64,000 bases of DNA from Arbacia lixula (taxonomy: Eukaryota; Echinodermata; Echinoidea; Arbacioida; Arbaciidae), in assembly GCA_963669155.1 (NCBI GenBank), contig OZ022587.1:23627074-23691073 (forward strand), in the 5' to 3' direction. The translations under genes and the position numbers were made by a program. Each line of letters starts with the position of its first letter. The stretch's first letter is position 1. Shown piece by piece: positions 1 to 64,000 of the stretch. The notes under the pieces were generated by a model, which saw only the letters and a program-made list of their open reading frames with translations, made no database searches and was not told the DNA's origin.

Positions 1-1140
1 TAACGACATCATAATGACGTCTTTGAATGACGTACCAAACAAATCATGTATTGTACGACCAGAATCTGACTTAAATACGACGTCATACTGACGTCTACAA
101 ATGACCCAAAAATCTCACTTTTTGCACAACCACATTTTGCTTATTTTAATGAACAAAGATGAACAAAGAAATCTCTTATTGGACGACCAGAATCCGACTC
201 AAATGCAACGTCATAATTACGTCTTTAAATGAACCAAAATCTTGCTTCTTTGCACGACTTTATTGTGACTACGTTACGACATCAAAATGACGTCTTTAAA
301 TGATCAAACACATCTCTTATCGTAAGACCAGAATCTGACTATACGTCAAAATTACGTCTTTAAATGACCCCAAATCTTACTCTTTTTTGCCCGACCATAT
401 TATGACTGTGTTACGACGTCAAAACTCCGTCTTTAAATGATCAAACAACTCTCTTTTGTATGACCAGAATCTGACTTTCATGCGACATCATAATGACGTC
501 TAACAGTGACCAGAAACATTTCACTTTTTGCATAACCATATCATGACTAAATTGCGACGTTATAAATAACCAAATCTTATTACACTGTATACGGAACAGA
601 ATCTCACTCGTATACGATATCATGATGACGTCTATGACCAAAAACATCCCACTTTTAATATGCACGACCATATATTATCACTAAATTATGATGTAAAAAT
701 GATGTTTATAAATGATCAAACAAATCTCTTAAAAATCTGACTTTCATACGACATCATAATGAAGTCGAACAGTAACCAGAGACAACCCTCTTTTTCCATG
801 AATATTATGACTAAGTTATTACGTCATAATGACTTATATAAATGAAAAAAAAAATCCAATTTGTTGAACGACCATATCATGACTATTGTGCGACGATATA
901 ATGACGTCTTTGAATGATAAAAAAAATCAGGTATTGTACGAGCAGAATATAAATACGACATATAAAAATGACAGTAAAATCTCACTTATTAGCCCAACCA
1001 TATTATGATTATGAAGATGTGATGACGTTTTATAAGAATTATCCCAAAATCTTACATTAATATTTCACCACTATATATGTTACGAAAATGACCTTAATCT
1101 GTCATCTGTCATAAAAATTTACGCCTTTCATTCCCAAAAT
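1..1140. repeat. Degenerate ~135-bp satellite rich in GACGTC
   Basis: About eight diverged units follow one another. The landmark CGACCAGAATCTGAC recurs near 55, 184, 327, 462 and 594, giving a period of roughly 130-143 bp. Each unit seems to be a dimer of two related halves of about 67 bp, each with an ACGACGTCATAATGACGTC-like core and then an AAATGACC/AAATGATC stretch. Drift increases to the right and the pattern fades by about 1,140. GACGTC is also the motif of the arms of the neighbouring element A, so this may be a decayed arm of a relative. No coding potential is seen. Confidence 0.75.
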
Positions 1141-1528
1141 ATGTCCGTGTTATAAGACCATTAAATGATCAATGAAAAAATGGTGGCAAAATAATGCCTA
1201 TTTAAAAACAGTATGTCCATGTTGCATGTCATTTTTTTTTTTTTTTTTTTTTGGGGGGGGGGGGGGAGGTACAAACCATGGTAAATGCAAGTAGATACCA
1301 CATCAGGAATTTCCCTCAAATAATAGAACTTAAAGCAAAATTATGGCAATCGCTAGATTTGAGGTTTTATGCTGGTTGTCTCAGACCTATAGCCTAGAGA
1401 CCGTTGAAGCTATATGCATGAGGACCATGTTTTACTGATATTTCACATAGGTCATCGATATTACACATGTGATTCGATCCTGCCGAGTTTTATGACTTTT
1501 ACAAATGGGACATCGACGTTTCCTTAAA
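1141..1528. other. Spacer with a poly-T/poly-G tract
   Basis: No gene is recognised. A run of about 21 T (1,232-1,252) leads directly into about 14 G (1,253-1,266), a T-to-G homopolymer switch. The rest is AT-rich unique-looking sequence between the satellite and the left end of element A. Confidence 0.6.
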
Positions 1529-2589
1529 CCTGATAGCGGAATGACGTCTTTAAGACGGTCTAAATTGGTCATAAATTTGTCAAACGTCGTACAGACGACT
1601 ACATTACGACGTCTTTATTTAATTCATTTCGCATAAGAAAAAAACACATGTTTACATGCAGTCAACCTTTTAAAAACGTAACATACAAAATACAAACATG
1701 AGGAGAAAAAAAAATGAAAGCACAAATAAACATACGTAGGGATACAAGTAGAGATGTAACGTCTTTATAAACAAATTAATAAAATATGATGTAACATTAT
1801 TTTATAACCCCCTCTTTAATTTGACCCTTCGGACATACCATCATCCATCCTAATTTAGTCGCTGCTCAATATTACTACATGTAGTCGCCGGTGTCAAGCT
1901 AGGAGCGCGCATAGGATTGTCTCACGTCTCAGATACCTGGTCCTTATGTTCTTGCGACGTCATCATGGCTTGAAAGACTTCAGAGCTTGCTGATATATCA
2001 AAATCCCCAGGAAAAGACAGAATGAAAGAAGTCCGAAGTGAAACAGTAGTAAGGGTGAGTTCATTGGCATAATTTGTCAGTCCCATGTGTGTAATTTGGT
2101 GTTGGGATTGTGAAATACATGTACTGTCTGTGTTACTGTCACAACTGTTGCTAATGCAGGCCTATATTTCATTAGTTGTTTGTTGACTTAAATGCGAAAT
2201 AGATGTTGGAGAGAATAGAATTGATTAAATTAATCAAGCAAAGATGCATTATAGTTCAATTAGTATTCTGCAATACCCGCAACTGTAAACTGTGCGTACT
2301 AGTACTAGTAGGGCCTACCTTGTCAATAACAACATCTTACTGCAACCAGCCCGCTGACGCAGTGAGCGAGCTGCATAGTCATTCATATGTGATAAATGTA
2401 TTGCACATGAGTAATTTATTCATATGCACAGGTCGATTAAACAGTAATCTGAATGATGGCGAGCCCTCAGGGTGCTCTCGCTTTGCAGGAGTAGTCCCGG
2501 GGGTTACAAAAGTAAATTTGCTCTAACTAGGATCATGAATGCTTTTGCTGTATTTTGGTAATTGTAATTTGTTGTGTTTTATTCAAATT

Positions 2590-3783
2590 CCAGTTAACGG
2601 CCAGCCGTCGGATGCTGTCATCCATCACACAGCTATTGCAACATGTGCAAAGCAGCAATTCTTGACAAGTGGGACATTGTGACATCTTCCTGAGTTCTTT
2701 AAGGATTCCAACCAAGAGCGTCAAGATGCGTTCATAGCAGCACCATTCTAAGCATCATTCTAAGGCAGCCTACATGTAGCCATACGTTGCCAAGGATCTG
2801 ACAAGCCCAAAAGAGAATGTAGCTACATTCCCACATTCTATGTAAGAATGCATTTTTCTTTTTAAAATCTTCCACTAATGCATAATTTATACTTTTCTTA
2901 GGGAATTTATACTTAATAGGACACGGGTAATACTGAGATTGTGCGCGCTTATTGAAAAGCCATTGAAACCTGTGTGGTAGCTGAGATGAAAGAACAAACG
3001 TTAGGTTTTGCAAATTTTGCGCCATAAAATTGGTTTTAAATCACATATTAACCTCACTGAACCCTACCTTTCCCATACCATGACCCTAATCTAGTCCAGA
3101 TCCTAACCTTTATCGATTTCTGTGGAATTTAAGCTGCTAATTCATGAACAAAACCATAAAAATTGAGACATACTTGTGGACAAGTATAAGGTGGTCTGCA
3201 TTGGCAAATTCACACACAGACATTGGCTGGAAAATGCACGGTGAAGTATAGACCTGCAATCGTGACACCATCTATTCATAAGTAATGAGAGACATCGCTC
3301 AAGAAAGCTCATAGGGCATGTGGCGAGCAGGATCTGTGTTTTGTAAAAGAAAATCAATTGTTGCATTTTAATTGCCAGCTAGGTTACCCTTTTCATGCAT
3401 GACTTAATATTTTGAAATTATGTACTCATTGCTTAAACATTTCAGTCTTCTTCTTACAGTGATTTTCTTTTCTTTTTAATGGGTGATGTCTTTCTCATGT
3501 TTTCTTTTTTTCTTTATAATTGCTGTTTTCATTGCAGTAGAGTTATTTTCTTTCTTATTTCCACCCCACCCCCTCCCTTTTCTGATGCAGATACCGTACA
3601 CTGAGTGGGGGAGGAGTTGAAGTGTGTTCAGCCACATTTCATAGCATCTTTGCACTGGAGAGAAAAGGAACTAACATCATTAAGTCTGTTAGGTCAAACA
3701 GCAGCAAAGACTGGAAAAGAGAAGTGGTCATTAGAACCGAAGATGTGAAGGAGAAGATAAAAGCTCACAAAAAAACAATGTGA
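2590..3783 (+). pseudogene. Decayed gene fragment with an intron-like gap
   Basis: I do not recognise the family. The 3' part is an open frame of 63 codons (3,592-3,783). It begins directly after an acceptor-like TTCTGATGCAG and ends in TGA; it reads YRTLSGGGVEVCSATFHSIF and continues into a basic, lysine-rich tail. Upstream, in mixed frames, are coding-like scraps at about 2,690-2,850 (one reads DSNQERQDAFIAAPF before a stop, another KPKRECSYIPTFY), interrupted by stop codons. A donor-like GTAAGA follows the second scrap at about 2,849. The VC-x4-F-x2-I-F layout recalls helical zinc-associated domains in some transposase-related animal proteins, but this is only a resemblance. Frame changes and stops mark it as broken. 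It lies inside element A and could be captured host sequence or a remnant of the element's own gene. Confidence 0.35.
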
Positions 3784-4439
3784 AACAATGTAGCAAATCA
3801 CATTATGGATGGGACCATGGTGGTCCCAAGTGTAGAACAGGGTAAACACACATCTGCTCCAGAAAGTGATTGTGAACCACACATGAATTTACTGCACCAA
3901 CCATTAAATCACTATCAGTCTACATGTTCCACTGTTGTGCACCATGCGTCCAGCACAGCTATCTGACAAAACGTGACATTCTGCTCTATTAAGCTGCCTT
4001 TACAACAGTTTATGGTACCCCTAATTAATATTATAACATGGATCTGCACCCATTGATTTGTCAATGTTGTAATCTTTATTGCTTGTCAATCTGTACTCTA
4101 CATCTACATTCAACTGAAGTAAATGATATCGATGAACATAACATTTCACGTCTTCGAATTGCTGTATTCAGTATACCCATGTACAGGTTGAATAGTGTTA
4201 CTAAATGTTGCTAAATTATAAAGATTGATAAGATATGAAAATTTATGTAAAATACATGCTATGCAGAATTCTTCTAAATTGCATTTTTATGACCCATAGA
4301 GATTACTCTTCTACCTGAGAAATACATTTGATCAATAAACAGAGACATATATATATATATATCTATATGTGTGTGTGTGTGTAATTCAAAAACACTAATT
4401 TTCTCCAACTAAACAGAAATGGATTTAGCGCCTATTTAA

Positions 4440-4660
4440 GCATACATTTCAGTAAATGTTTTGAAGGTGAGACATAAAAAAGGAAATGCCACCAAATTGA
4501 GTGCAGACAACAATAATTACAATAAAATATTAATCTTTAGTTGTACTAACCAATATTTTGTGATCCATATTACCGGACTACTATATAAAGTGAGTGTGCT
4601 GATGGTCTGGATAGGTATAGGATAGGAATAGGATAGGATATGATTGGGGTATAGGTTAGG
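4440..4660. repeat. Inner domain of element A, shared with element B
   Basis: This stretch aligns with about 19,540-19,800 of element B. Both contain an ACAATAAT-like region, then TAACCAATATYTTRTGA, then a TATATA-containing stretch, and finally GGATAGGTATAGGATAG with further GGATAG repeats. In both elements it sits just inside a terminal tandem array, but the arrays differ completely (GACGTC here, CCAGTAGAAA there). It is therefore the only part that ties A and B into one family. Function unknown. Confidence 0.6.
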
Positions 4661-4744
4661 ATATGTGTATTACATGTATGTGCATGTGTGTATGTATGAT
4701 TAGTCCTGCGAGATTATATCACTCCATTTTAATTTTTTTCATAC

Positions 4745-5385
4745 AGGTCATAAACATCACGTCAATGACGTCTTTAAGACGTGACTAAGACGTCATTTTA
4801 TAATGTCGTAAAAACGTCATTATGTGACGTCATAATGACGTCAAAATGTGACGTCTTATTTGACGTCGTGTGCTGTTGCAAAGTCGCGTCTTTACGACGT
4901 CATTTTGTGACGTTGTTAAGACGTCATTTTATGACATCGTTAAGACATCATTTTACGATGTTGTAAAGACGACATTATGTGACGTCACAATGACGTCAAA
5001 ATATGACGTCTTATTTGACGTCGTGTACTGTTGCAAAGTCGCGTCTTTAAGACGTCATTTTGTGACGTCGTTAAGACGTCATTTTACGATGTCGTAAAGA
5101 CGACATTATGTGACGTCATAATGACGTGAGACACGACGTAAAGAAGATGTAATTAAGACGTGATATTTACCAGTTTTCGGTCATTTAAACAGCATTTTAG
5201 TGTTAAAAAGACGTCTTAAAGACGTCGTATTTTAACCGAAACGACGTCAAAATGACGTCAAAATATGACGTCTTTTTTGACGTCTTGAGCTGTTGCAAAG
5301 TCGCGTCTTTAAGACGTCATGTATATGACGTCATAAAGACGTAAGACACGACTTCCAAAAGACGTGAAATTGACGTGATTTTTAC
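4745..5385. repeat. GACGTC tandem array (right arm of element A)
   Basis: GACGTC occurs very densely, often as TGACGTCA or AAGACGTCATTTT. A longer period is marked by GTTGCAAAGTCGCGTCTTT near 4,876, 5,031 and 5,294 (gaps of about 155 and 263 bp). Because the core is palindromic, the array can pair with itself on either strand. The small open frames here are products of the repeat. Confidence 0.75.
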
Positions 5386-5402
5386 CAGTCTCTGCTATCA
5401 GG

Positions 5403-5933
5403 GACTCTACACAGATGCAATACCCGAATCTACATCACATGTGTGCCTCTAGTAGGCCACCAAGGGAATAACCTTGGGGAGAAAAAACTTCAATCAAACT
5501 GTCACGTAAGGCGACATACTCGTACGATTCACATTGGGGTGATGTTTCCGATCAAACATACGAAACAGTTATCATATCGACAATAATAATATGCAATATA
5601 TGACGGTTATGCGTACGATTGAGCAATGAAACTTCAATCATGAATCCACAAACATCGCCTTTAAGCCTAAAGCATGTTAAAAGAGTATCTGAATAACTTT
5701 TTCTAATCAGGTAGCAGAATCTCGGTAAGACCTCCAAATTGTCACGTGAGTGACTTTTTTTTTTCTTCTGCTACTCTGACACTGAAATTATAGAAATTCA
5801 GACTGTTCGTATACAGTTATGCTCGAGTTTAATATTTCAAATCAACAAATCAACAATATATTGAGCATAAAAGATAACAAGAAACAAATCACAAATACAT
5901 AACTTTGGTTATCTTGGATGACCTGAACTGGTG
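5403..5933. other. Spacer with two related short segments
   Basis: No gene is recognised. AACTGTCACGTAAGGCGAC (near 5,497) and AATTGTCACGTGAGTGAC (near 5,737) are related, as are the two ACTTCAATCA stretches near 5,488 and 5,629. This suggests an old local duplication in inverted or rearranged form. Confidence 0.4.
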
Positions 5934-6303
5934 ATCCCCTCAGCCTGGCTCGGTCGCCATCAATGTCGGATACACTCGTCGTCGACCTCGGCACAGTCGC
6001 TCGGCGTGTCTCTCGGAAGCATCCCTTGGCTTGGCCACTCAGCTAGACGCTACCCTATCGGCGGTCCTCTCAGCTCCTCGGCCTTCACTAGTCGCTGCCA
6101 CCATGCAGACTCATGCCTTTACCTGCGATGCCCGAGCTCAAACGACGGCGAGCAGGCAAATGGAGATTGAGCTCCGTTCCAAAGTTCGGATCATAACTGT
6201 CCGAGTTCAGTTTTATCGGCAGCTGGAGCTCGCATCTCACCGACGTGGAAAACCCCCAGAAGAACGACTGCTGCCTAAGCGGAGATCTATGCTGGATGTC
6301 TGA
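5934..6303 (+). CDS. Hypothetical open frame, GC-rich, possible exon
   Basis: An open frame of about 122 codons runs from just after a TGA at 5,931 to a TGA at 6,301-6,303 with no stop inside. It is clearly more GC-rich than its surroundings. The predicted peptide is Ser/Ala/Arg-rich and ends with a charged segment (RQMEIELRSKVRIITVRVQF, then RRGKPPEERLLPKRR). A CTCAG acceptor-like site sits near 5,941 and the first internal ATG is at about 6,103. ATTAAA follows immediately after the stop, a possible poly(A) signal. No domain is recognised. It could be a terminal exon, part of a retrotransposon gag, or chance; base composition and length are the only support. Confidence 0.25.
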
Positions 6304-7686
6304 TTAAAGTGATTCTCCCCGAACGTCTCCATTACTCAGCTTTTTATTTAGATTCCCTAACCATAGATATTCACACTTAAGTCCATTACACTCCCATACA
6401 CTTGCCTTTCCATGCCTTTTCTACAGTAAAGGAATCATCCAATCATCATGCTTAAATATAGCCATTCCTAGCCACCACCTGGATGGGAGCTGTTACATAA
6501 TACCTCTATTCACTCAATTTCTATAGTCTGAATTAATACATAATATTACAAACCGGGCATGCTGTTGCCATGCTATTTCTTTAACTTTTGCTTTGTCTCA
6601 TTTCATGTGACTGTCCTGTCTGAATTTTACTGATCTAGACATGCTGTTGCTATGCCAGGTTATTCTTTTACTTTCACTTTGTCTCATTTAATGTGAATTT
6701 CCAGACGGTCACTTTCTTGCAGTATGACCTAGTGTCTTTCTAGGACAGCTTTAAAACTCTAGATCTTTAACCAATTCAAACAAGTTCTTCACTTCACTGG
6801 CAAAAATCAAAGATAAATTTCTCTCCTGACAATGTCGAATACAATTATTTAAGCATATTTGGAAATTGAATTCTATTGAATTTTCCCAGGGAGGCCGTAT
6901 TTCAAAATGGCTGCCATCCAAAGTTTTAATTGAATATATGTTTTAAATATATGAGGTATCATATTGAAGCTGATCAAATTAACCATAGGATGGTACAGAA
7001 CTCAAGAGGCGCTTGGGTATTTTTTAAGGAAATATTTTGGCAAAAATATACACAATTTCTAAGGTTTTACATTTTTCTTTGATTACGTATTTGCTCGTAT
7101 TAAGAAAATCTTTCACACTATGGGACTAAAACGTTTTTGAAAATCTGCCTGTTTTTCATTGTTTGTAAATATTATTTATATTTAATGTCATTACATATAG
7201 TTATAGCTCTCCAAAGTGGAAAGTGCTATGTTTAACACGCAACCATCATGCCCATGTTTATCGGATGTAAAACTTCCCCATATTCTGGCAAAATGTTCTT
7301 TAAAATCCGGAATTATTGTCATCGAAGACTACTGCATACACACATTCTTAATGACAATTGTACTCCGTCCCCGCTTTCTCTGGTAAACAAATAGTTTACT
7401 TGAGCCCCCCCTACTATTCAAAATACATATAGAAAATATTCCTATACAAATAATTATTTTTAGGTCAATGGGCGAAAGACCTATTTGACCAGATAGAGGT
7501 GTTTGAATGGGGGAGGTAGATGATGAAGCAAGAGAGGGGAGAAGAAAGAGTGTAAGGGGGGAGGGGGATGATGAAACAGGGAGACTGTTTCTCTTATCTA
7601 CAAATAAATTATCAATCAACAACAACAAAAATATTACTTCTGCTGTACTGCAAACATTGTATCAATTTGAGTGTTCTCTGGATGAT
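6304..7686. other. Non-coding stretch with a short duplication
   Basis: I see no gene. Two related segments (about 6,547-6,620 and 6,640-6,715) share CATGCTGTTGC(C/T)ATGC and then CACTTTGTCTCATTTNATGTGA-like sequence, a diverged tandem duplication of about 95 bp. The remainder is AT-rich. Confidence 0.45.
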
Positions 7687-8345
7687 CAACATACAGGTAT
7701 TATGCAATATTCTCATCCAGGCTGGCATTTGTTAATGAAGAGGATTATCCTAAGTGGATGTGTCAAATGGTACAGAAAGGTGCTACAGCCAATGAATACT
7801 TATCATAGTCATTTACAACATCCAAATAACACATATAAAGAAGATCGACAGAATATCGACAGTGTTTACTGCCCCTGCCAAGTAAAGTTGCATTAAAGCC
7901 AAGTCAGCCTAAAGTAGCTTTGAGTCAACTTCACTCGGCATATCGGTATGATGTTGACATAATATTTCCTAGTTAACCTGATCCCCCTCTACCTTTACCC
8001 CTATTAAATGGGGTGTAACTGCGAGACATCATCTGCAAAGTACCAGTGTTTGAAAGTAGGAAACTTCAGATATCAATCAATTTACTCAATGTCAATAAAG
8101 TTTGGTGAGAATAATCTATAAATTCAATCACATTAACTCTCTCTCTCCCTCTTTCTCTCTACCCCACTCTCTCTCTTTATATAAATATTTATATATTAAT
8201 TCATATGAAAGTGCGAGAGTTCTCAACTTTGACATGATAAGCGGCTTGTAAGTAATAATAGTCGTAGTAGTATTAGTAGTAGTAGAAAAAGTAGTAGTAG
8301 TAATAGTAGTAGTAGTTGTAGAAGTAGTAGTGTAGTAGTAGTAGT
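7687..8345 (+). repeat. Duplicated block, copy 1 (with TAG repeats)
   Basis: This segment returns at 8,757-9,900. It runs from CAATATTCTCATCCAGGCTG through GTGTTTACTGCCCCTGCC to a (TAG/GTA)n microsatellite at about 8,255-8,345. The open frame reaching into it (7,507-7,896) is not kept in copy 2, where the frame is shifted and interrupted, so it is unlikely to be a gene. Confidence 0.8.
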
Positions 8346-8756
8346 AATTAAAAGTAGCAGCAGTTTGAACAATGCAAGATTTGCTAAAATGTGGTATCAG
8401 TATTACGTAGTCGTAGACCTAGCTCTATAGAAATGGATAAAAAGATGCGAGACTCTTGCCAATTGAGGAAACTTTGTTAACATAATCATGAATCATTTTA
8501 GTCATGAACCAAAAAAGAAGTGATTTTGTTGATGTTACTGTTCAGCGTCACGAACATGTAGTTACACGTAGTTGTAGAATTGTAAGAAATCCTGTGCGCT
8601 TGGTGTTGTAAATACTGAAGAAGTTATGTACTCTATTTACTTTATGTATTTGTATGTATTCATGTTATTGTATATCATAGTAAATATGTTGAACTCTCAT
8701 ACCCCGAGAGGGGGTCGATAGAGTTAATAAAATCGTATATATCTTCTTATCTTATC
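8346..8756. other. Spacer with a possible retroelement 3' tail
   Basis: No gene is seen. Near the end, CCCCGAGAGGGGGTCGATAG is followed by an AATAAAA-type signal and by TCTTCTTATCTTATC, a short (TCTTA)n tail. A poly(A)-signal-like motif with a short simple-repeat tail is typical of some non-LTR elements, so the block at 8,757 may abut an old retroelement end. Weak inference. Confidence 0.3.
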
Positions 8757-9842
8757 AACAGGCAGGTCTTATGCAATATTCTCATCCAGGCTGGCATTTG
8801 TTAATGAAGAGGATTATCTTAAAGTGGGTGTGTCAAATGGTACAGAAAGGTGCTACAGCCAATGAATACTTATCATAGTCATTTACACCATCGAAATAGC
8901 ACATATGAAGAAGAAGGGATATTAATCGACTCAAAGAAAAAAAGTCAATATATTTTTGTTACTTTTGTTAATGTGACAATGTAAACCAAGGCCAGAACAA
9001 CATAAGATTATAGTGCATATCAATTCAAAGCTATGTAGCGCACACTAAATAGCTGATTAGAGGACATAAGCATGTTACATAGGTATGAAATTTTATGTAC
9101 GTATGTATAGTGCATAGATTATCCTGTAAACCGAGGCATGCGCACTTTGCGCAATTTTATTCCTGATAACATGTATTATACCTTTTTGTATTATCTTAAC
9201 GCATATATGAGAGGCAAACAAACGACCAAATACATGATGCGTCATTGTCAATAATTATGACAATTGAGTAACGTGATTTTGACAATGGCGGGTATGATCA
9301 AGCAGACAAGGTTTTTACAATCGTCTGAATAATCAGGTGTACAAGGTTTACTTCTTGCAGAATATCAACAGTGTTTACTGCCCCTGCCAAGTAAAGTTGC
9401 ATTAAAGTCAAGTCAGCCTAAAGTAGCTTTGAGTCAACTTCACTCGGCATATCGGTATGATGTTGACATAATATTTCCTAGTTAACCTGATCCCCTCTAC
9501 CTTTACCCCTATTAAATGGGGTGTAACTGCGAGACATCATCTGCAAAGTACCAGTGTTTGAAAGTAGGAGACTTCAGATATCAATCAATTTACTTAATGC
9601 CAATAAAGCTTGGTGAGAATAATCTATAAATTCAATCACATTAACTCTCTCTCTCCCTCTTTCTTTCTACCCCCACTCTCTCTCTATATATAAATATTTA
9701 TATATTAATTCATATGAAAGTGCGAGAGTTCTCAACTTTGACATGATAAGCGGCTTGTAAGTAATAATAGTCGTAGTAGTATTAGTAGTAGTAGAAAAAG
9801 TAGTAGTAGCAATAGTAGTAGTAGTAGTAGAAGTAGTAGTAA

Positions 9843-9892
<50 letters not shown>

Positions 9893-9900
9893 ATTAAAAG
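8757..9900 (+). repeat. Duplicated block, copy 2, with a 440-bp extra segment
   Basis: 8,757-8,912 matches 7,687-7,840, and 9,356-9,900 matches 7,850-8,345. Between them, about 8,913-9,355 is absent from copy 1. Either copy 2 gained an insertion of about 440 bp or copy 1 lost it. No clear target duplication or terminal repeat is visible at the extra segment. Substitutions are scattered, so the duplication is not very recent. Confidence 0.75.
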
Positions 9901-10097
9901 TAGCAGCAGTAGTATTAGTAGTAGTAGCAGTAGTAGTAGTATCAGTAATAATACTAGTATTAGTAGAAGTAGTAGTTGTAGTAATTAAAAGTAGCAGCAG
10001 GAGTATTAGTAGCAGTAGCAGTAGTAGTAGTAGTATCAGTAACAGTACTAGTATTAGTAGAAGTAGTAGTAGTAATAGTAGTGTAAGTAGTAGGAGT
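9757..10097. repeat. (TAG)n/(GTA)n microsatellite
   Basis: A long trinucleotide array with interruptions, including AATTAAAAGTAGCAGCAG twice (about 9,892 and 9,984), which shows internal duplication. The leucine/tyrosine-rich minus-strand frame here is a by-product of the triplet repeat. Confidence 0.9.
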
Positions 10098-10144
10098 GGA
10101 AGTATTAAAGGGCATGTACTGTACTGGGAAGGCAAAAAAGCCTT

Positions 10145-10431
10145 CAAAATGTAATTGTTAGCAATCTTCTTGCCAATGGTCTTTAATTCATGTATTGTCT
10201 ATTTTAGAAGCTTGTTGAAAGTTATTTGCCCTCAAATGATCCACATATGGAGTAATTAATGATTAATGATTATATCCCCAAAATGTTCGGCCCGAACATT
10301 TTGAGGATTTGTGATTTAATCACTCATTACTCCAAATGTTGATCATTTGAGGGCAAATAACTTTCAGTAAGCTTCTAAAATAGACAATACATGAATTTAA
10401 GACCATTGGCAAGAAGAGTGCTAACATTTTG
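10145..10431. mobile_element. Long perfect-loop hairpin (inverted repeat)
   Basis: Left arm 10,145-10,290 and right arm 10,292-10,431 are inverted copies (roughly 140 bp each, high identity by eye) around a single base. The centre is a perfect palindrome, AAAATGTTCGG-C-CCGAACATTTT. The arms share AAGCTTCTAAAATAGACAAT and CCATTGGCAAGAAGA in inverted form. It may be a palindromic MITE. A transcript would fold into an almost uninterrupted duplex. A further direct copy of the inner-arm sequence ACATTTTGAGGATTTGTG follows at about 10,425-10,456. Confidence 0.85.
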
Positions 10432-11012
10432 AGGATTTGTGATTTAATCACTCATTGAATTGTGGAGGTTTGTTCATGTATTTGTTTTGATGTCTAAATT
10501 ATGGCGGATCACAGATATAATCTTGCGTGGCCCTCGGTTTTTGAACGGGGATTGAATTTGTAAAAGTTTTACTGTGATACTTTGAATCAACCTTGCAATT
10601 AACGTCAAAAATATCCCATTTATAAATCTGTGGAATAGTCGGACCTATAATCGGTGTCACATGCATTTACCATTATATCTCCTAATCTAATCGACATATT
10701 ATAACACTCTTACTTTTCGACGTGATTTTTTTCGATAAAACGAAATATGCATAATCGACAATAACTCACGAAGTAAATGCGACAATGCTGCCCCGATAAT
10801 ATTCCTGCACCGACATTTTCTCCGCTGTCCCTTCTTTTTTTACAAACAAAATATTTGTATTACATGTAGCTCCTCGACGTTCTTGTTTCTTTCTTTTTAA
10901 TAGTTGTATCTTTATTTGTTCGTTCTTTTGCAATGTTCGTCACGACAGAATTAAGAAATGTAATAGTTATACTTATGTTCATTATAATGATGATACTAAA
11001 GATAGTGAAAGA
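10432..11012. other. Non-coding, nothing recognised
   Basis: AT-rich sequence without a supported gene, RNA or repeat, apart from the partial direct copy of the hairpin inner arm at its start. Confidence 0.5.
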
Positions 11013-11400
11013 GCAGTGGCGTAACAGGCAGGGTGCAGGGGGCGGACTGCTCCCCCGCCCCCGCGGAGCTCACCGGGAAAATGAAATCATAAATAATGTG
11101 AAAGAGGAAATGAAAAGGGGAGGAAGACGGAAAAGGGAAGAAAAGGAAGAAAAGGAGAGAGGGAAATGGAAAGGAAAAGGTCAGAAAGAACATTAGGATA
11201 AGATGAAGGATAAAACGGAAGGAACGATAAAAAGGAACATATGAGAGAAAAAATCTCTATATTAGAATGAGTGAGGAAGTGGGTACAATTTAGGAAATGA
11301 CAAAATGGAACTGGAATTTGTGATGGAAAGGGAAAGAAAAGGAGAAACGGGAAATGGAAGAACAATATAATGGAAGGTAAAAACATATAAACGCTTTTCA
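11013..11400. repeat. Repeat edge (CAGTGGCGTAAC) plus purine tract
   Basis: CAGTGGCGTAAC at 11,013 opens a GC-rich hairpin-like stretch (GGGGGCGGACTGCTCCCCC). CAGTGGCG-type starts are common at ends of hAT-like and other interspersed repeats, but no matching right end was found. From 11,085 to about 11,395 the plus strand is mostly A and G (GGAAAAGG, GAAGGAAC), a polypurine tract that may adopt triplex structure. Confidence 0.35.
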
Positions 11401-11870
11401 TCAAAACAAAATTGCGGCCATCTTTTTGAATGGCTCGGTTGGGGGCATGGCCTTCAAAAGTTATACGACCGAGAACAAAAAAAAAGAAAAGGAGAAAAAA
11501 ACGACCGAAAAAAAATAATAATAAGTAAAGCTTATGTAGCGCATTATAACCATGACGGTTCTCTACGTGCTTCACATTAATATTAACAGAATATACAAAG
11601 GCATTTACCTTACATTACATGGCTTTTCATTTGACCCCCCCCCCTTCCTCTACCAACCACCACTGTAACGCCCCGGAGATGACGTGGAGAATGATGGTAA
11701 TGTGATAATACTCTGTCCTTAGTTTTGCTTTTACTGCGACGTTTATTCTTTGTTGATGAAGGCCTATTTGACCGAAAGCTCTTGCATAGATAAAGACTAA
11801 AAAAAATAGCCCGATGTGGGCGAAATAGCGAGCTTGTTCTGAAGAAATTTGAGCTCGCGAGCTAGCCGGA
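11401..11870. other. Non-coding, retroelement-tail-like segment
   Basis: 11,505-11,580 reads AATAATAATAAGTAAAGC followed by TTATGTAGCGCATTATAACC and TTCTCTACGTGCTTCACATT. This recalls a 3' tail common in marine invertebrate retroelements, but I cannot assign a family. A short poly-C run lies at about 11,635. The proline/serine-poor minus frame at 11,627-11,908 has no recognisable domain. Confidence 0.3.
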
Positions 11871-12118
11871 GCGTCTTCATTGGCCTGAAAATTTCCCGAC
11901 CTCGGCATGTATCAGCGCGCACGAGGCATTGTTTACGCAGGGAGTTGGGAGCACACAACTCCCTGGTTTACGTTAGTTTTTTATACGTGCGTGAATGCGA
12001 GCTCACAACTGAAACCACGCGGTCGTGGCCTGTTCCCGTCGCACACTGCGCATGTGCGAACATCGGGATAATTATGCATCCCGAGTTTCGAGCTTACGTT
12101 TCGAGCTAATGAAGACGC
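11871..12118. mobile_element. Short inverted-repeat element (MITE-like)
   Basis: GCGTCTTCATTGGCC at the left edge is mirrored by TAATGAAGACGC at the right. The centre has a stem of eight pairs, GGGAGTTG (11,940) against CAACTCCC (11,956). TGAAGACGCGATTTGCATC recurs at about 15,915 beside element C, so this end sequence is dispersed. Terminal identity is short and target duplication is unclear. Confidence 0.35.
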
Positions 12119-12137
12119 AATTGCAACTTCAGATTGC

Positions 12138-12210
12138 AAACAGGATCTTGAATTAAGATACCCACGTTAATGATAATCAAGTGTTCTCTTTGTTGTTAGT
12201 AAGAACCTCC
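12138..12210. repeat. Direct repeat also at 15,143-15,214
   Basis: CAGGATCTTGAATTAAGATA onward, through TTAATGATAATCAAGTGTT to AGTAAGAACCTCC, is repeated almost exactly at 15,143-15,214. A weaker partial copy lies at about 14,660-14,690. The two good copies bracket the 12,327-14,603 element, so the element and its surroundings may sit inside an older duplicated sequence. Confidence 0.75.
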
Positions 12211-12326
12211 TAGTCCGGGAGCCCAGAAGATTTATTCATGTGAAAAGGGCCGGAACAACTGACCCCATAGGTCGAAAGGATATAGCCTGGACATCACAAA
12301 AATGTTTTTCTGGCAAGGTGTACCCG

Positions 12327-14603
12327 ATGCTTTTCCCCCCAAATCACCACAAATGTGACGTCACTACCGGAAAGCCCTTTTTTCCAAAATGGTTGGAACA
12401 TATACATGGTACCATCTAGCAATAATTTGGAATGTAGGCACGGTCCCGTAATGTGGCCCCGTAATCCTTACGACGAGCAGGATTAACAGGGCACCCACAT
12501 GTGGTCAATGGTGTAAACGAAGCATGTCAAAATGATACATGTACCTGCAAAATTTCAACACCAAAACAGACATGGCCGCTGCACGCCTTAGTCGTCGATG
12601 CCGCCGGAAAACACATGAGCTATTGCGCCCATACCATGCAGGCAACTGAGTTAAAAATTGGGGTTACTATCATTACGGGCCGTTATCATTGTGGAACCAT
12701 TCTTCCGTCACCACTGGGTCTGATCATATACTTTGGTACTTTTGGAGGGAAGGTCATGGTCATGCTCCGCTACATTATTGATCCGGAGATGACCATAGGA
12801 GTGACAATATGTATCATCCATTATGTTTTGAAAAGCGGAACAAAAACGAAAGACATCAAAACAAATTAAAATGAAATGTGTGGTAAGGTTCTTGGATTAC
12901 AATGAATACCAATGAATACCAATGAATTTTAAAAAGTTTCAATCAAAGAATAACACGTATCCAAAATATACGCGTTTATTGTTTATAGAACTACACAGTA
13001 TTTTGTCGGATTTTACGCTCGTATTTCCAAAAAGTGACATTTTGTTATTGGTCAGTGGATGACTATAAGCGTGATAATATGTAACATCATTATATGTTTT
13101 GAAAAGTGGAAGGAATGCCGAAATCACCAGAACATTGTATGTATTGTACAACAACAGAGCTACATAATAAAGTCTGAGGAACTTACATGAACGGCTCTCA
13201 GGACTATTCTGTTTCATTGAGTAATTCAACTACATGTATACTGCTGGACTATATTCACCACCCATGATCCCAACACAACAACATGTCGAAAAGTAATATG
13301 TTGTATGGTTCTTGATGTACAAGGATGTAAAAAGTTTAAACCGAAAAGTAACACGCACACAGGATATACACATATCCAGTCAATACGCAATATTTTGTCC
13401 GATTTCACTCAATTCTTCCAAAATACTCCGTGACATTATTGATCCGGAGATGACCATTGGTGTGACAATATGTAACATCCATATATGTTTTGAAAAGCGG
13501 AACAAAAGCCAAAAACATCAGGACAAATTGAAAGGAAATGTGTGATACGGTTCTTGGATTACAATGATTTTAAAAAGTTTCAACCGAAGAGTAACACGGA
13601 TCCAAAATTTTACGCATTTATAGAACAAACGCGTATTCTGTCGGATTTTACGCACGTTCTTCCAAAATGTGACATCATGTCATTGGTCAGTAGATGACTA
13701 TAAGCGTGATAATATGTAACATCAATATATGTTTTGAAAGGTGGAAGGAATGCCGAAATCACTAGAACGTGTCGGAAAGTAATATGTTGTGTGGTTCTTG
13801 AAGTACAAGGATCTAAACAGTTTCAACCGAAATGTAACAGGTATACGGAATATACACGTATTGAGCTAATACGCAACATTTTGTCCGATTTCACGCAATT
13901 CTTCCAAAATGCTCCGTTACACTTTTGGTCAGGAGATGACCATAGGTGTGACAATATGTAACATCCATATATGTTTTGAAAAGCGGAAGAAATGCCAAGA
14001 ACATTAGGCTGACTTGAAAGGAAATGTGGGGTATGGTTCTTGGATTACAAGGATTTGAAACGCTTCAACCAAAAAGTAGCACGTATCCAGTATATACGCG
14101 TATATAGGACATACGCAGTATTTTGTCCGAGACTTTACGTGCATTCTACCAAAACGTTACGCTCTATTATTGGTCAGGAGATGACCATTAGCGTAAGCAA
14201 ATGTCCCATTCTTATATGTTTTGAAAAGCTTGAGAGATGCCAAACACAGCAAACTAAGTTTGAAATAAATATTTGGAATGGTTTGTGAACTACAAGAATT
14301 GAAAAAGTTTTAACCGAAAAAGAGCACAAAAACGAACAAAAGTGTTGCATTTTGCTGACGTCGTCGCGATATATCGTCGTCGTCGACGTCACCCACATAG
14401 GTGTCATTGCCAAAACAAGTCAATGGTGATGTTGCACATTTACCAGGCAACCAAACTATACCAATCCAGTTTGACAATTGGGCATAAAAAAATGTGTGTT
14501 AACACCTTTGCTTTGATGGTACCATGTATATATTCTAACCATTTAAAAAAAAATGCTTTCCGGTAGTGACGTCACATTTGTGGTGATTTGGGAGGAAAAG
14601 CAT
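12327..14603. mobile_element. Inverted-repeat transposon enclosing a 243-bp satellite
   Basis: Terminal inverted repeats of about 87 bp lie at 12,330-12,416 and 14,515-14,600. Both carry ATGCTTTTCC at the outer end, a TGACGTCA palindrome, CTACCGGAAAGC and GGTACCATC. Outside them the sequences diverge. No transposase frame is seen, so the element is non-autonomous. Its interior (about 12,760-14,300) is a tandem array of ~243-bp units. Superfamily not assignable: no convincing target duplication was found. Confidence 0.75.
12760..14300. repeat. ~243-bp satellite inside the transposon
   Basis: GGTTCTTGGATTACAA-like starts fall near 12,889, 13,306, 13,551, 13,792, 14,034 and 14,281, giving periods of about 241-246 bp. 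The first gap is longer (417 bp) because about 175 bp of other sequence (13,133-13,300) interrupts it. Each unit includes AAAAAGTTTCAACCGAAAAG, ATTTTGTCCGATTT, GGTCAGGAGATGACCATA and CATATATGTTTTGAAAAGCGG. The several short frames here are read out of this repeat. Confidence 0.85.
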
Positions 14604-14880
14604 GCGTGCATATAAAGCGGCGGAAGACTTTGAACAGAATTGTTAACTTGCCGAATAAACAGAATCTTGGATTAAAATACCCTTCTGAAATAAAAACCCG
14701 GAAACGTTCGTTGATTACAAGAATCTGCAATAATTTATGTCCAAATTTTAAAAAGATAATCGAGCTCTACCGGCAGCCTACCGGACATTCAGAATGGTTA
14801 GGAACGATAGCAACAGGGGTCGCGTATGTTCAAAACAAGGAAATCGCTCCCCGAAGGTGGGGGGACATGTTTTTCATCAA
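14604..14880. other. Spacer, no gene recognised
   Basis: Includes a partial copy of the 12,138/15,143 direct repeat at about 14,650-14,690 and otherwise unremarkable sequence. Confidence 0.5.
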
Positions 14881-15060
14881 GAAGTCGCTGAGCGGGGGTG
14901 GGGGGGGGGGGGTGGGGGGGGGTGGGGTGATGATGATGATATTTTAGGGGTAGAGGACCTAAAATAGTGTGTGGGGGGGGAATTTGATATTGTGTCCCCC
15001 CCCCTTCGAAATGGTGGGGGGGGGGGGGGGGGACGCGTCCCCCCCGGGATTTCCGCCCAT
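14880..15060. repeat. G-run/C-run low-complexity repeat
   Basis: Alternating long G and C runs: G-runs around 14,895-14,930, 14,972-14,981 and 15,015-15,032; C-runs around 14,996-15,004 and 15,039-15,047. GGACGCGTCC is a palindrome next to them. GGGATTTCCGCCCATGG at the right end looks like an interspersed-repeat terminus. G-quadruplex or i-motif formation is plausible. Proline/glycine-rich frames here are artefacts. Confidence 0.6.
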
Positions 15061-15142
15061 GGTTGAAAAGCCCGCTTGTTGTGGCAGGACACTGTAAATA
15101 GTGAATAAACCTCATAACAATTTAAAAGAACAACTTGCCGAA

Positions 15143-15214
15143 AACAGGATCTTGAATTAAAATACCCACGTTAATGATAATCAAGTGTTTTCTTTGTTGT
15201 TAGTAAGAACCTCC
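15143..15214. repeat. Direct repeat, second copy
   Basis: Nearly identical to 12,138-12,210, with G-to-A and C-to-T differences only. See that entry for context. Confidence 0.75.
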
Positions 15215-15610
15215 CCATCTTCGTTTCTATTGTTTTACTCTCCGATCGATAGTGCAGAGCAGGCGCAGTGCATTTCAAATCTCGCGGCCACTTACTTCGT
15301 CCATGGACCCTACCACGAATATCCATGCTTCGTCTAAGTTATGTACGATAAATATTCATTTTGATTAATAATAGAAAAAATATACCGCTACAAATGCACA
15401 CAAAAATGTATTTACTATCCTAACATATTTTATTTCATCGAGAAATATTCTTTATTGTGTCTTTTAAAATATTTTGCCTCAATATTTTCTATAGCACTGA
15501 TCTCAGTGTTCCATAGGCATAACGATGAGTTTCGAGTTACAGCCTGCTATGTAGCTGCATGTACGAAGCCCCAAACCGGACATTTTTGACAACGAAAAAA
15601 AAAAAAAATA

Positions 15611-15782
15611 GTACGTACGTACGTAGTATTATTACGTACGTACGTAGTATTATCACGTACGTACGTAGTATTATCACGTACGTACGTAGTATTATCACGT
15701 ACGTACGTAGTATTTATTACGTACGTACGTAATATTTATTACGTACGTACGTAGTATTATTACGTACGTACGTAGTATTACC
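15611..15782. repeat. 21-bp ACGTACGTACGT array, left arm of element C
   Basis: About eight units of ACGTACGTACGTAGTATTATC. ACGTACGTACGT is self-complementary, so every unit can form a cruciform arm. The array in the right arm (20,813-21,032) is its reverse complement. Confidence 0.9.
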
Positions 15783-16692
15783 AGGTACCGCGCGCCGCGG
15801 CCATGCGCCAGGCCAGCGCAGCCGGCCGGTATCCTGCGCCCACTTTGTGCCTGACATAGTAACTTACGCCAGTCCCTCCGAAGATGGATAATTTCCAATA
15901 TACTTGAACGAGTTATGAAGACGCGATTTGCATCTTATTTGTATAGATTAGATGGAATTTTACGAGTATTATTTGTGCAAAAAAAAAAATGCACAAGCGC
16001 CGCATGAAGAGTGGTATTGTCATAGGTCTATATTGATTAAAAATCAATTTAGCATAAACTTATGACCGCGAGGGGACTAATGCGATGAAAGATGAAAGGG
16101 GGTAAACAACCTCGTAATCCTATTCATTAATGGCTGCGTTCTTCTTGTGATTACTTTTTTTTCCCAGAAGCACGTAGAATTAAACAAAGTTGTATGGCTT
16201 TAGCACACGTACGGAGGCTTACATTACTCCCATTCTTTACACATCAATCAAAATGATTGTGAACGTCACGTTTGCTTCGTGACTTGTCCCACGCGCCCGT
16301 CTTATAAAAAGCTGCGGTTGATTTAAATCCATCGCAATTCCAATGCCATATCTCTAATAGACTGATTTATTACGATCTTTACTTATGTACATGTATAACT
16401 TGAATACAACCGAGAGAACCCACTTCGGCGCGATTTACTTAGATGGCGCCCTTCACAATTTATGCTACAGACATACTACAGTTAACGAACTGAAGACTAT
16501 ACATTACGATGCAAAAATTACAAGTTGAGCAAGTCTGCGTGAGGTTGGGGCCGCCGCGAGGGGGTTTAGGTTGCTTGCGTGTGACGAAATCACATTGCTC
16601 ATTCCCCCAAAACACACACACCAACAACAACATAAACAACAACAAAACAAGAAAAAAAACAAGAAAGAAAGACACTAAAAAGAAAAAAAAAA
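15783..16692. other. Interior of element C, no gene recognised
   Basis: Starts with a GC-rich segment (GGTACCGCGCGCCGCGG). TTATGAAGACGCGATTTGCA near 15,911 resembles the end of the 11,871-12,118 element. No coding frame has support. Confidence 0.4.
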
Positions 16693-16696
16693 GCTA

Positions 16697-16731
<35 letters not shown>

Positions 16732-16925
16732 AGAAGAAGAAGAAGAAGAAGAAGAAGAAGAAGAAGAAGAAGAAGAAAAAGAAGAAGAAGAAGAAGAAAA
16801 AGAAGAAGAAGAAGAAGAAGAAGAAGAAGAAGAAGAAGACAAAGACGACGACGAAGAAGAAGAAGAAGAAGAAGAAGAAGAAGAAGAAGAAGAAGAAGAA
16901 AAAGACGACGACGAAGAAGAAGAAT
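16693..16925. repeat. (GAA)n polypurine tract
   Basis: About 230 bp of GAA/AAG triplets with a few GAC interruptions (AAAGACGACGACGAAG twice, near 16,840 and 16,902). Long GAA/TTC runs are known to adopt triplex (H-DNA) structure. The lysine/glutamate frame is an artefact. Confidence 0.9.
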
Positions 16926-18400
16926 GATGGTGAGACTAATCTTTTCAGTCTAAAGGTGGAGTTGTGATTGTGTTGTTTTGCAATATAAGGCTAAAGAAGG
17001 ACTATTATAAATCAACATCTATCTTGATGACTTTCTTTCTTGAACATCCTGTACATGATGTTAGGCCTAATCATGATTTCGAGAAGAAAAACAAATCTCC
17101 ACTCTATACACCATGCTGTTTACATGAAGTCTTCTCTGGCGTGTTTAATCCCCTTAAAATTTAGTTCCTTTAAATGTATTTTTAAAAAATGGTTATAATA
17201 TCGATTTTGAAGACAGGGTAGCCTATTCGAAGAAGTCATGAAACTCGATCGGCATGAATCAAAAGTATATACTGTATACCTTAACCATAATATCACCGTC
17301 GTATAGCTTCATGAACCATTATTGAAAAGTGAAAAACTCTCCATGTTTTTTAAACGCCCCGACCATAGCAGACAAACTCTACATTATCTTATGTGATATA
17401 GTCCTTTTATCACTTCCCCACCCAAATAATGTTCCCACGTTAATGACCACTTTCCAGAAGCCGAATTGCCCTCATTAAAGATTGTCCGTCCCTTTTGCAA
17501 GCTTAAAATTTGAAATCGTCTATCACGATCGTAAATTGAAGAAAGTGTGATTCAAGACCATTTCTAAGAATATAGCATATTGAAGCTTTCTGTATATGTA
17601 AACAAATTCAGCCGTTAAATTTCAAACCGACTTTTTTCGTACTACGAAAAAAGTATTAGTCTTTGTTACAGTATCTATGTGGTTATTATGCATGTGTGAA
17701 ATCCTAATTTTATGAATAATTACCAAACTTTGGAGATGATTCCTTCTATAGAATATTTTTCTTTTCATAATGCGTTTTATAATTAAATTAACAGATTAAT
17801 CAATAAAGCAGATATGTCAACACAAACTGCTAAGAGCCTGAGGTAAAGACTATTAATCAGACGTTGTTTACGTGCATTATTTGAATTTTACCCTACGTAT
17901 CAGTTTCAAATTGTAAATATAGAGCTTGCTAACACTTCTCTATATGTTTTGCCAATGTTTCGATGGTTTTGTGGTGATCTGAAAAAGGGACTGGCTGTCT
18001 TTAAGGTTATAGCTGACTTTCGACTAGGGATAGTCTGAATAACATTTACTGTAATTTAGGATGACGTAGGTATAGGTCCATTTTCTGTGAAATCATCATG
18101 CATCCAAGAAACTGACCTTCTGTATGAATTTCACTATAATCATTTACTTCAAAGTTGAGACAGAAGGAGTATTTAGAGAGCTCATCAGAGAGTTCGATGC
18201 AGTACGTTATTTCAGGAGTTATTTCCCGAGTTATTTCAGGATCGAGATTCCTTCATCCGGGAGTCATCAGAGTTGTTCGAGTATTATACTACAACGTACA
18301 TACCTCGAGTCCACGAGTCCTATATAGCCCCTTCAAGTTCAACTCAGAATTAAGCAATCTATAGAATTTATTATGTAGTCGATCCCACACACAACAACCC
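16926..18400. other. Non-coding interior of element C
   Basis: No gene recognised. It contains a perfect 12-bp-stem palindrome at 17,630-17,654 and a short TTATTTCAGGAG/GTTATTTCCCGA duplication near 18,208-18,240. Frames at 16,964-17,164 and 18,124-18,364 have no domain or codon support. Confidence 0.45.
17630..17654. repeat. Perfect palindrome
   Basis: ACTTTTTTCGTA, one C, then TACGAAAAAAGT. The stem is 12 perfect pairs with a one-base centre. It could be a head-to-head junction of short inverted termini; no element around it was identified. Confidence 0.85.
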
Positions 18401-18421
18401 CCCAGGTCGAAATTCCCATAG

Positions 18422-19475
18422 AAACCAGTAGAAACCAGTAGAGACCGTCTACTGGTTTCTACTGGTCCAGTAGAGTCTACTGGTCTGAAGAGGAACTACG
18501 AAATCAAACCAGTAGAAACCAGTAGAAACCAGTAGAGTCTAATGTGTTGAAGACCAGTAGAAACCAATAGAAACCCGTGAGATCTAATGGTTTGAGAAGA
18601 AGTGTGAAAAAAACAAAGTCAAACCAGTAGAAACCATTAGAGACCAGTGGATTCTAATGGTATTGAAGACCAGTAGAAACCATTAGAATCCACTGGTCTC
18701 TAATGGTTTCTACTGGTTTGACTTTGTTTTTTTCACACTCCTTCTCAACCATTAGATCTCACTGGTTTCTATTGGTTTCTACTGGTCTTCAATACCATTA
18801 GAATCCACTGGTCTCTAATGGTTTCTACTGGTTTGACTTTGTTTTTTTTACACTCCTTTTCAAACCATTAAATCTCACTGGTTTCTATTGGTTTCTACTG
18901 GTCTTCAATACCATTTGAATCCACTGGTCTCTAATGGTTTCTACTGGTTTGACTTTGTTTTTTTCACACTAATAGAAACTAGTGAGATATAATGTTTTGA
19001 AAAGGAGTGTGAAAAATTCAAAGTCTAACCAGGAGAAACCATTAGAGACCAGTGAATTCTACTGGTGGAGACCAGTATAAACCAATAGAAACCAGTAAGA
19101 CCTAATGGTTTGAAAAGGAGTGTCAAAAATTAAAAGTCAAACCAGTAGAAACCAATAGAAACCAGTGAGATCTAATGGTTTGAAAAGGAGTGTGAAAAAT
19201 ACAAAGTCAAACCAGTAGAAACCACTAGAGACCAGTGAATTCTCGTGGTATTGGAGATCAGTAGAAACAAATAGAAACTAGTGAGATATAATCTTTGGAA
19301 AAGGAGTATGAAAAATACAAAGTCAAACCAGTATAAACCAATAGAAACCAGTGAGATCTAATGGTTTGAAAAGGAGTGTGAAAAATACTAAGTCAAACCA
19401 GTAGAAACCATTAGAGACCAGTGAATTCTACTGGTAATGGAGACCAGTAGAAACCAATAGAAACCAATAGAAATA
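18422..19475. repeat. Left array of element B with internal inversions
   Basis: Decamers AAACCAGTAG and variants (ACCATTAGAG, ACCAATAGAA, ACCAGTGAGA) are organised into a higher unit of about 120 bp that includes GGAGTGTGAAAAA and CAAAGTCAAACC. Orientation flips at about 18,670 and back at about 18,970: 18,422-18,665 and 18,970-19,475 read one way, 18,670-18,968 the other. The array is therefore itself a nested palindrome. Confidence 0.85.
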
Positions 19476-19539
19476 GAGATGCTCATGAATATTCATGCAT
19501 GTATTTACGTGTCCTAATTTTGTACTTTTAAATAGATAA

Positions 19540-19800
19540 CCTCCACCTAACCAGATAAAAGGAATTTTACCAAGTAATGATTTCAAGTTTAAACATAAAA
19601 TAGTGAATGTCACCTACTTAAGTGAAGACAATAATGATAACAACAACAAAAATGATCTTCTTAAATGTAAGTTAGAGTAACCAATATCTTATGAACCTTA
19701 TAATCGTACTGCTATATATATGAAAGTCTGTGAAGAAAAGAGTAGGAATTAGGATAGGTATAGGATAGAATAGGAATAATCATAGGATAAGATAGGATTA
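19540..19800. repeat. Inner domain of element B, shared with element A
   Basis: Matches 4,440-4,660: ACAATAATGATAACAACAAC-like start, TAACCAATATCTTATGAACC, a TATATATATGAAAG stretch and GGATAGGTATAGGATAGAAT. This is the only similarity between the two elements apart from overall design. Confidence 0.6.
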
Positions 19801-19889
19801 GGTTAAAACAATAAGGAAATATGCCATAATTTAGATTATCATATGCTAGATTTAAATCAATATTTCATCAATATTTTTAATTTTGATTC

Positions 19890-20490
19890 CTATTGGCCTC
19901 CTGATGGCTCCAGTAGGTATTCTACTAGTTTCTACTGGTATTCTGATGGATCCAGGAGAAATTGCTTCTGGTTTCTACTGGCACTCTACTGGTATTTTTC
20001 TAATGGTTTCTACTGGAAATCATTTCACTTTCCATATTCAAACCAGCAGAAAAATTCCAGTAGAAACCAGTAGGAAGCTCTATTGGATCCAGTAGAGATT
20101 CCTACTGGTTTCTACTGGTCTTCTACTGGTCTTCTATTGGATCCAGTAGAGATTTCTACTGGTTTCTACTGGTATTCTACTGGCATTTTTCTAATGGTTT
20201 CTACTGGAAATCATTTCACTTTCCATATTCAAACCAGTAGAAAATTCCAGTAGAAACCAGTAGGAAGCTCTATTGGATCCAGTAGAGATTCCTACTGGTT
20301 TCTACTGGTCTTCTATTGGATCCAGTAGAGATTCCTACTGGTTTCCACTGGTATTCTACTGGTTTCTACTGGCATTTTTCTAATGGTTTCTACTGGAAAT
20401 CATTTCACTTTCCATATTCAAACCAGTAGAAAATTTCCAGTAGAAACCAGTAGATATTCTAATGGTTTTTCTCTACTGGTTTCTACTGGT
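19890..20490. repeat. Right array of element B, ~190-bp higher-order units
   Basis: AATGGTTTCTACTGGAAATC starts recur near 20,002, 20,192 and 20,381, so units are 189-190 bp and there are three. Each contains a palindromic GGATCCAGTAGAG and several TTTCTACTGG decamers. The higher-order structure differs from that of the left array. Confidence 0.85.
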
Positions 20491-20619
20491 TTTTCGTCCT
20501 GGGCCAACAATTGACAATCGTATGGTCCCTGCATGGACAATTTTGGACGACCCGTCGAGCAAAATTAACCCCTAGCTCGAAATCTAACGATCACTAGAAG
20601 TTTTTTTTACTGGTGAAAA

Positions 20620-20643
20620 ATCAGAGAAAGAGAACAGACGAAC

Positions 20644-20674
<31 letters not shown>

Positions 20675-20675
20675 A

Positions 20676-20721
<46 letters not shown>

Positions 20722-20795
20722 AAGAGAGAGAGAGAGAGGGAGAGAGAGAGAGAGAGAAAGAGCTGGAGAGGGATGGAGAGGGGGGGGGGGGGCTT
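20620..20795. repeat. (GA)n microsatellite with G-runs
   Basis: AGAGAG runs with interspersed GGGGGG and AAAG, ending in a run of about 14 G near 20,785. It lies between element B and the right arm of element C. Confidence 0.9.
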
Positions 20796-20812
20796 GTCTT
20801 AATACATGTTTA

Positions 20813-21032
20813 CTACGTACGTACGTGATAATACTAGTTACTACGTACGTACGTGATAATACTACGTACGTACGTGATAATACTACGTACGTACGTGATA
20901 CTACGTACGTACGTGATAATACTAGTTACTACGTACGTACGTGATAATACTACGTACGTACGTGATAATACCACGTACGTACGTGATAATACCACGTACG
21001 TACGTGATAATACTACGTACGTACGTAATATT
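20813..21032. repeat. 21-bp ACGTACGTACGT array, right arm of element C
   Basis: About nine units of ACGTACGTACGTGATAATACT, the reverse complement of the left array, followed by a T-tract and the mirrored 33-bp tip. Two units carry an extra TAGT insertion (near 20,834 and 20,924), evidence of duplication inside the array. Confidence 0.9.
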
Positions 21033-21377
21033 TTTTTTTTTTTTCGTTGTCGAAAATGTCCGGTTTGGGGCTTCGTATGCATGCTCGCGAGCACTGCATA
21101 ACGCGTATCATGGATTGGTCTGGGCATGCATGGGCGGAGGGCGCGCGCGAGGGCCGGGCTGGCCGGGGGATCCGGGGTATTATTCATCACAACAATAAAA
21201 CCGAACGCGGGATGGGGAGACTCACAAAAAAAAGGACATCGGGATTTCATTCAGATCCTGCTTTTTGTTTCGTAAGGTCTTTTACAAGTTTCATACAATT
21301 GGAGAATATGTTGATATGAAATGTATTGCGTCATGCAGCTAGAAAGCGGGCTTTTCACGCCGAGAGGTAGGAAAAGA

Positions 21378-21575
21378 TGAGTGTGTGAGAAAAAAGAAGG
21401 GGGAGATAAATATCTCGCCAAGTTGACATATAATTTTTTATAAGTCGACTTGGCAAAGCTAAAATATCTCGCCATGTTATAACTTTATCTAAGTCAACTT
21501 CGCAAGATAACGTTTCTCACCATGTCGACATATGTCGACATGGCGAGATAAAGTATCTCACCAAGTCGTACCTAG
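21378..21575. repeat. Palindromic TATCTCGCCA-type repeat
   Basis: Several copies of a ~40-bp motif: TATCTCGCCAAGTTGAC, ATATCTCGCCATGTTATA, TCTCACCATGTCGACAT, and inverted copies such as ATGTCGACATGGCGAGATA. A perfect 22-bp palindrome of two CATGTCGACAT half-sites sits at about 21,520-21,541. Probably part of an interspersed repeat; family not identified. Confidence 0.6.
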
Positions 21576-22182
21576 TACAGTAGTAAATTGCGATAATAAT
21601 ATTATTGTTATCCAAATCGTTCGAGCACGTGGCCGTGGAAGTTGATCGCTACTCGGTCGCCATGCGTGCGAGACGACGCGGCGCACTGGCTAGCTGTACG
21701 TCGTTTCGAACTTTGGTCCGTGCTATACCATGTTTCGCTCCGGACATCAAAGAACGCCTTTCGTTGACATGCTTTTAAATTAAGAAATAATTAGAAGTCG
21801 AACACTAGTACTACACGTGGAACTATCCCGGGAACTATAGTACAGGCACATGTTTCATCTTCATTCGAGAGCAAGCTCCGCCGCGGAATTGAAGTCTAGT
21901 GGCCACGGGAATCGTAGAAATTGCATCTGCGAATTCTGATAGACATGATACGGGGGCAGCGATAGATCATTTAGCTCATTTATAGCTGCAGTTGCCGCCA
22001 GCTAGCTTGCAGTGAGCTGCCGCTAGCTGCAGCGGGCCGGGGATTAAAGCTATAATCCGACCGATTAAGAAGTATGGCAGCGAGCGGCAGCGGGCACAGG
22101 GGGAGCTGCGAGAGCGGATGTGAGTTCTATTTTGCTTTAATTATCGCAGCTAGCTGCCGCTGGCTGACGCTATTATCCCGTC
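21576..22182. other. Non-coding, GC-richer segment
   Basis: No gene recognised. Near 21,985-22,165 there are repeated, partly inverted GCTAGCTGC/GCAGCTAGC motifs (AGCTGCAGTTGCCGCC, GCTGCCGCTAGCTGCAGC, GCAGCTAGCTGCCGC), suggesting another short inverted-repeat element without definable ends. Confidence 0.4.
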
Positions 22183-22185
22183 TTA

Positions 22186-22772
22186 TATGCTTTTCACACT
22201 GGCAAAAATTTCCTTAGCCCCGTACTATAGGTGGGGCTAAGGGGGGGGGGGGGGGCTTAGCCCCACCTACAGTACGGGGCTAAGCTTAGACCACTTTCTG
22301 TTCACATTGGTTTTACTATAGTAGGCTAGCCCCACCAATAATCCGGGATTATTTGGCCCTGCAAAAAAGCAGGGCTAACACCGCAATTGCAGGGCCAAGC
22401 CGAATAGTCCGGGGCTAAGAGCGCCAGTGTGAACAGAAACGAAAAATAGTACGGGGCTAAGGAAATGCGATGTCAGCTCTCAAGGCCGAAACGCCGAGAC
22501 CAATCAGATAAGGCCCGCCGGGCGAGTGACCTTGATGCAGAGTGGTAAAGAGCCGATGTGCAAGACGTACACTCATAAATATTCATAAGCTGTCGAGAAA
22601 GACCGGAGCTAACGATTTCGAGTGAGAACAGTGTGAAAAGCTAGTCGGGTTTAAGAAATAGTACGGGGCTAAGAAATGCCAGTGTGAAAAGCTTCAAAAA
22701 ATAGTACGGGGCTAGGGATAGTACGGGGCTAAGGATAGTACGGGGCTAATTTTTGCCAGTGTGAAAAGCATA
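22186..22772. mobile_element. PIF/Harbinger-like MITE
   Basis: Perfect 25-bp terminal inverted repeats begin TATGCTTTTCACACTGG at 22,186 and mirror it to 22,772. TTA flanks both sides (22,183-22,185 and 22,773-22,775), a 3-bp duplication typical of PIF/Harbinger elements. AGTACGGGGCTAAG and its inverse occur many times inside. At 22,205-22,285 a G-run loop lies between two ~28-bp inverted arms (TTAGCCCCGTACTATAGG and its complement). Internal copies of the end motif (CCAGTGTGAAAAGC near 22,672, CAGTGTGAAAAGC near 22,630) suggest nested or repeated subterminal sites. No transposase. Confidence 0.8.
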
Positions 22773-22853
22773 TTAGAGTGTGCAGGCGTACGCTCGCAGC
22801 GTGCACGCTGCCAAAATAATATGGATGTGCTCCCTAACTTATTGACTAACTTC

Positions 22854-23219
22854 CGTGTGAAAATCACATTAATCCAATTAGCCATGCATGAGTGAGTAAC
22901 CGAAAGGGCTCTGGGAAGAAGTATGATTGGTGTTAGAAAGAGGGACAAAGTTAGAAACCAGGATTTGAGAAGGAAAACCAAAGTACGGGACATCAAATCA
23001 AAGAAATAGAGGTGGAATGGTCATCTTGCCAGGAGGAAAGATGATCGATGGACACATAAATTAACTGTCTGGACCCCCAGAGCTAACACCAGACGAAGAG
23101 GTAGGCAAAATAGGAGGTGGATGGATGATATTAGAGAATATGGTAGTATGACATGGAAACGAACGTCACAACATAGATCAAAATGGAAAAATGAGGAGGA
23201 GGCCTTCCTTCAGCAGTGA
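22854..23219 (+). pseudogene. RTE-like reverse transcriptase C-terminal fragment
   Basis: One frame running to a TGA at 23,217-23,219 encodes the end of a non-LTR retrotransposon polyprotein. Legible blocks are ERALGRSMIGVRKRDK, KTKVRDIKSKK, RWNGHLARRKDDRW, RANTRRRGRQNRRWMDDIRE and FLQQ at the end. Known RTE-type ORF ends have the same order: a GI-x-LRD block, T-x-V-x-D-I, W-x-GH-x-ARR-x-D-RW, R-x-R-x-GRP-x-RW-x-DDI, then a W-K-x-x-x-EA-x-QQ tail. Stops at 22,893 (TGA) and 23,007 (TAG) break it, and the catalytic domain is absent. It is a 5'-truncated dead copy, the usual product of target-primed reverse transcription. Confidence 0.8.
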
Positions 23220-23452
23220 GGTGAGGTATGCAAGTTAGATAGAGGAAGAGCACCGTTTAAAAAAAAATCATAACTTTTTTATCCTTCACCATGTTCACGA
23301 TAATGTTTCTTTTATGTTTCTGCTTTTATTGCTTTTATTTCTGCTTTTTATCTTCAGGTTGAACAATCCCTTTAACCATATATTGTGGTCACTTATCAGC
23401 ACAGCCGAAATCCCCTCTCAATTGTTCTTCAGTACTAAAGATATGTAAAGCG

Positions 23453-23649
23453 TAGGGTTAGGGTTAGGGGTTAGGGGTTAGGGTTAGGGTTAGGGTTTGG
23501 GTTAGGGGTTAGGGTTAGGGTTAGGGTTAGGGTTAGGGTTAGGGTTAGGGTTAGGGTTAGGGTTAGGGTTGGGTTAGGGTTAGGGTTAGGGTTAGGGTTA
23601 GGGTTAGGGTTAGGGTTAGGGTTAGGGTTAGGGTTAGGGTTTAGGGTTA
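23453..23649 (+). repeat. Interstitial telomeric array (TTAGGG)n, first
   Basis: About 197 bp of TTAGGG in the G-rich orientation left to right, with variants TTAGGGG and TTTGGG mostly in the first third. It is directly followed by TTATCATCCCGTACCTTTGG, as is the second array at 47,113. The variants suggest an older array than the second one. TTAGGG is the common animal telomere repeat. The asparagine/proline frame across it is an artefact. Confidence 0.95.
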
Positions 23650-23654
23650 TCATC

Positions 23655-23910
23655 CCGTACCTTTGGGCACCCGAGAATTGACCAAGTCTCCCCGAAATTT
23701 GACGCGGTTCCCCCAAATTGTACCTTGGTACCCAAAATATGACGTGACTCCCTGAAATTTGACTCTGGGTACCCGAGATTTTACCTCGGGTACCTCGAAA
23801 TTAACTTTGGGTACCTCGAAATTAACTTTGGGTACCTGAAATTTAACTTTGGGTACCTCAAATCAACCCTGTGTACCTCAAATTTGACGTTTGGGTACCT
23901 CAATTGCTTA
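23655..23910 (+). repeat. ~20-bp GGTACC minisatellite
   Basis: Degenerate units of the form AAATTTGACTTTGGGTACCTC repeat about a dozen times, most with a GGTACC site. The copy at 47,240-47,495 is nearly identical. A related stretch (GTACCCCAAATCGGCC, GGGTACCCCAAATG) lies left of the second telomeric array, near 46,900-46,930. Confidence 0.85.
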
Positions 23911-24856
23911 GGTCATGTTTGACATGTTTTTTCTTTGCAATTAAACCTCATATAGTACAGTGAATGGGTAGGATGTCATCAATGGCTATATTTTTATCAC
24001 CTTAGAGACATTCATGAAATGTTATATTTTTTTCTGAAAATTAAGCGACTTTCAAAGTGTGATGTTTTTATTTGTGAATTTTTGAACATTTTTGGTCATT
24101 TTCGAACTTTTTTGCCTCTCTTTGACAACATTTTTCTTTCAATTTATAATATCCTACACCTCAGGATTCAGGAATTGAGGTCTGAATTTATCTTTCTACG
24201 GATTTCTTAATTGCCAGCTCGACATTATTTTTTAAAGTAAAAATATCTGCAATTTTGTAAAGTTATGACAGAATTCTATTTAAAATGTTTTGGACTCTCG
24301 CACGGACTGATTGACCTTAGGTACCCGAGACCGTTAAGTTGCAACAACTGGAACTACTTCCATATGATTTGTGAATAACTTGTTATTAAGCCAAAGCTTT
24401 ATCCGGCTGTGTGACGAAATCATCTTTTTTCTTGGTAATTGGAAATAATTGGCGAATACAAAGAAGGCTAGTTCAACTGAAGGCTTTCAAGATAAGGGAG
24501 ACCATGTTTTATACAAAGGAAAGCTGTTTATGACGCTGAAATTAAGGTGTTCTTTTCATCAATCCTTTGGAATACTTCCTGCCCGCCAGACCTGGCGTGG
24601 CGAACGGTGAGTACATGTCTAAGTGGTACACCCACCCCATCATGTTTGCATGTTGCTCATTAGACATTTAGAATGACCCACATTATTTTTTGATCTTTTC
24701 TATTATTCACATTGACATGTCGTGTATAGGTAAAATAGAAATGTACAATGTAGGAACCAAAATTTCAGATGAAGGGAGAGTCTACAAAATGAAACAAATA
24801 AGCTCAAAAGTGGTTAATTTCAGCACTTATTCACTGTGCATTTGGTATGAGACAAT

Positions 24857-25960
24857 TTAGAATGCCCCCCCTTAAATTCTCACCGTTGTTTTTTTATTGG
24901 AAAAAAGCCACTGCGATATGTTCGGTGTAGTTGAGAATGATCATTGAACGTGTCGTCATGGTTCAATTGTCCGAACAATTTCGTTTGTAACAGTTGACGT
25001 CACAGTACGTACTGCAGCTGCATGTACTCTATGCATTTGCCACTTAGTATTGTATCAAATTTAGAATGCCCCCTTTTAATTTCTCACTGTTGCTTTTTTA
25101 TCGGCAAATAGCCGCTGCGATATGTTGGGTGTAGTTGAGAATAATCATTGAACGTGTCGTTACGGTTCAATTGTCCGAACAATTTTGTTTGTAACAGTTG
25201 ACGTCACAGTACGTACATAGACTGCATGTACTATGCATTTGCCACTTAGTATTGTATCAAATTTAGAATGCCCCCTTTTAATTTCTCACTGTTGCTTTTT
25301 TATCGGCAAATAGCTGCTGCGATATGTTCGGTGTAGTTGAGAATGATCATTGAACGTGTCGTCATGGTTCAATTGTCCGAACAATTTCGTTTGTAACAGT
25401 TGACGTCACAGTGCGTACATATAGACTGCATGTTCTCTATGCATTTGCCACTAAGTATTGTATCAAATTTAGAATGCCCCCTTTTAATTTCTCACTGTTG
25501 CTTTTTTATCGGCAAATAGCCGCTGCGATATGTTCGGTGTAGTTGAGAATAATCATTGAACGTGTCGTTACGGTTGAAATGTCCGAACAATTTCGTTTTA
25601 ACAGTTGACGTCACAGTACGTACATAGACTGCATGTACTCTATGCATTTGCCACTTAGTATTGTATCAAATTTAGAATGCCCCCTTTTAATTTCTCACTG
25701 TTGCTTTTTTATCGGCAAATAGCCGCTGCGATATGTTGGGTGTAGTTGAGAATAATCATTGAACGTGTCGTTACGGTTGAAATGTCCTAACAATTTCGTT
25801 TGTAACAGTTGATGTTACAGTACGTACATATAGACTGCATATACTCTATGCATTTGCCACTTAGTACTGTACCAAATTTAGAATGCCCCCTGCTTTTTTA
25901 TTGGCAAATAGCCGCTGCGATATGTACGGTGTAGTTGAGAATAATCATTGAACGTGTCCT
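24857..25960 (+). repeat. ~203-bp tandem array of unit 1
   Basis: Six units with TTTAGAATGCCCCCTTTTAA spaced about 201-208 bp; the last is shortened. Each contains AGTTGACGTCACAG (CRE-like TGACGTCA), GTACGTACATAGACTGCATG, ATCGGCAAATAGCCGCTGCG and TTGAGAATAATCATTGAACG. Matching arrays lie at about 48,443-49,750 (seven units), 52,202-53,305 (six) and 55,753-56,856 (six). Confidence 0.9.
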
Positions 25961-26157
25961 TACGCATGATTCAATGAACCAAATCTCTCTCTCTCCTCAG
26001 ATCAGTATCCTTTCATGCATCTTTCTCCTGATGTATCAATCAATCAATCAATCTATCTATCAATCATTCAATCAAATTAGTAAATTCTTTCACTCCTCCA
26101 TGCCACACCCCCCCCCCCCCTCTCCTTCATTTCTTTCTCCTGATCTATTAATCTAAA

Positions 26158-26180
26158 GTATGGGTCCAACCCATACACGG
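26158..26180. repeat. Conserved short hairpin
   Basis: GTATGGGT, loop CCA, then ACCCATAC. In the copies at about 33,003, 33,295 and 35,056 the stem lengthens to GTGTATGGGT/ACCCATACAC (10 pairs). It is also present near 49,955, 53,506 and 57,057, always just after the ATCA/poly-C block and just before AGGTTTATTCTTATAT. In the divergent long unit (near 31,935 and 63,572) the right half of the stem is lost. Confidence 0.75.
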
Positions 26181-26394
26181 GAACAAAAACATATCTAGCA
26201 CAGGTTTATTCTTATATATTATAATTTTAGCAATATTAGGAAATCTTCTTCCCACCGTGTTTATCTACTTTCTCTAGCTATCCTTCTGCACGTGTACTAT
26301 CATGAGAGATTAATTTCATAGAGAAATAAATTGATTGACTCTGTGATTATTTTATTGTTGTGCATGGTCAATAAACAATAAATGAAATAACACT

Positions 26395-26545
26395 ACATCA
26401 TCTGGATCCAAGGAGGTCCATGATCACTTATTGCAATGGTCGCATTGTGCTTTGTCGGATGGGTTCGACTCCCATGATGTTCCAAATGTCAATTCAGAAC
26501 TTTCATTGGTGGCGACAGCATGAATAGAGACCAAAGCTTTATGTG
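26395..26545 (+). ncRNA. Module with a tRNA-like T-arm (possible SINE)
   Basis: 26,459-26,475 folds as a perfect T-arm: ATGGG, loop TTCGACT, CCCAT. It contains GGTTCGACTCC, which fits the RNA polymerase III B-box consensus. No convincing A-box, anticodon arm or acceptor pairing is seen, so it is not a functional tRNA. It may be a tRNA-derived SINE body or chance. Copies: about 35,285-35,420, 50,190-50,330, 53,740-53,880 and 57,295-57,430 in the same orientation, and inverted at 36,776-36,925. Confidence 0.35.
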
Positions 26546-27234
26546 CACAATGTTCATTGCATCATCAACACACAGTTGCATTATATTGCATAACTTATGG
26601 TAATGAAATATAATTTTGAATGAAAATGGTAGTTTGTTTCATTATCATAACTTGAAGTTGGCTTTGTCACAACTAGGGGTATACATCATTCTATTTACAC
26701 AGTATGTGCGTGTCCTTCGAATCTTTCTTTATCTGATGTCTATTGTATTTTCGTTATTCGCCCCTTTTTTTCCTGCCCTATGATAATCTGTAGTGAATTT
26801 GTATATTCTGGATTTTGAGAAAAGTAGTCATTTTTTTGTATCTCTCTCTCCCCCAACAGGGAATAGGGGATACATCAGACCACGATGCCACTAGAATCTT
26901 GGCCTTACTACACAAAAAGTTTACGACCTGAGTGGTAGTAGCAATGTGCTTTTTTTTTTAATGTGACTGTGTATTTTATAAATGATCGTTCGTAAACATA
27001 GAAACAGATGGGAATTAAAAAGCTCTTCATCTGATATATTACATTTCCTTTATTCGTACTACTTTTCTTCCCTACAATGTACAATCTATAATTAATATTT
27101 ACAAAGTACCAAATTATTTAAGGCCCACACAGTGACACAACTGAGCTCTTGTGGCGCGACATTGTTTATAGAGTTCGGTGGTGGTTCTATATCAGCTCCA
27201 ACCTCAAGATAGGTAAAACTTCTATAGTCGGTAT

Positions 27235-27745
27235 GTCACATGGAGGTGGTAGAATATAATTATGTCCTGTCCATGCCCCCCCCCCCCAACCCAAGGTATG
27301 TAGTTGGATGTTATAAGGCCGTTAATGTCTCCCCCCCCCCCTCCCACCAAGGTAGGTAATAGAATATAAGAGCTGTTCTCGCCCCCCCTTATAGGTATGT
27401 AGTATTTAAGCTGGTCATCACCCCACCCCCCCCCCCGCCCCACAGAGGTAGATGAAAGGAGGTAAGAGCTGTTCATGCCCTTCCCCCTCCCCCACATCCC
27501 CTCCCCCTAGCTGCCCCAACCTCAAGATAGGTACGACTTCTATAGTCGGTATCTCACATGGAGGTGGTACAATATAATTATGTCTCTCCCCCCTCAAGGT
27601 AGATAATAGAATGTAAGAACTGTTCTTGCCCCCTTAGTTATGTAGTATTTAAGCTGGTCATCCCCCCCCCCCCAGGTAGGTGGAAGGAGGTAAGAGCTGT
27701 CCATGCCCTTCTCCCCCCCTCCCCCCCCCCCCCCCCCCCCAGCAG
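27235..27745. repeat. Poly-C block with ~60-75-bp units
   Basis: Repeats of AAGGTAGGTAATAGAATATA, AAGAGCTGTTCTCGCC and long C-runs alternate. Two subtypes alternate, one with TATAGGTATGTAGTATTTAA. Similar blocks are at 33,484-34,105, 51,040-51,380, 54,590-54,930 and 58,900-59,390; C-run length varies between copies. The minus strand has strong G-quadruplex potential. Glycine-rich minus frames here are artefacts. Confidence 0.85.
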
Positions 27746-29078
27746 TGCAAGGGTTACACTTCTGAATTCGTACACATGCAGTACAACTCTCGTTCATTTT
27801 GTAAACAGAATTTTCGAACATTTTTGCCTCTCTTTGACAACATTTTTCTTTCAATTTCTAATATCCTACGCCTCAGGATTCAGGAATTGAGGTCTGAATT
27901 TATTTCTACGGATTTCTGAATTGCCGGCTCGATATTATTTTTTAAAGTAAAAATATCTGCAATTTTGTAAAGTTATGACAGAATTCTATTCGAAATGTTT
28001 CGGACTCTCGCACGCGCACGGACTGATTGACCCCAGGCCACCCGAGACCGTGCGTGAAGTTGCAACAACTGGATACTTCCATATATGTTTTGTGTACAGC
28101 CAAAAGCTTTATCCGGCTGTATGACGAAATCATCCTTTTTCTTGGTAATTGGAAATAATTGGCGAATTCATAGAAGACAAGTTCAGCTGAAGGCTTCCGA
28201 GATAAGAAAGACAAGGTTTTATACAAAGGAAAGCAGATTATGACGCTGAAATTAAGGTATTCCTTTCATCAATCCTTCTTTGGCATGTTTGGAATACTTC
28301 CAGCCCGCCAGACCTGGCGTGGCGAACGGTGAGTACATGTATGTCTAAGTGGTACACCCACCCCATCATGTTTGCATGTTGCTCATTAGAAGTGACATTT
28401 AGAATGACCCACATTATTTTTTGATCTTTTCTATTATTCACATTGACATGTCGTGTATAGGTAAAATAGAAATGTACAATGTAGGAACCAAAATTTCAGA
28501 TGAAGGGAGAGTCTACAAAATGAAACAAGCTCAAAAGTGGTTAATTTCAGCGCTTATTCACTGTGCATTTGGTATGGGAGACAATTTAGAATGCCCCCCT
28601 TTAAATTCTCACCGTTGTTTTTTTATCGGCAAATAGCCACTGCGATATGTTTGGTGTAGTTGAAAATGATCATTGAACGTGTCGTCAACTTTCAAATTGT
28701 TGAATTGTCCGAAGAATGTCGTTTGTAGCAGTTGACGTCACGGTAAGTACATAATGCCTGTAGGAATGTGCCCGCACTCAGTTGTACCAAATTTAGAATG
28801 CCCTGTCTCAAAGTTGTTATTTTATCGGCAAATAGCAACTGCAATATGTTTGGTGCAGTTGAGAATAATGATTGAATGTGTCTGTCAACTTTTCAAATGT
28901 TTACATGTAATTGTCTGAAGAATCTCATTTGTTTCTAGCAGTTGACGTCATATGTGACCGGTACACTGCAGTTCTTGAGATGTTCATCTGCTATTGTACC
29001 AAAAGAAGAAAGGCCCCTCAATTTCTCACTCTTAGGTTTTGATCGGCAAATAGCCACTGCGATATCGGTATCATTGTA

Positions 29079-30106
29079 CAGCTTACTCTCGATATAACGA
29101 GGTCGTCGGGACCAGAGGTTTTTCCTCGTTATAACGAAACCTCGTTATATCCAAACAGCATAAAAAACAATAAAAAACATTGAAATATGTGTGCTTGTGT
29201 GTTCTTTGTGTTTTACTATGTTTTGATATCTATAGCCGCCTCGGAAACATGCGTTATCAAACGGGAAAAGGGGGATTGGAAACATGCGTTTTCAAATGGA
29301 AAAGACGATATATTTTTGCCCAACACATCATCTGACCTCGTTATACTGTCGCCGTTTAAATAGCTAATTGCATTACATGACATGAATCTGACTTTCAAAC
29401 CACATGTTTTCAATGTACATGTACGTACTCTGTGCGAAGGAGTATGCTCCCGTATGTGTGCAGTGTATTACGAGACACGTGTGTCTGGCTCCATGCGTTA
29501 CCGATGCAAACATGTGCTTTCAATATACATGTACGTACGCTATGCGAAGGAGTACATGCTTGCGTTGTGTGTACAGTGTATTACGAGGCTCCATGCGTTG
29601 CCGATGCAAGACATGTGCTTCCAATGTACATGTGCGTACGCTATGCGAAGGAGTACATGCCTGCGTTGTGTGTACAGTGTACATGTATTACGAGGTGTGT
29701 GTCTGGCTCCATGCGTTGCCGATGCAATACATACGTGCTTTCAATGTACATAAGCCATGCGAAGGAGTACATGCTCGCGTTGTGTGTACAGTGTATTACG
29801 AGGTGTGTGTCTGGCTAGCTCCGAGCTCCACGCGTTGCCAAAGCAATACATGTGTAAGAAGATTGCTTTCAGCCCGCTCGCCCTCAATTTTTTGTTCCTC
29901 GTTGTAACGGACACATTTGTTATGTTTTTCTTTGTCTTGGGGTCAACATGAAAAGCTTGTTATAACGAAATCTCGTTATAACCGTGCTCGTTGTAAGTTG
30001 CGTAGTGCACCATAGGTTTGCATGTAGACAATTTTGGGCCCGAGATATTTCCCTCGTTATAACGAAACCTCGTTATATCCGTGCTCGTTGTATCGAGAGT
30101 AAGCTG
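29079..30106. mobile_element. pogo/Tc1-like MITE with internal minisatellite
   Basis: Terminal repeats start CAGCTTACTCTCGATA and then AACGAG; the right end mirrors them. TA flanks both ends (29,077-29,078 and 30,107-30,108), as in Tc1/mariner/pogo insertions. Further inverted CTCGTTATAACGAAACCTCG blocks lie inside each end. No transposase is seen. A paralogous sequence near 30,610-30,650 shows the same flanks joined with a single TA, i.e. an empty site, which supports the boundaries. Confidence 0.85.
29400..29850 (+). repeat. ~100-115-bp minisatellite inside the MITE
   Basis: GCGAAGGAGTACATGC-type starts occur near 29,437, 29,545, 29,645 and 29,759. Each unit carries a TGTGTACAGTGTATTACGAG segment and CCATGCGTTGCCGATGCAA. 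The period varies because parts are missing. Three overlapping long frames read through it, all made of the repeat. Second copy at about 61,035-61,485. Confidence 0.85.
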
Positions 30107-30108
30107 TA

Positions 30109-32160
30109 TTGGCTTGAAATATGAATGCGTGGCTATGTGTATGTATTATGTACAAATTAGCGTCAAACATGTACAAGCCAATACAATTATGCATGAAGTA
30201 CATGTATGCATGATAACGGCCTGGAGAAGGGTGAGTACATGCATGAATATACCCATACGTTGAATTGTCTGAAGAATCTCATTTGCAGCAGTTGACGTCA
30301 CAAATTACACTGAATGTGTGCCACTCAGCTTTGTAGACAATTTAGAATGCCCCCCACCTTAATTTCTCACTGTTGTTTTTTTATCAGCAAATAGCCACTG
30401 CGATATGTTCGATGTAGTTGAGAATAATCATTGGAGGTGTCAATCAACTTTTCAAATGTTAAATTGTCTGAAGAATCTCATTTGCAGCAGTTGACGTCAT
30501 AAGTTACCAGTACACTGCAGTCCCTGAGATGTGCATGTGGTATTGTACACAATGTAGAATGACCCCTCTTAATTTCTCACTCTAAGGTTGTTATTGGTAA
30601 ATAGCCACTGCGGTATAATCGGTATAATATTATTGACTTGAAACATGAATACGTGGCTATGTGTATGGATATAATACAAATTAGCAATATATACTATACA
30701 GCCAATACAGTTATGCCTAGTCTTGTGTATGTATGAGAATGGTGAGTACATGCATGAGTGATACACCCGTATCATATTTGCATGTTGGCACTACTCATTA
30801 GAAATGAGATATAGAATGACCCACATTATTTATTGATCTCCTCTATTGTTCACATTGAAATGTCATGTAAAGGTAGAATAGGAATGTACAATATAGGAAA
30901 CAAAAATTTCAGATGAAGAAGAAGTCTAGAGAATTGAACAAATAAGCTGAAAATTGGTTAATTTCAGTGCTTATTCGCTGTGCATTTGGTATTGTACACA
31001 ATTTAGAAAGATCCCCCTTTATTTCATATTTTTAGATTTTTATTAACCTTTGCTCTGCTTTTTTGTCTCTAGCAGTTGATGTGATCATGAATTACACTCT
31101 ACCTGTGCATGAATGATCCCCCCCCCCCCCGTGATTTCTCACTGTTATTTTTTTATTAATTGCCACTGCGAAATGTTAGGCATCTTCATATCGGCTTGGA
31201 ACATGAATATGTGGCTCTGTGTATGCATCAGAGATGCCAAGTTCAACAAAATTGTATACGTGAGATTTTCATGACTCAGCGCATGTGTCACGTGGTGGGT
31301 TTCATCACGATATCGACGCAGATGGTATACATGTATGTATACGATTCATGGCCATACGTATAAAACCATGCGATTCTCGCGGGTGATTCATTGTATCACA
31401 TGTACGTACAAAGTACAAGTCATGTTGCACTGTTTGCTGACTGCACTCTCGGCTCTCAATGCGTGTGCCAGGCCTGTAGATGGCTCGTGCGAAAGCAGCC
31501 AGTGGAAGTGTATAGCAAATCATGCTACTTTTTTTTTTTCTGTCGGGTCCCAATGCGTTAGAAATATGGATGTCATGCGTGAGATCATGAGACAGACCCT
31601 TAATGTGCGAGTAAAAGTACATTCCCGTTCACGCTGTACACAGTACGAATCCCATCCACTTTAGGGGAATTCTTATTCACTGTGTTCACAGTGTATTAAG
31701 CCACCATTCATTTTCAGCATGTAAGCGCTCCTGGAAATAAACTATGAGGCAGGGTTAAGGTTAAGGTTAGGGTTTGAATTGACCTCTTTCTTTCCTCTTT
31801 CTCCTGCATGATCTGTCAATCAACTAAATATCTTTCTGTACCCTCTCTAGCATCTTTCTCCTGATGTATCAATCAATTAATCAATTTTTTCCCTCCTGCA
31901 CCCCTCCATTTTCTCCTGATCTATCAATCTAGTGTATGGGTACAAAATATACACAGGAACAAATACATATCTGGCACAGGTTTATTCTTATATAATTTTA
32001 GCAATATTAGGAAATCTTTTAATTTTATCCACCTTAAATTTATTTTTGTCTTTACTTGTTCTATTTGTTCTATTTGAAGAAATTAATTTCTTTGACAAAT
32101 TCATTGATTGAGGGCATGCGGGTATGTAGGTGGTGGTATGTAAGAGCTGTCCATGCTCCC
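30109..32160. other. Right half of the long unit, no gene
   Basis: Diverged ~203-bp repeats (TTTAGAATGCCCC near 30,343, related forms near 30,551 and 31,010), a poly-C run near 31,118, and palindromic TACATGTATGTATAC stretches near 31,326. Overlapping frames at 31,305-31,664 occur on both strands and are identical in the second copy only because the duplication is recent. Confidence 0.6.
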
Positions 32161-32392
32161 CCCCCCCCCCATTCATTCTGTACACAGTAAAGCATCCATT
32201 CACTTTATTCATAGGATATGGCCCATTCACTCTGTGCACAGTGTGAATTCCATCCACTTTGCACATGGGCCTGATAACATACTTCACTCTGTACACTTCT
32301 GTATGGTGGTGAATTCCTATTCACTGTGCACTGTGCACAGTGTACTAACTATGAGGCAGGGCTAATCCCTTTGACCTCAGTCTACTGGATGT

Positions 32393-33079
32393 GGAGTGGT
32401 TGTCTTGGGAACCAGCCTGATCATTATGTAAGAGTGGTGGCAGTCTGGGTTTACAGACCTCTTTAAGTTTAGAGGAGTAGTTGGGAGTTTGGAAGCACAT
32501 TCCCATGAACTTTGTGTAGTCCATGAAGTAGAATCTGCATTATGAGACTACAATAAAGCATATACTGCAACTACTTTGGACAAGGCATAGCCATGGAGTA
32601 AGGAATAGTCTTCACTCAGGGGATGAAAAATGTCCTCAAAATGTTAATTTATTGTCTGCGATGGTAGACTAAGTAGAAGAAAAGAAGTGATGCTACTTAT
32701 AACAGGGAACTCCCACCTCCCTGCTGAAAAGAACTGTAATATCACTCCTTACTCATTTCTCTCCATCAGTCCATGCTCTATCTTTCCCTCCCTCTCATCT
32801 ACCAATGAATTGATCTCTTTCTTTCCTCTTTCTCCTTCATGATTTAATCAACCAAATCTCTTTCTCTCCTCAGATCAGTATCCTTTCCTGCATCTTTCTC
32901 CTGATGTATCAATCAATCAATCAATCAATCGATTAGTCAGCTTTTTCACTCTCCCTCGCCCCCCCCCTTTCCTTCATTTCTTTCTCCTGATCTATCAATC
33001 TAGTGTATGGGTCCAACCCATACACAGGAACAAAAACATATATGGCACAGGTTTATTCTTATATAATTTTAGCAATATT
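32393..33079 (+). repeat. Direct repeat V, copy 1
   Basis: GGAGTGGTTGTCTTGGGAAC through the ATCA microsatellite and hairpin, repeated at 34,391-35,131 (offset 1,998, growing to about 2,030 after a short insertion at about 34,739-34,780). Its last ~275 bp (from TGAATTGATCTC at 32,805) is also tandemly repeated at 33,085. Confidence 0.85.
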
Positions 33080-33186
33080 TCTTATGAATTGATCTCTTTC
33101 TTTCCTCTTTCTCCTACATGATTTAATCAACGAAATCTCTTTCTCTCCTCAGATCAGTATCCTTCCCTGCATCTTTCTCCTGATGT

Positions 33187-33218
<32 letters not shown>

Positions 33219-33483
33219 ATTAGTCAACTTTCTCACTCTCCCTCGCCCCCCCCCCCCTTTTGTTCATTTCTTTCTCCTGATCTATCAATCTAGTGTATGG
33301 GTCCAACCCATACACAGGACCAAAAACATATCTGGCACAGGTTTATCCTTATAAGATTTTAGCAATATTAGTTAATCTTATTATTTTATCCACCTTGGTT
33401 GTTTATTTTTGTCTTTACTTCTGCACATGTTTTATTTGAAGAAATTAATTTCTTAGACAAGTTCATTGATTGAGAGACTGCGG

Positions 33484-34105
33484 GTATGTAGGTAGTAGGA
33501 TGTAAGAGCTGTCAATGCCCCCCCCCCCCCCCACCAAAGGTGATGGGAAATAATGAAGAGCTGTTCATGCCCCCCCCCCCCAACCAAAGGAGGTGATAGG
33601 AAATAATGAAGAGCTGTTCATGCCCCCGTCCTGTCCAAGAGAGGTGGTAGGATGTAAGAGCTGTCCATCCCCACCCCACCCCCTCCCCTAGGTATGTAGG
33701 ATGATGTAAAACCTGGTCATGCCCCCCCCCCTCCACCAACGTGGGTGGAAGGAGGTACGAGCTGTCCAGTCCTTTCCCCTTCTCCCCGCCCCCCCCCCCC
33801 CAGCCCCAACCTCAAGATAGGTATAGTCAGTATCTCACATGGAGGTGGTAGAATATAATTAAGTCCTGTCCATGTCCACTCCTCCCCCCAAGGTATGTAG
33901 TTTGATGTTAAAGCTGTTAATGTCCCCCCCCCCCCACCCAAAGAATCCAATAGAATATAAGAGCTGTTCTTGCCCCCCCCCCTTAGGTATGTAGTATTGA
34001 AGCTGGTCATCCCCCTCCCCCCCCCCCCCCCCCCACTGAGGTAGGTGGATGGAGGTAAGAGCTATCCATGCCCTTCCCCCTCCCTCCACCCCCCCCCCCC
34101 CCATG
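33484..34105. repeat. Poly-C block, extended
   Basis: About nine C-runs of 8-20 bases separated by GGTAGGATGTAAGAGCTGTC-like or GGTGATAGGAAATAATGAAG segments. Longest version of the block in the window. Confidence 0.85.
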
Positions 34106-34390
34106 CCATTGCTAGGGTTACAAATGTATGGGCAAGCAAATTATGCTTTGCTTTGTGAAAATTGCTATTCACTTTCTACAGGGGATAAACACAGTAAAAC
34201 GCTCATTCATTTGGTACCCAGTAGAAACCCCTTTCACTGTGCACACACAAGGAATTCCTTTCATGGTGTACATTCTGGGCCAGCTAACTTCACTCACTCT
34301 TTACACTTCTCTATGGTGGTGAATTCCTATTGACTTTGCACACAGTATACAAGCTTAGAGGCAGGGTTTGACCTTCAAGGGATTGGATGA

Positions 34391-34948
34391 GGAGTGGTTG
34401 TCTTGGGAACCAGCCTGAGCATTATGTAAGAGTGGTGGCAGTCTGGGTTTACAGACCTCTTTAAGTTTAGAGGAGTAGTTGGGAGTTTGGAAGCACATTC
34501 CCATGAACTTTGTGTAGTCCATGAAGTAGAATCTGCATTATGAGACTACAATAATGCATATACTGTAACTACTCTGGACAAGGCATAGCCATGGAGTAAG
34601 GAATAGTCTGCACTCAGGGGATGAAAAATGTTCTTAAAATGTTAATTTATTGTCTGCGATGGTAGACTAAGTAGAAGAAAAAAAGCAATGCTACTTATAA
34701 CAGGGAACTCCCACCTCCCTGCTTAAAAGAACTATAATATGTCTGACAAGTGTACCCCTGTTAACATATATTTCTCTTACACTCACTCCTTACTCTTTTC
34801 TCTCCATCAGTCCATGCTCTATCTTTCCCTCCCTCTCATCTACCAATGAATTGATCTCTTTCTTTCCTCTTTCTCCTTCATGATTTAATCAACCAAATCT
34901 CTTTCTCTCCTCAGATCAGTATCCTTTCCTGCATCTTTCTCCTGATGT

Positions 34949-34982
<34 letters not shown>

Positions 34983-35131
34983 TAGTCAACTTTTTCACTC
35001 TCCCTCGCCCCCCCCCCCCTTTCCTTCATTTCTTTCCCCTGATCTATCAATCTAGTGTATGGGTCCAACCCATACACACGAACAAAAACATATCTGGCAC
35101 AGGTTTATTCTTATATAATTTTAGCAATATT
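34391..35131 (+). repeat. Direct repeat V, copy 2
   Basis: Matches 32,393-33,079 with few substitutions plus a ~40-bp extra segment near 34,739 (CTGACAAGTGTACCCCTG). After it the sequence continues as a standard-unit 3' part. Confidence 0.85.
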
Positions 35132-36180
35132 TATCTATAGGAAATCTTCTTCCTACCATGTTTATCCACTTCTTCCCTTCCTTCTGCACATGTACTATTA
35201 TGAGAGATTAATTTCAAAGACAAATAAATTAATTGACTCTTTGATTATTTTATTGTTGTGCATGGTCAATAAACAATAAATGAAATAACACTACATCATC
35301 TGGATCCAAGGAGGTCCATGATCACTTATTGCAATGGTCGCATTTTGTGCTTTGTCGGATGGGTTCGACTCCCATGATGTTCCAAATGTCAATTCAGAAC
35401 TTTCATTGGTGGCGACAGCATGAATAGAGACCAAAGCTTTATGTGCACAATGTTCATTGCATCATCAACACACAGTTGCATTATATTGCATAATTTATGG
35501 TAATGATATATAATTTTTAATAAAAATGGTAGTTTGTTTCATTATCATAACTTGACATTGGCTTTATCACAACTGGGTGTATACATCATTCCATTTACAC
35601 AGTATGCATGTGCGTGTCCTTCGAATCTTTCTTCATCTGATGTCTATTGTATTTTCTTTATACGCCCCTTTTTTTTCCTGCCCTATGATAATCTGTAGTG
35701 AATTTGTATATTCTTGATTTTGAGAAAAGTAATCATTTTTTATATTTCTCTCCCCCCCCCCCCCCAACAGGAATAGGGGATACATCAGACCATGATGCCA
35801 CTAAATTCTTGGCCTTACAATTGGCCTTGCAGACCTACAGAAACAGTTAAGGACCTGAGTGGTAGGAGCAATGTGCTTTTTTTTTAATGTGACTGCGTAT
35901 TTTATAAATGATCGTGTGTAAACATAGAAACAGATTGGAAATTAAATAGCTTTTAATCTAATATATAACATTTCCTTTACTCGCACCACTTTTTTTTCCC
36001 TACAATGTACAATCTATAATTCATTACAAAGCACCAAATTCTTAAAAGCCCACACAGTGACACAACTGAGCTCTTGTGGCGCGATATTGTTAATAGAGGG
36101 TGATGTGTTTGGTGGTGGTTCTATATCAGGCCCAACCTCAAGATAGGTAAAACTTCTATAGTCGGTATCTCACATGCGAG
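35132..36180 (+). repeat. Partial standard unit (3' part)
   Basis: Corresponds to about 26,225-27,240 of unit 1: ATGAGAGATTAATTTC, the T-arm module, a CCCCCAACAGGAATAGGGG acceptor-like region and AACCTCAAGATAGG. It is more diverged than the units of the second block and stops matching at TATCTCACATG (36,165-36,176). Confidence 0.8.
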
Positions 36181-36443
36181 CGATAGTAGCGGCAATGTTT
36201 CATATAGGCATGTTTACACAAAATAAGCGGTATGTGCACATGTGTGTAAGCATTGTTTAAACTTTGTGTAGCTTCGGTCAAGTTTGTGAAGTTTGATCGA
36301 ATTACCAGTCTGACAAGCGCACAATGTGTGTGACTGATGTGTACAGGTCAACAGGCCTTTCGCAAAGCCTGTACGCACCTCTACTCCCCATTGGTACTGA
36401 CGATTGTGCACTTTCAATACTTCCTTCTCCCTTTCCTTTGTAG

Positions 36444-36605
36444 AGTCCACCTGTTTCCACAGAGGACCTCGATCTCATCCAACAACTCGCCTCTTTGACA
36501 GTTCCTGGAAGCTCATCGCCTTTTGAAATGCAGCTCCTTGGACCTCGGACCCATTACCAGATAAAGCCAGCTCCTCGACAGTTGATTCTGTGGCTACTGG
36601 ATTAG
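36444..36605 (+). CDS. Candidate terminal exon, unknown product
   Basis: A strong acceptor-like site (CTTCTCCCTTTCCTTTGTAG) ends at 36,443. The frame starting at the first base after it stays open for 53 codons to a TAG at 36,603: SPPVSTEDLDLIQQLASLTV, then PGSSSPFEMQLLGPRTHYQI and KPAPRQLILWLLD. Composition is coding-like and not repeat-derived, and it lies just outside the repeated unit. No domain is recognised. No poly(A) signal is obvious nearby, and the matching upstream exon was not found. It may be a real 3' exon, an exon remnant, or chance. Confidence 0.3.
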   Translation, partial: SPPVSTEDLDLIQQLASLTVPGSSSPFEMQLLGPRTHYQIKPAPRQLILWLLD

Positions 36606-37077
36606 AATCCCTGGTTAGAAACAAAAAGATATTGGAACAACAATTGCATATCTTGCTATTTGTTGAGTTCTACAAAAAACTGCTTAGATTCTAAGATGAA
36701 GTTAACAACAGTCTTTAAATAACTGATGGAGCTACCTTGTGGACATGAATGTAATATTTAAGGATATGTCATTAATCACAAGTAAATAGTCTCAACTTAT
36801 GCTGTTGCCACCAATGAATGTTCTCATTTGATATTTGGAACATCATGGGAATCGAACCCATCCAACAAAGCACAAAATGTGACCATTGCAATACATGATT
36901 AAGACCAAACATGATACCTTCCTTGTGTAGGAGAGTGAATTTTGAGAATTCTCCCTTTTAAGTCTGTGGAATGCAGGTCAGGGAGTCAGGTCGGTACATG
37001 GAATGTTTATGGAAAGTGAACCTCATCACGTAGCATTGATGCTAGGAAAAATATAGTTCCTGGTTAAGATGTTGTCA
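36606..37077. other. Spacer including the inverted T-arm module
   Basis: 36,776-36,925 is the reverse complement of the module at 26,395-26,545; its B-box reads GGTTCGATTCC on the minus strand and the ATGGG/CCCAT stem is kept. Nothing else is recognised. Confidence 0.6.
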
Positions 37078-37212
37078 TAAGTGTGTCTCTAAATATCAAA
37101 CAAAACAAAAAAAAAACAAAACAAAACAAAACAAAACATAAGTGTGTCTCTAAATATCAAACAAAACAAAACAAAACAAAACAAAACAAAACAAAACAAA
37201 ACAAAAAAAAGG
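37078..37212. repeat. (AAAAC)n microsatellite, duplicated
   Basis: ATAAGTGTGTCTCTAAATAT followed by CAAAACAAAAC runs occurs twice, at 37,078 and 37,138, a small tandem duplication of microsatellite plus left flank. Confidence 0.9.
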
Positions 37213-39760
37213 AGGATGAATATTTGCACTCAGAGTGGGTGATTGGGTCATCCTCTGGGGCAAGAATCTTAAGAGAGTACGTGCAAGATACGCAATTTGG
37301 CATTGCTGGGTGAAAGACACTGAGAGTGTAGTACAAGCAATCGTTCGAGGAGCTGGATGGTTGGGCAGGCTTAGGAGGTATGTTTTACCACTCTATGTAT
37401 TGCACAGTTAAAACATTACATTGTACTAATTTAGTGTTGAAGATAAGGGTAGATATATGGAGAGAAATGAGCTTTGCAAGTTAAAGCTTTGCAAGTGCGT
37501 ACACGTGCAGCTTCATGCATGCCTTGTATACACAGTCATAGCACTATTGTTTTAGGCAGGATCGCATCGTGTATGCGTATCGTGTGTACAGAATTGCGTG
37601 TAGAATACACAGAGCATGGGGGTACAGGCTGTGGTGGGTGTGCATTTTATACTATGCCCAAAGTTTGTATTACATGTACGTCCAAGCTATACTCGAATCC
37701 TAGTTTAGTAGTGAATATAATGTGGATGGGAAGGTGACCATGAATGATTCTCATTAAATTGTTCACAGTACAGTATTGTATTAATAATTATGTGATTATA
37801 GAGGTTGTTACTCAATTGGGGCAGTTCAATTGGGATGCCATGTGTAGTGCTCATTCGGGTGCACAGGGTAGGAATTGTTTACACAGTGATGTTGGGGGAG
37901 CATACGTGTGTGTCTGGCATAGGCGGAGTGCAGCTTTAAACCTGGGGTAGTCTATGCTCTCAGACCATCCATCTTGTAGTTATTAATAGGATGATATAAC
38001 TATTGTACGTTAAGAGGGATTCTGAATCTCAGATCTCATGGTATAGAAGTTGATCCTATAGTATAATAATGTGTTGTCAGGTATTCTTAACTAAAGTTAA
38101 GGAATTGGACCTAGGGTTTCGTTACTTATTAGGCATTGTTATTTTGATTTAAAAAAAAGGTTTCTATCAAGGGAGACTGCGGTTTGCCGGTGTTGCCAAG
38201 CTGTGGGTGACACGGAGTCAGAACTCTGAGCAGTGGAGGTATGTTAACATTTCATGTGAAATGTATTCAGGAAGAGTGGTTGGGGAGATCGAATGTAATG
38301 CTGACCATAGTGTAATGTTATAAAGTTGTATAATGTCAGTTTATTTTGTGATTAACAACTGATTGATATTGTAGTCTTATTATAATCTTATACATGATTC
38401 AGATGAGCAATTTTGATGTGTTGAGATACGGGAATGCTTATAAGGACACAATTAGATTATAATGTTGACCCAACGTTGAGGATGTTATTAGTATCATGAA
38501 TTGAGGGCAGATGGGTATTGTACAATCGCAGTATATCCCATATAGTTCGCATGTTGCATTTGTTTCGTTGTAGACATCAGGAACTTACGTGCGATAATTG
38601 AGTAGGCATGTGTTAATACTTATATCATTTTGTTGTGAGTTCGATAAGGGAGCAGAAATATCATAACAGAGAAAAGCATGTTTGTTGTGCCCTGATATTA
38701 AGAGTACTACATATATACTTCTGGAAGTGATGTAGATAAAGGAGAAGACTCAGAAAGATTATTCCAACTACTGATAAGGAGCAGGTATAATACTCAATGT
38801 GAGTGTGAACTATGGCCACTGGTAAAGTTACATTAGCACTTCAATTATGATAATGTTGTACATTATTATATGTTGTTTGTTAAAGATGACAAATGCTCAT
38901 GTAGGCCCTGGAAAGCATTAGAGTATTTCTGTCTGATTATTGTGAATGATTAATATGCATAAACGTGCATGGATGGGTCGATGGTGGTTCAGTTCGGACC
39001 GTTGATGTTTATTGTTAAACAAGGGGAATTATTTAAGTACTTTACAATCAGTAGGATTTATTGTATTATATTTAGGTTCCAGCTGGAGGGGTAGCGTACT
39101 GGTCTGGGCGTATAACCAGTGTGAGGAGGACCTCAGTTGGGTGAGTTGTGAGTCAGGATGGCCAAACGGATTCAACTGTTTATGTCTTATTATTGTTATT
39201 GCTATTTATGGCCTTCATAAGAAAAATTTGTTCTTACGGTCGAGTGATGTTCTGAATAATGTTTAAAGGGTTAAGGTGATTGATTAAAAATGCAAATAGT
39301 AGGTAATAATAAGGATGAGTTAATGTTTTGTAGTTGTATGTACTTAACCTCATGATTCATGACTTCAATAATTACAGATCATGTGATTGTATAGAATTAT
39401 GTTGACAAATAGGAAGTTGTTTCGGGTCACTCATTTACAGGATCAAAATGTTTAATGAGAGCTTTTCTAGTCTGGAGAAAGAGGCTGTGATGTGATGCCA
39501 AGTGATTGTTAAGGTTTGAATTTAGAAGATTAATATTCTCAGGCTTCATATTAATCTGGTTGGGTTTAGTTGAGTTAAGTATGACATGTTGCGCTTTTCA
39601 AAGTTAGAAAGGATGTCTAAGATTTGTATCATGATCATGTGTTGATTATGCTCTCTTCTTGTTGTCTTTTTCTGCTCTGGCAGAGGTTTTTTTTTTTTGT
39701 GCATACTTAGGTCGCAAGTGCCACCAATAAAACAACCCACCCCTTCAAATTCGAGTGTCA
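37213..39760. other. G-over-C skewed stretch, no gene recognised
   Basis: The plus strand has visibly more G than C and more T than A over about 2.5 kb. Donor-like GGAGGTATGT occurs at about 37,374 and 38,234, each after a less AT-rich segment of 80-160 bp. Frames at 37,474-37,950 and 39,012-39,266 have no recognisable domain. A non-coding transcript on the plus strand is one explanation; none is proven. Confidence 0.3.
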
Positions 39761-40436
39761 GCGTCTTCTATCTGTCGTGCCTCATCCTGACAACCCCCCC
39801 CCCCCCCCCTCTAGACTACGACACTTGTATACAGATGCAATCAAAATAATGAACGTGCATACAAATGAGATTCCTTTTTTATTGGTCATGTACAATAAAC
39901 ATGCAGTCATCTTAAGAATAATTATCAGTGTATGTATCCTGAATCATTTCAACATAATAATAAATTTGCAATGAGGGGGAGAGAAAAGCAGAACAGCATT
40001 AGCAAGGGTTTGATTGATGGATATGGAAAAAGATTGAGTGAGGTACGAAAGATTGATTTATAAATAAAAAGAAAGAGAGAGAAAATGAGGGAAGGAAAGA
40101 GTTTGAGAAGAATTTGATAGATCAGGAAAAATGAAAGAGTGAGGGTAAAATATTGCTTGCTTGATTGATTGATTGATTGATTGATAGATACACAAGAAAA
40201 AAACAAAGAGAAAGCAAAAAAGGGAATGAAGTAAAAGAGGTTGATTGATTGATTGATATATCAGAAGGAAAGAGTGAGGGTGATAGATTGGTTGACTGAT
40301 AGATAGAAGAAAGAGAAAGATAGAAACGGAAGGACAGAAAGAAAATAGATTTATGCACACTATTAAGTTTGTGCGCGTAGACAGAAATGCTATTGAAACT
40401 GTGTAGGCTAAAAGATAAGGTGCAGATTGGTGAATT
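39761..40436. repeat. Inverted ATCA/GATT microsatellite region
   Basis: GATTGATTGATTGATT at about 40,157-40,188 and 40,238-40,256, with AGAAGGAAAGAGTGAGGG between. Read on the minus strand this resembles the TCTCCTGATGTATCAATCAA part of the macrosatellite units, so an old relative may lie here inverted. A run of C sits at about 39,797-39,811. Confidence 0.6.
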
Positions 40437-41268
40437 ACTGCTACATAGTAGTACTCAGATCAGCATGCATACTGCATTGCAACACGGCTAGCTGCATGTG
40501 ATCATGTACATGTGTGCAGGTTCATACCTTTTGCACTAGCTACGTAATACATGTAATGTACACATGTTCATACTTCTTGCACTATGCAATATATGTAATA
40601 CATGTACACATGTTAATAATACTTCTAGCACTAGCTATAATACATGTAATTCTACCAGTTCGAGTTCAGCTCCGGTCTCAAGTACTAGCAATAGTACTCA
40701 GATCAGCATATCGCACTACAACATAGCTAGCACTGAATGTAGGCAGGTACATGTACGCGTGTTCATACTTCTTGCACTAGCTAGCAAGGATAGATAAACG
40801 GTCAATCAGTCAAATCAGATACCGTAATTACATGCTGGGCTGACACGTATACTAACAGAGTTAAGATTAATAGATTAGAAAAAAGACAGAATTTTATTCA
40901 CAGGTAGTTATACATGTGACAATTTTAAATCATTTGACAACTAACAGAAAATGACATTTCCAAATTGAACAATGGCGCAAGTGCCTACGGACTTTAACCC
41001 ACACTTGATAATTGTGTGGCCAGTCTCGGCGGCCAGTATATCATGGGGATGTCTGTAGTTCTAACAAGCCGACAATTGTAAACAAAGTTACCAACATAAA
41101 CACATACAATTTCTGTATCAAAATCCTAGCTTGTAGTGTACACCATTTGTTATTGTAACCTGTCTTACATCATAATTGTATGGCTTTTGAAACCTTCTGG
41201 ATCTGGATGTTGTACAGTGCAGGACCTTTAGGTATAATGCACCGGATAAGGAGAGGGCGCGGATGAGT
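40437..41268. repeat. TACATGTA-rich irregular repeats
   Basis: From 40,437 to about 40,790, TTCATACTTCTTGCACTAGC and TACATGTAAT segments alternate about every 50-70 bp. These are the same building blocks as in the 830-bp superunits further right. 40,800-41,268 is unremarkable. Confidence 0.6.
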
Positions 41269-41391
41269 TTAGTCGAAACATAGGTGGCTTTCTTCAATCT
41301 TGGCTTTAACCACCTCTGGTGATGTACTCTTCACAACTTCGTTTGGGAGTTGATTCCAGGCCAGTGTCGTATTCACAAAAAAATGAGTTTC
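41269..41391 (-). pseudogene. CR1/Jockey-like reverse transcriptase C-terminal remnant
   Basis: Read on the minus strand, the frame ending in TAA (41,269-41,271) gives FFVNTTLAWNQLPNEVVKST followed by SPEVVKAKIEESHLCFD. This fits the SFF-x-RT-x-x-x-WN-x-LP-x-E-V-V end block shared by CR1, L2 and Jockey-type non-LTR elements, followed by a short helical tail. Only about 40 codons survive, with a stop directly upstream, so this is a relic. Confidence 0.7.
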
Positions 41392-41484
41392 TTAATTGCC
41401 TTTAAGAGCGAACATGAACAAAAAAGAACTCTTCATCTACATATTTGGGCTTTTACATTTCCCTGGATTTGGATTGGATTGTTG

Positions 41485-44400
41485 AATTACTAGTAGTACT
41501 CAGATCAGCATATATTGCATTGCAACATGGCTAGCTGCATGTGCACTGCCACTAGCTATGTAAACAATACATGATGTATGCAGGTTCATACTTCTTGCCC
41601 TAGCTACGTAATACCTGTTATTCTACATATGCTACGTAATACCTATAATTCTACATGCTACGTAATACGTGTAATTCTACATGCTGCGTAATACATGTAA
41701 TTCTACATGCTGCGTAATACATGTAATTCTACATGCTACGTAATACATGTACGCATGTTGATACCTCTTTCACTAGCTACGTAAACCGTTTACGCAAGTT
41801 CATACTTCTGTCACTGTCTACGTACATGCATGCAGGTACACATGTTCATATACTTCATGCACTACCTACGTTGTACAGACTACGTAATAGGCCTACATGT
41901 ATGCATGTTAATACTTCTTGCATCAGCTACGTAATAAGTATGTAATTCTACATGCTACGTTCTACGCATGTTCATACTAGCTATGTAATACATGTAATTC
42001 TACATGCTATTTAATACATGTAATACATTATCCCTGGGACTGCTCACTGCGTGAACGGGCTGGTCTCAGCATAAAGTAGACCGAAAAATCATTCTCTATA
42101 GGAAGTTGGATCTGCTGAGATTGCATGCCATCTATGTCCAAAAATGTCATTTTGATTAAACTCGAATGAGACGGTTATTCCTGTCTAAGACTAAGTATAA
42201 AGTAGCACTAGCTACATGTACGTAAAAACTAATAGGAGAAGAATGCTGCGTAATACATGTAATTCTACATGCTGCGTAATACATGTAATTCTACATGCTG
42301 CGTAATACATGTAATTCTACATGCTACGTAATACGTGTAATTCTACATGCTACGTAATACGTGTAATTCTACATGCTGCGTAATACATGTAATTCTACAT
42401 GCTGCGTAATACATGTAATTCTACATGCTGCGTAATACATGTAATTCTACATGCTACGTAATACGTGTAATTCTACATGCTACGTAATATGTGTAATTCT
42501 ACATGCTGCGTAATACATGTAATTCTACATGCTGCGTAATACATGTAATTCTACATGCTACGTAATACATGTACGCATGTTGATACCTCTTTCACTAGCT
42601 ACGTAAACCGTTTACGCAAGTTCATACTTCTGACTTCTGTCACTGTCTACGTACATGCATGCAGGTACACATGTTCATATACTTCATGCACTACCTACGT
42701 TGTACAGACTACGTAATAGGCCTACATGTATGCATGTTAATACTTCTTGCATCAGCTACGTAATAAGTATGTAATTCTACATGCTACGTTCTACGCATGT
42801 TCATACTAGCTATGTAATACATGTAATTCTACATGCTATTTAATACATGTAATACATTATCCCTGGGACTGCTCACTGCGTGAACGGGCTGGTCTCAGCA
42901 TAAAGTAGACCGAAAAATCATTCTCTATAGGACGTTGGATCCGCTGAGATTGCATGCCATCTATATGTCCAAAAATGTCATTTTGATTAAACTCGAATGA
43001 GACGGTTATTCCTGTCTAAGACTAAGTATAAAGTAGCACTAGCTACATGTACGTAAAAACTAATAGGAGAAGAATGCTGCGTAATACATGTAATTCTACA
43101 TGCTGCGTAATACATGTAATTCTACATGCTGCGTAATACATGTAATTCTACATGCTACGTAATACGTGTAATTCTACATGCTACGTAATACGTGTAATTC
43201 TACATGCTGCGTAATACATGTAATTCTACATGCTGCGTAATACATGTAATTCTACATGCTGCGTAATACATGTAATTCTACATGCTACGTAATACGTGTA
43301 ATTCTACATGCTACGTAATATGTGTAATTCTACATGCTGCGTAATACATGTAATTCTACATGCTGCGTAATACATGTAATTCTACATGCTACGTAATACA
43401 TGTACGCATGTTGATACCTCTTTCACTAGCTACGTAAACCGTTTACGCAAGTTCATACTTCTGACTTCTGTCACTGTCTACGTACATGCATGCAGGTACA
43501 CATGTTCATATACTTCATGCACTACCTACGTTGTACAGACTACGTAATAGGCCTACATGTATGCATGTTAATACTTCTTGCATCAGCTACGTAATAAGTA
43601 TGTAATTCTACATGCTACGTTCTACGCATGTTCATACTAGCTATGTAATACATGTAATTCTACATGCTATTTAATACATGTAATACATTATCCCTGGGAC
43701 TGCTCACTGCGTGAACGGGCTGGTCTCAGCATAAAGTAGACCGAAAAATCATTCTCTATAGGACGTTGGATCCGCTGAGATTGCATGCCATCTATATGTC
43801 CAAAAATGTCATTTTGATTAAACTCGAATGAGACGGTTATTCCTGTCTAAGACTAAGTATAAAGTAGCACTAGCTACATGTACGTAAAAACTAATAGGAG
43901 AAGAATGCTGCGTAATACATGTAATTCTACATGCTGCGTAATACATGTAATTCTACATGCTGCGTAATACATGTAATTCTACATGCTACGTAATACGTGT
44001 AATTCTACATGCTACGTAATACGTGTAATTCTACATGCTGCGTAATACATGTAATTCTACATGCTGCGTAATACATGTAATTCTACATGCTGCGTAATAC
44101 ATGTAATTCTACATGCTACGTAATACGTGTAATTCTACATGCTACGTAATATGTGTAATTCTACATGCTGCGTAATACATGTAATTCTACATGCTGCGTA
44201 ATACATGTAATTCTACATGCTACGTAATACATGTACGCATGTTGATACCTCTTTCACTAGCTACGTAAACCGTTTACGCAAGTTCATACTTCTGACTTCT
44301 GTCACTGTCTACGTACATGCATGCAGGTACACATGTTCATATACTTCATGCACTACCTACGTTGTACAGACTACGTAATAGGCCTACATGTATGCATGTT

Positions 44401-44735
44401 AATACTTCTTGCATCAGCTACGTAATAAGTATGTAATTCTACATGCTACGTTCTACGCATGTTCATACTAGCTATGTAATACATGTAATTCTACATGCTA
44501 TTTAATACATGTAATACATTATCCCTGGGACTGCTCACTGCGTGAACGGGCTGGTCTCAGCATAAAGTAGACCGAAAAATCATTCTCTATAGGAAGTTGG
44601 ATCCGCTGAGATTGCATGCCATCTATGTCCAAAAATGTCATTTTGATTAAACTCGAATGAGACGGTTATTCCTGTCTAAGACTAAGTATAAAGTAGCACT
44701 AGCTACATGTACGTAAAAACTAATAGGAGAAGAAC
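41485..44735 (+). repeat. Higher-order repeat: ~830-bp superunits with 26-bp arrays
   Basis: CCCTGGGACTGCTCACTGCG recurs at 42,032, 42,861, 43,692 and 44,523 (periods 829-831). Each superunit has about 12 tandem 26-bp units (CTGCGTAATACATGTAATTC and TACATG; variants CTACGTAATACGTG) followed by about 500 bp without the 26-bp period. Arrays lie at about 41,600-41,750 (partial), 42,245-42,565, 43,076-43,400 and 43,909-44,235. Order of 26-bp variants is the same in the three full superunits, so whole superunits were copied. Confidence 0.95.
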
Positions 44736-47112
44736 TTTTTTTGGACTTCTCTGATCTGCCTTGCCCTTGATCTCGATCCACTTTTTGCTTCCGGATCACA
44801 ACACTACACAATTCCAGGTCATAATTGTACAGCGCAAAGGCTATTTGCCAATGAAAATACAAAAAGAAGAATTTAAGGGGAGTTCTAAACTATGATGAGT
44901 CATGGACAATGGCATACCCAACAACAATGAACTGATTTTGAGCTTATTTTGTTATTTTTGACTTCGTAGACATCTCCTAGCTCATGTGTCTGAAATTTTG
45001 TTTCCTATATTGTACATTCCTAATCCTATCGATCTTATACATGGCATTTCAATGCTCACAATAGAGGAGCTCACAAAAGAAAAGGGGGGCATTGAATTCT
45101 ACAAGTCATTTCTAATAATGAACAATGACAACAACAACACAGTCACAGACCCATGTACTCACCCTTCTCCTCGTCACCACGCAATAACAATGTACCGTAG
45201 GCAGGCCAGGGGGAGTATAAAGAATACCTTGATTTAAGCTTTCAAATCAGCTTTCCTTTTTATGAAACCATGTCTTCCTAATTTCTCCTGGTAACATTCC
45301 ACTATTCCTACATCGTATATATTTCCAACTATCAAGGAAATTGATAATTTTATCGTAAAACAACTGCAAACGGCGCGCCGATCCACTCGCCCGCACCCTC
45401 AGCCTCGCACGTCTTCAGTTCAGGCCGAGTCCAACTCAGTCCAAGCAATGCAAAGTGAAGTAGCTATTTAATTAAGCCAACGCAAAGCTAAGGCTACTAC
45501 AAGATGCTATTTCTAATACGAGGGTTGGATGGATGACAGTAAATGTGATTGTTGTTCATCTTACCTCTTATTTGATATTTCGTACATTGGGGTACAGCTA
45601 GAACTGAAATGTAACGTCACAAGATCTAAGGCAGCTTGCTTTGTACGTTGTCATGGAGATAATTGGAGACCGAGAAGCAGACGACACTGAGCAAGGAGCA
45701 AATGCTTACAATCTCTGAAGCCTGGTGAATTATTTGATGAGCGACGAGAAATATGACTAACTGAAATTGTAAATCAATATCACTGATGAGTCAAGTTGAT
45801 CTGCAGGTCATGTGCACAGTTTATTTGAAAATGAAAAAGGATTATCTATTTGCCGTTTGACCGTTTTTTTGGAAAACCGCATTACTTGGGCGCATGAATC
45901 GCCCTATTTGTTATTATTTGAAGCGCCATCTATGTTGAAAATATGCCAATGCCGAGCTCAGGATGAAAAATGGATTTGTTTTGTCGCATTTTAAGAACAA
46001 AATTCATAAATTTATGTCAATCCAATGCCAGAAAAGTGATAATTGATTATGACTCGATTGGAGTGGGGGTTATTTAGCTCCTGGTGAAGATCCAACCTAG
46101 AGTTAACATAAATTTTCCTACACCTACTGTTTGTGTACAAACATATGTAAATTCGGTCAGTAAGAGGTATAAATTAGTCATTTTTGACTACTAATATTTA
46201 ATATTTCTAATGAACAAATGAGACCCAAAAGCATGAGAACATGTTAGAATATACTTACATGTTACAATTAAAAAAGTCCGGTCATCCAGCCATGATTATT
46301 ATGGAAAATATGAAAGGTGAAAATATGGCCCAAATTGTGATTTTGGCCATTTTGGCCTTTTTCGACTATAAACATTGGTTATGGAAATTAGCAATAACTA
46401 ATTGACTACTTTATTATATCTTTTAATTTTTACAGGACATCTTACTGATGAAATGCTTAACATAATGCAATTTTTCCCGAAATTTTTAGTGCCCTAGTTT
46501 TACTTTTAGGTTTTATGCGAGAAAAAAGTAGATAAGTGGTAATTGCATATTATAGGTTTACTCCATTTTTTGGAGAAATTGATTTTCTTAACCCTGGAGG
46601 TGTTAATTAAGCTCTAAAACCAATAAAAGCTGGTGATTAGCCGCCGCAATCGATATCTAATCAAATCCTCAACTTAAGAAGTGATTTAGAAGTGCCTGAA
46701 CCAGCAAAGGTACCCATGGGTCACTTTTTTTCATAAATGGTCATTTTTACACTCTTTACCATGAATTAATGAAAAATACCGTCCGATTTTTAGAAAGAGC
46801 ATGACAATTGCTCGTACTTGCAAAAAAAAAATATTAAAATTTGACCTTTCAAAAAATATATAATCAACTTGGTTGTGAAAATTTCCTGGGTTTACTTCAT
46901 GTACCCCAAATCGGCCATTTGGGTACCCCAAATGCGTTGTAGGGGTTAAGAAATTCGCCAAAAAAAGGAAATACATAAGATCGGCCAAATATACACATAT
47001 TGATATAGACCAACTATCTGGTAATCCATCTGAAAAGAAAGAATTCTAAAATCAGTTAAAGTATCTGAACAGAAGGCATTTGAAAAAAATTTGTCAAATC
47101 CCACAACCCTAA
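44736..47112. other. Non-repetitive spacer, no supported gene
   Basis: Unique-looking sequence. 44,986-45,237 is open (MLTIEELTKEKGGIEFYKSF within it), and a GC-rich island (GGCGCGCCGATCCACTCGCC) starts at about 45,373, but I see no splice or poly(A) context to support a gene. Toward the right end, GTACCCCAAATCGGCC (46,900) foreshadows the GGTACC minisatellite. Confidence 0.4.
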
Positions 47113-47234
47113 TTAGGGTTAGGGTTAGGGTTAGGGTTAGGGTTAGGGTTAGGGTTAGGGTTAGGGTTAGGGTTAGGGTTAGGGTTAGGGTTAGGGTTAG
47201 GGTTAGGGTTAGGGTTAGGGTTAGGGTTAGGGTT
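47113..47234 (+). repeat. Interstitial telomeric array (TTAGGG)n, second
   Basis: About 20 perfect TTAGGG units with no variants, in contrast to the first array. The left edge reads AACCCTAATTAGGGTT, one CCCTAA unit facing the array, a 16-bp palindrome. The right flank is the same as at 23,650. Confidence 0.95.
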
Positions 47235-47239
47235 ATCAT

Positions 47240-50200
47240 CCCGTACCTTTGGGCACCCGAGAATTGACCAAGTCTCCCCGAAATTTGACGCGGTTCCCCC
47301 AAATTGTACCTTGGTACCCGAAATATGACGTGACTCCCTGAAATTTGACTCTGGGTACCCGAGATTTTACCTCGGGTACCTCGAAATTAACTTTGGGTAC
47401 CTCGAAATTAACTTTGGGTACCTGAAATTTAACTTTGGGTACCTCAAATCAACCCTGTGTACCTCAAATTTGACGTTTGGGTACCTCAATTGCTTAGGTC
47501 ATGTTTGACATGTTTTTTCTTTGCAATTAAACCTCATATAGTACAGTGAATGGGTAGGATGTCATCAATGGCTATATTTTTATCACCTTAGAGACATTCA
47601 TGAAATGTTATATTTTTTTCTGAAAATTAAGCGACTTTCAAAGTGTGATGTTTTTATTTGTGAATTTTTGAACATTTTTGGTCATTTTCGAACTTTTTTG
47701 CCTCTCTTTGACAACATTTTTCTTTCAATTTATAATATCCTACACCTCAGGATTCAGGAATTGAGGTCTGAATTTATCTTTCTACGGATTTCTTAATTGC
47801 CAGCTCGACATTATTTTTTAAAGTAAAAATATCTGCAATTTTGTAAAGTTATGACAGAATTCTATTTAAAATGTTTTGGACTCTCGCACGGACTGATTGA
47901 CCTTAGGTACCCGAGACCGTTAAGTTGCAACAACTGGAACTACTTCCATATGATTTGTGAATAACTTGTTATTAAGCCAAAGCTTTATCCGGCTGTGTGA
48001 CGAAATCATCTTTTTTCTTGGTAATTGGAAATAATTGGCGAATACAAAGAAGGCTAGTTCAACTGAAGGCTTTCAAGATAAGGGAGACCATGTTTTATAC
48101 AAAGGAAAGCTGTTTATGACGCTGAAATTAAGGTGTTCTTTTCATCAATCCTTTGGAATACTTCCTGCCCGCCAGACCTGGCGTGGCGAACGGTGAGTAC
48201 ATGTCTAAGTGGTACACCCACCCCATCATGTTTGCATGTTGCTCATTAGACATTTAGAATGACCCACATTATTTTTTGATCTTTTCTATTATTCACATTG
48301 ACATGTCGTGTATAGGTAAAATAGAAATGTACAATGTAGGAACCAAAATTTCAGATGAAGGGAGAGTCTACAAAATGAAACAAATAAGCTCAAAAGTGGT
48401 TAATTTCAGCACTTATTCACTGTGCATTTGGTATGAGACAATTTAGAATGCCCCCCCTTAAATTCTCACCGTTGTTTTTTTATTGGAAAAAAGCCACTGC
48501 GATATGTTCGGTGTAGTTGAGAATGATCATTGAACGTGTCGTCATGGTTCAATTGTCCGAACAATTTCGTTTGTAACAGTTGACGTCACAGTACGTACTG
48601 CAGCTGCATGTACTCTATGCATTTGCCACTTAGTATTGTATCAAATTTAGAATGCCCCCTTTTAATTTCTCACTGTTGCTTTTTTATCGGCAAATAGCCG
48701 CTGCGATATGTTGGGTGTAGTTGAGAATAATCATTGAACGTGTCGTTACGGTTCAATTGTCCGAACAATTTTGTTTGTAACAGTTGACGTCACAGTACGT
48801 ACATAGACTGCATGTACTATGCATTTGCCACTTAGTATTGTATCAAATTTAGAATGCCCCCTTTTAATTTCTCACTGTTGCTTTTTTATCGGCAAATAGC
48901 TGCTGCGATATGTTCGGTGTAGTTGAGAATGATCATTGAACGTGTCGTCATGGTTCAATTGTCCGAACAATTTCGTTTGTAACAGTTGACGTCACAGTGC
49001 GTACATATAGACTGCATGTTCTCTATGCATTTGCCACTAAGTATTGTATCAAATTTAGAATGCCCCCTTTTAATTTCTCACTGTTGCTTTTTTATCGGCA
49101 AATAGCCGCTGCGATATGTTCGGTGTAGTTGAGAATAATCATTGAACGTGTCGTTACGGTTGAAATGTCCGAACAATTTCGTTTTAACAGTTGACGTCAC
49201 AGTACGTACATAGACTGCATGTACTCTATGCATTTGCCACTTAGTATTGTATCAAATTTAGAATGCCCCCTTTTAATTTCTCACTGTTGCTTTTTTATCG
49301 GCAAATAGCCGCTGCGATATGTTGGGTGTAGTTGAGAATAATCATTGAACGTGTCGTTACGGTTGAAATGTCCGAACAATTTCGTTTTAACAGTTGACGT
49401 CACAGTACGTACATAGACTGCATGTACTCTATGCATTTGCCACTTAGTATTGTATCAAATTTAGAATGCCCCCTTTTAATTTCTCACTGTTGCTTTTTTA
49501 TCGGCAAATAGCCGCTGCGATATGTTGGGTGTAGTTGAGAATAATCATTGAACGTGTCGTTACGGTTGAAATGTCCTAACAATTTCGTTTGTAACAGTTG
49601 ATGTTACAGTACGTACATATAGACTGCATATACTCTATGCATTTGCCACTTAGTACTGTACCAAATTTAGAATGCCCCCTGCTTTTTTATTGGCAAATAG
49701 CCGCTGCGATATGTACGGTGTAGTTGAGAATAATCATTGAACGTGTCCTTACGCATGATTCAATGAACCAAATCTCTCTCTCTCCTCAGATCTGTATCCT
49801 TTCATGCATCTTTCTCCTGATGTATCAATCAATCAATCAATCTATCTATCTATCAATCATTCAATCAAATTAGTAAATTCTTTCACTCCTCCATGCCACA
49901 CCCCCCCCCCCCCCCCTCTCCTTCATTTCTTTCTCCTGATCTATCAATCTAAAGTATGGGTCCAACCCATACACGGGAACAAAAACATATCTAGCACAGG
50001 TTTATTCTTATATATTATAATTTTAGCAATATTAGGAAATCTTCTTCCCACCGTGTTTATCTACTTTCTCTAGCTATCCTTCTGCACGTGTACTATCATG
50101 AGAGATTAATTTCATAGAGAAATAAATTGATTGATTCTGTGATTATTTTATTGTTGTGCATGGTCAATAAACAATAAATGAAATAACACTACATCATCTG

Positions 50201-51458
50201 GATCCAAGGAGGTCCATGATCACTTATTGCAATGGTCGCATTTTGTGCTTTGTCGGATGGGTTCGACTCCCATGATGTTCCAAATGTCAATTCAGAACTT
50301 TCATTGGTGGCGACAGCATGAATAGAGACCAAAGCTTTATGTGCACAATGTTCATTGCATCATCAACACACAGTTGCATTATATTGCATAACTTATGGTA
50401 ATGAAATATAATTTTGAATGAAAATGGTAGTTTGTTTCATTATCATAACTTGAAGTTGGCTTTGTCACAACTAGGGGTATACATCATTCTATTTACACAG
50501 TATGTGCGTGTCCTTCGAATCTTTCTTTATCTGATGTCTATTGTATTTTCGTTATTCGCCCCTTTTTTTCCTGCCCTATGATAATCTGTAGTGAATTTGT
50601 ATATTCTGGATTTTGAGAAAAGTAGTCATTTTTTTTCTGTATCTCTCTCTCCCCCAACAGGGAATAGGGGATACATCAGACCACGATGCCACTAGAATCT
50701 TGGCCTTACTACACAAAAAGTTTACGACCTGAGTGGTAGTAGCAATGTGCTTTTTTTTTAATGTGACTGTGTATTTTATAAATGATCGTTCGTAAACATA
50801 GAAACAGATGGGAATTAAAAAGCTCTTCATCTGATATATTACATTTCCTTTATTCGTACTACTTTTCTTCCCTACAATGTACAATCTATAATTAATATTT
50901 ACAAAGTACCAAATTATTTAAGGCCCACACAGTGACACAACTGAGCTCTTGTGGCGCGACATTGTTTATAGAGTTCGGTGGTGGTTCTATATCAGCCCCA
51001 ACCTCAAGATAGGTAAAACTTCTATAGTCGGTATGTCACATGGAGGTGGTAAGAGCTGTTCTCGCCCCCCTTATAGGTATGTAGTATTTAAGCTGGTCAT
51101 CACCCCACCCCCCCCCCCGCCCCACAGAGGTAGATGAAAGGAGGTAAGAGCTGTCGATGCCCTTCCCCCTCCCCCACATCCCCTCCCCCTAGCTGCCCCA
51201 ACCTCAAGATAGGTACGACTTCTATAGTCGGTATCTCACATGGAGGTGGTAGAATATAATTATGTCTCCCCCCCCCCTCAAGGTAGATAATAGAATGTAA
51301 GAACTGTTCTTGCCCCTTAGTTATGTAGTATTTAAGCTGGTCATCCCCCCCCCCCCCCCCCCCCAGGTAGGTGGAAGGAGGTGCTAGGGTTACACTTCTG
51401 AATTCGTACACATGCAGTACAACTCTCGTTCATTTTGTAAACAGAATTTTCGAACATT
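47240..51458 (+). repeat. GGTACC minisatellite and unit 4
   Basis: Matches 23,655-27,822 with few differences. Offset is 23,586 up to the ~203-bp array and about 205 more after it, because unit 4 has seven array units instead of six. A 350-bp part of the poly-C block is missing (compare 27,258-27,385 and the segment after 27,680). Confidence 0.9.
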
Positions 51459-54400
51459 TTTGCCTCTCTTTGACAACATTTTTCTTTCAATTTCTAATAT
51501 GCTACGCCTCAGGATTCAGGAATTGAGGTCTGAATTTATCTTTCTACGGATTTCTGAATTGCCGGCTCGATATTATTTTTCAAAGTAAAAATATCTGCAA
51601 TTTTGTAAAGTTATGACAGAATTCTATTCAAAATGTTTCGGACTCTCGCACGCGCACGGACTGATTGACCCCAGGCCACCCGAGACCGTGCGTGAAGTTG
51701 CAACAACTGGATACTTCCATATGTTTTGTGTATAGCCAAAAGCTTTATCCGGCTGTATAACGAAATCATCCTTTTTCTTGGTAATTGGAAATAATTGGCG
51801 AATTCATAGAAGACAAGTTCAGCTGAAGGCTTCCGAGATAAGAAAGACAAGGTTTTATACAAAGGAAAGCAGATTATGACGCTGAAATTAAGGTATTCTT
51901 TTCATCAATCCTTTGGAATACTTCCTGCCCGCCAGACCTGGCGTTGCGAACGGTGAGTACATGTCTAAGTGGTACACCCACCCCATCTTGTTTGCATGTT
52001 GCTCATTAGACATTTAGAATGACCCACATTATTTTTTGATCTTTTCTATTATTCACATTGACATGTCGTGTATAGGTAAAATAGAAATGTACGATGTAGG
52101 AACCAAAATTTCAGATGAAGGGAGAGTCTACAAAATGAAACAAATAAGCTCAAAAGTGGTTAATTTCAGCACTTATTCACTGTGCATTTGGTATGAGACA
52201 ATTTAGAATGCCCCCCCTTAAATTCTCACCGTTGTTTTTTTATTGGAAAAAAGCCACTGCGATATGTTCGGTGTAGTTGAGAATGATCATTGAACGTGTC
52301 GTCATGGTTCAATTGTCCGAACAATTTCGTTTGTAACAGTTGACGTCACAGTACGTACTGCAGCTGCATGTACTCTATGCATTTGCCACTTAGTATTGTA
52401 TCAAATTTAGAATGCCCCCTTTTAATTTCTCACTGTTGTTTTTTTATCGGCAAATAGCCGCTGCGATATGTTGGGTGTAGTTGAGAATAATCATTGAACG
52501 TGTCGTTACGGTTCAATTGTCCGAACAATTTTGTTTGTAACAGTTGACGTCACAGTACGTACATAGACTGCATGTACTATGCATTTGCCACTTAGTATTG
52601 TATCAAATTTAGAATGCCCCCTTTTAATTTCTCACTGTTGCTTTTTTATCGGCAAATAGCTGCTGCGATATGTTCGGTGTAGTTGAGAATGATCATTGAA
52701 CGTGTCGTCATGGTTCAATTGTCCGAACAATTTCGTTTGTAACAGTTGACGTCACAGTGCGTACATATAGACTGCATGTTCTCTATGCATTTGCCACTAA
52801 GTATTGTATCAAATTTAGAATGCCCCCTTTTAATTTCTCACTGTTGCTTTTTTATCGGCAAATAGCCACTGCGATATGTTCGGTGTAGTTGAGAATAATC
52901 ATTGAACGTGTCGTTACGGTTGAAATGTCCGAACAATTTCGTTTTAACAGTTGACGTCACAGTACGTACATAGACTGCATGTACTCTATGCATTTGCCAC
53001 TTAGTATTGTATCAAATTTAGAATGCCCCCTTTTAATTTCTCACTGTTGCTTTTTTATCGGCAAATAGCCGCTGCGATATGTTGGGTGTAGTTGAGAATA
53101 ATCATTGAACGTGTCATTACGGTTGAAATGTCCTAACAATTTCGTTTGTAACAGTTGATGTTACAGTACGTACATATAGACTGCATATACTCTATGCATT
53201 TGCCACTTAGTACTGTACCAAATTTAGAATGCCCCCTGCTTTTTTATTGGCAAATAGCCGCTGCGATATGTACGGTGTAGTTGAGAATAATCATTGAACG
53301 TGTCCTTACGCATGATTCAATGAACCAAATCTCTCTCTCTCCTCAGATCAGTATCCTTTCATGCATCTTTCTCCTGATGTATCAATCAATCAATCAATCT
53401 ATCTATCAATCATTCAATCAAATTAGTAAATTCTTTCACTCCTCCATGCCACACCCTCCCCCCCCCCTCTCCTTCATTTCTTTCTCCTGATCTATTAATC
53501 TAAAGTATGGGTCCAACCCATACACGGGAACAAAAACATATCTAGCACAGGTTTATTCTTATATATTATAATTTTAGCAATATTAGGAAATCTTCTTCCC
53601 ACCGTGTTTATCTACTTTCTCTAGCTATCCTTCTGCACGTGTACTATCATGAGAGATTAATTTCATAGAGAAATAAATTGATTGACTCTGTGATTATTTT
53701 ATTGTTGTGCATGGTCAATAAACAATAAATGAAATAACACTACATCATCTGGATCCAAGGAGGTCCATGATCACTTATTGCAATGGTCGCATTTTGTGCT
53801 TTGTCGGATGGGTTCGACTCCCATGATGTTCCAAATGTCAATTCAGAACTTTCATTGGTGGCGACAGCATGAATAGAGACCAAAGCTTTATGTGCACAAT
53901 GTTCATTGCATCATCAACACACAGTTGCATTATATTGCATAACTTATGGTAATGAAATATAATTTTGAATGAAAATGGTAGTTTGTTTCATTATCATAAC
54001 TTGAAGTTGGCTTTGTCACAACTAGGGGTATACATCATTCTATTTACACAGTATGTGCGTGTCCTTCGAATCTTTCTTTATCTGATGTCTATTGTATTTT
54101 CGTTATTCGCCCCTTTTTTTCCTGCCCTATGATAATCTGTAGTGAATTTGTATATTCTGGATTTTGAGAAAAGTAGTCATTTTTTTTCTGTATCTCTCTC
54201 TCCCCCAACAGGGAATAGGGGATACATCAGACCACGATGCCACTAGAATCTTGGCCTTACTACACAAAAAGTTTACGACCTGAGTGGTAGTAGCAATGTG
54301 CTTTTTTTTTAATGTGACTGTGTATTTTATAAATGATCGTTCGTAAACATAGAAACAGATGGGAATTAAAAAGCTCTTCATCTGATATATTACATTTCCT

Positions 54401-55009
54401 TTATTCGTACTACTTTTCTTCCCTACAATGTACAATCTATAATTAATATTTACAAAGTACCAAATTATTTAAGGCCCACACAGTGACACAACTGAGCTCT
54501 TGTGGCGCGACATTGTTTATAGAGTTCGGTGGTGGTTCTATATCAGCCCCAACCTCAAGATAGGTAAAACTTCTATAGTCGGTATGTCACATGGAGGTGG
54601 TAAGAGCTGTTCTCGCCCCCCTTATAGGTATGTAGTATTTAAGCTGGTCATCACCCCACCCCCCCCCCCGCCCCACAGAGGTAGATGAAAGGAGGTAAGA
54701 GCTGTCGATGCCCTTCCCCCTCCCCCACATCCCCTCCCCCTAGCTGCCCCAACCTCAAGATAGGTACGACTTCTATAGTCGGTATCTCACATGGAGGTGG
54801 TAGAATATAATTATGTCTCCCCCCCCCCTCAAGGTAGATAATAGAATGTAAGAACTGTTCTTGCCCCTTAGTTATGTAGTATTTAAGCTGGTCATCCCCC
54901 CCCCCCCCCCCCCCCAGGTAGGTGGAAGGAGGTGCTAGGGTTACACTTCTGAATTCGTACACATGCAGTACAACTCTCGTTCATTTTGTAAACAGAATTT
55001 TCGAACATT
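51459..55009 (+). repeat. Macrosatellite-like unit 5 (3,551 bp)
   Basis: Sequence from about 50,600 to 54,020 recurs 3,551 bp later with almost no change apart from C-run length. Its left part keeps features of the long unit (GCACGCGCACGGACTGATTG) and its array is of the standard type, so it looks like a recombinant of the two unit kinds. Confidence 0.9.
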
Positions 55010-58000
55010 TTTGCCTCTCTTTGACAACATTTTTCTTTCAATTTCTAATATGCTACGCCTCAGGATTCAGGAATTGAGGTCTGAATTTATCTTTCTACGG
55101 ATTTCTGAATTGCCGGCTCGATATTATTTTTCAAAGTAAAAATATCTGCAATTTTGTAAAGTTATGACAGAATTCTATTCAAAATGTTTCGGACTCTCGC
55201 ACGCGCACGGACTGATTGACCCCAGGCCACCCGAGACCGTGCGTGAAGTTGCAACAACTGGATACTTCCATATGTTTTGTGTATAGCCAAAAGCTTTATC
55301 CGGCTGTATAACGAAATCATCCTTTTTCTTGGTAATTGGAAATAATTGGCGAATTCATAGAAGACAAGTTCAGCTGAAGGCTTCCGAGATAAGAAAGACA
55401 AGGTTTTATACAAAGGAAAGCAGATTATGACGCTGAAATTAAGGTATTCTTTTCATCAATCCTTTGGAATACTTCCTGCCCGCCAGACCTGGCGTTGCGA
55501 ACGGTGAGTACATGTCTAAGTGGTACACCCACCCCATCTTGTTTGCATGTTGCTCATTAGACATTTAGAATGACCCACATTATTTTTTGATCTTTTCTAT
55601 TATTCACATTGACATGTCGTGTATAGGTAAAATAGAAATGTACGATGTAGGAACCAAAATTTCAGATGAAGGGAGAGTCTACAAAATGAAACAAATAAGC
55701 TCAAAAGTGGTTAATTTCAGCACTTATTCACTGTGCATTTGGTATGAGACAATTTAGAATGCCCCCCCTTAAATTCTCACCGTTGTTTTTTTATTGGAAA
55801 AAAGCCACTGCGATATGTTCGGTGTAGTTGAGAATGATCATTGAACGTGTCGTCATGGTTCAATTGTCCGAACAATTTCGTTTGTAACAGTTGACGTCAC
55901 AGTACGTACTGCAGCTGCATGTACTCTATGCATTTGCCACTTAGTATTGTATCAAATTTAGAATGCCCCCTTTTAATTTCTCACTGTTGTTTTTTTATCG
56001 GCAAATAGCCGCTGCGATATGTTGGGTGTAGTTGAGAATAATCATTGAACGTGTCGTTACGGTTCAATTGTCCGAACAATTTTGTTTGTAACAGTTGACG
56101 TCACAGTACGTACATAGACTGCATGTACTATGCATTTGCCACTTAGTATTGTATCAAATTTAGAATGCCCCCTTTTAATTTCTCACTGTTGCTTTTTTAT
56201 CGGCAAATAGCTGCTGCGATATGTTCGGTGTAGTTGAGAATGATCATTGAACGTGTCGTCATGGTTCAATTGTCCGAACAATTTCGTTTGTAACAGTTGA
56301 CGTCACAGTGCGTACATATAGACTGCATGTTCTCTATGCATTTGCCACTAAGTATTGTATCAAATTTAGAATGCCCCCTTTTAATTTCTCACTGTTGCTT
56401 TTTTATCGGCAAATAGCCACTGCGATATGTTCGGTGTAGTTGAGAATAATCATTGAACGTGTCGTTACGGTTGAAATGTCCGAACAATTTCGTTTTAACA
56501 GTTGACGTCACAGTACGTACATAGACTGCATGTACTCTATGCATTTGCCACTTAGTATTGTATCAAATTTAGAATGCCCCCTTTTAATTTCTCACTGTTG
56601 CTTTTTTATCGGCAAATAGCCGCTGCGATATGTTGGGTGTAGTTGAGAATAATCATTGAACGTGTCATTACGGTTGAAATGTCCTAACAATTTCGTTTGT
56701 AACAGTTGATGTTACAGTACGTACATATAGACTGCATATACTCTATGCATTTGCCACTTAGTACTGTACCAAATTTAGAATGCCCCCTGCTTTTTTATTG
56801 GCAAATAGCCGCTGCGATATGTACGGTGTAGTTGAGAATAATCATTGAACGTGTCCTTACGCATGATTCAATGAACCAAATCTCTCTCTCTCCTCAGATC
56901 AGTATCCTTTCATGCATCTTTCTCCTGATGTATCAATCAATCAATCAATCTATCTATCAATCATTCAATCAAATTAGTAAATTCTTTCACTCCTCCATGC
57001 CACACCCTCCCCCCCCCCCTCTCCTTCATTTCTTTCTCCTGATCTATTAATCTAAAGTATGGGTCCAACCCATACACGGGAACAAAAACATATCTAGCAC
57101 AGGTTTATTCTTATATATTATAATTTTAGCAATATTAGGAAATCTTCTTCCCACCGTGTTTATCTACTTTCTCTAGCTATCCTTCTGCACGTGTACTATC
57201 ATGAGAGATTAATTTCATAGAGAAATAAATTGATTGACTCTGTGATTATTTTATTGTTGTGCATGGTCAATAAACAATAAATGAAATAACACTACATCAT
57301 CTGGATCCAAGGAGGTCCATGATCACTTATTGCAATGGTCGCATTTTGTGCTTTGTCGGATGGGTTCGACTCCCATGATGTTCCAAATGTCAATTCAGAA
57401 CTTTCATTGGTGGCGACAGCATGAATAGAGACCAAAGCTTTATGTGCACAATGTTCATTGCATCATCAACACACAGTTGCATTATATTGCATAACTTATG
57501 GTAATGAAATATAATTTTGAATGAAAATGGTAGTTTGTTTCATTATCATAACTTGAAGTTGGCTTTGTCACAACATGGACCTATCATGGATGGACTGCGC
57601 TCGGATAGACTTCCTTTGATCTATGATGACCACCGCCTCATAAAAATTCAAGACATTCAGGTGTTTTAAACAATACGCTGTATTTCTAATGAGGCAGTGC
57701 CTTCCTCTGAATAACAAAAGAAAATCTGTTTTGAGAAATATGTCAACCGTTCAGCCTTCGCTGGGAGTTCATAGCTGATCTTATTACACACACTGGGAAT
57801 TAGTTTGGAGGTGAGCGAAGGGAAATTTTGATAAAATTGTAGAAAGAATTTGGTCCGTAACGTTTTCGGACATCTCCGGACACGAAATCGACGTTGTTTC
57901 CATGGAAGGTGAAACACTCAATAAACGATTTACAAGATATTTGTAAGAAAATATGATTGCCCAATGTGCGATATTGAGGCATTTTTCTGACATGTTTTCT

Positions 58001-59463
58001 ACCGTATTCTTGATTTATCACAAAAACGACGCAACAATATAATCTGAAATTCACAGATTCGTATCATTATAAGATGTACTACTACTGCACATGTACTTCA
58101 GTACATGAAGTGGTTCTGAAATCTTCTGCGCATGCAGATTGTATATTCCTCTAAATGCATCCAAAATTTGTCTTGCATATTTGGCGGCGGTCATCACTGG
58201 ATCAAAGAACCAAACGCGTAAAATATTCTATTGTGGTATCAATGATCGCGACTGGTGTATGAATAAATTACTCTTCGTTCCGACTCCAGTTCTAACACCT
58301 TCCTGGTCACAACTAGGGGTATACATCATTCTATTTACACAGTATGTGCGTGTCCTTCGAATCTTTCTTTATCTGATGTCTATTGTATTTTCGTTATTCG
58401 CCCCTTTTTTTCCTGCCCTATGATAATCTGTAGTGAATTTGTATATTCTGGATTTTGAGAAAAGTAGTCATTTTTTTGTATCTCTCTCTCCCCCAACAGG
58501 GAATAGGGGATACATCAGACCACGATGCCACTAGAATCTTGGCCTTACTACACAAAAAGTTTACGACCTGAGTGGTAGTAGCAATGTGCTTTTTTTTTAA
58601 TGTGACTGTGTATTTTATAAATGATCGTTCGTAAACATAGAAACAGATGGGAATTAAAAAGCTCTTCATCTGATATATTACATTTCCTTTATTCGTACTA
58701 CTTTTCTTCCCTACAATGTACAATCTATAATTAATATTTACAAAGTACCAAATTATTTAAGGCCCACACAGTGACACAACTGAGCTCTTGTGGCGCGACA
58801 TTGTTTATAGAGTTCGGTGGTGGTTCTATATCAGCTCCAACCTCAAGATAGGTAAAACTTCTATAGTCGGTATGTCACATGGAGGTGGTAGAATATAATT
58901 ATGTCCTGTCCATGCCCCCCCCCCCCCAACCCAAGGTATGTAGTTGGATGTTATAAGGCCGTTAATGTCTCCCCCCCCCCCCTCCCACCAAGGTAGGTAA
59001 TAGAATATAAGAGCTGTTCTCGCCCCCCCTTATAGGTATGTAGTATTTAAGCTGGTCATCACCCCACCCCCCCCCCCCGCCCCACAGAGGTAGATGAAAG
59101 GAGGTAAGAGCTGTTCATGCCCTTCCCCCTCCCCCACATCCCCTCCCCCTAGCTGCCCCAACCTCAAGATAGGTACGACTTCTATAGTCGGTATCTCACA
59201 TGGAGGTGGTACAATATAATTATGTCTCTCCCCCCTCAAGGTAGATAATAGAATGTAAGAACTGTTCTTGCCCCCTTAGTTATGTAGTATTTAAGCTGGT
59301 CATCCCCCCCCCCCCAGGTAGGTGGAAGGAGGTAAGAGCTGTCCATGCCCTCCCCCCCCTCCCCCCCCCCCCCCCCCCCCCAGCAGTGCAAGGGTTACAC
59401 TTCTGAATTCGTACACATGCAGTACAACTCTCGTTCATTTTGTAAACAGAATTTCCGAACATT
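55010..59463 (+). repeat. Macrosatellite-like unit 6 with an insertion
   Basis: The left part (to 57,574) copies unit 5; the part after the insertion (58,306 on) copies unit 1 (26,680-27,822), including the full poly-C block missing from units 4 and 5. Without the insertion and its duplicated 8 bp it is 3,715 bp long, close to unit 1 at 3,712. Confidence 0.9.
57567..58313. mobile_element. 731-bp insertion with 8-bp target duplication
   Basis: GTCACAAC flanks both sides (57,567-57,574 and 58,306-58,313) and occurs once at the uninterrupted site in units 1, 4 and 5. The insert is 57,575-58,305. Its ends (ATGGACCTATCATGG and the inverse of CAGGAAGGTGTTAG) show no convincing inverted repeat and there is no poly(A) tail. 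Eight-base duplications are typical of hAT and P-like elements. On the minus strand a frame starting MSEKCLNIAHWAIIFSYKYL is open for 69 codons, without a recognised domain. Confidence 0.85.
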
Positions 59464-62400
59464 TTTGCCTCTCTTTGACAACATTTTTCTTTCAATTTCT
59501 AATATCCTACGCCTCAGGATTCAGGAATTGAGGTCTGAATTTATCTTTCTACGGATTTCTGAATTGCCGGCTCGATATTATTTTTTAAAGTAAAAATATC
59601 TGCAATTTTGTAAAGTTATGACAGAATTCTATTCGAAATGTTTCGGACTCTCGCACGCGCACGGACTGATTGACCCCAGGCCACCCGAGACCGTGCGTGA
59701 AGTTGCAACAACTGGATACTTCCATATGTTTTGTGTACAGCCAAAAGCTTTATCCGGCTGTATGACGAAATCATCCTTTTTCTTGGTAATTGGAAATAAT
59801 TGGCGAATTCATAGAAGACAAGTTCAGCTGAAGGCTTCCGAGATAAGAAAGACAAGGTTTTATACAAAGGAAAGCAGATTATGACGCTGAAATTAAGGTA
59901 TTCCTTTCATCAATCCTTCTTTGGCATGTTTGGAATACTTCCAGCCCGCCAGACCTGGCGTGGCGAACGGTGAGTACATGTATGTCTAAGTGGTACACCC
60001 ACCCCATCATGTTTGCATGTTGCTCATTAGAAGTGACATTTAGAATGACCCACATTATTTTTTGATCTTTTCTATTATTCACATTGACATGTCGTGTATA
60101 GGTAAAATAGAAATGTACAATGTAGGAACCAAAATTTCAGATGAAGGGAGAGTCTACAAAATGAAACAAGCTCAAAAGTGGTTAATTTCAGCGCTTATTC
60201 ACTGTGCATTTGGTATGGGAGACAATTTAGAATGCCCCCCTTTAAATTCTCACCGTTGTTTTTTTATCAGCAAATAGCCACTGCGATATGTTTGGTGTAG
60301 TTGAAAATGATCATTGAACGTGTCGTCAACTTTCAAATTGTTGAATTGTCCGAAGAATGTCGTTTGTAGCAGTTGACGTCACGGTAAGTACATAATGCCT
60401 GTAGGAATGTGCCCGCACTCATTTGTACCAAATTTAGAATGCCCTGTCTCAAAGTTGTTATTTTATCGGCAAATAGCAACTGCAATATGTTTGGTGCAGT
60501 TGAGAATAATGATTGAATGTGTCTGTCAACTTTTCAAATGTTTACATGTAATTGTCTGAAGAATCTCATTTGTTTCTAGCAGTTGACGTCATATGTGACC
60601 GGTACACTGCAGTTCTTGAGATGTTCATCTGCTATTGTACCAAAAGAAGAAAGGCCCCTCAATTTCTCACTCTTAGGTTTTGATCGGCAAATAGCCACTG
60701 CGATATCAGTATCATTGTACAGCTTACTCTCGATATAACGAGGTCGTCGGGACCAGAGGTTTTTCCTCGTTATAACGAAACCTCGTTATATCCAAACAGC
60801 ATAAAAAACAATAAAAAACATTGAAATATGTGTGCTTGTGTGTTCTTTGTGTTTTACTATGTTTTGATATCTATAGCCGCCTCGGAAACATGCGTTATCA
60901 AACGGGAAAAGGGGGATTGGAAACATGCGTTTTCAAATGGAAAAGACGATATATTTTTGCCCAACACATCATCTGACCTCGTTATACTGTCGCCGTTTAA
61001 ATAGCTAATTGCATTACATGACATGAATCTGACTTTCAAACCACATGTTTTCAATGTACGTACTCTGTGCGAAGGAGTATGCTCCCGTATGTGTGCAGTG
61101 TATTACGAGACACGTGTGTCTGGCTCCATGCGTTACCGATGCAAACATGTGCTTTCAATATACATGTACGTACGCTATGCGAAGGAGTACATGCTTGCGT
61201 TGTGTGTACAGTGTATTACGAGGCTCCATGCGTTGCCGATGCAAGACATGTGCTTCCAATGTACATGTGCGTACGCTATGCGAAGGAGTACATGCCTGCG
61301 TTGTGTGTACAGTGTACATGTATTACGAGGTGTGTGTCTGGCTCCATGCGTTGCCGATGCAATACATACGTGCTTTCAATGTACATAAGCCATGCGAAGG
61401 AGTACATGCTCGCGTTGTGTGTACAGTGTATTACGAGGTGTGTGTCTGGCTAGCTCCGAGCTCCACGCGTTGCCAAAGCAATACGTGTGTAAGAAGATTG
61501 CTTTCAGCCCGCTCGCCCTCAATTTTTTGTTCCTCGTTGTAACGGACACATTTGTTATGTTTTTCTTTGTCTTGGGGTCAACATGAAAAGCTTGTTATAA
61601 CGAAATCTCGTTATAACCGTGCTCGTTGTAAGCGGCGTAGTGCACCATAGGTTTGCATGTAGACAATTTTGGGCCCGAGATATTTCCCTCGTTATAACGA
61701 AACCTCGTTATATCCGTGCTCGTTGTATCGAGAGTAAGCTGTATTGGCTTGAAATATGAATGCGTGGCTATGTGTATGTATTATGTACAAATTAGCGTCA
61801 AACATGTACAAGCCAATACAATTATGCATGAAGTACATGTATGCATGATAACGGCCTGGAGAAGGGTGAGTACATGCATGAATATACCCATACGTTGAAT
61901 TGTCTGAAGAATCTCATTTGCAGCAGTTGACGTCACAAATTACACTGAATGTGTGCCACTCAGCTTTGTAGACAATTTAGAATGTCCCCCACCTTAATTT
62001 CTCACTGTTGTTTTTTTATCAGCAAATAGCCACTGCGATATGTTCGATGTAGTTGAGAATAATCATTGGAGGTGTCAATCAACTTTTCAAATGTTAAATT
62101 GTCTGAAGAATCTCATTTGCAGCAGTTGACGTCATAAGTTACCAGTACACTGCAGTCCCTGAGATGTGCATGTGGTATTGTACACAATGTAGAATGACCC
62201 CTCTTAATTTCTCACTCTAAGGTTGTTATTGGTAAATAGCCACTGCGGTATAATCGGTATAATATTATTGACTTGAAACATGAATACGTGGCTATGTGTA
62301 TGGATATAATACAAATTAGCAATATATACTATACAGCCAATACAGTTATGCCTAGTCTTGTGTATGTATGAGAATGGTGAGTACATGCATGAGTGATACA

Positions 62401-63999
62401 CCCGTATCATATTTGCATGTTGGCACTACTCATTAGAAATGAGATATAGAATGACCCACATTATTTATTGATCTCCTCTATTGTTCACATTGAAATGTCA
62501 TGTAAAGGTAGAATAGGAATGTACAATATAGGAAACAAAAATTTCAGATGAAGAAGAAGTCTAGAGAATTGAACAAATAAGCTGAAAATTGGTTAATTTC
62601 AGTGCTTATTCGCTGTGCATTTGGTATTGTACACAATTTAGAAAGATCCCCCTTTATTTCATATTTTTAGATTTTTATTAACCTTTGCTCTGCTTTTTTG
62701 TCTCTAGCAGTTGATGTGATCATGAATTACACTCTACCTGTGCATGAATGATCCCCCCCCCCCCCCGTGATTTCTCACTGTTATTTTTTTATTAATTGCC
62801 ACTGCGAAATGTTAGGCATCTTCATATCGGCTTGGAACATGAATATGTGGCTCTGTGTATGCATCAGAGATGCCAAGTTCAACAAAATTGTATACGTGAG
62901 ATTTTCATGACTCAGCGCATGTGTCACGTGGTGGGTTTCATCACGATATCGACGCAGATGGTATACATGTATGTATACGATTCATGGCCATACGTATAAA
63001 ACCATGCGATTCTCGCGGGTGATTCATTGTATCACATGTACGTACAAAGTACAAGTCATGTTGCACTGTTTGCTGACTGCACTCTCGGCTCTCAATGCGT
63101 GTGCCAGGCCTGTAGATGGCTCGTGCGAAAGCAGCCAGTGGAAGTGTATAGCAAATCATGCTACTTTTTTTTTTTCTGTCGGGTCCCAATGCGTTAGAAA
63201 TATGGATGTCATGCGTGAGATCATGAGACAGACCCTTAATGTGCGAGTAAAAGTACATTCCCGTTCACGCTGTACACAGTACGAATCCCATCCACTTTAG
63301 GGGAATTCTTATTCACTGTGTTCACAGTGTATTAAGCCACCATTCATTTTCAGCATGTAAGCGCTCCTGGAAATAAACTATGAGGCAGGGTTAAGGTTAA
63401 GGTTAGGGTTTGAATTGACCTCTTTCTTTCCTCTTTCTCCTGCATGATCTGTCAATCAACTAAATATCTTTCTGTACCCTCTCTAGCATCTTTCTCCTGA
63501 TGTATCAATCAATTAATCAATTTTTTCCCTCCTGCACCCCTCCATTTTCTCCTGATCTATCAATCTAGTGTATGGGTACAAAATATACACAGGAACAAAT
63601 ACATATCTGGCACAGGTTTATTCTTATATAATTTTAGCAATATTAGGAAATCTTTTAATTTTATCCACCTTAAATTTATTTTTGTCTTTACTTGTTCTAT
63701 TTGTTCTATTTGAAGAAATTAATTTCTTTGACAAATTCATTGATTGAGGGCATGCGGGTATGTAGGTGGTGGTATGTAAGAGCTGTCCATGCTCCCCCCC
63801 CCCCCCATTCATTCTGTACACAGTAAAGCATCCATTCACTTTATTCATAGGATATGGCCCATTCACTCTGTGCACAGTGTGAATTCCATCCACTTTGCAC
63901 ATGGGCCTGATAACATACTTCACTCTGTACACTTCTGTATGGTGGTGAATTCCTATTCACTGTGCACTGTGCACAGTGTACTAACTATGAGGCAGGGCT
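59464..63999 (+). repeat. Long divergent unit, second copy (unit 7)
   Basis: Near-identical to 27,823-32,364, with a few substitutions and indels of 1-6 bp (for example CATGTA lost near 61,056). Cut by the window end at GAGGCAGGGCTA. Confidence 0.95.
60720..61741. mobile_element. pogo/Tc1-like MITE, second copy
   Basis: Same element and same TA-flanked site as 29,079-30,106, so it was carried along by the segmental duplication and did not insert independently. Six bases shorter overall. Confidence 0.9.
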
Positions 64000-64000
64000 A

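Follow-up and report, generated by a model that had tools for sequence, protein, structure and literature searches.

Foldback-like elements of Arbacia lixula whose ends probably change by nesting and trimming

How do two transposable elements come to have a related inner domain and arms without common sequence? This question is raised by a stretch of 64,000 nucleotides of the sea urchin Arbacia lixula (assembly GCA_963669155.1, contig OZ022587.1, positions 23,627,074 to 23,691,073), here called the window, which contains two foldback-like elements, A and B. The initial annotation of this DNA proposed that the arms are replaced or generated anew, while the inner domain is inherited. The coordinates below are positions in the window, and the features are given on the forward strand, except for one deletion point that has no strand. 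The window falls in a duplicated chromosome end.

Bounds and inner domain of elements A and B

Element B is 2,103 bp long (18401–20503) and is flanked by a CC duplication (18399–18400 and 20504–20505). The short inverted tips previously attributed to it were found exactly at 18401 and 20503: the left tip, CCCAGGTCGAAA, occupies 18401–18412, and the right tip, TTTCGTCCTGGG, which was read together with the CC/CC duplication, occupies 20492–20503. The left arm (18413–19474) is built of CCAGTAGAAA-type arrays with one inverted block, and the right arm (19894–20491) of TTTCTACTGG-type arrays that are inverted with respect to the left arm. The complete inner domain lies between them at 19483–19893 and has the palindrome CATGAATATTCATG at its start.

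The visible part of element A extends from 1 to 5403, as determined from its tips, its AC/AC target duplication and copies aligned past position 1529. In full, the element measures 7,555 bp, and its true left tip, CCCTGATAGCAGACTGACGTC, is located outside the window at C12:23624922, 2,152 bp to the left. Position 1529, from which A had been thought to begin, is not its start, because the alignment of many other copies continues beyond it. A scan for tandem repeats over the entire element, together with motif density, assigned positions 1–1100 to the outer left arm, which contains arrays of 71, 141 and 555 bp in a higher-order arrangement with ACGTC motifs; these arrays are degenerate beyond about position 500. 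The right arm (4754–5390) consists of 24-bp units in a 131/155-bp higher order with GACGTC motifs, and is followed by the right tip TCTGCTATCAGGG (5391–5403), present in all 20 fetched A copies, and by the AC duplication at 5404–5405. The inner domain is at 4440–4747, its right edge being approximate. Its start is missing: about 490 bp that most fetched A copies possess, among them the initial ~95 bp of the domain, are absent from the window copy at 4433–4440; the start of the domain was placed from L033. No stop-to-stop frame of more than 114 amino acids was present in the five A copies scanned, and four frames of the window gave no match against Pfam. One A copy sits within a B right arm, which fits with nesting.

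The supposed left tip at 1529 is instead a decayed internal tip of the A type with its tip-proximal sequence (1529–1618). It has 72 identities to the outer A tip over 88 aligned positions, and scores 88, compared with a maximum of 38 in 1000 shuffles; windows of the A right arm reach up to 75 against the outer tip by way of a shared motif, little less than the internal tip does. Together with its flank, the internal tip has 38 matches in the genome, and the control has none, while it is absent from the fetched stretch in 7 of 20 A copies. The internal tip suggests that an earlier nesting event took place in A.

The alignment of the two inner domains is significant, as the earlier reading of them as related had implied. 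Positions 4440–4700 and 19540–19830 gave a Smith–Waterman score of 162, and 300 dinucleotide shuffles gave a mean of 31.4 (s.d. 4.6) and a maximum of 47; without the GGATAG run, the score was 123 against a shuffle maximum of 59. The extent of the domain had been underestimated at ~220–260 bp: a full-length copy of A is homologous to the whole middle of B, about 19483–19893 (~410 bp). Mean A–B identity was 67.2% (26 comparisons) in a set of 21 domains that left out L077, L078 and the A copies L046 and L035. Judged by these alignments, A and B have homologous inner domains. A search of 19400–19950 against Rfam gave three matches, all well under the gathering scores, and the domain was therefore rejected as an RNA gene.

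For the arms of A and B, blastn and shuffling of the left side showed no relationship, in agreement with what had been claimed for them. When the whole B of the window was compared with two whole A copies by blastn, the domain alone was found below an E-value of 0.01. The 150 and 400 bp of A upstream of the domain scored 24 against the B left arm, which was equalled or exceeded by 74 and 207, respectively, of 300 shuffles, so that no remnant of a B arm beside the A domain stood above shuffles on this side. Because such a remnant is missing on the tested side, the event that changed the arms between A and B cannot be seen; it is too old to read.

The B core within the arms of a third family

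A third family, C, has unrelated GCAAGCTTGC arms around the B core, which carries stubs of both B arms. In all four of the smallest C copies, which were fetched by one core variant, the B stretch 19291–19940, which comprises the domain, ~185 bp of the left arm and 47 bp of the right, is located between the C arms with two identical junctions and 93.1–93.8% identity. The right junction is common to all eight C copies read. The places of C arms and core were compared by eye.

The families have inverted tips of ~12–13 bp starting with 5'-CCC. Target duplications of 2 bp, which have no fixed sequence and differ by site, were found in all 16 copies in which both tips were read (six of A, six of B and four of C). 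Inverted tips, arms made of tandem arrays and a middle domain, the features that describe foldback-like elements, are present in A, B and C. Mechanistically, these families form a single kind of repeat-armed DNA transposon, apparently non-autonomous.

C copies containing B sequence occur in three states. The most complete one consists of a C tip, the C left arm, a C-specific middle, the B left arm with its tip intact, the domain, a cut B right arm, the C right arm and a C tip; in such a copy, of 2,926 bp and flanked by CA/CA, the intact B left tip has C-specific sequence on one side and the B left arm on the other. In the second state, the B tip is gone and less of the B left arm is left, and the third retains nothing of B but the domain and a stub of each arm. 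In L080+L075, the same C middle is joined to the middle of the B left arm. The junction of C-specific sequence with the B left tip has 49 matches in the genome, and its reversed control none. Of the C middles scored, 39 of 40 contain it and one (C4:27989096) lacks it. Among 40 C right arms that were scored, 12 did not lie within 4 kb of the junction. Three copies without the exact core string (C1:6102804, C2:7900645 and C5:14156674) all have the B tip at the same site, and an empty site was not found among the C copies read, these three included. The B right tip and the second duplication of B are absent from every C copy read, and the insertion is thus not proved by a target duplication.

Nesting, trimming and the alternatives

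The replacement of arms is supported by the B core in C, which is enclosed by unrelated C arms and still carries a stub of each B arm. We consider it probable that ends change by nesting followed by trimming: an element inserts into an array-armed element and afterwards loses its own tips and outer arms. The first step would place one element in the interior of a second, likewise array-armed one; their composite would then be mobilized by the outer tips, and deletions would strip the inner element of its tips and its outer arms, so that the old core moves in new arms. The arms of B most likely changed in this way: B became nested in a C element and was trimmed, and the product was amplified. 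The intact B left tip within C sequence and its junction at 49 places favour nested insertion with trimming, and B would thus have joined C by insertion rather than by recombination. The domains of A and B may have been parted by the same process, and the array motifs are putative transposase-binding sites. Of the two origins first proposed for the arms, replacement around an inherited domain agrees with the B core in C arms, and generation anew is not needed.

Alternatively, the arms of A and B might have been inherited in common, with arrays that then diverged past recognition by rapid satellite turnover. Both copy number and unit order of the arrays vary among A copies, and the domain itself is down to 67% identity. 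However, the tips of A and B also differ after CCC, and between B and C the arms switch at sharp junctions while the domain is ~95% identical. As a general explanation, turnover appears rather unlikely, although for A and B themselves it could yet be true.

Copies could also swap their ends through ectopic recombination or gene conversion, a mechanism put forward for Galileo of Drosophila mojavensis; Galileo copies with ends of two subfamilies, or with the centre of another subfamily, are described (PMC3573991). The direct fusion of the B right arm to the C right arm, without a B right tip, would fit such an exchange, but a deletion could also give it. The intact B left tip in C-specific sequence, with one junction at 49 places, is what a single insertion would be expected to leave. 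Moreover, the Galileo chimeras are described there as lacking matching duplications (PMC3573991), whereas four of four complete C copies have them, and the arms of B and C look unrelated by eye, which leaves homologous exchange without an obvious substrate. We therefore regard recombination as quite improbable.

It is less probable still that A and B each received the inner domain by a separate insertion, the domain being a mobile element in its own right. The domain has fairly clear edges and a palindrome at its start, but neither tips nor a duplication were seen by eye at its edges, and its entry into C, which brought stubs of the B arms along, was no fresh insertion. In addition, arrays are present on at least one side of the A, B and C domains read; in this sample, the left one is missing solely in L078, whose domain is truncated. 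Finally, an assembly or alignment artefact, conceivable in a duplicated chromosome end, is practically negligible given identical junctions on many contigs and 2-bp duplications that differ by site.

Relation to known elements

Array-built inverted arms around a middle part are also typical of the Drosophila FB and sea-urchin TU elements, which make target duplications of 9 and 8 bp, respectively. The initial annotation had cited them as precedents, which is apt for their look; membership was rejected because of the 2-bp duplications in 16 of 16 copies. Helentron/DINE-1 and array-bearing oyster elements are likewise non-autonomous and carry tandem arrays. They are rolling-circle elements, which are not known to make target duplications, unlike A, B and C. 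CACTA/CMC elements have tips of the CACTA/CACTG type, whereas those of A, B and C start with CCC, and no transposase was found in the elements (A frames of five copies; four window frames against Pfam). Subterminal repeats are a point of likeness to CACTA/CMC elements in the portion of PMC8978399 drawn on here. Duplications of 2–4 bp are reported for the CMC group (CACTA, Mirage, Chapaev) in an extract of PMC4482050, a range that includes the 2 bp of all 16 copies and is not specific to CMC.

Tc1/mariner elements duplicate TA, according to the relevant section of PMC10045372, and were rejected because only 4 of the 16 duplications are TA. Similarly, ISL2EU, with an AT duplication in A|AT|T in the extract of PMC4482050, was rejected since AT was found once among the 16 (L060). 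Galileo is presented in the excerpt of PMC3573991 as a foldback-like element of the P superfamily of Drosophila with a P-type transposase and 7-bp duplications, and these, compared with 2 bp here, led us to reject membership in Galileo or the P superfamily. It resembles our elements in its long, internally repetitive ends, which expand and shrink, and in its combinations of centre and ends from different subfamilies; the same excerpt attributes these to recombination or conversion among related subfamilies, whereas in our elements an intact inner tip speaks for nesting, and no relationship links the arm sets. Tetris and DAIBAM, foldback elements of Drosophila virilis, are also non-coding, with modular repeat-built ends and one part in common; theirs is the outer end (PMC4079207), whereas A, B and C have the core in common. 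MER6 with its V-SINE domain is a further case of a conserved domain spread inside another element with a DNA transposon as vehicle; as outlined in part of PMC6887750, a SINE entered a mariner-derived MITE, whereas here both partners are array-armed and intermediate stages remain. No description of A, B or C was present among the matches listed from the openly licensed literature.

One could go further and view the ~410-bp domain as a passenger that outlives its vehicles, having gone repeatedly through nesting and trimming, with no fewer than three unrelated arm sets acquired on the way, and being kept for its usefulness in transposition or to the host, with disposable arms and an inherited core; we consider this speculative and unlikely. 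Non-coding transposon families are often sorted by their ends, and in the elements described here ends and middle differ in history, so that classification by tips alone is risky. Copies frozen at successive stages indicate by what steps a core can gain new ends and, presumably, a new transposase, and offer a concrete route for the origin of foldback-like families with unrelated arrays.

A homologous inner domain between three different sets of arms

The initial annotation described two foldback-like elements in the window, A and B, and proposed that they share a related inner domain of ~220-260 bp. The homology between the two domains proved to be far beyond chance, but it is longer than proposed and, with a full-length A copy, spans the whole B middle of ~410 bp. 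In B, this domain is located at 19483-19893; it opens with a palindrome (in B, CATGAATATTCATG) and contains a GGATAG-type run. The bounds assigned to B, 18401-20503, were borne out. Within the B left arm, an opposite-orientation block at 18679-18970 pairs at 86-99% with neighbouring stretches, forming a large hairpin inside one arm.

The assembly that holds the window (C12:23627074-23691073) comprises 607 Mb in 590 contigs. A search with the A domain yielded 788 first-look candidates, 40 of which were scored (85-100% identical), and each of the 30 A loci cut from these scored matches contains 9 to 45 GACGTC motifs. For the B domain, 620 candidates were obtained, with 40 scored full-length matches at 96-100%; among ten B copies of one fetch, both tips lie within the fetched stretch in five, only the right tip in four and neither in one. 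With three mismatches at most allowed, a pattern of the bases common to A and B gave 510 genome matches, against none for the reversed control. Three variants were fetched from the first 100 of these, which were listed: L069 and L070 are ordinary B copies, and L068 led to a third family, C. Comparison of 21 domains gave identities of 97.0% among B copies, 98.4% among the small C copies, 95.0% for small C copies versus B, and 67.2% for A versus B. The domains are homologous, and they are found between three different arm sets.

Element A, its internal tip and the window surroundings

The left end of A had been placed at 1529, but many copies stay aligned beyond this position, and the real left tip is located 2,152 bp outside the window. 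The window copy is 7,555 bp long and flanked by AC/AC duplications; for four further A copies in which both tips are present, lengths range from 6,345 to 8,756 bp. Part of this variation reflects how many 555-bp units the left arm contains: the window copy has about 4.2 units and the copy L031 about 5.2. The window copy also lacks, at 4433/4440, ~490 bp present in most fetched A copies. No frames above 114 aa were found in five A copies; as the scan covered A copies alone, a non-autonomous nature is established for A only.

Aligned with the outer A tip region, the sequence at 1529 is identical at 72 of 88 positions and reaches a score of 88. The maximum score was 38 for 1000 shuffles, 54 for 329 other left-arm windows and 75 for right-arm windows, so that shared motifs account for part of the similarity; the 100 bp ahead of the two tips score only 15. 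This decayed internal tip is present in 13 of the 20 fetched A copies, 12 of them with the flank CTTTAA (CCTTAA in the window copy). Tip plus flank gave 38 genome matches (control, 0); among the 40 scored A domains, 28 are preceded by it at a distance of 2.9 to 4.2 kb, and 31 have it within 20 kb. Most of the A copies sampled thus descend from an ancestor that had already acquired a second, inner A-type left end. This is most simply explained by nesting of A in A, the alternative being that the tip was duplicated locally; such nests do form, as an A copy is present inside a B right arm. This fresh example of between-family nesting (L041 with L056 and L057) lies at about B 20363; the left end of the nested copy was not found in the fetched stretch.

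The region 23500-64000, ~60-100 kb from the C12 end, is a patchwork of near-identical direct duplications (26666-32364 versus 58306-64000, 99.5%; 48644-54022 versus 52200-57574, 98.9%) with TAGGGT and TTAGGG arrays, and looks subtelomeric. The interval 41603-44735 is occupied by a 26-bp-unit array (GCTACGTAATACATGTAATTCTACAT) that includes large internal copies of near-identical sequence, and arrays of ~206-bp units are repeated within the duplicated blocks at 24854-25964, 48440-49753, 52200-53310 and 55751-56861.

B sequences inside C elements

In all four C copies fetched with the L068 core string, B sequence 19291-19940 is present between C arms at 93.1-93.8% identity. Besides the domain, this stretch includes ~185 bp from the B left arm and 47 bp from the B right arm, and both junctions are identical in the four copies; a further four, L075-L078, share the right junction, which is thus found in 8/8 C copies. 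The copy L084+L079+L076 contains, in this order, a C tip, the C left arm, a C-specific middle, an intact B left tip, B left arm, the domain, a cut B right arm, the C right arm and a C tip, all between CA duplications. In L080+L075, this same C middle joins the middle of the B left arm and the B tip is gone; in the four smallest C copies, the C middle is gone as well. L078 has a C right arm, is truncated on the left inside the domain and, within the sequence fetched, lacks a left array.

The junction at which the B tip enters C has 49 genome matches (control, 0). It is carried by 39 of the 40 scored C middle copies, and an empty C site, without B at the junction, was not found. Of 40 scored C right arms, 28 have such a junction within 4 kb. 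For contigs C1-C6, the list of zero-mismatch cores is complete; there, each of the 12 scored C right arms is accompanied by a B core (nine by place, three by reading). The B core and B tip lie within C elements that have moved as single units. The stages and junction counts fit a course in which B would have inserted once into a C element, after which the composite would have been amplified and then trimmed step by step. We infer that B joined C by insertion and not by recombination, and the A and B domains may have parted by the same route.

Ends, classification and precedent

The tips are CCCTGATAGCAGA in A, CCCAGGWCGAAA in B and CCCTTAYAGAAA in C, and all copies read at both tips are flanked by a 2-bp duplication: AC, CT, TA, TA, GT and GG for A (6/6), CC, AT, CT, AA, GA and TA for B (6/6), and TT, CA, TA and CA for C (4/4). 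The three families have a common end logic. Foldback-like is a fitting description; target duplications of FB and TU elements are 8-9 bp, and the mixed-sequence 2-bp duplications argue against FB, TU, Tc1/mariner and ISL2EU. The duplication length is compatible with CMC, but the tips are not.

By analogy with Galileo, which PMC4079207 cites for array/transposase binding, the arrays may serve binding of a predicted transposase. Exchange of centres between ends has already been proposed for Galileo (PMC3573991); therefore, the novelty here lies in arm sets that are unrelated and in stages of arm change that can still be seen.
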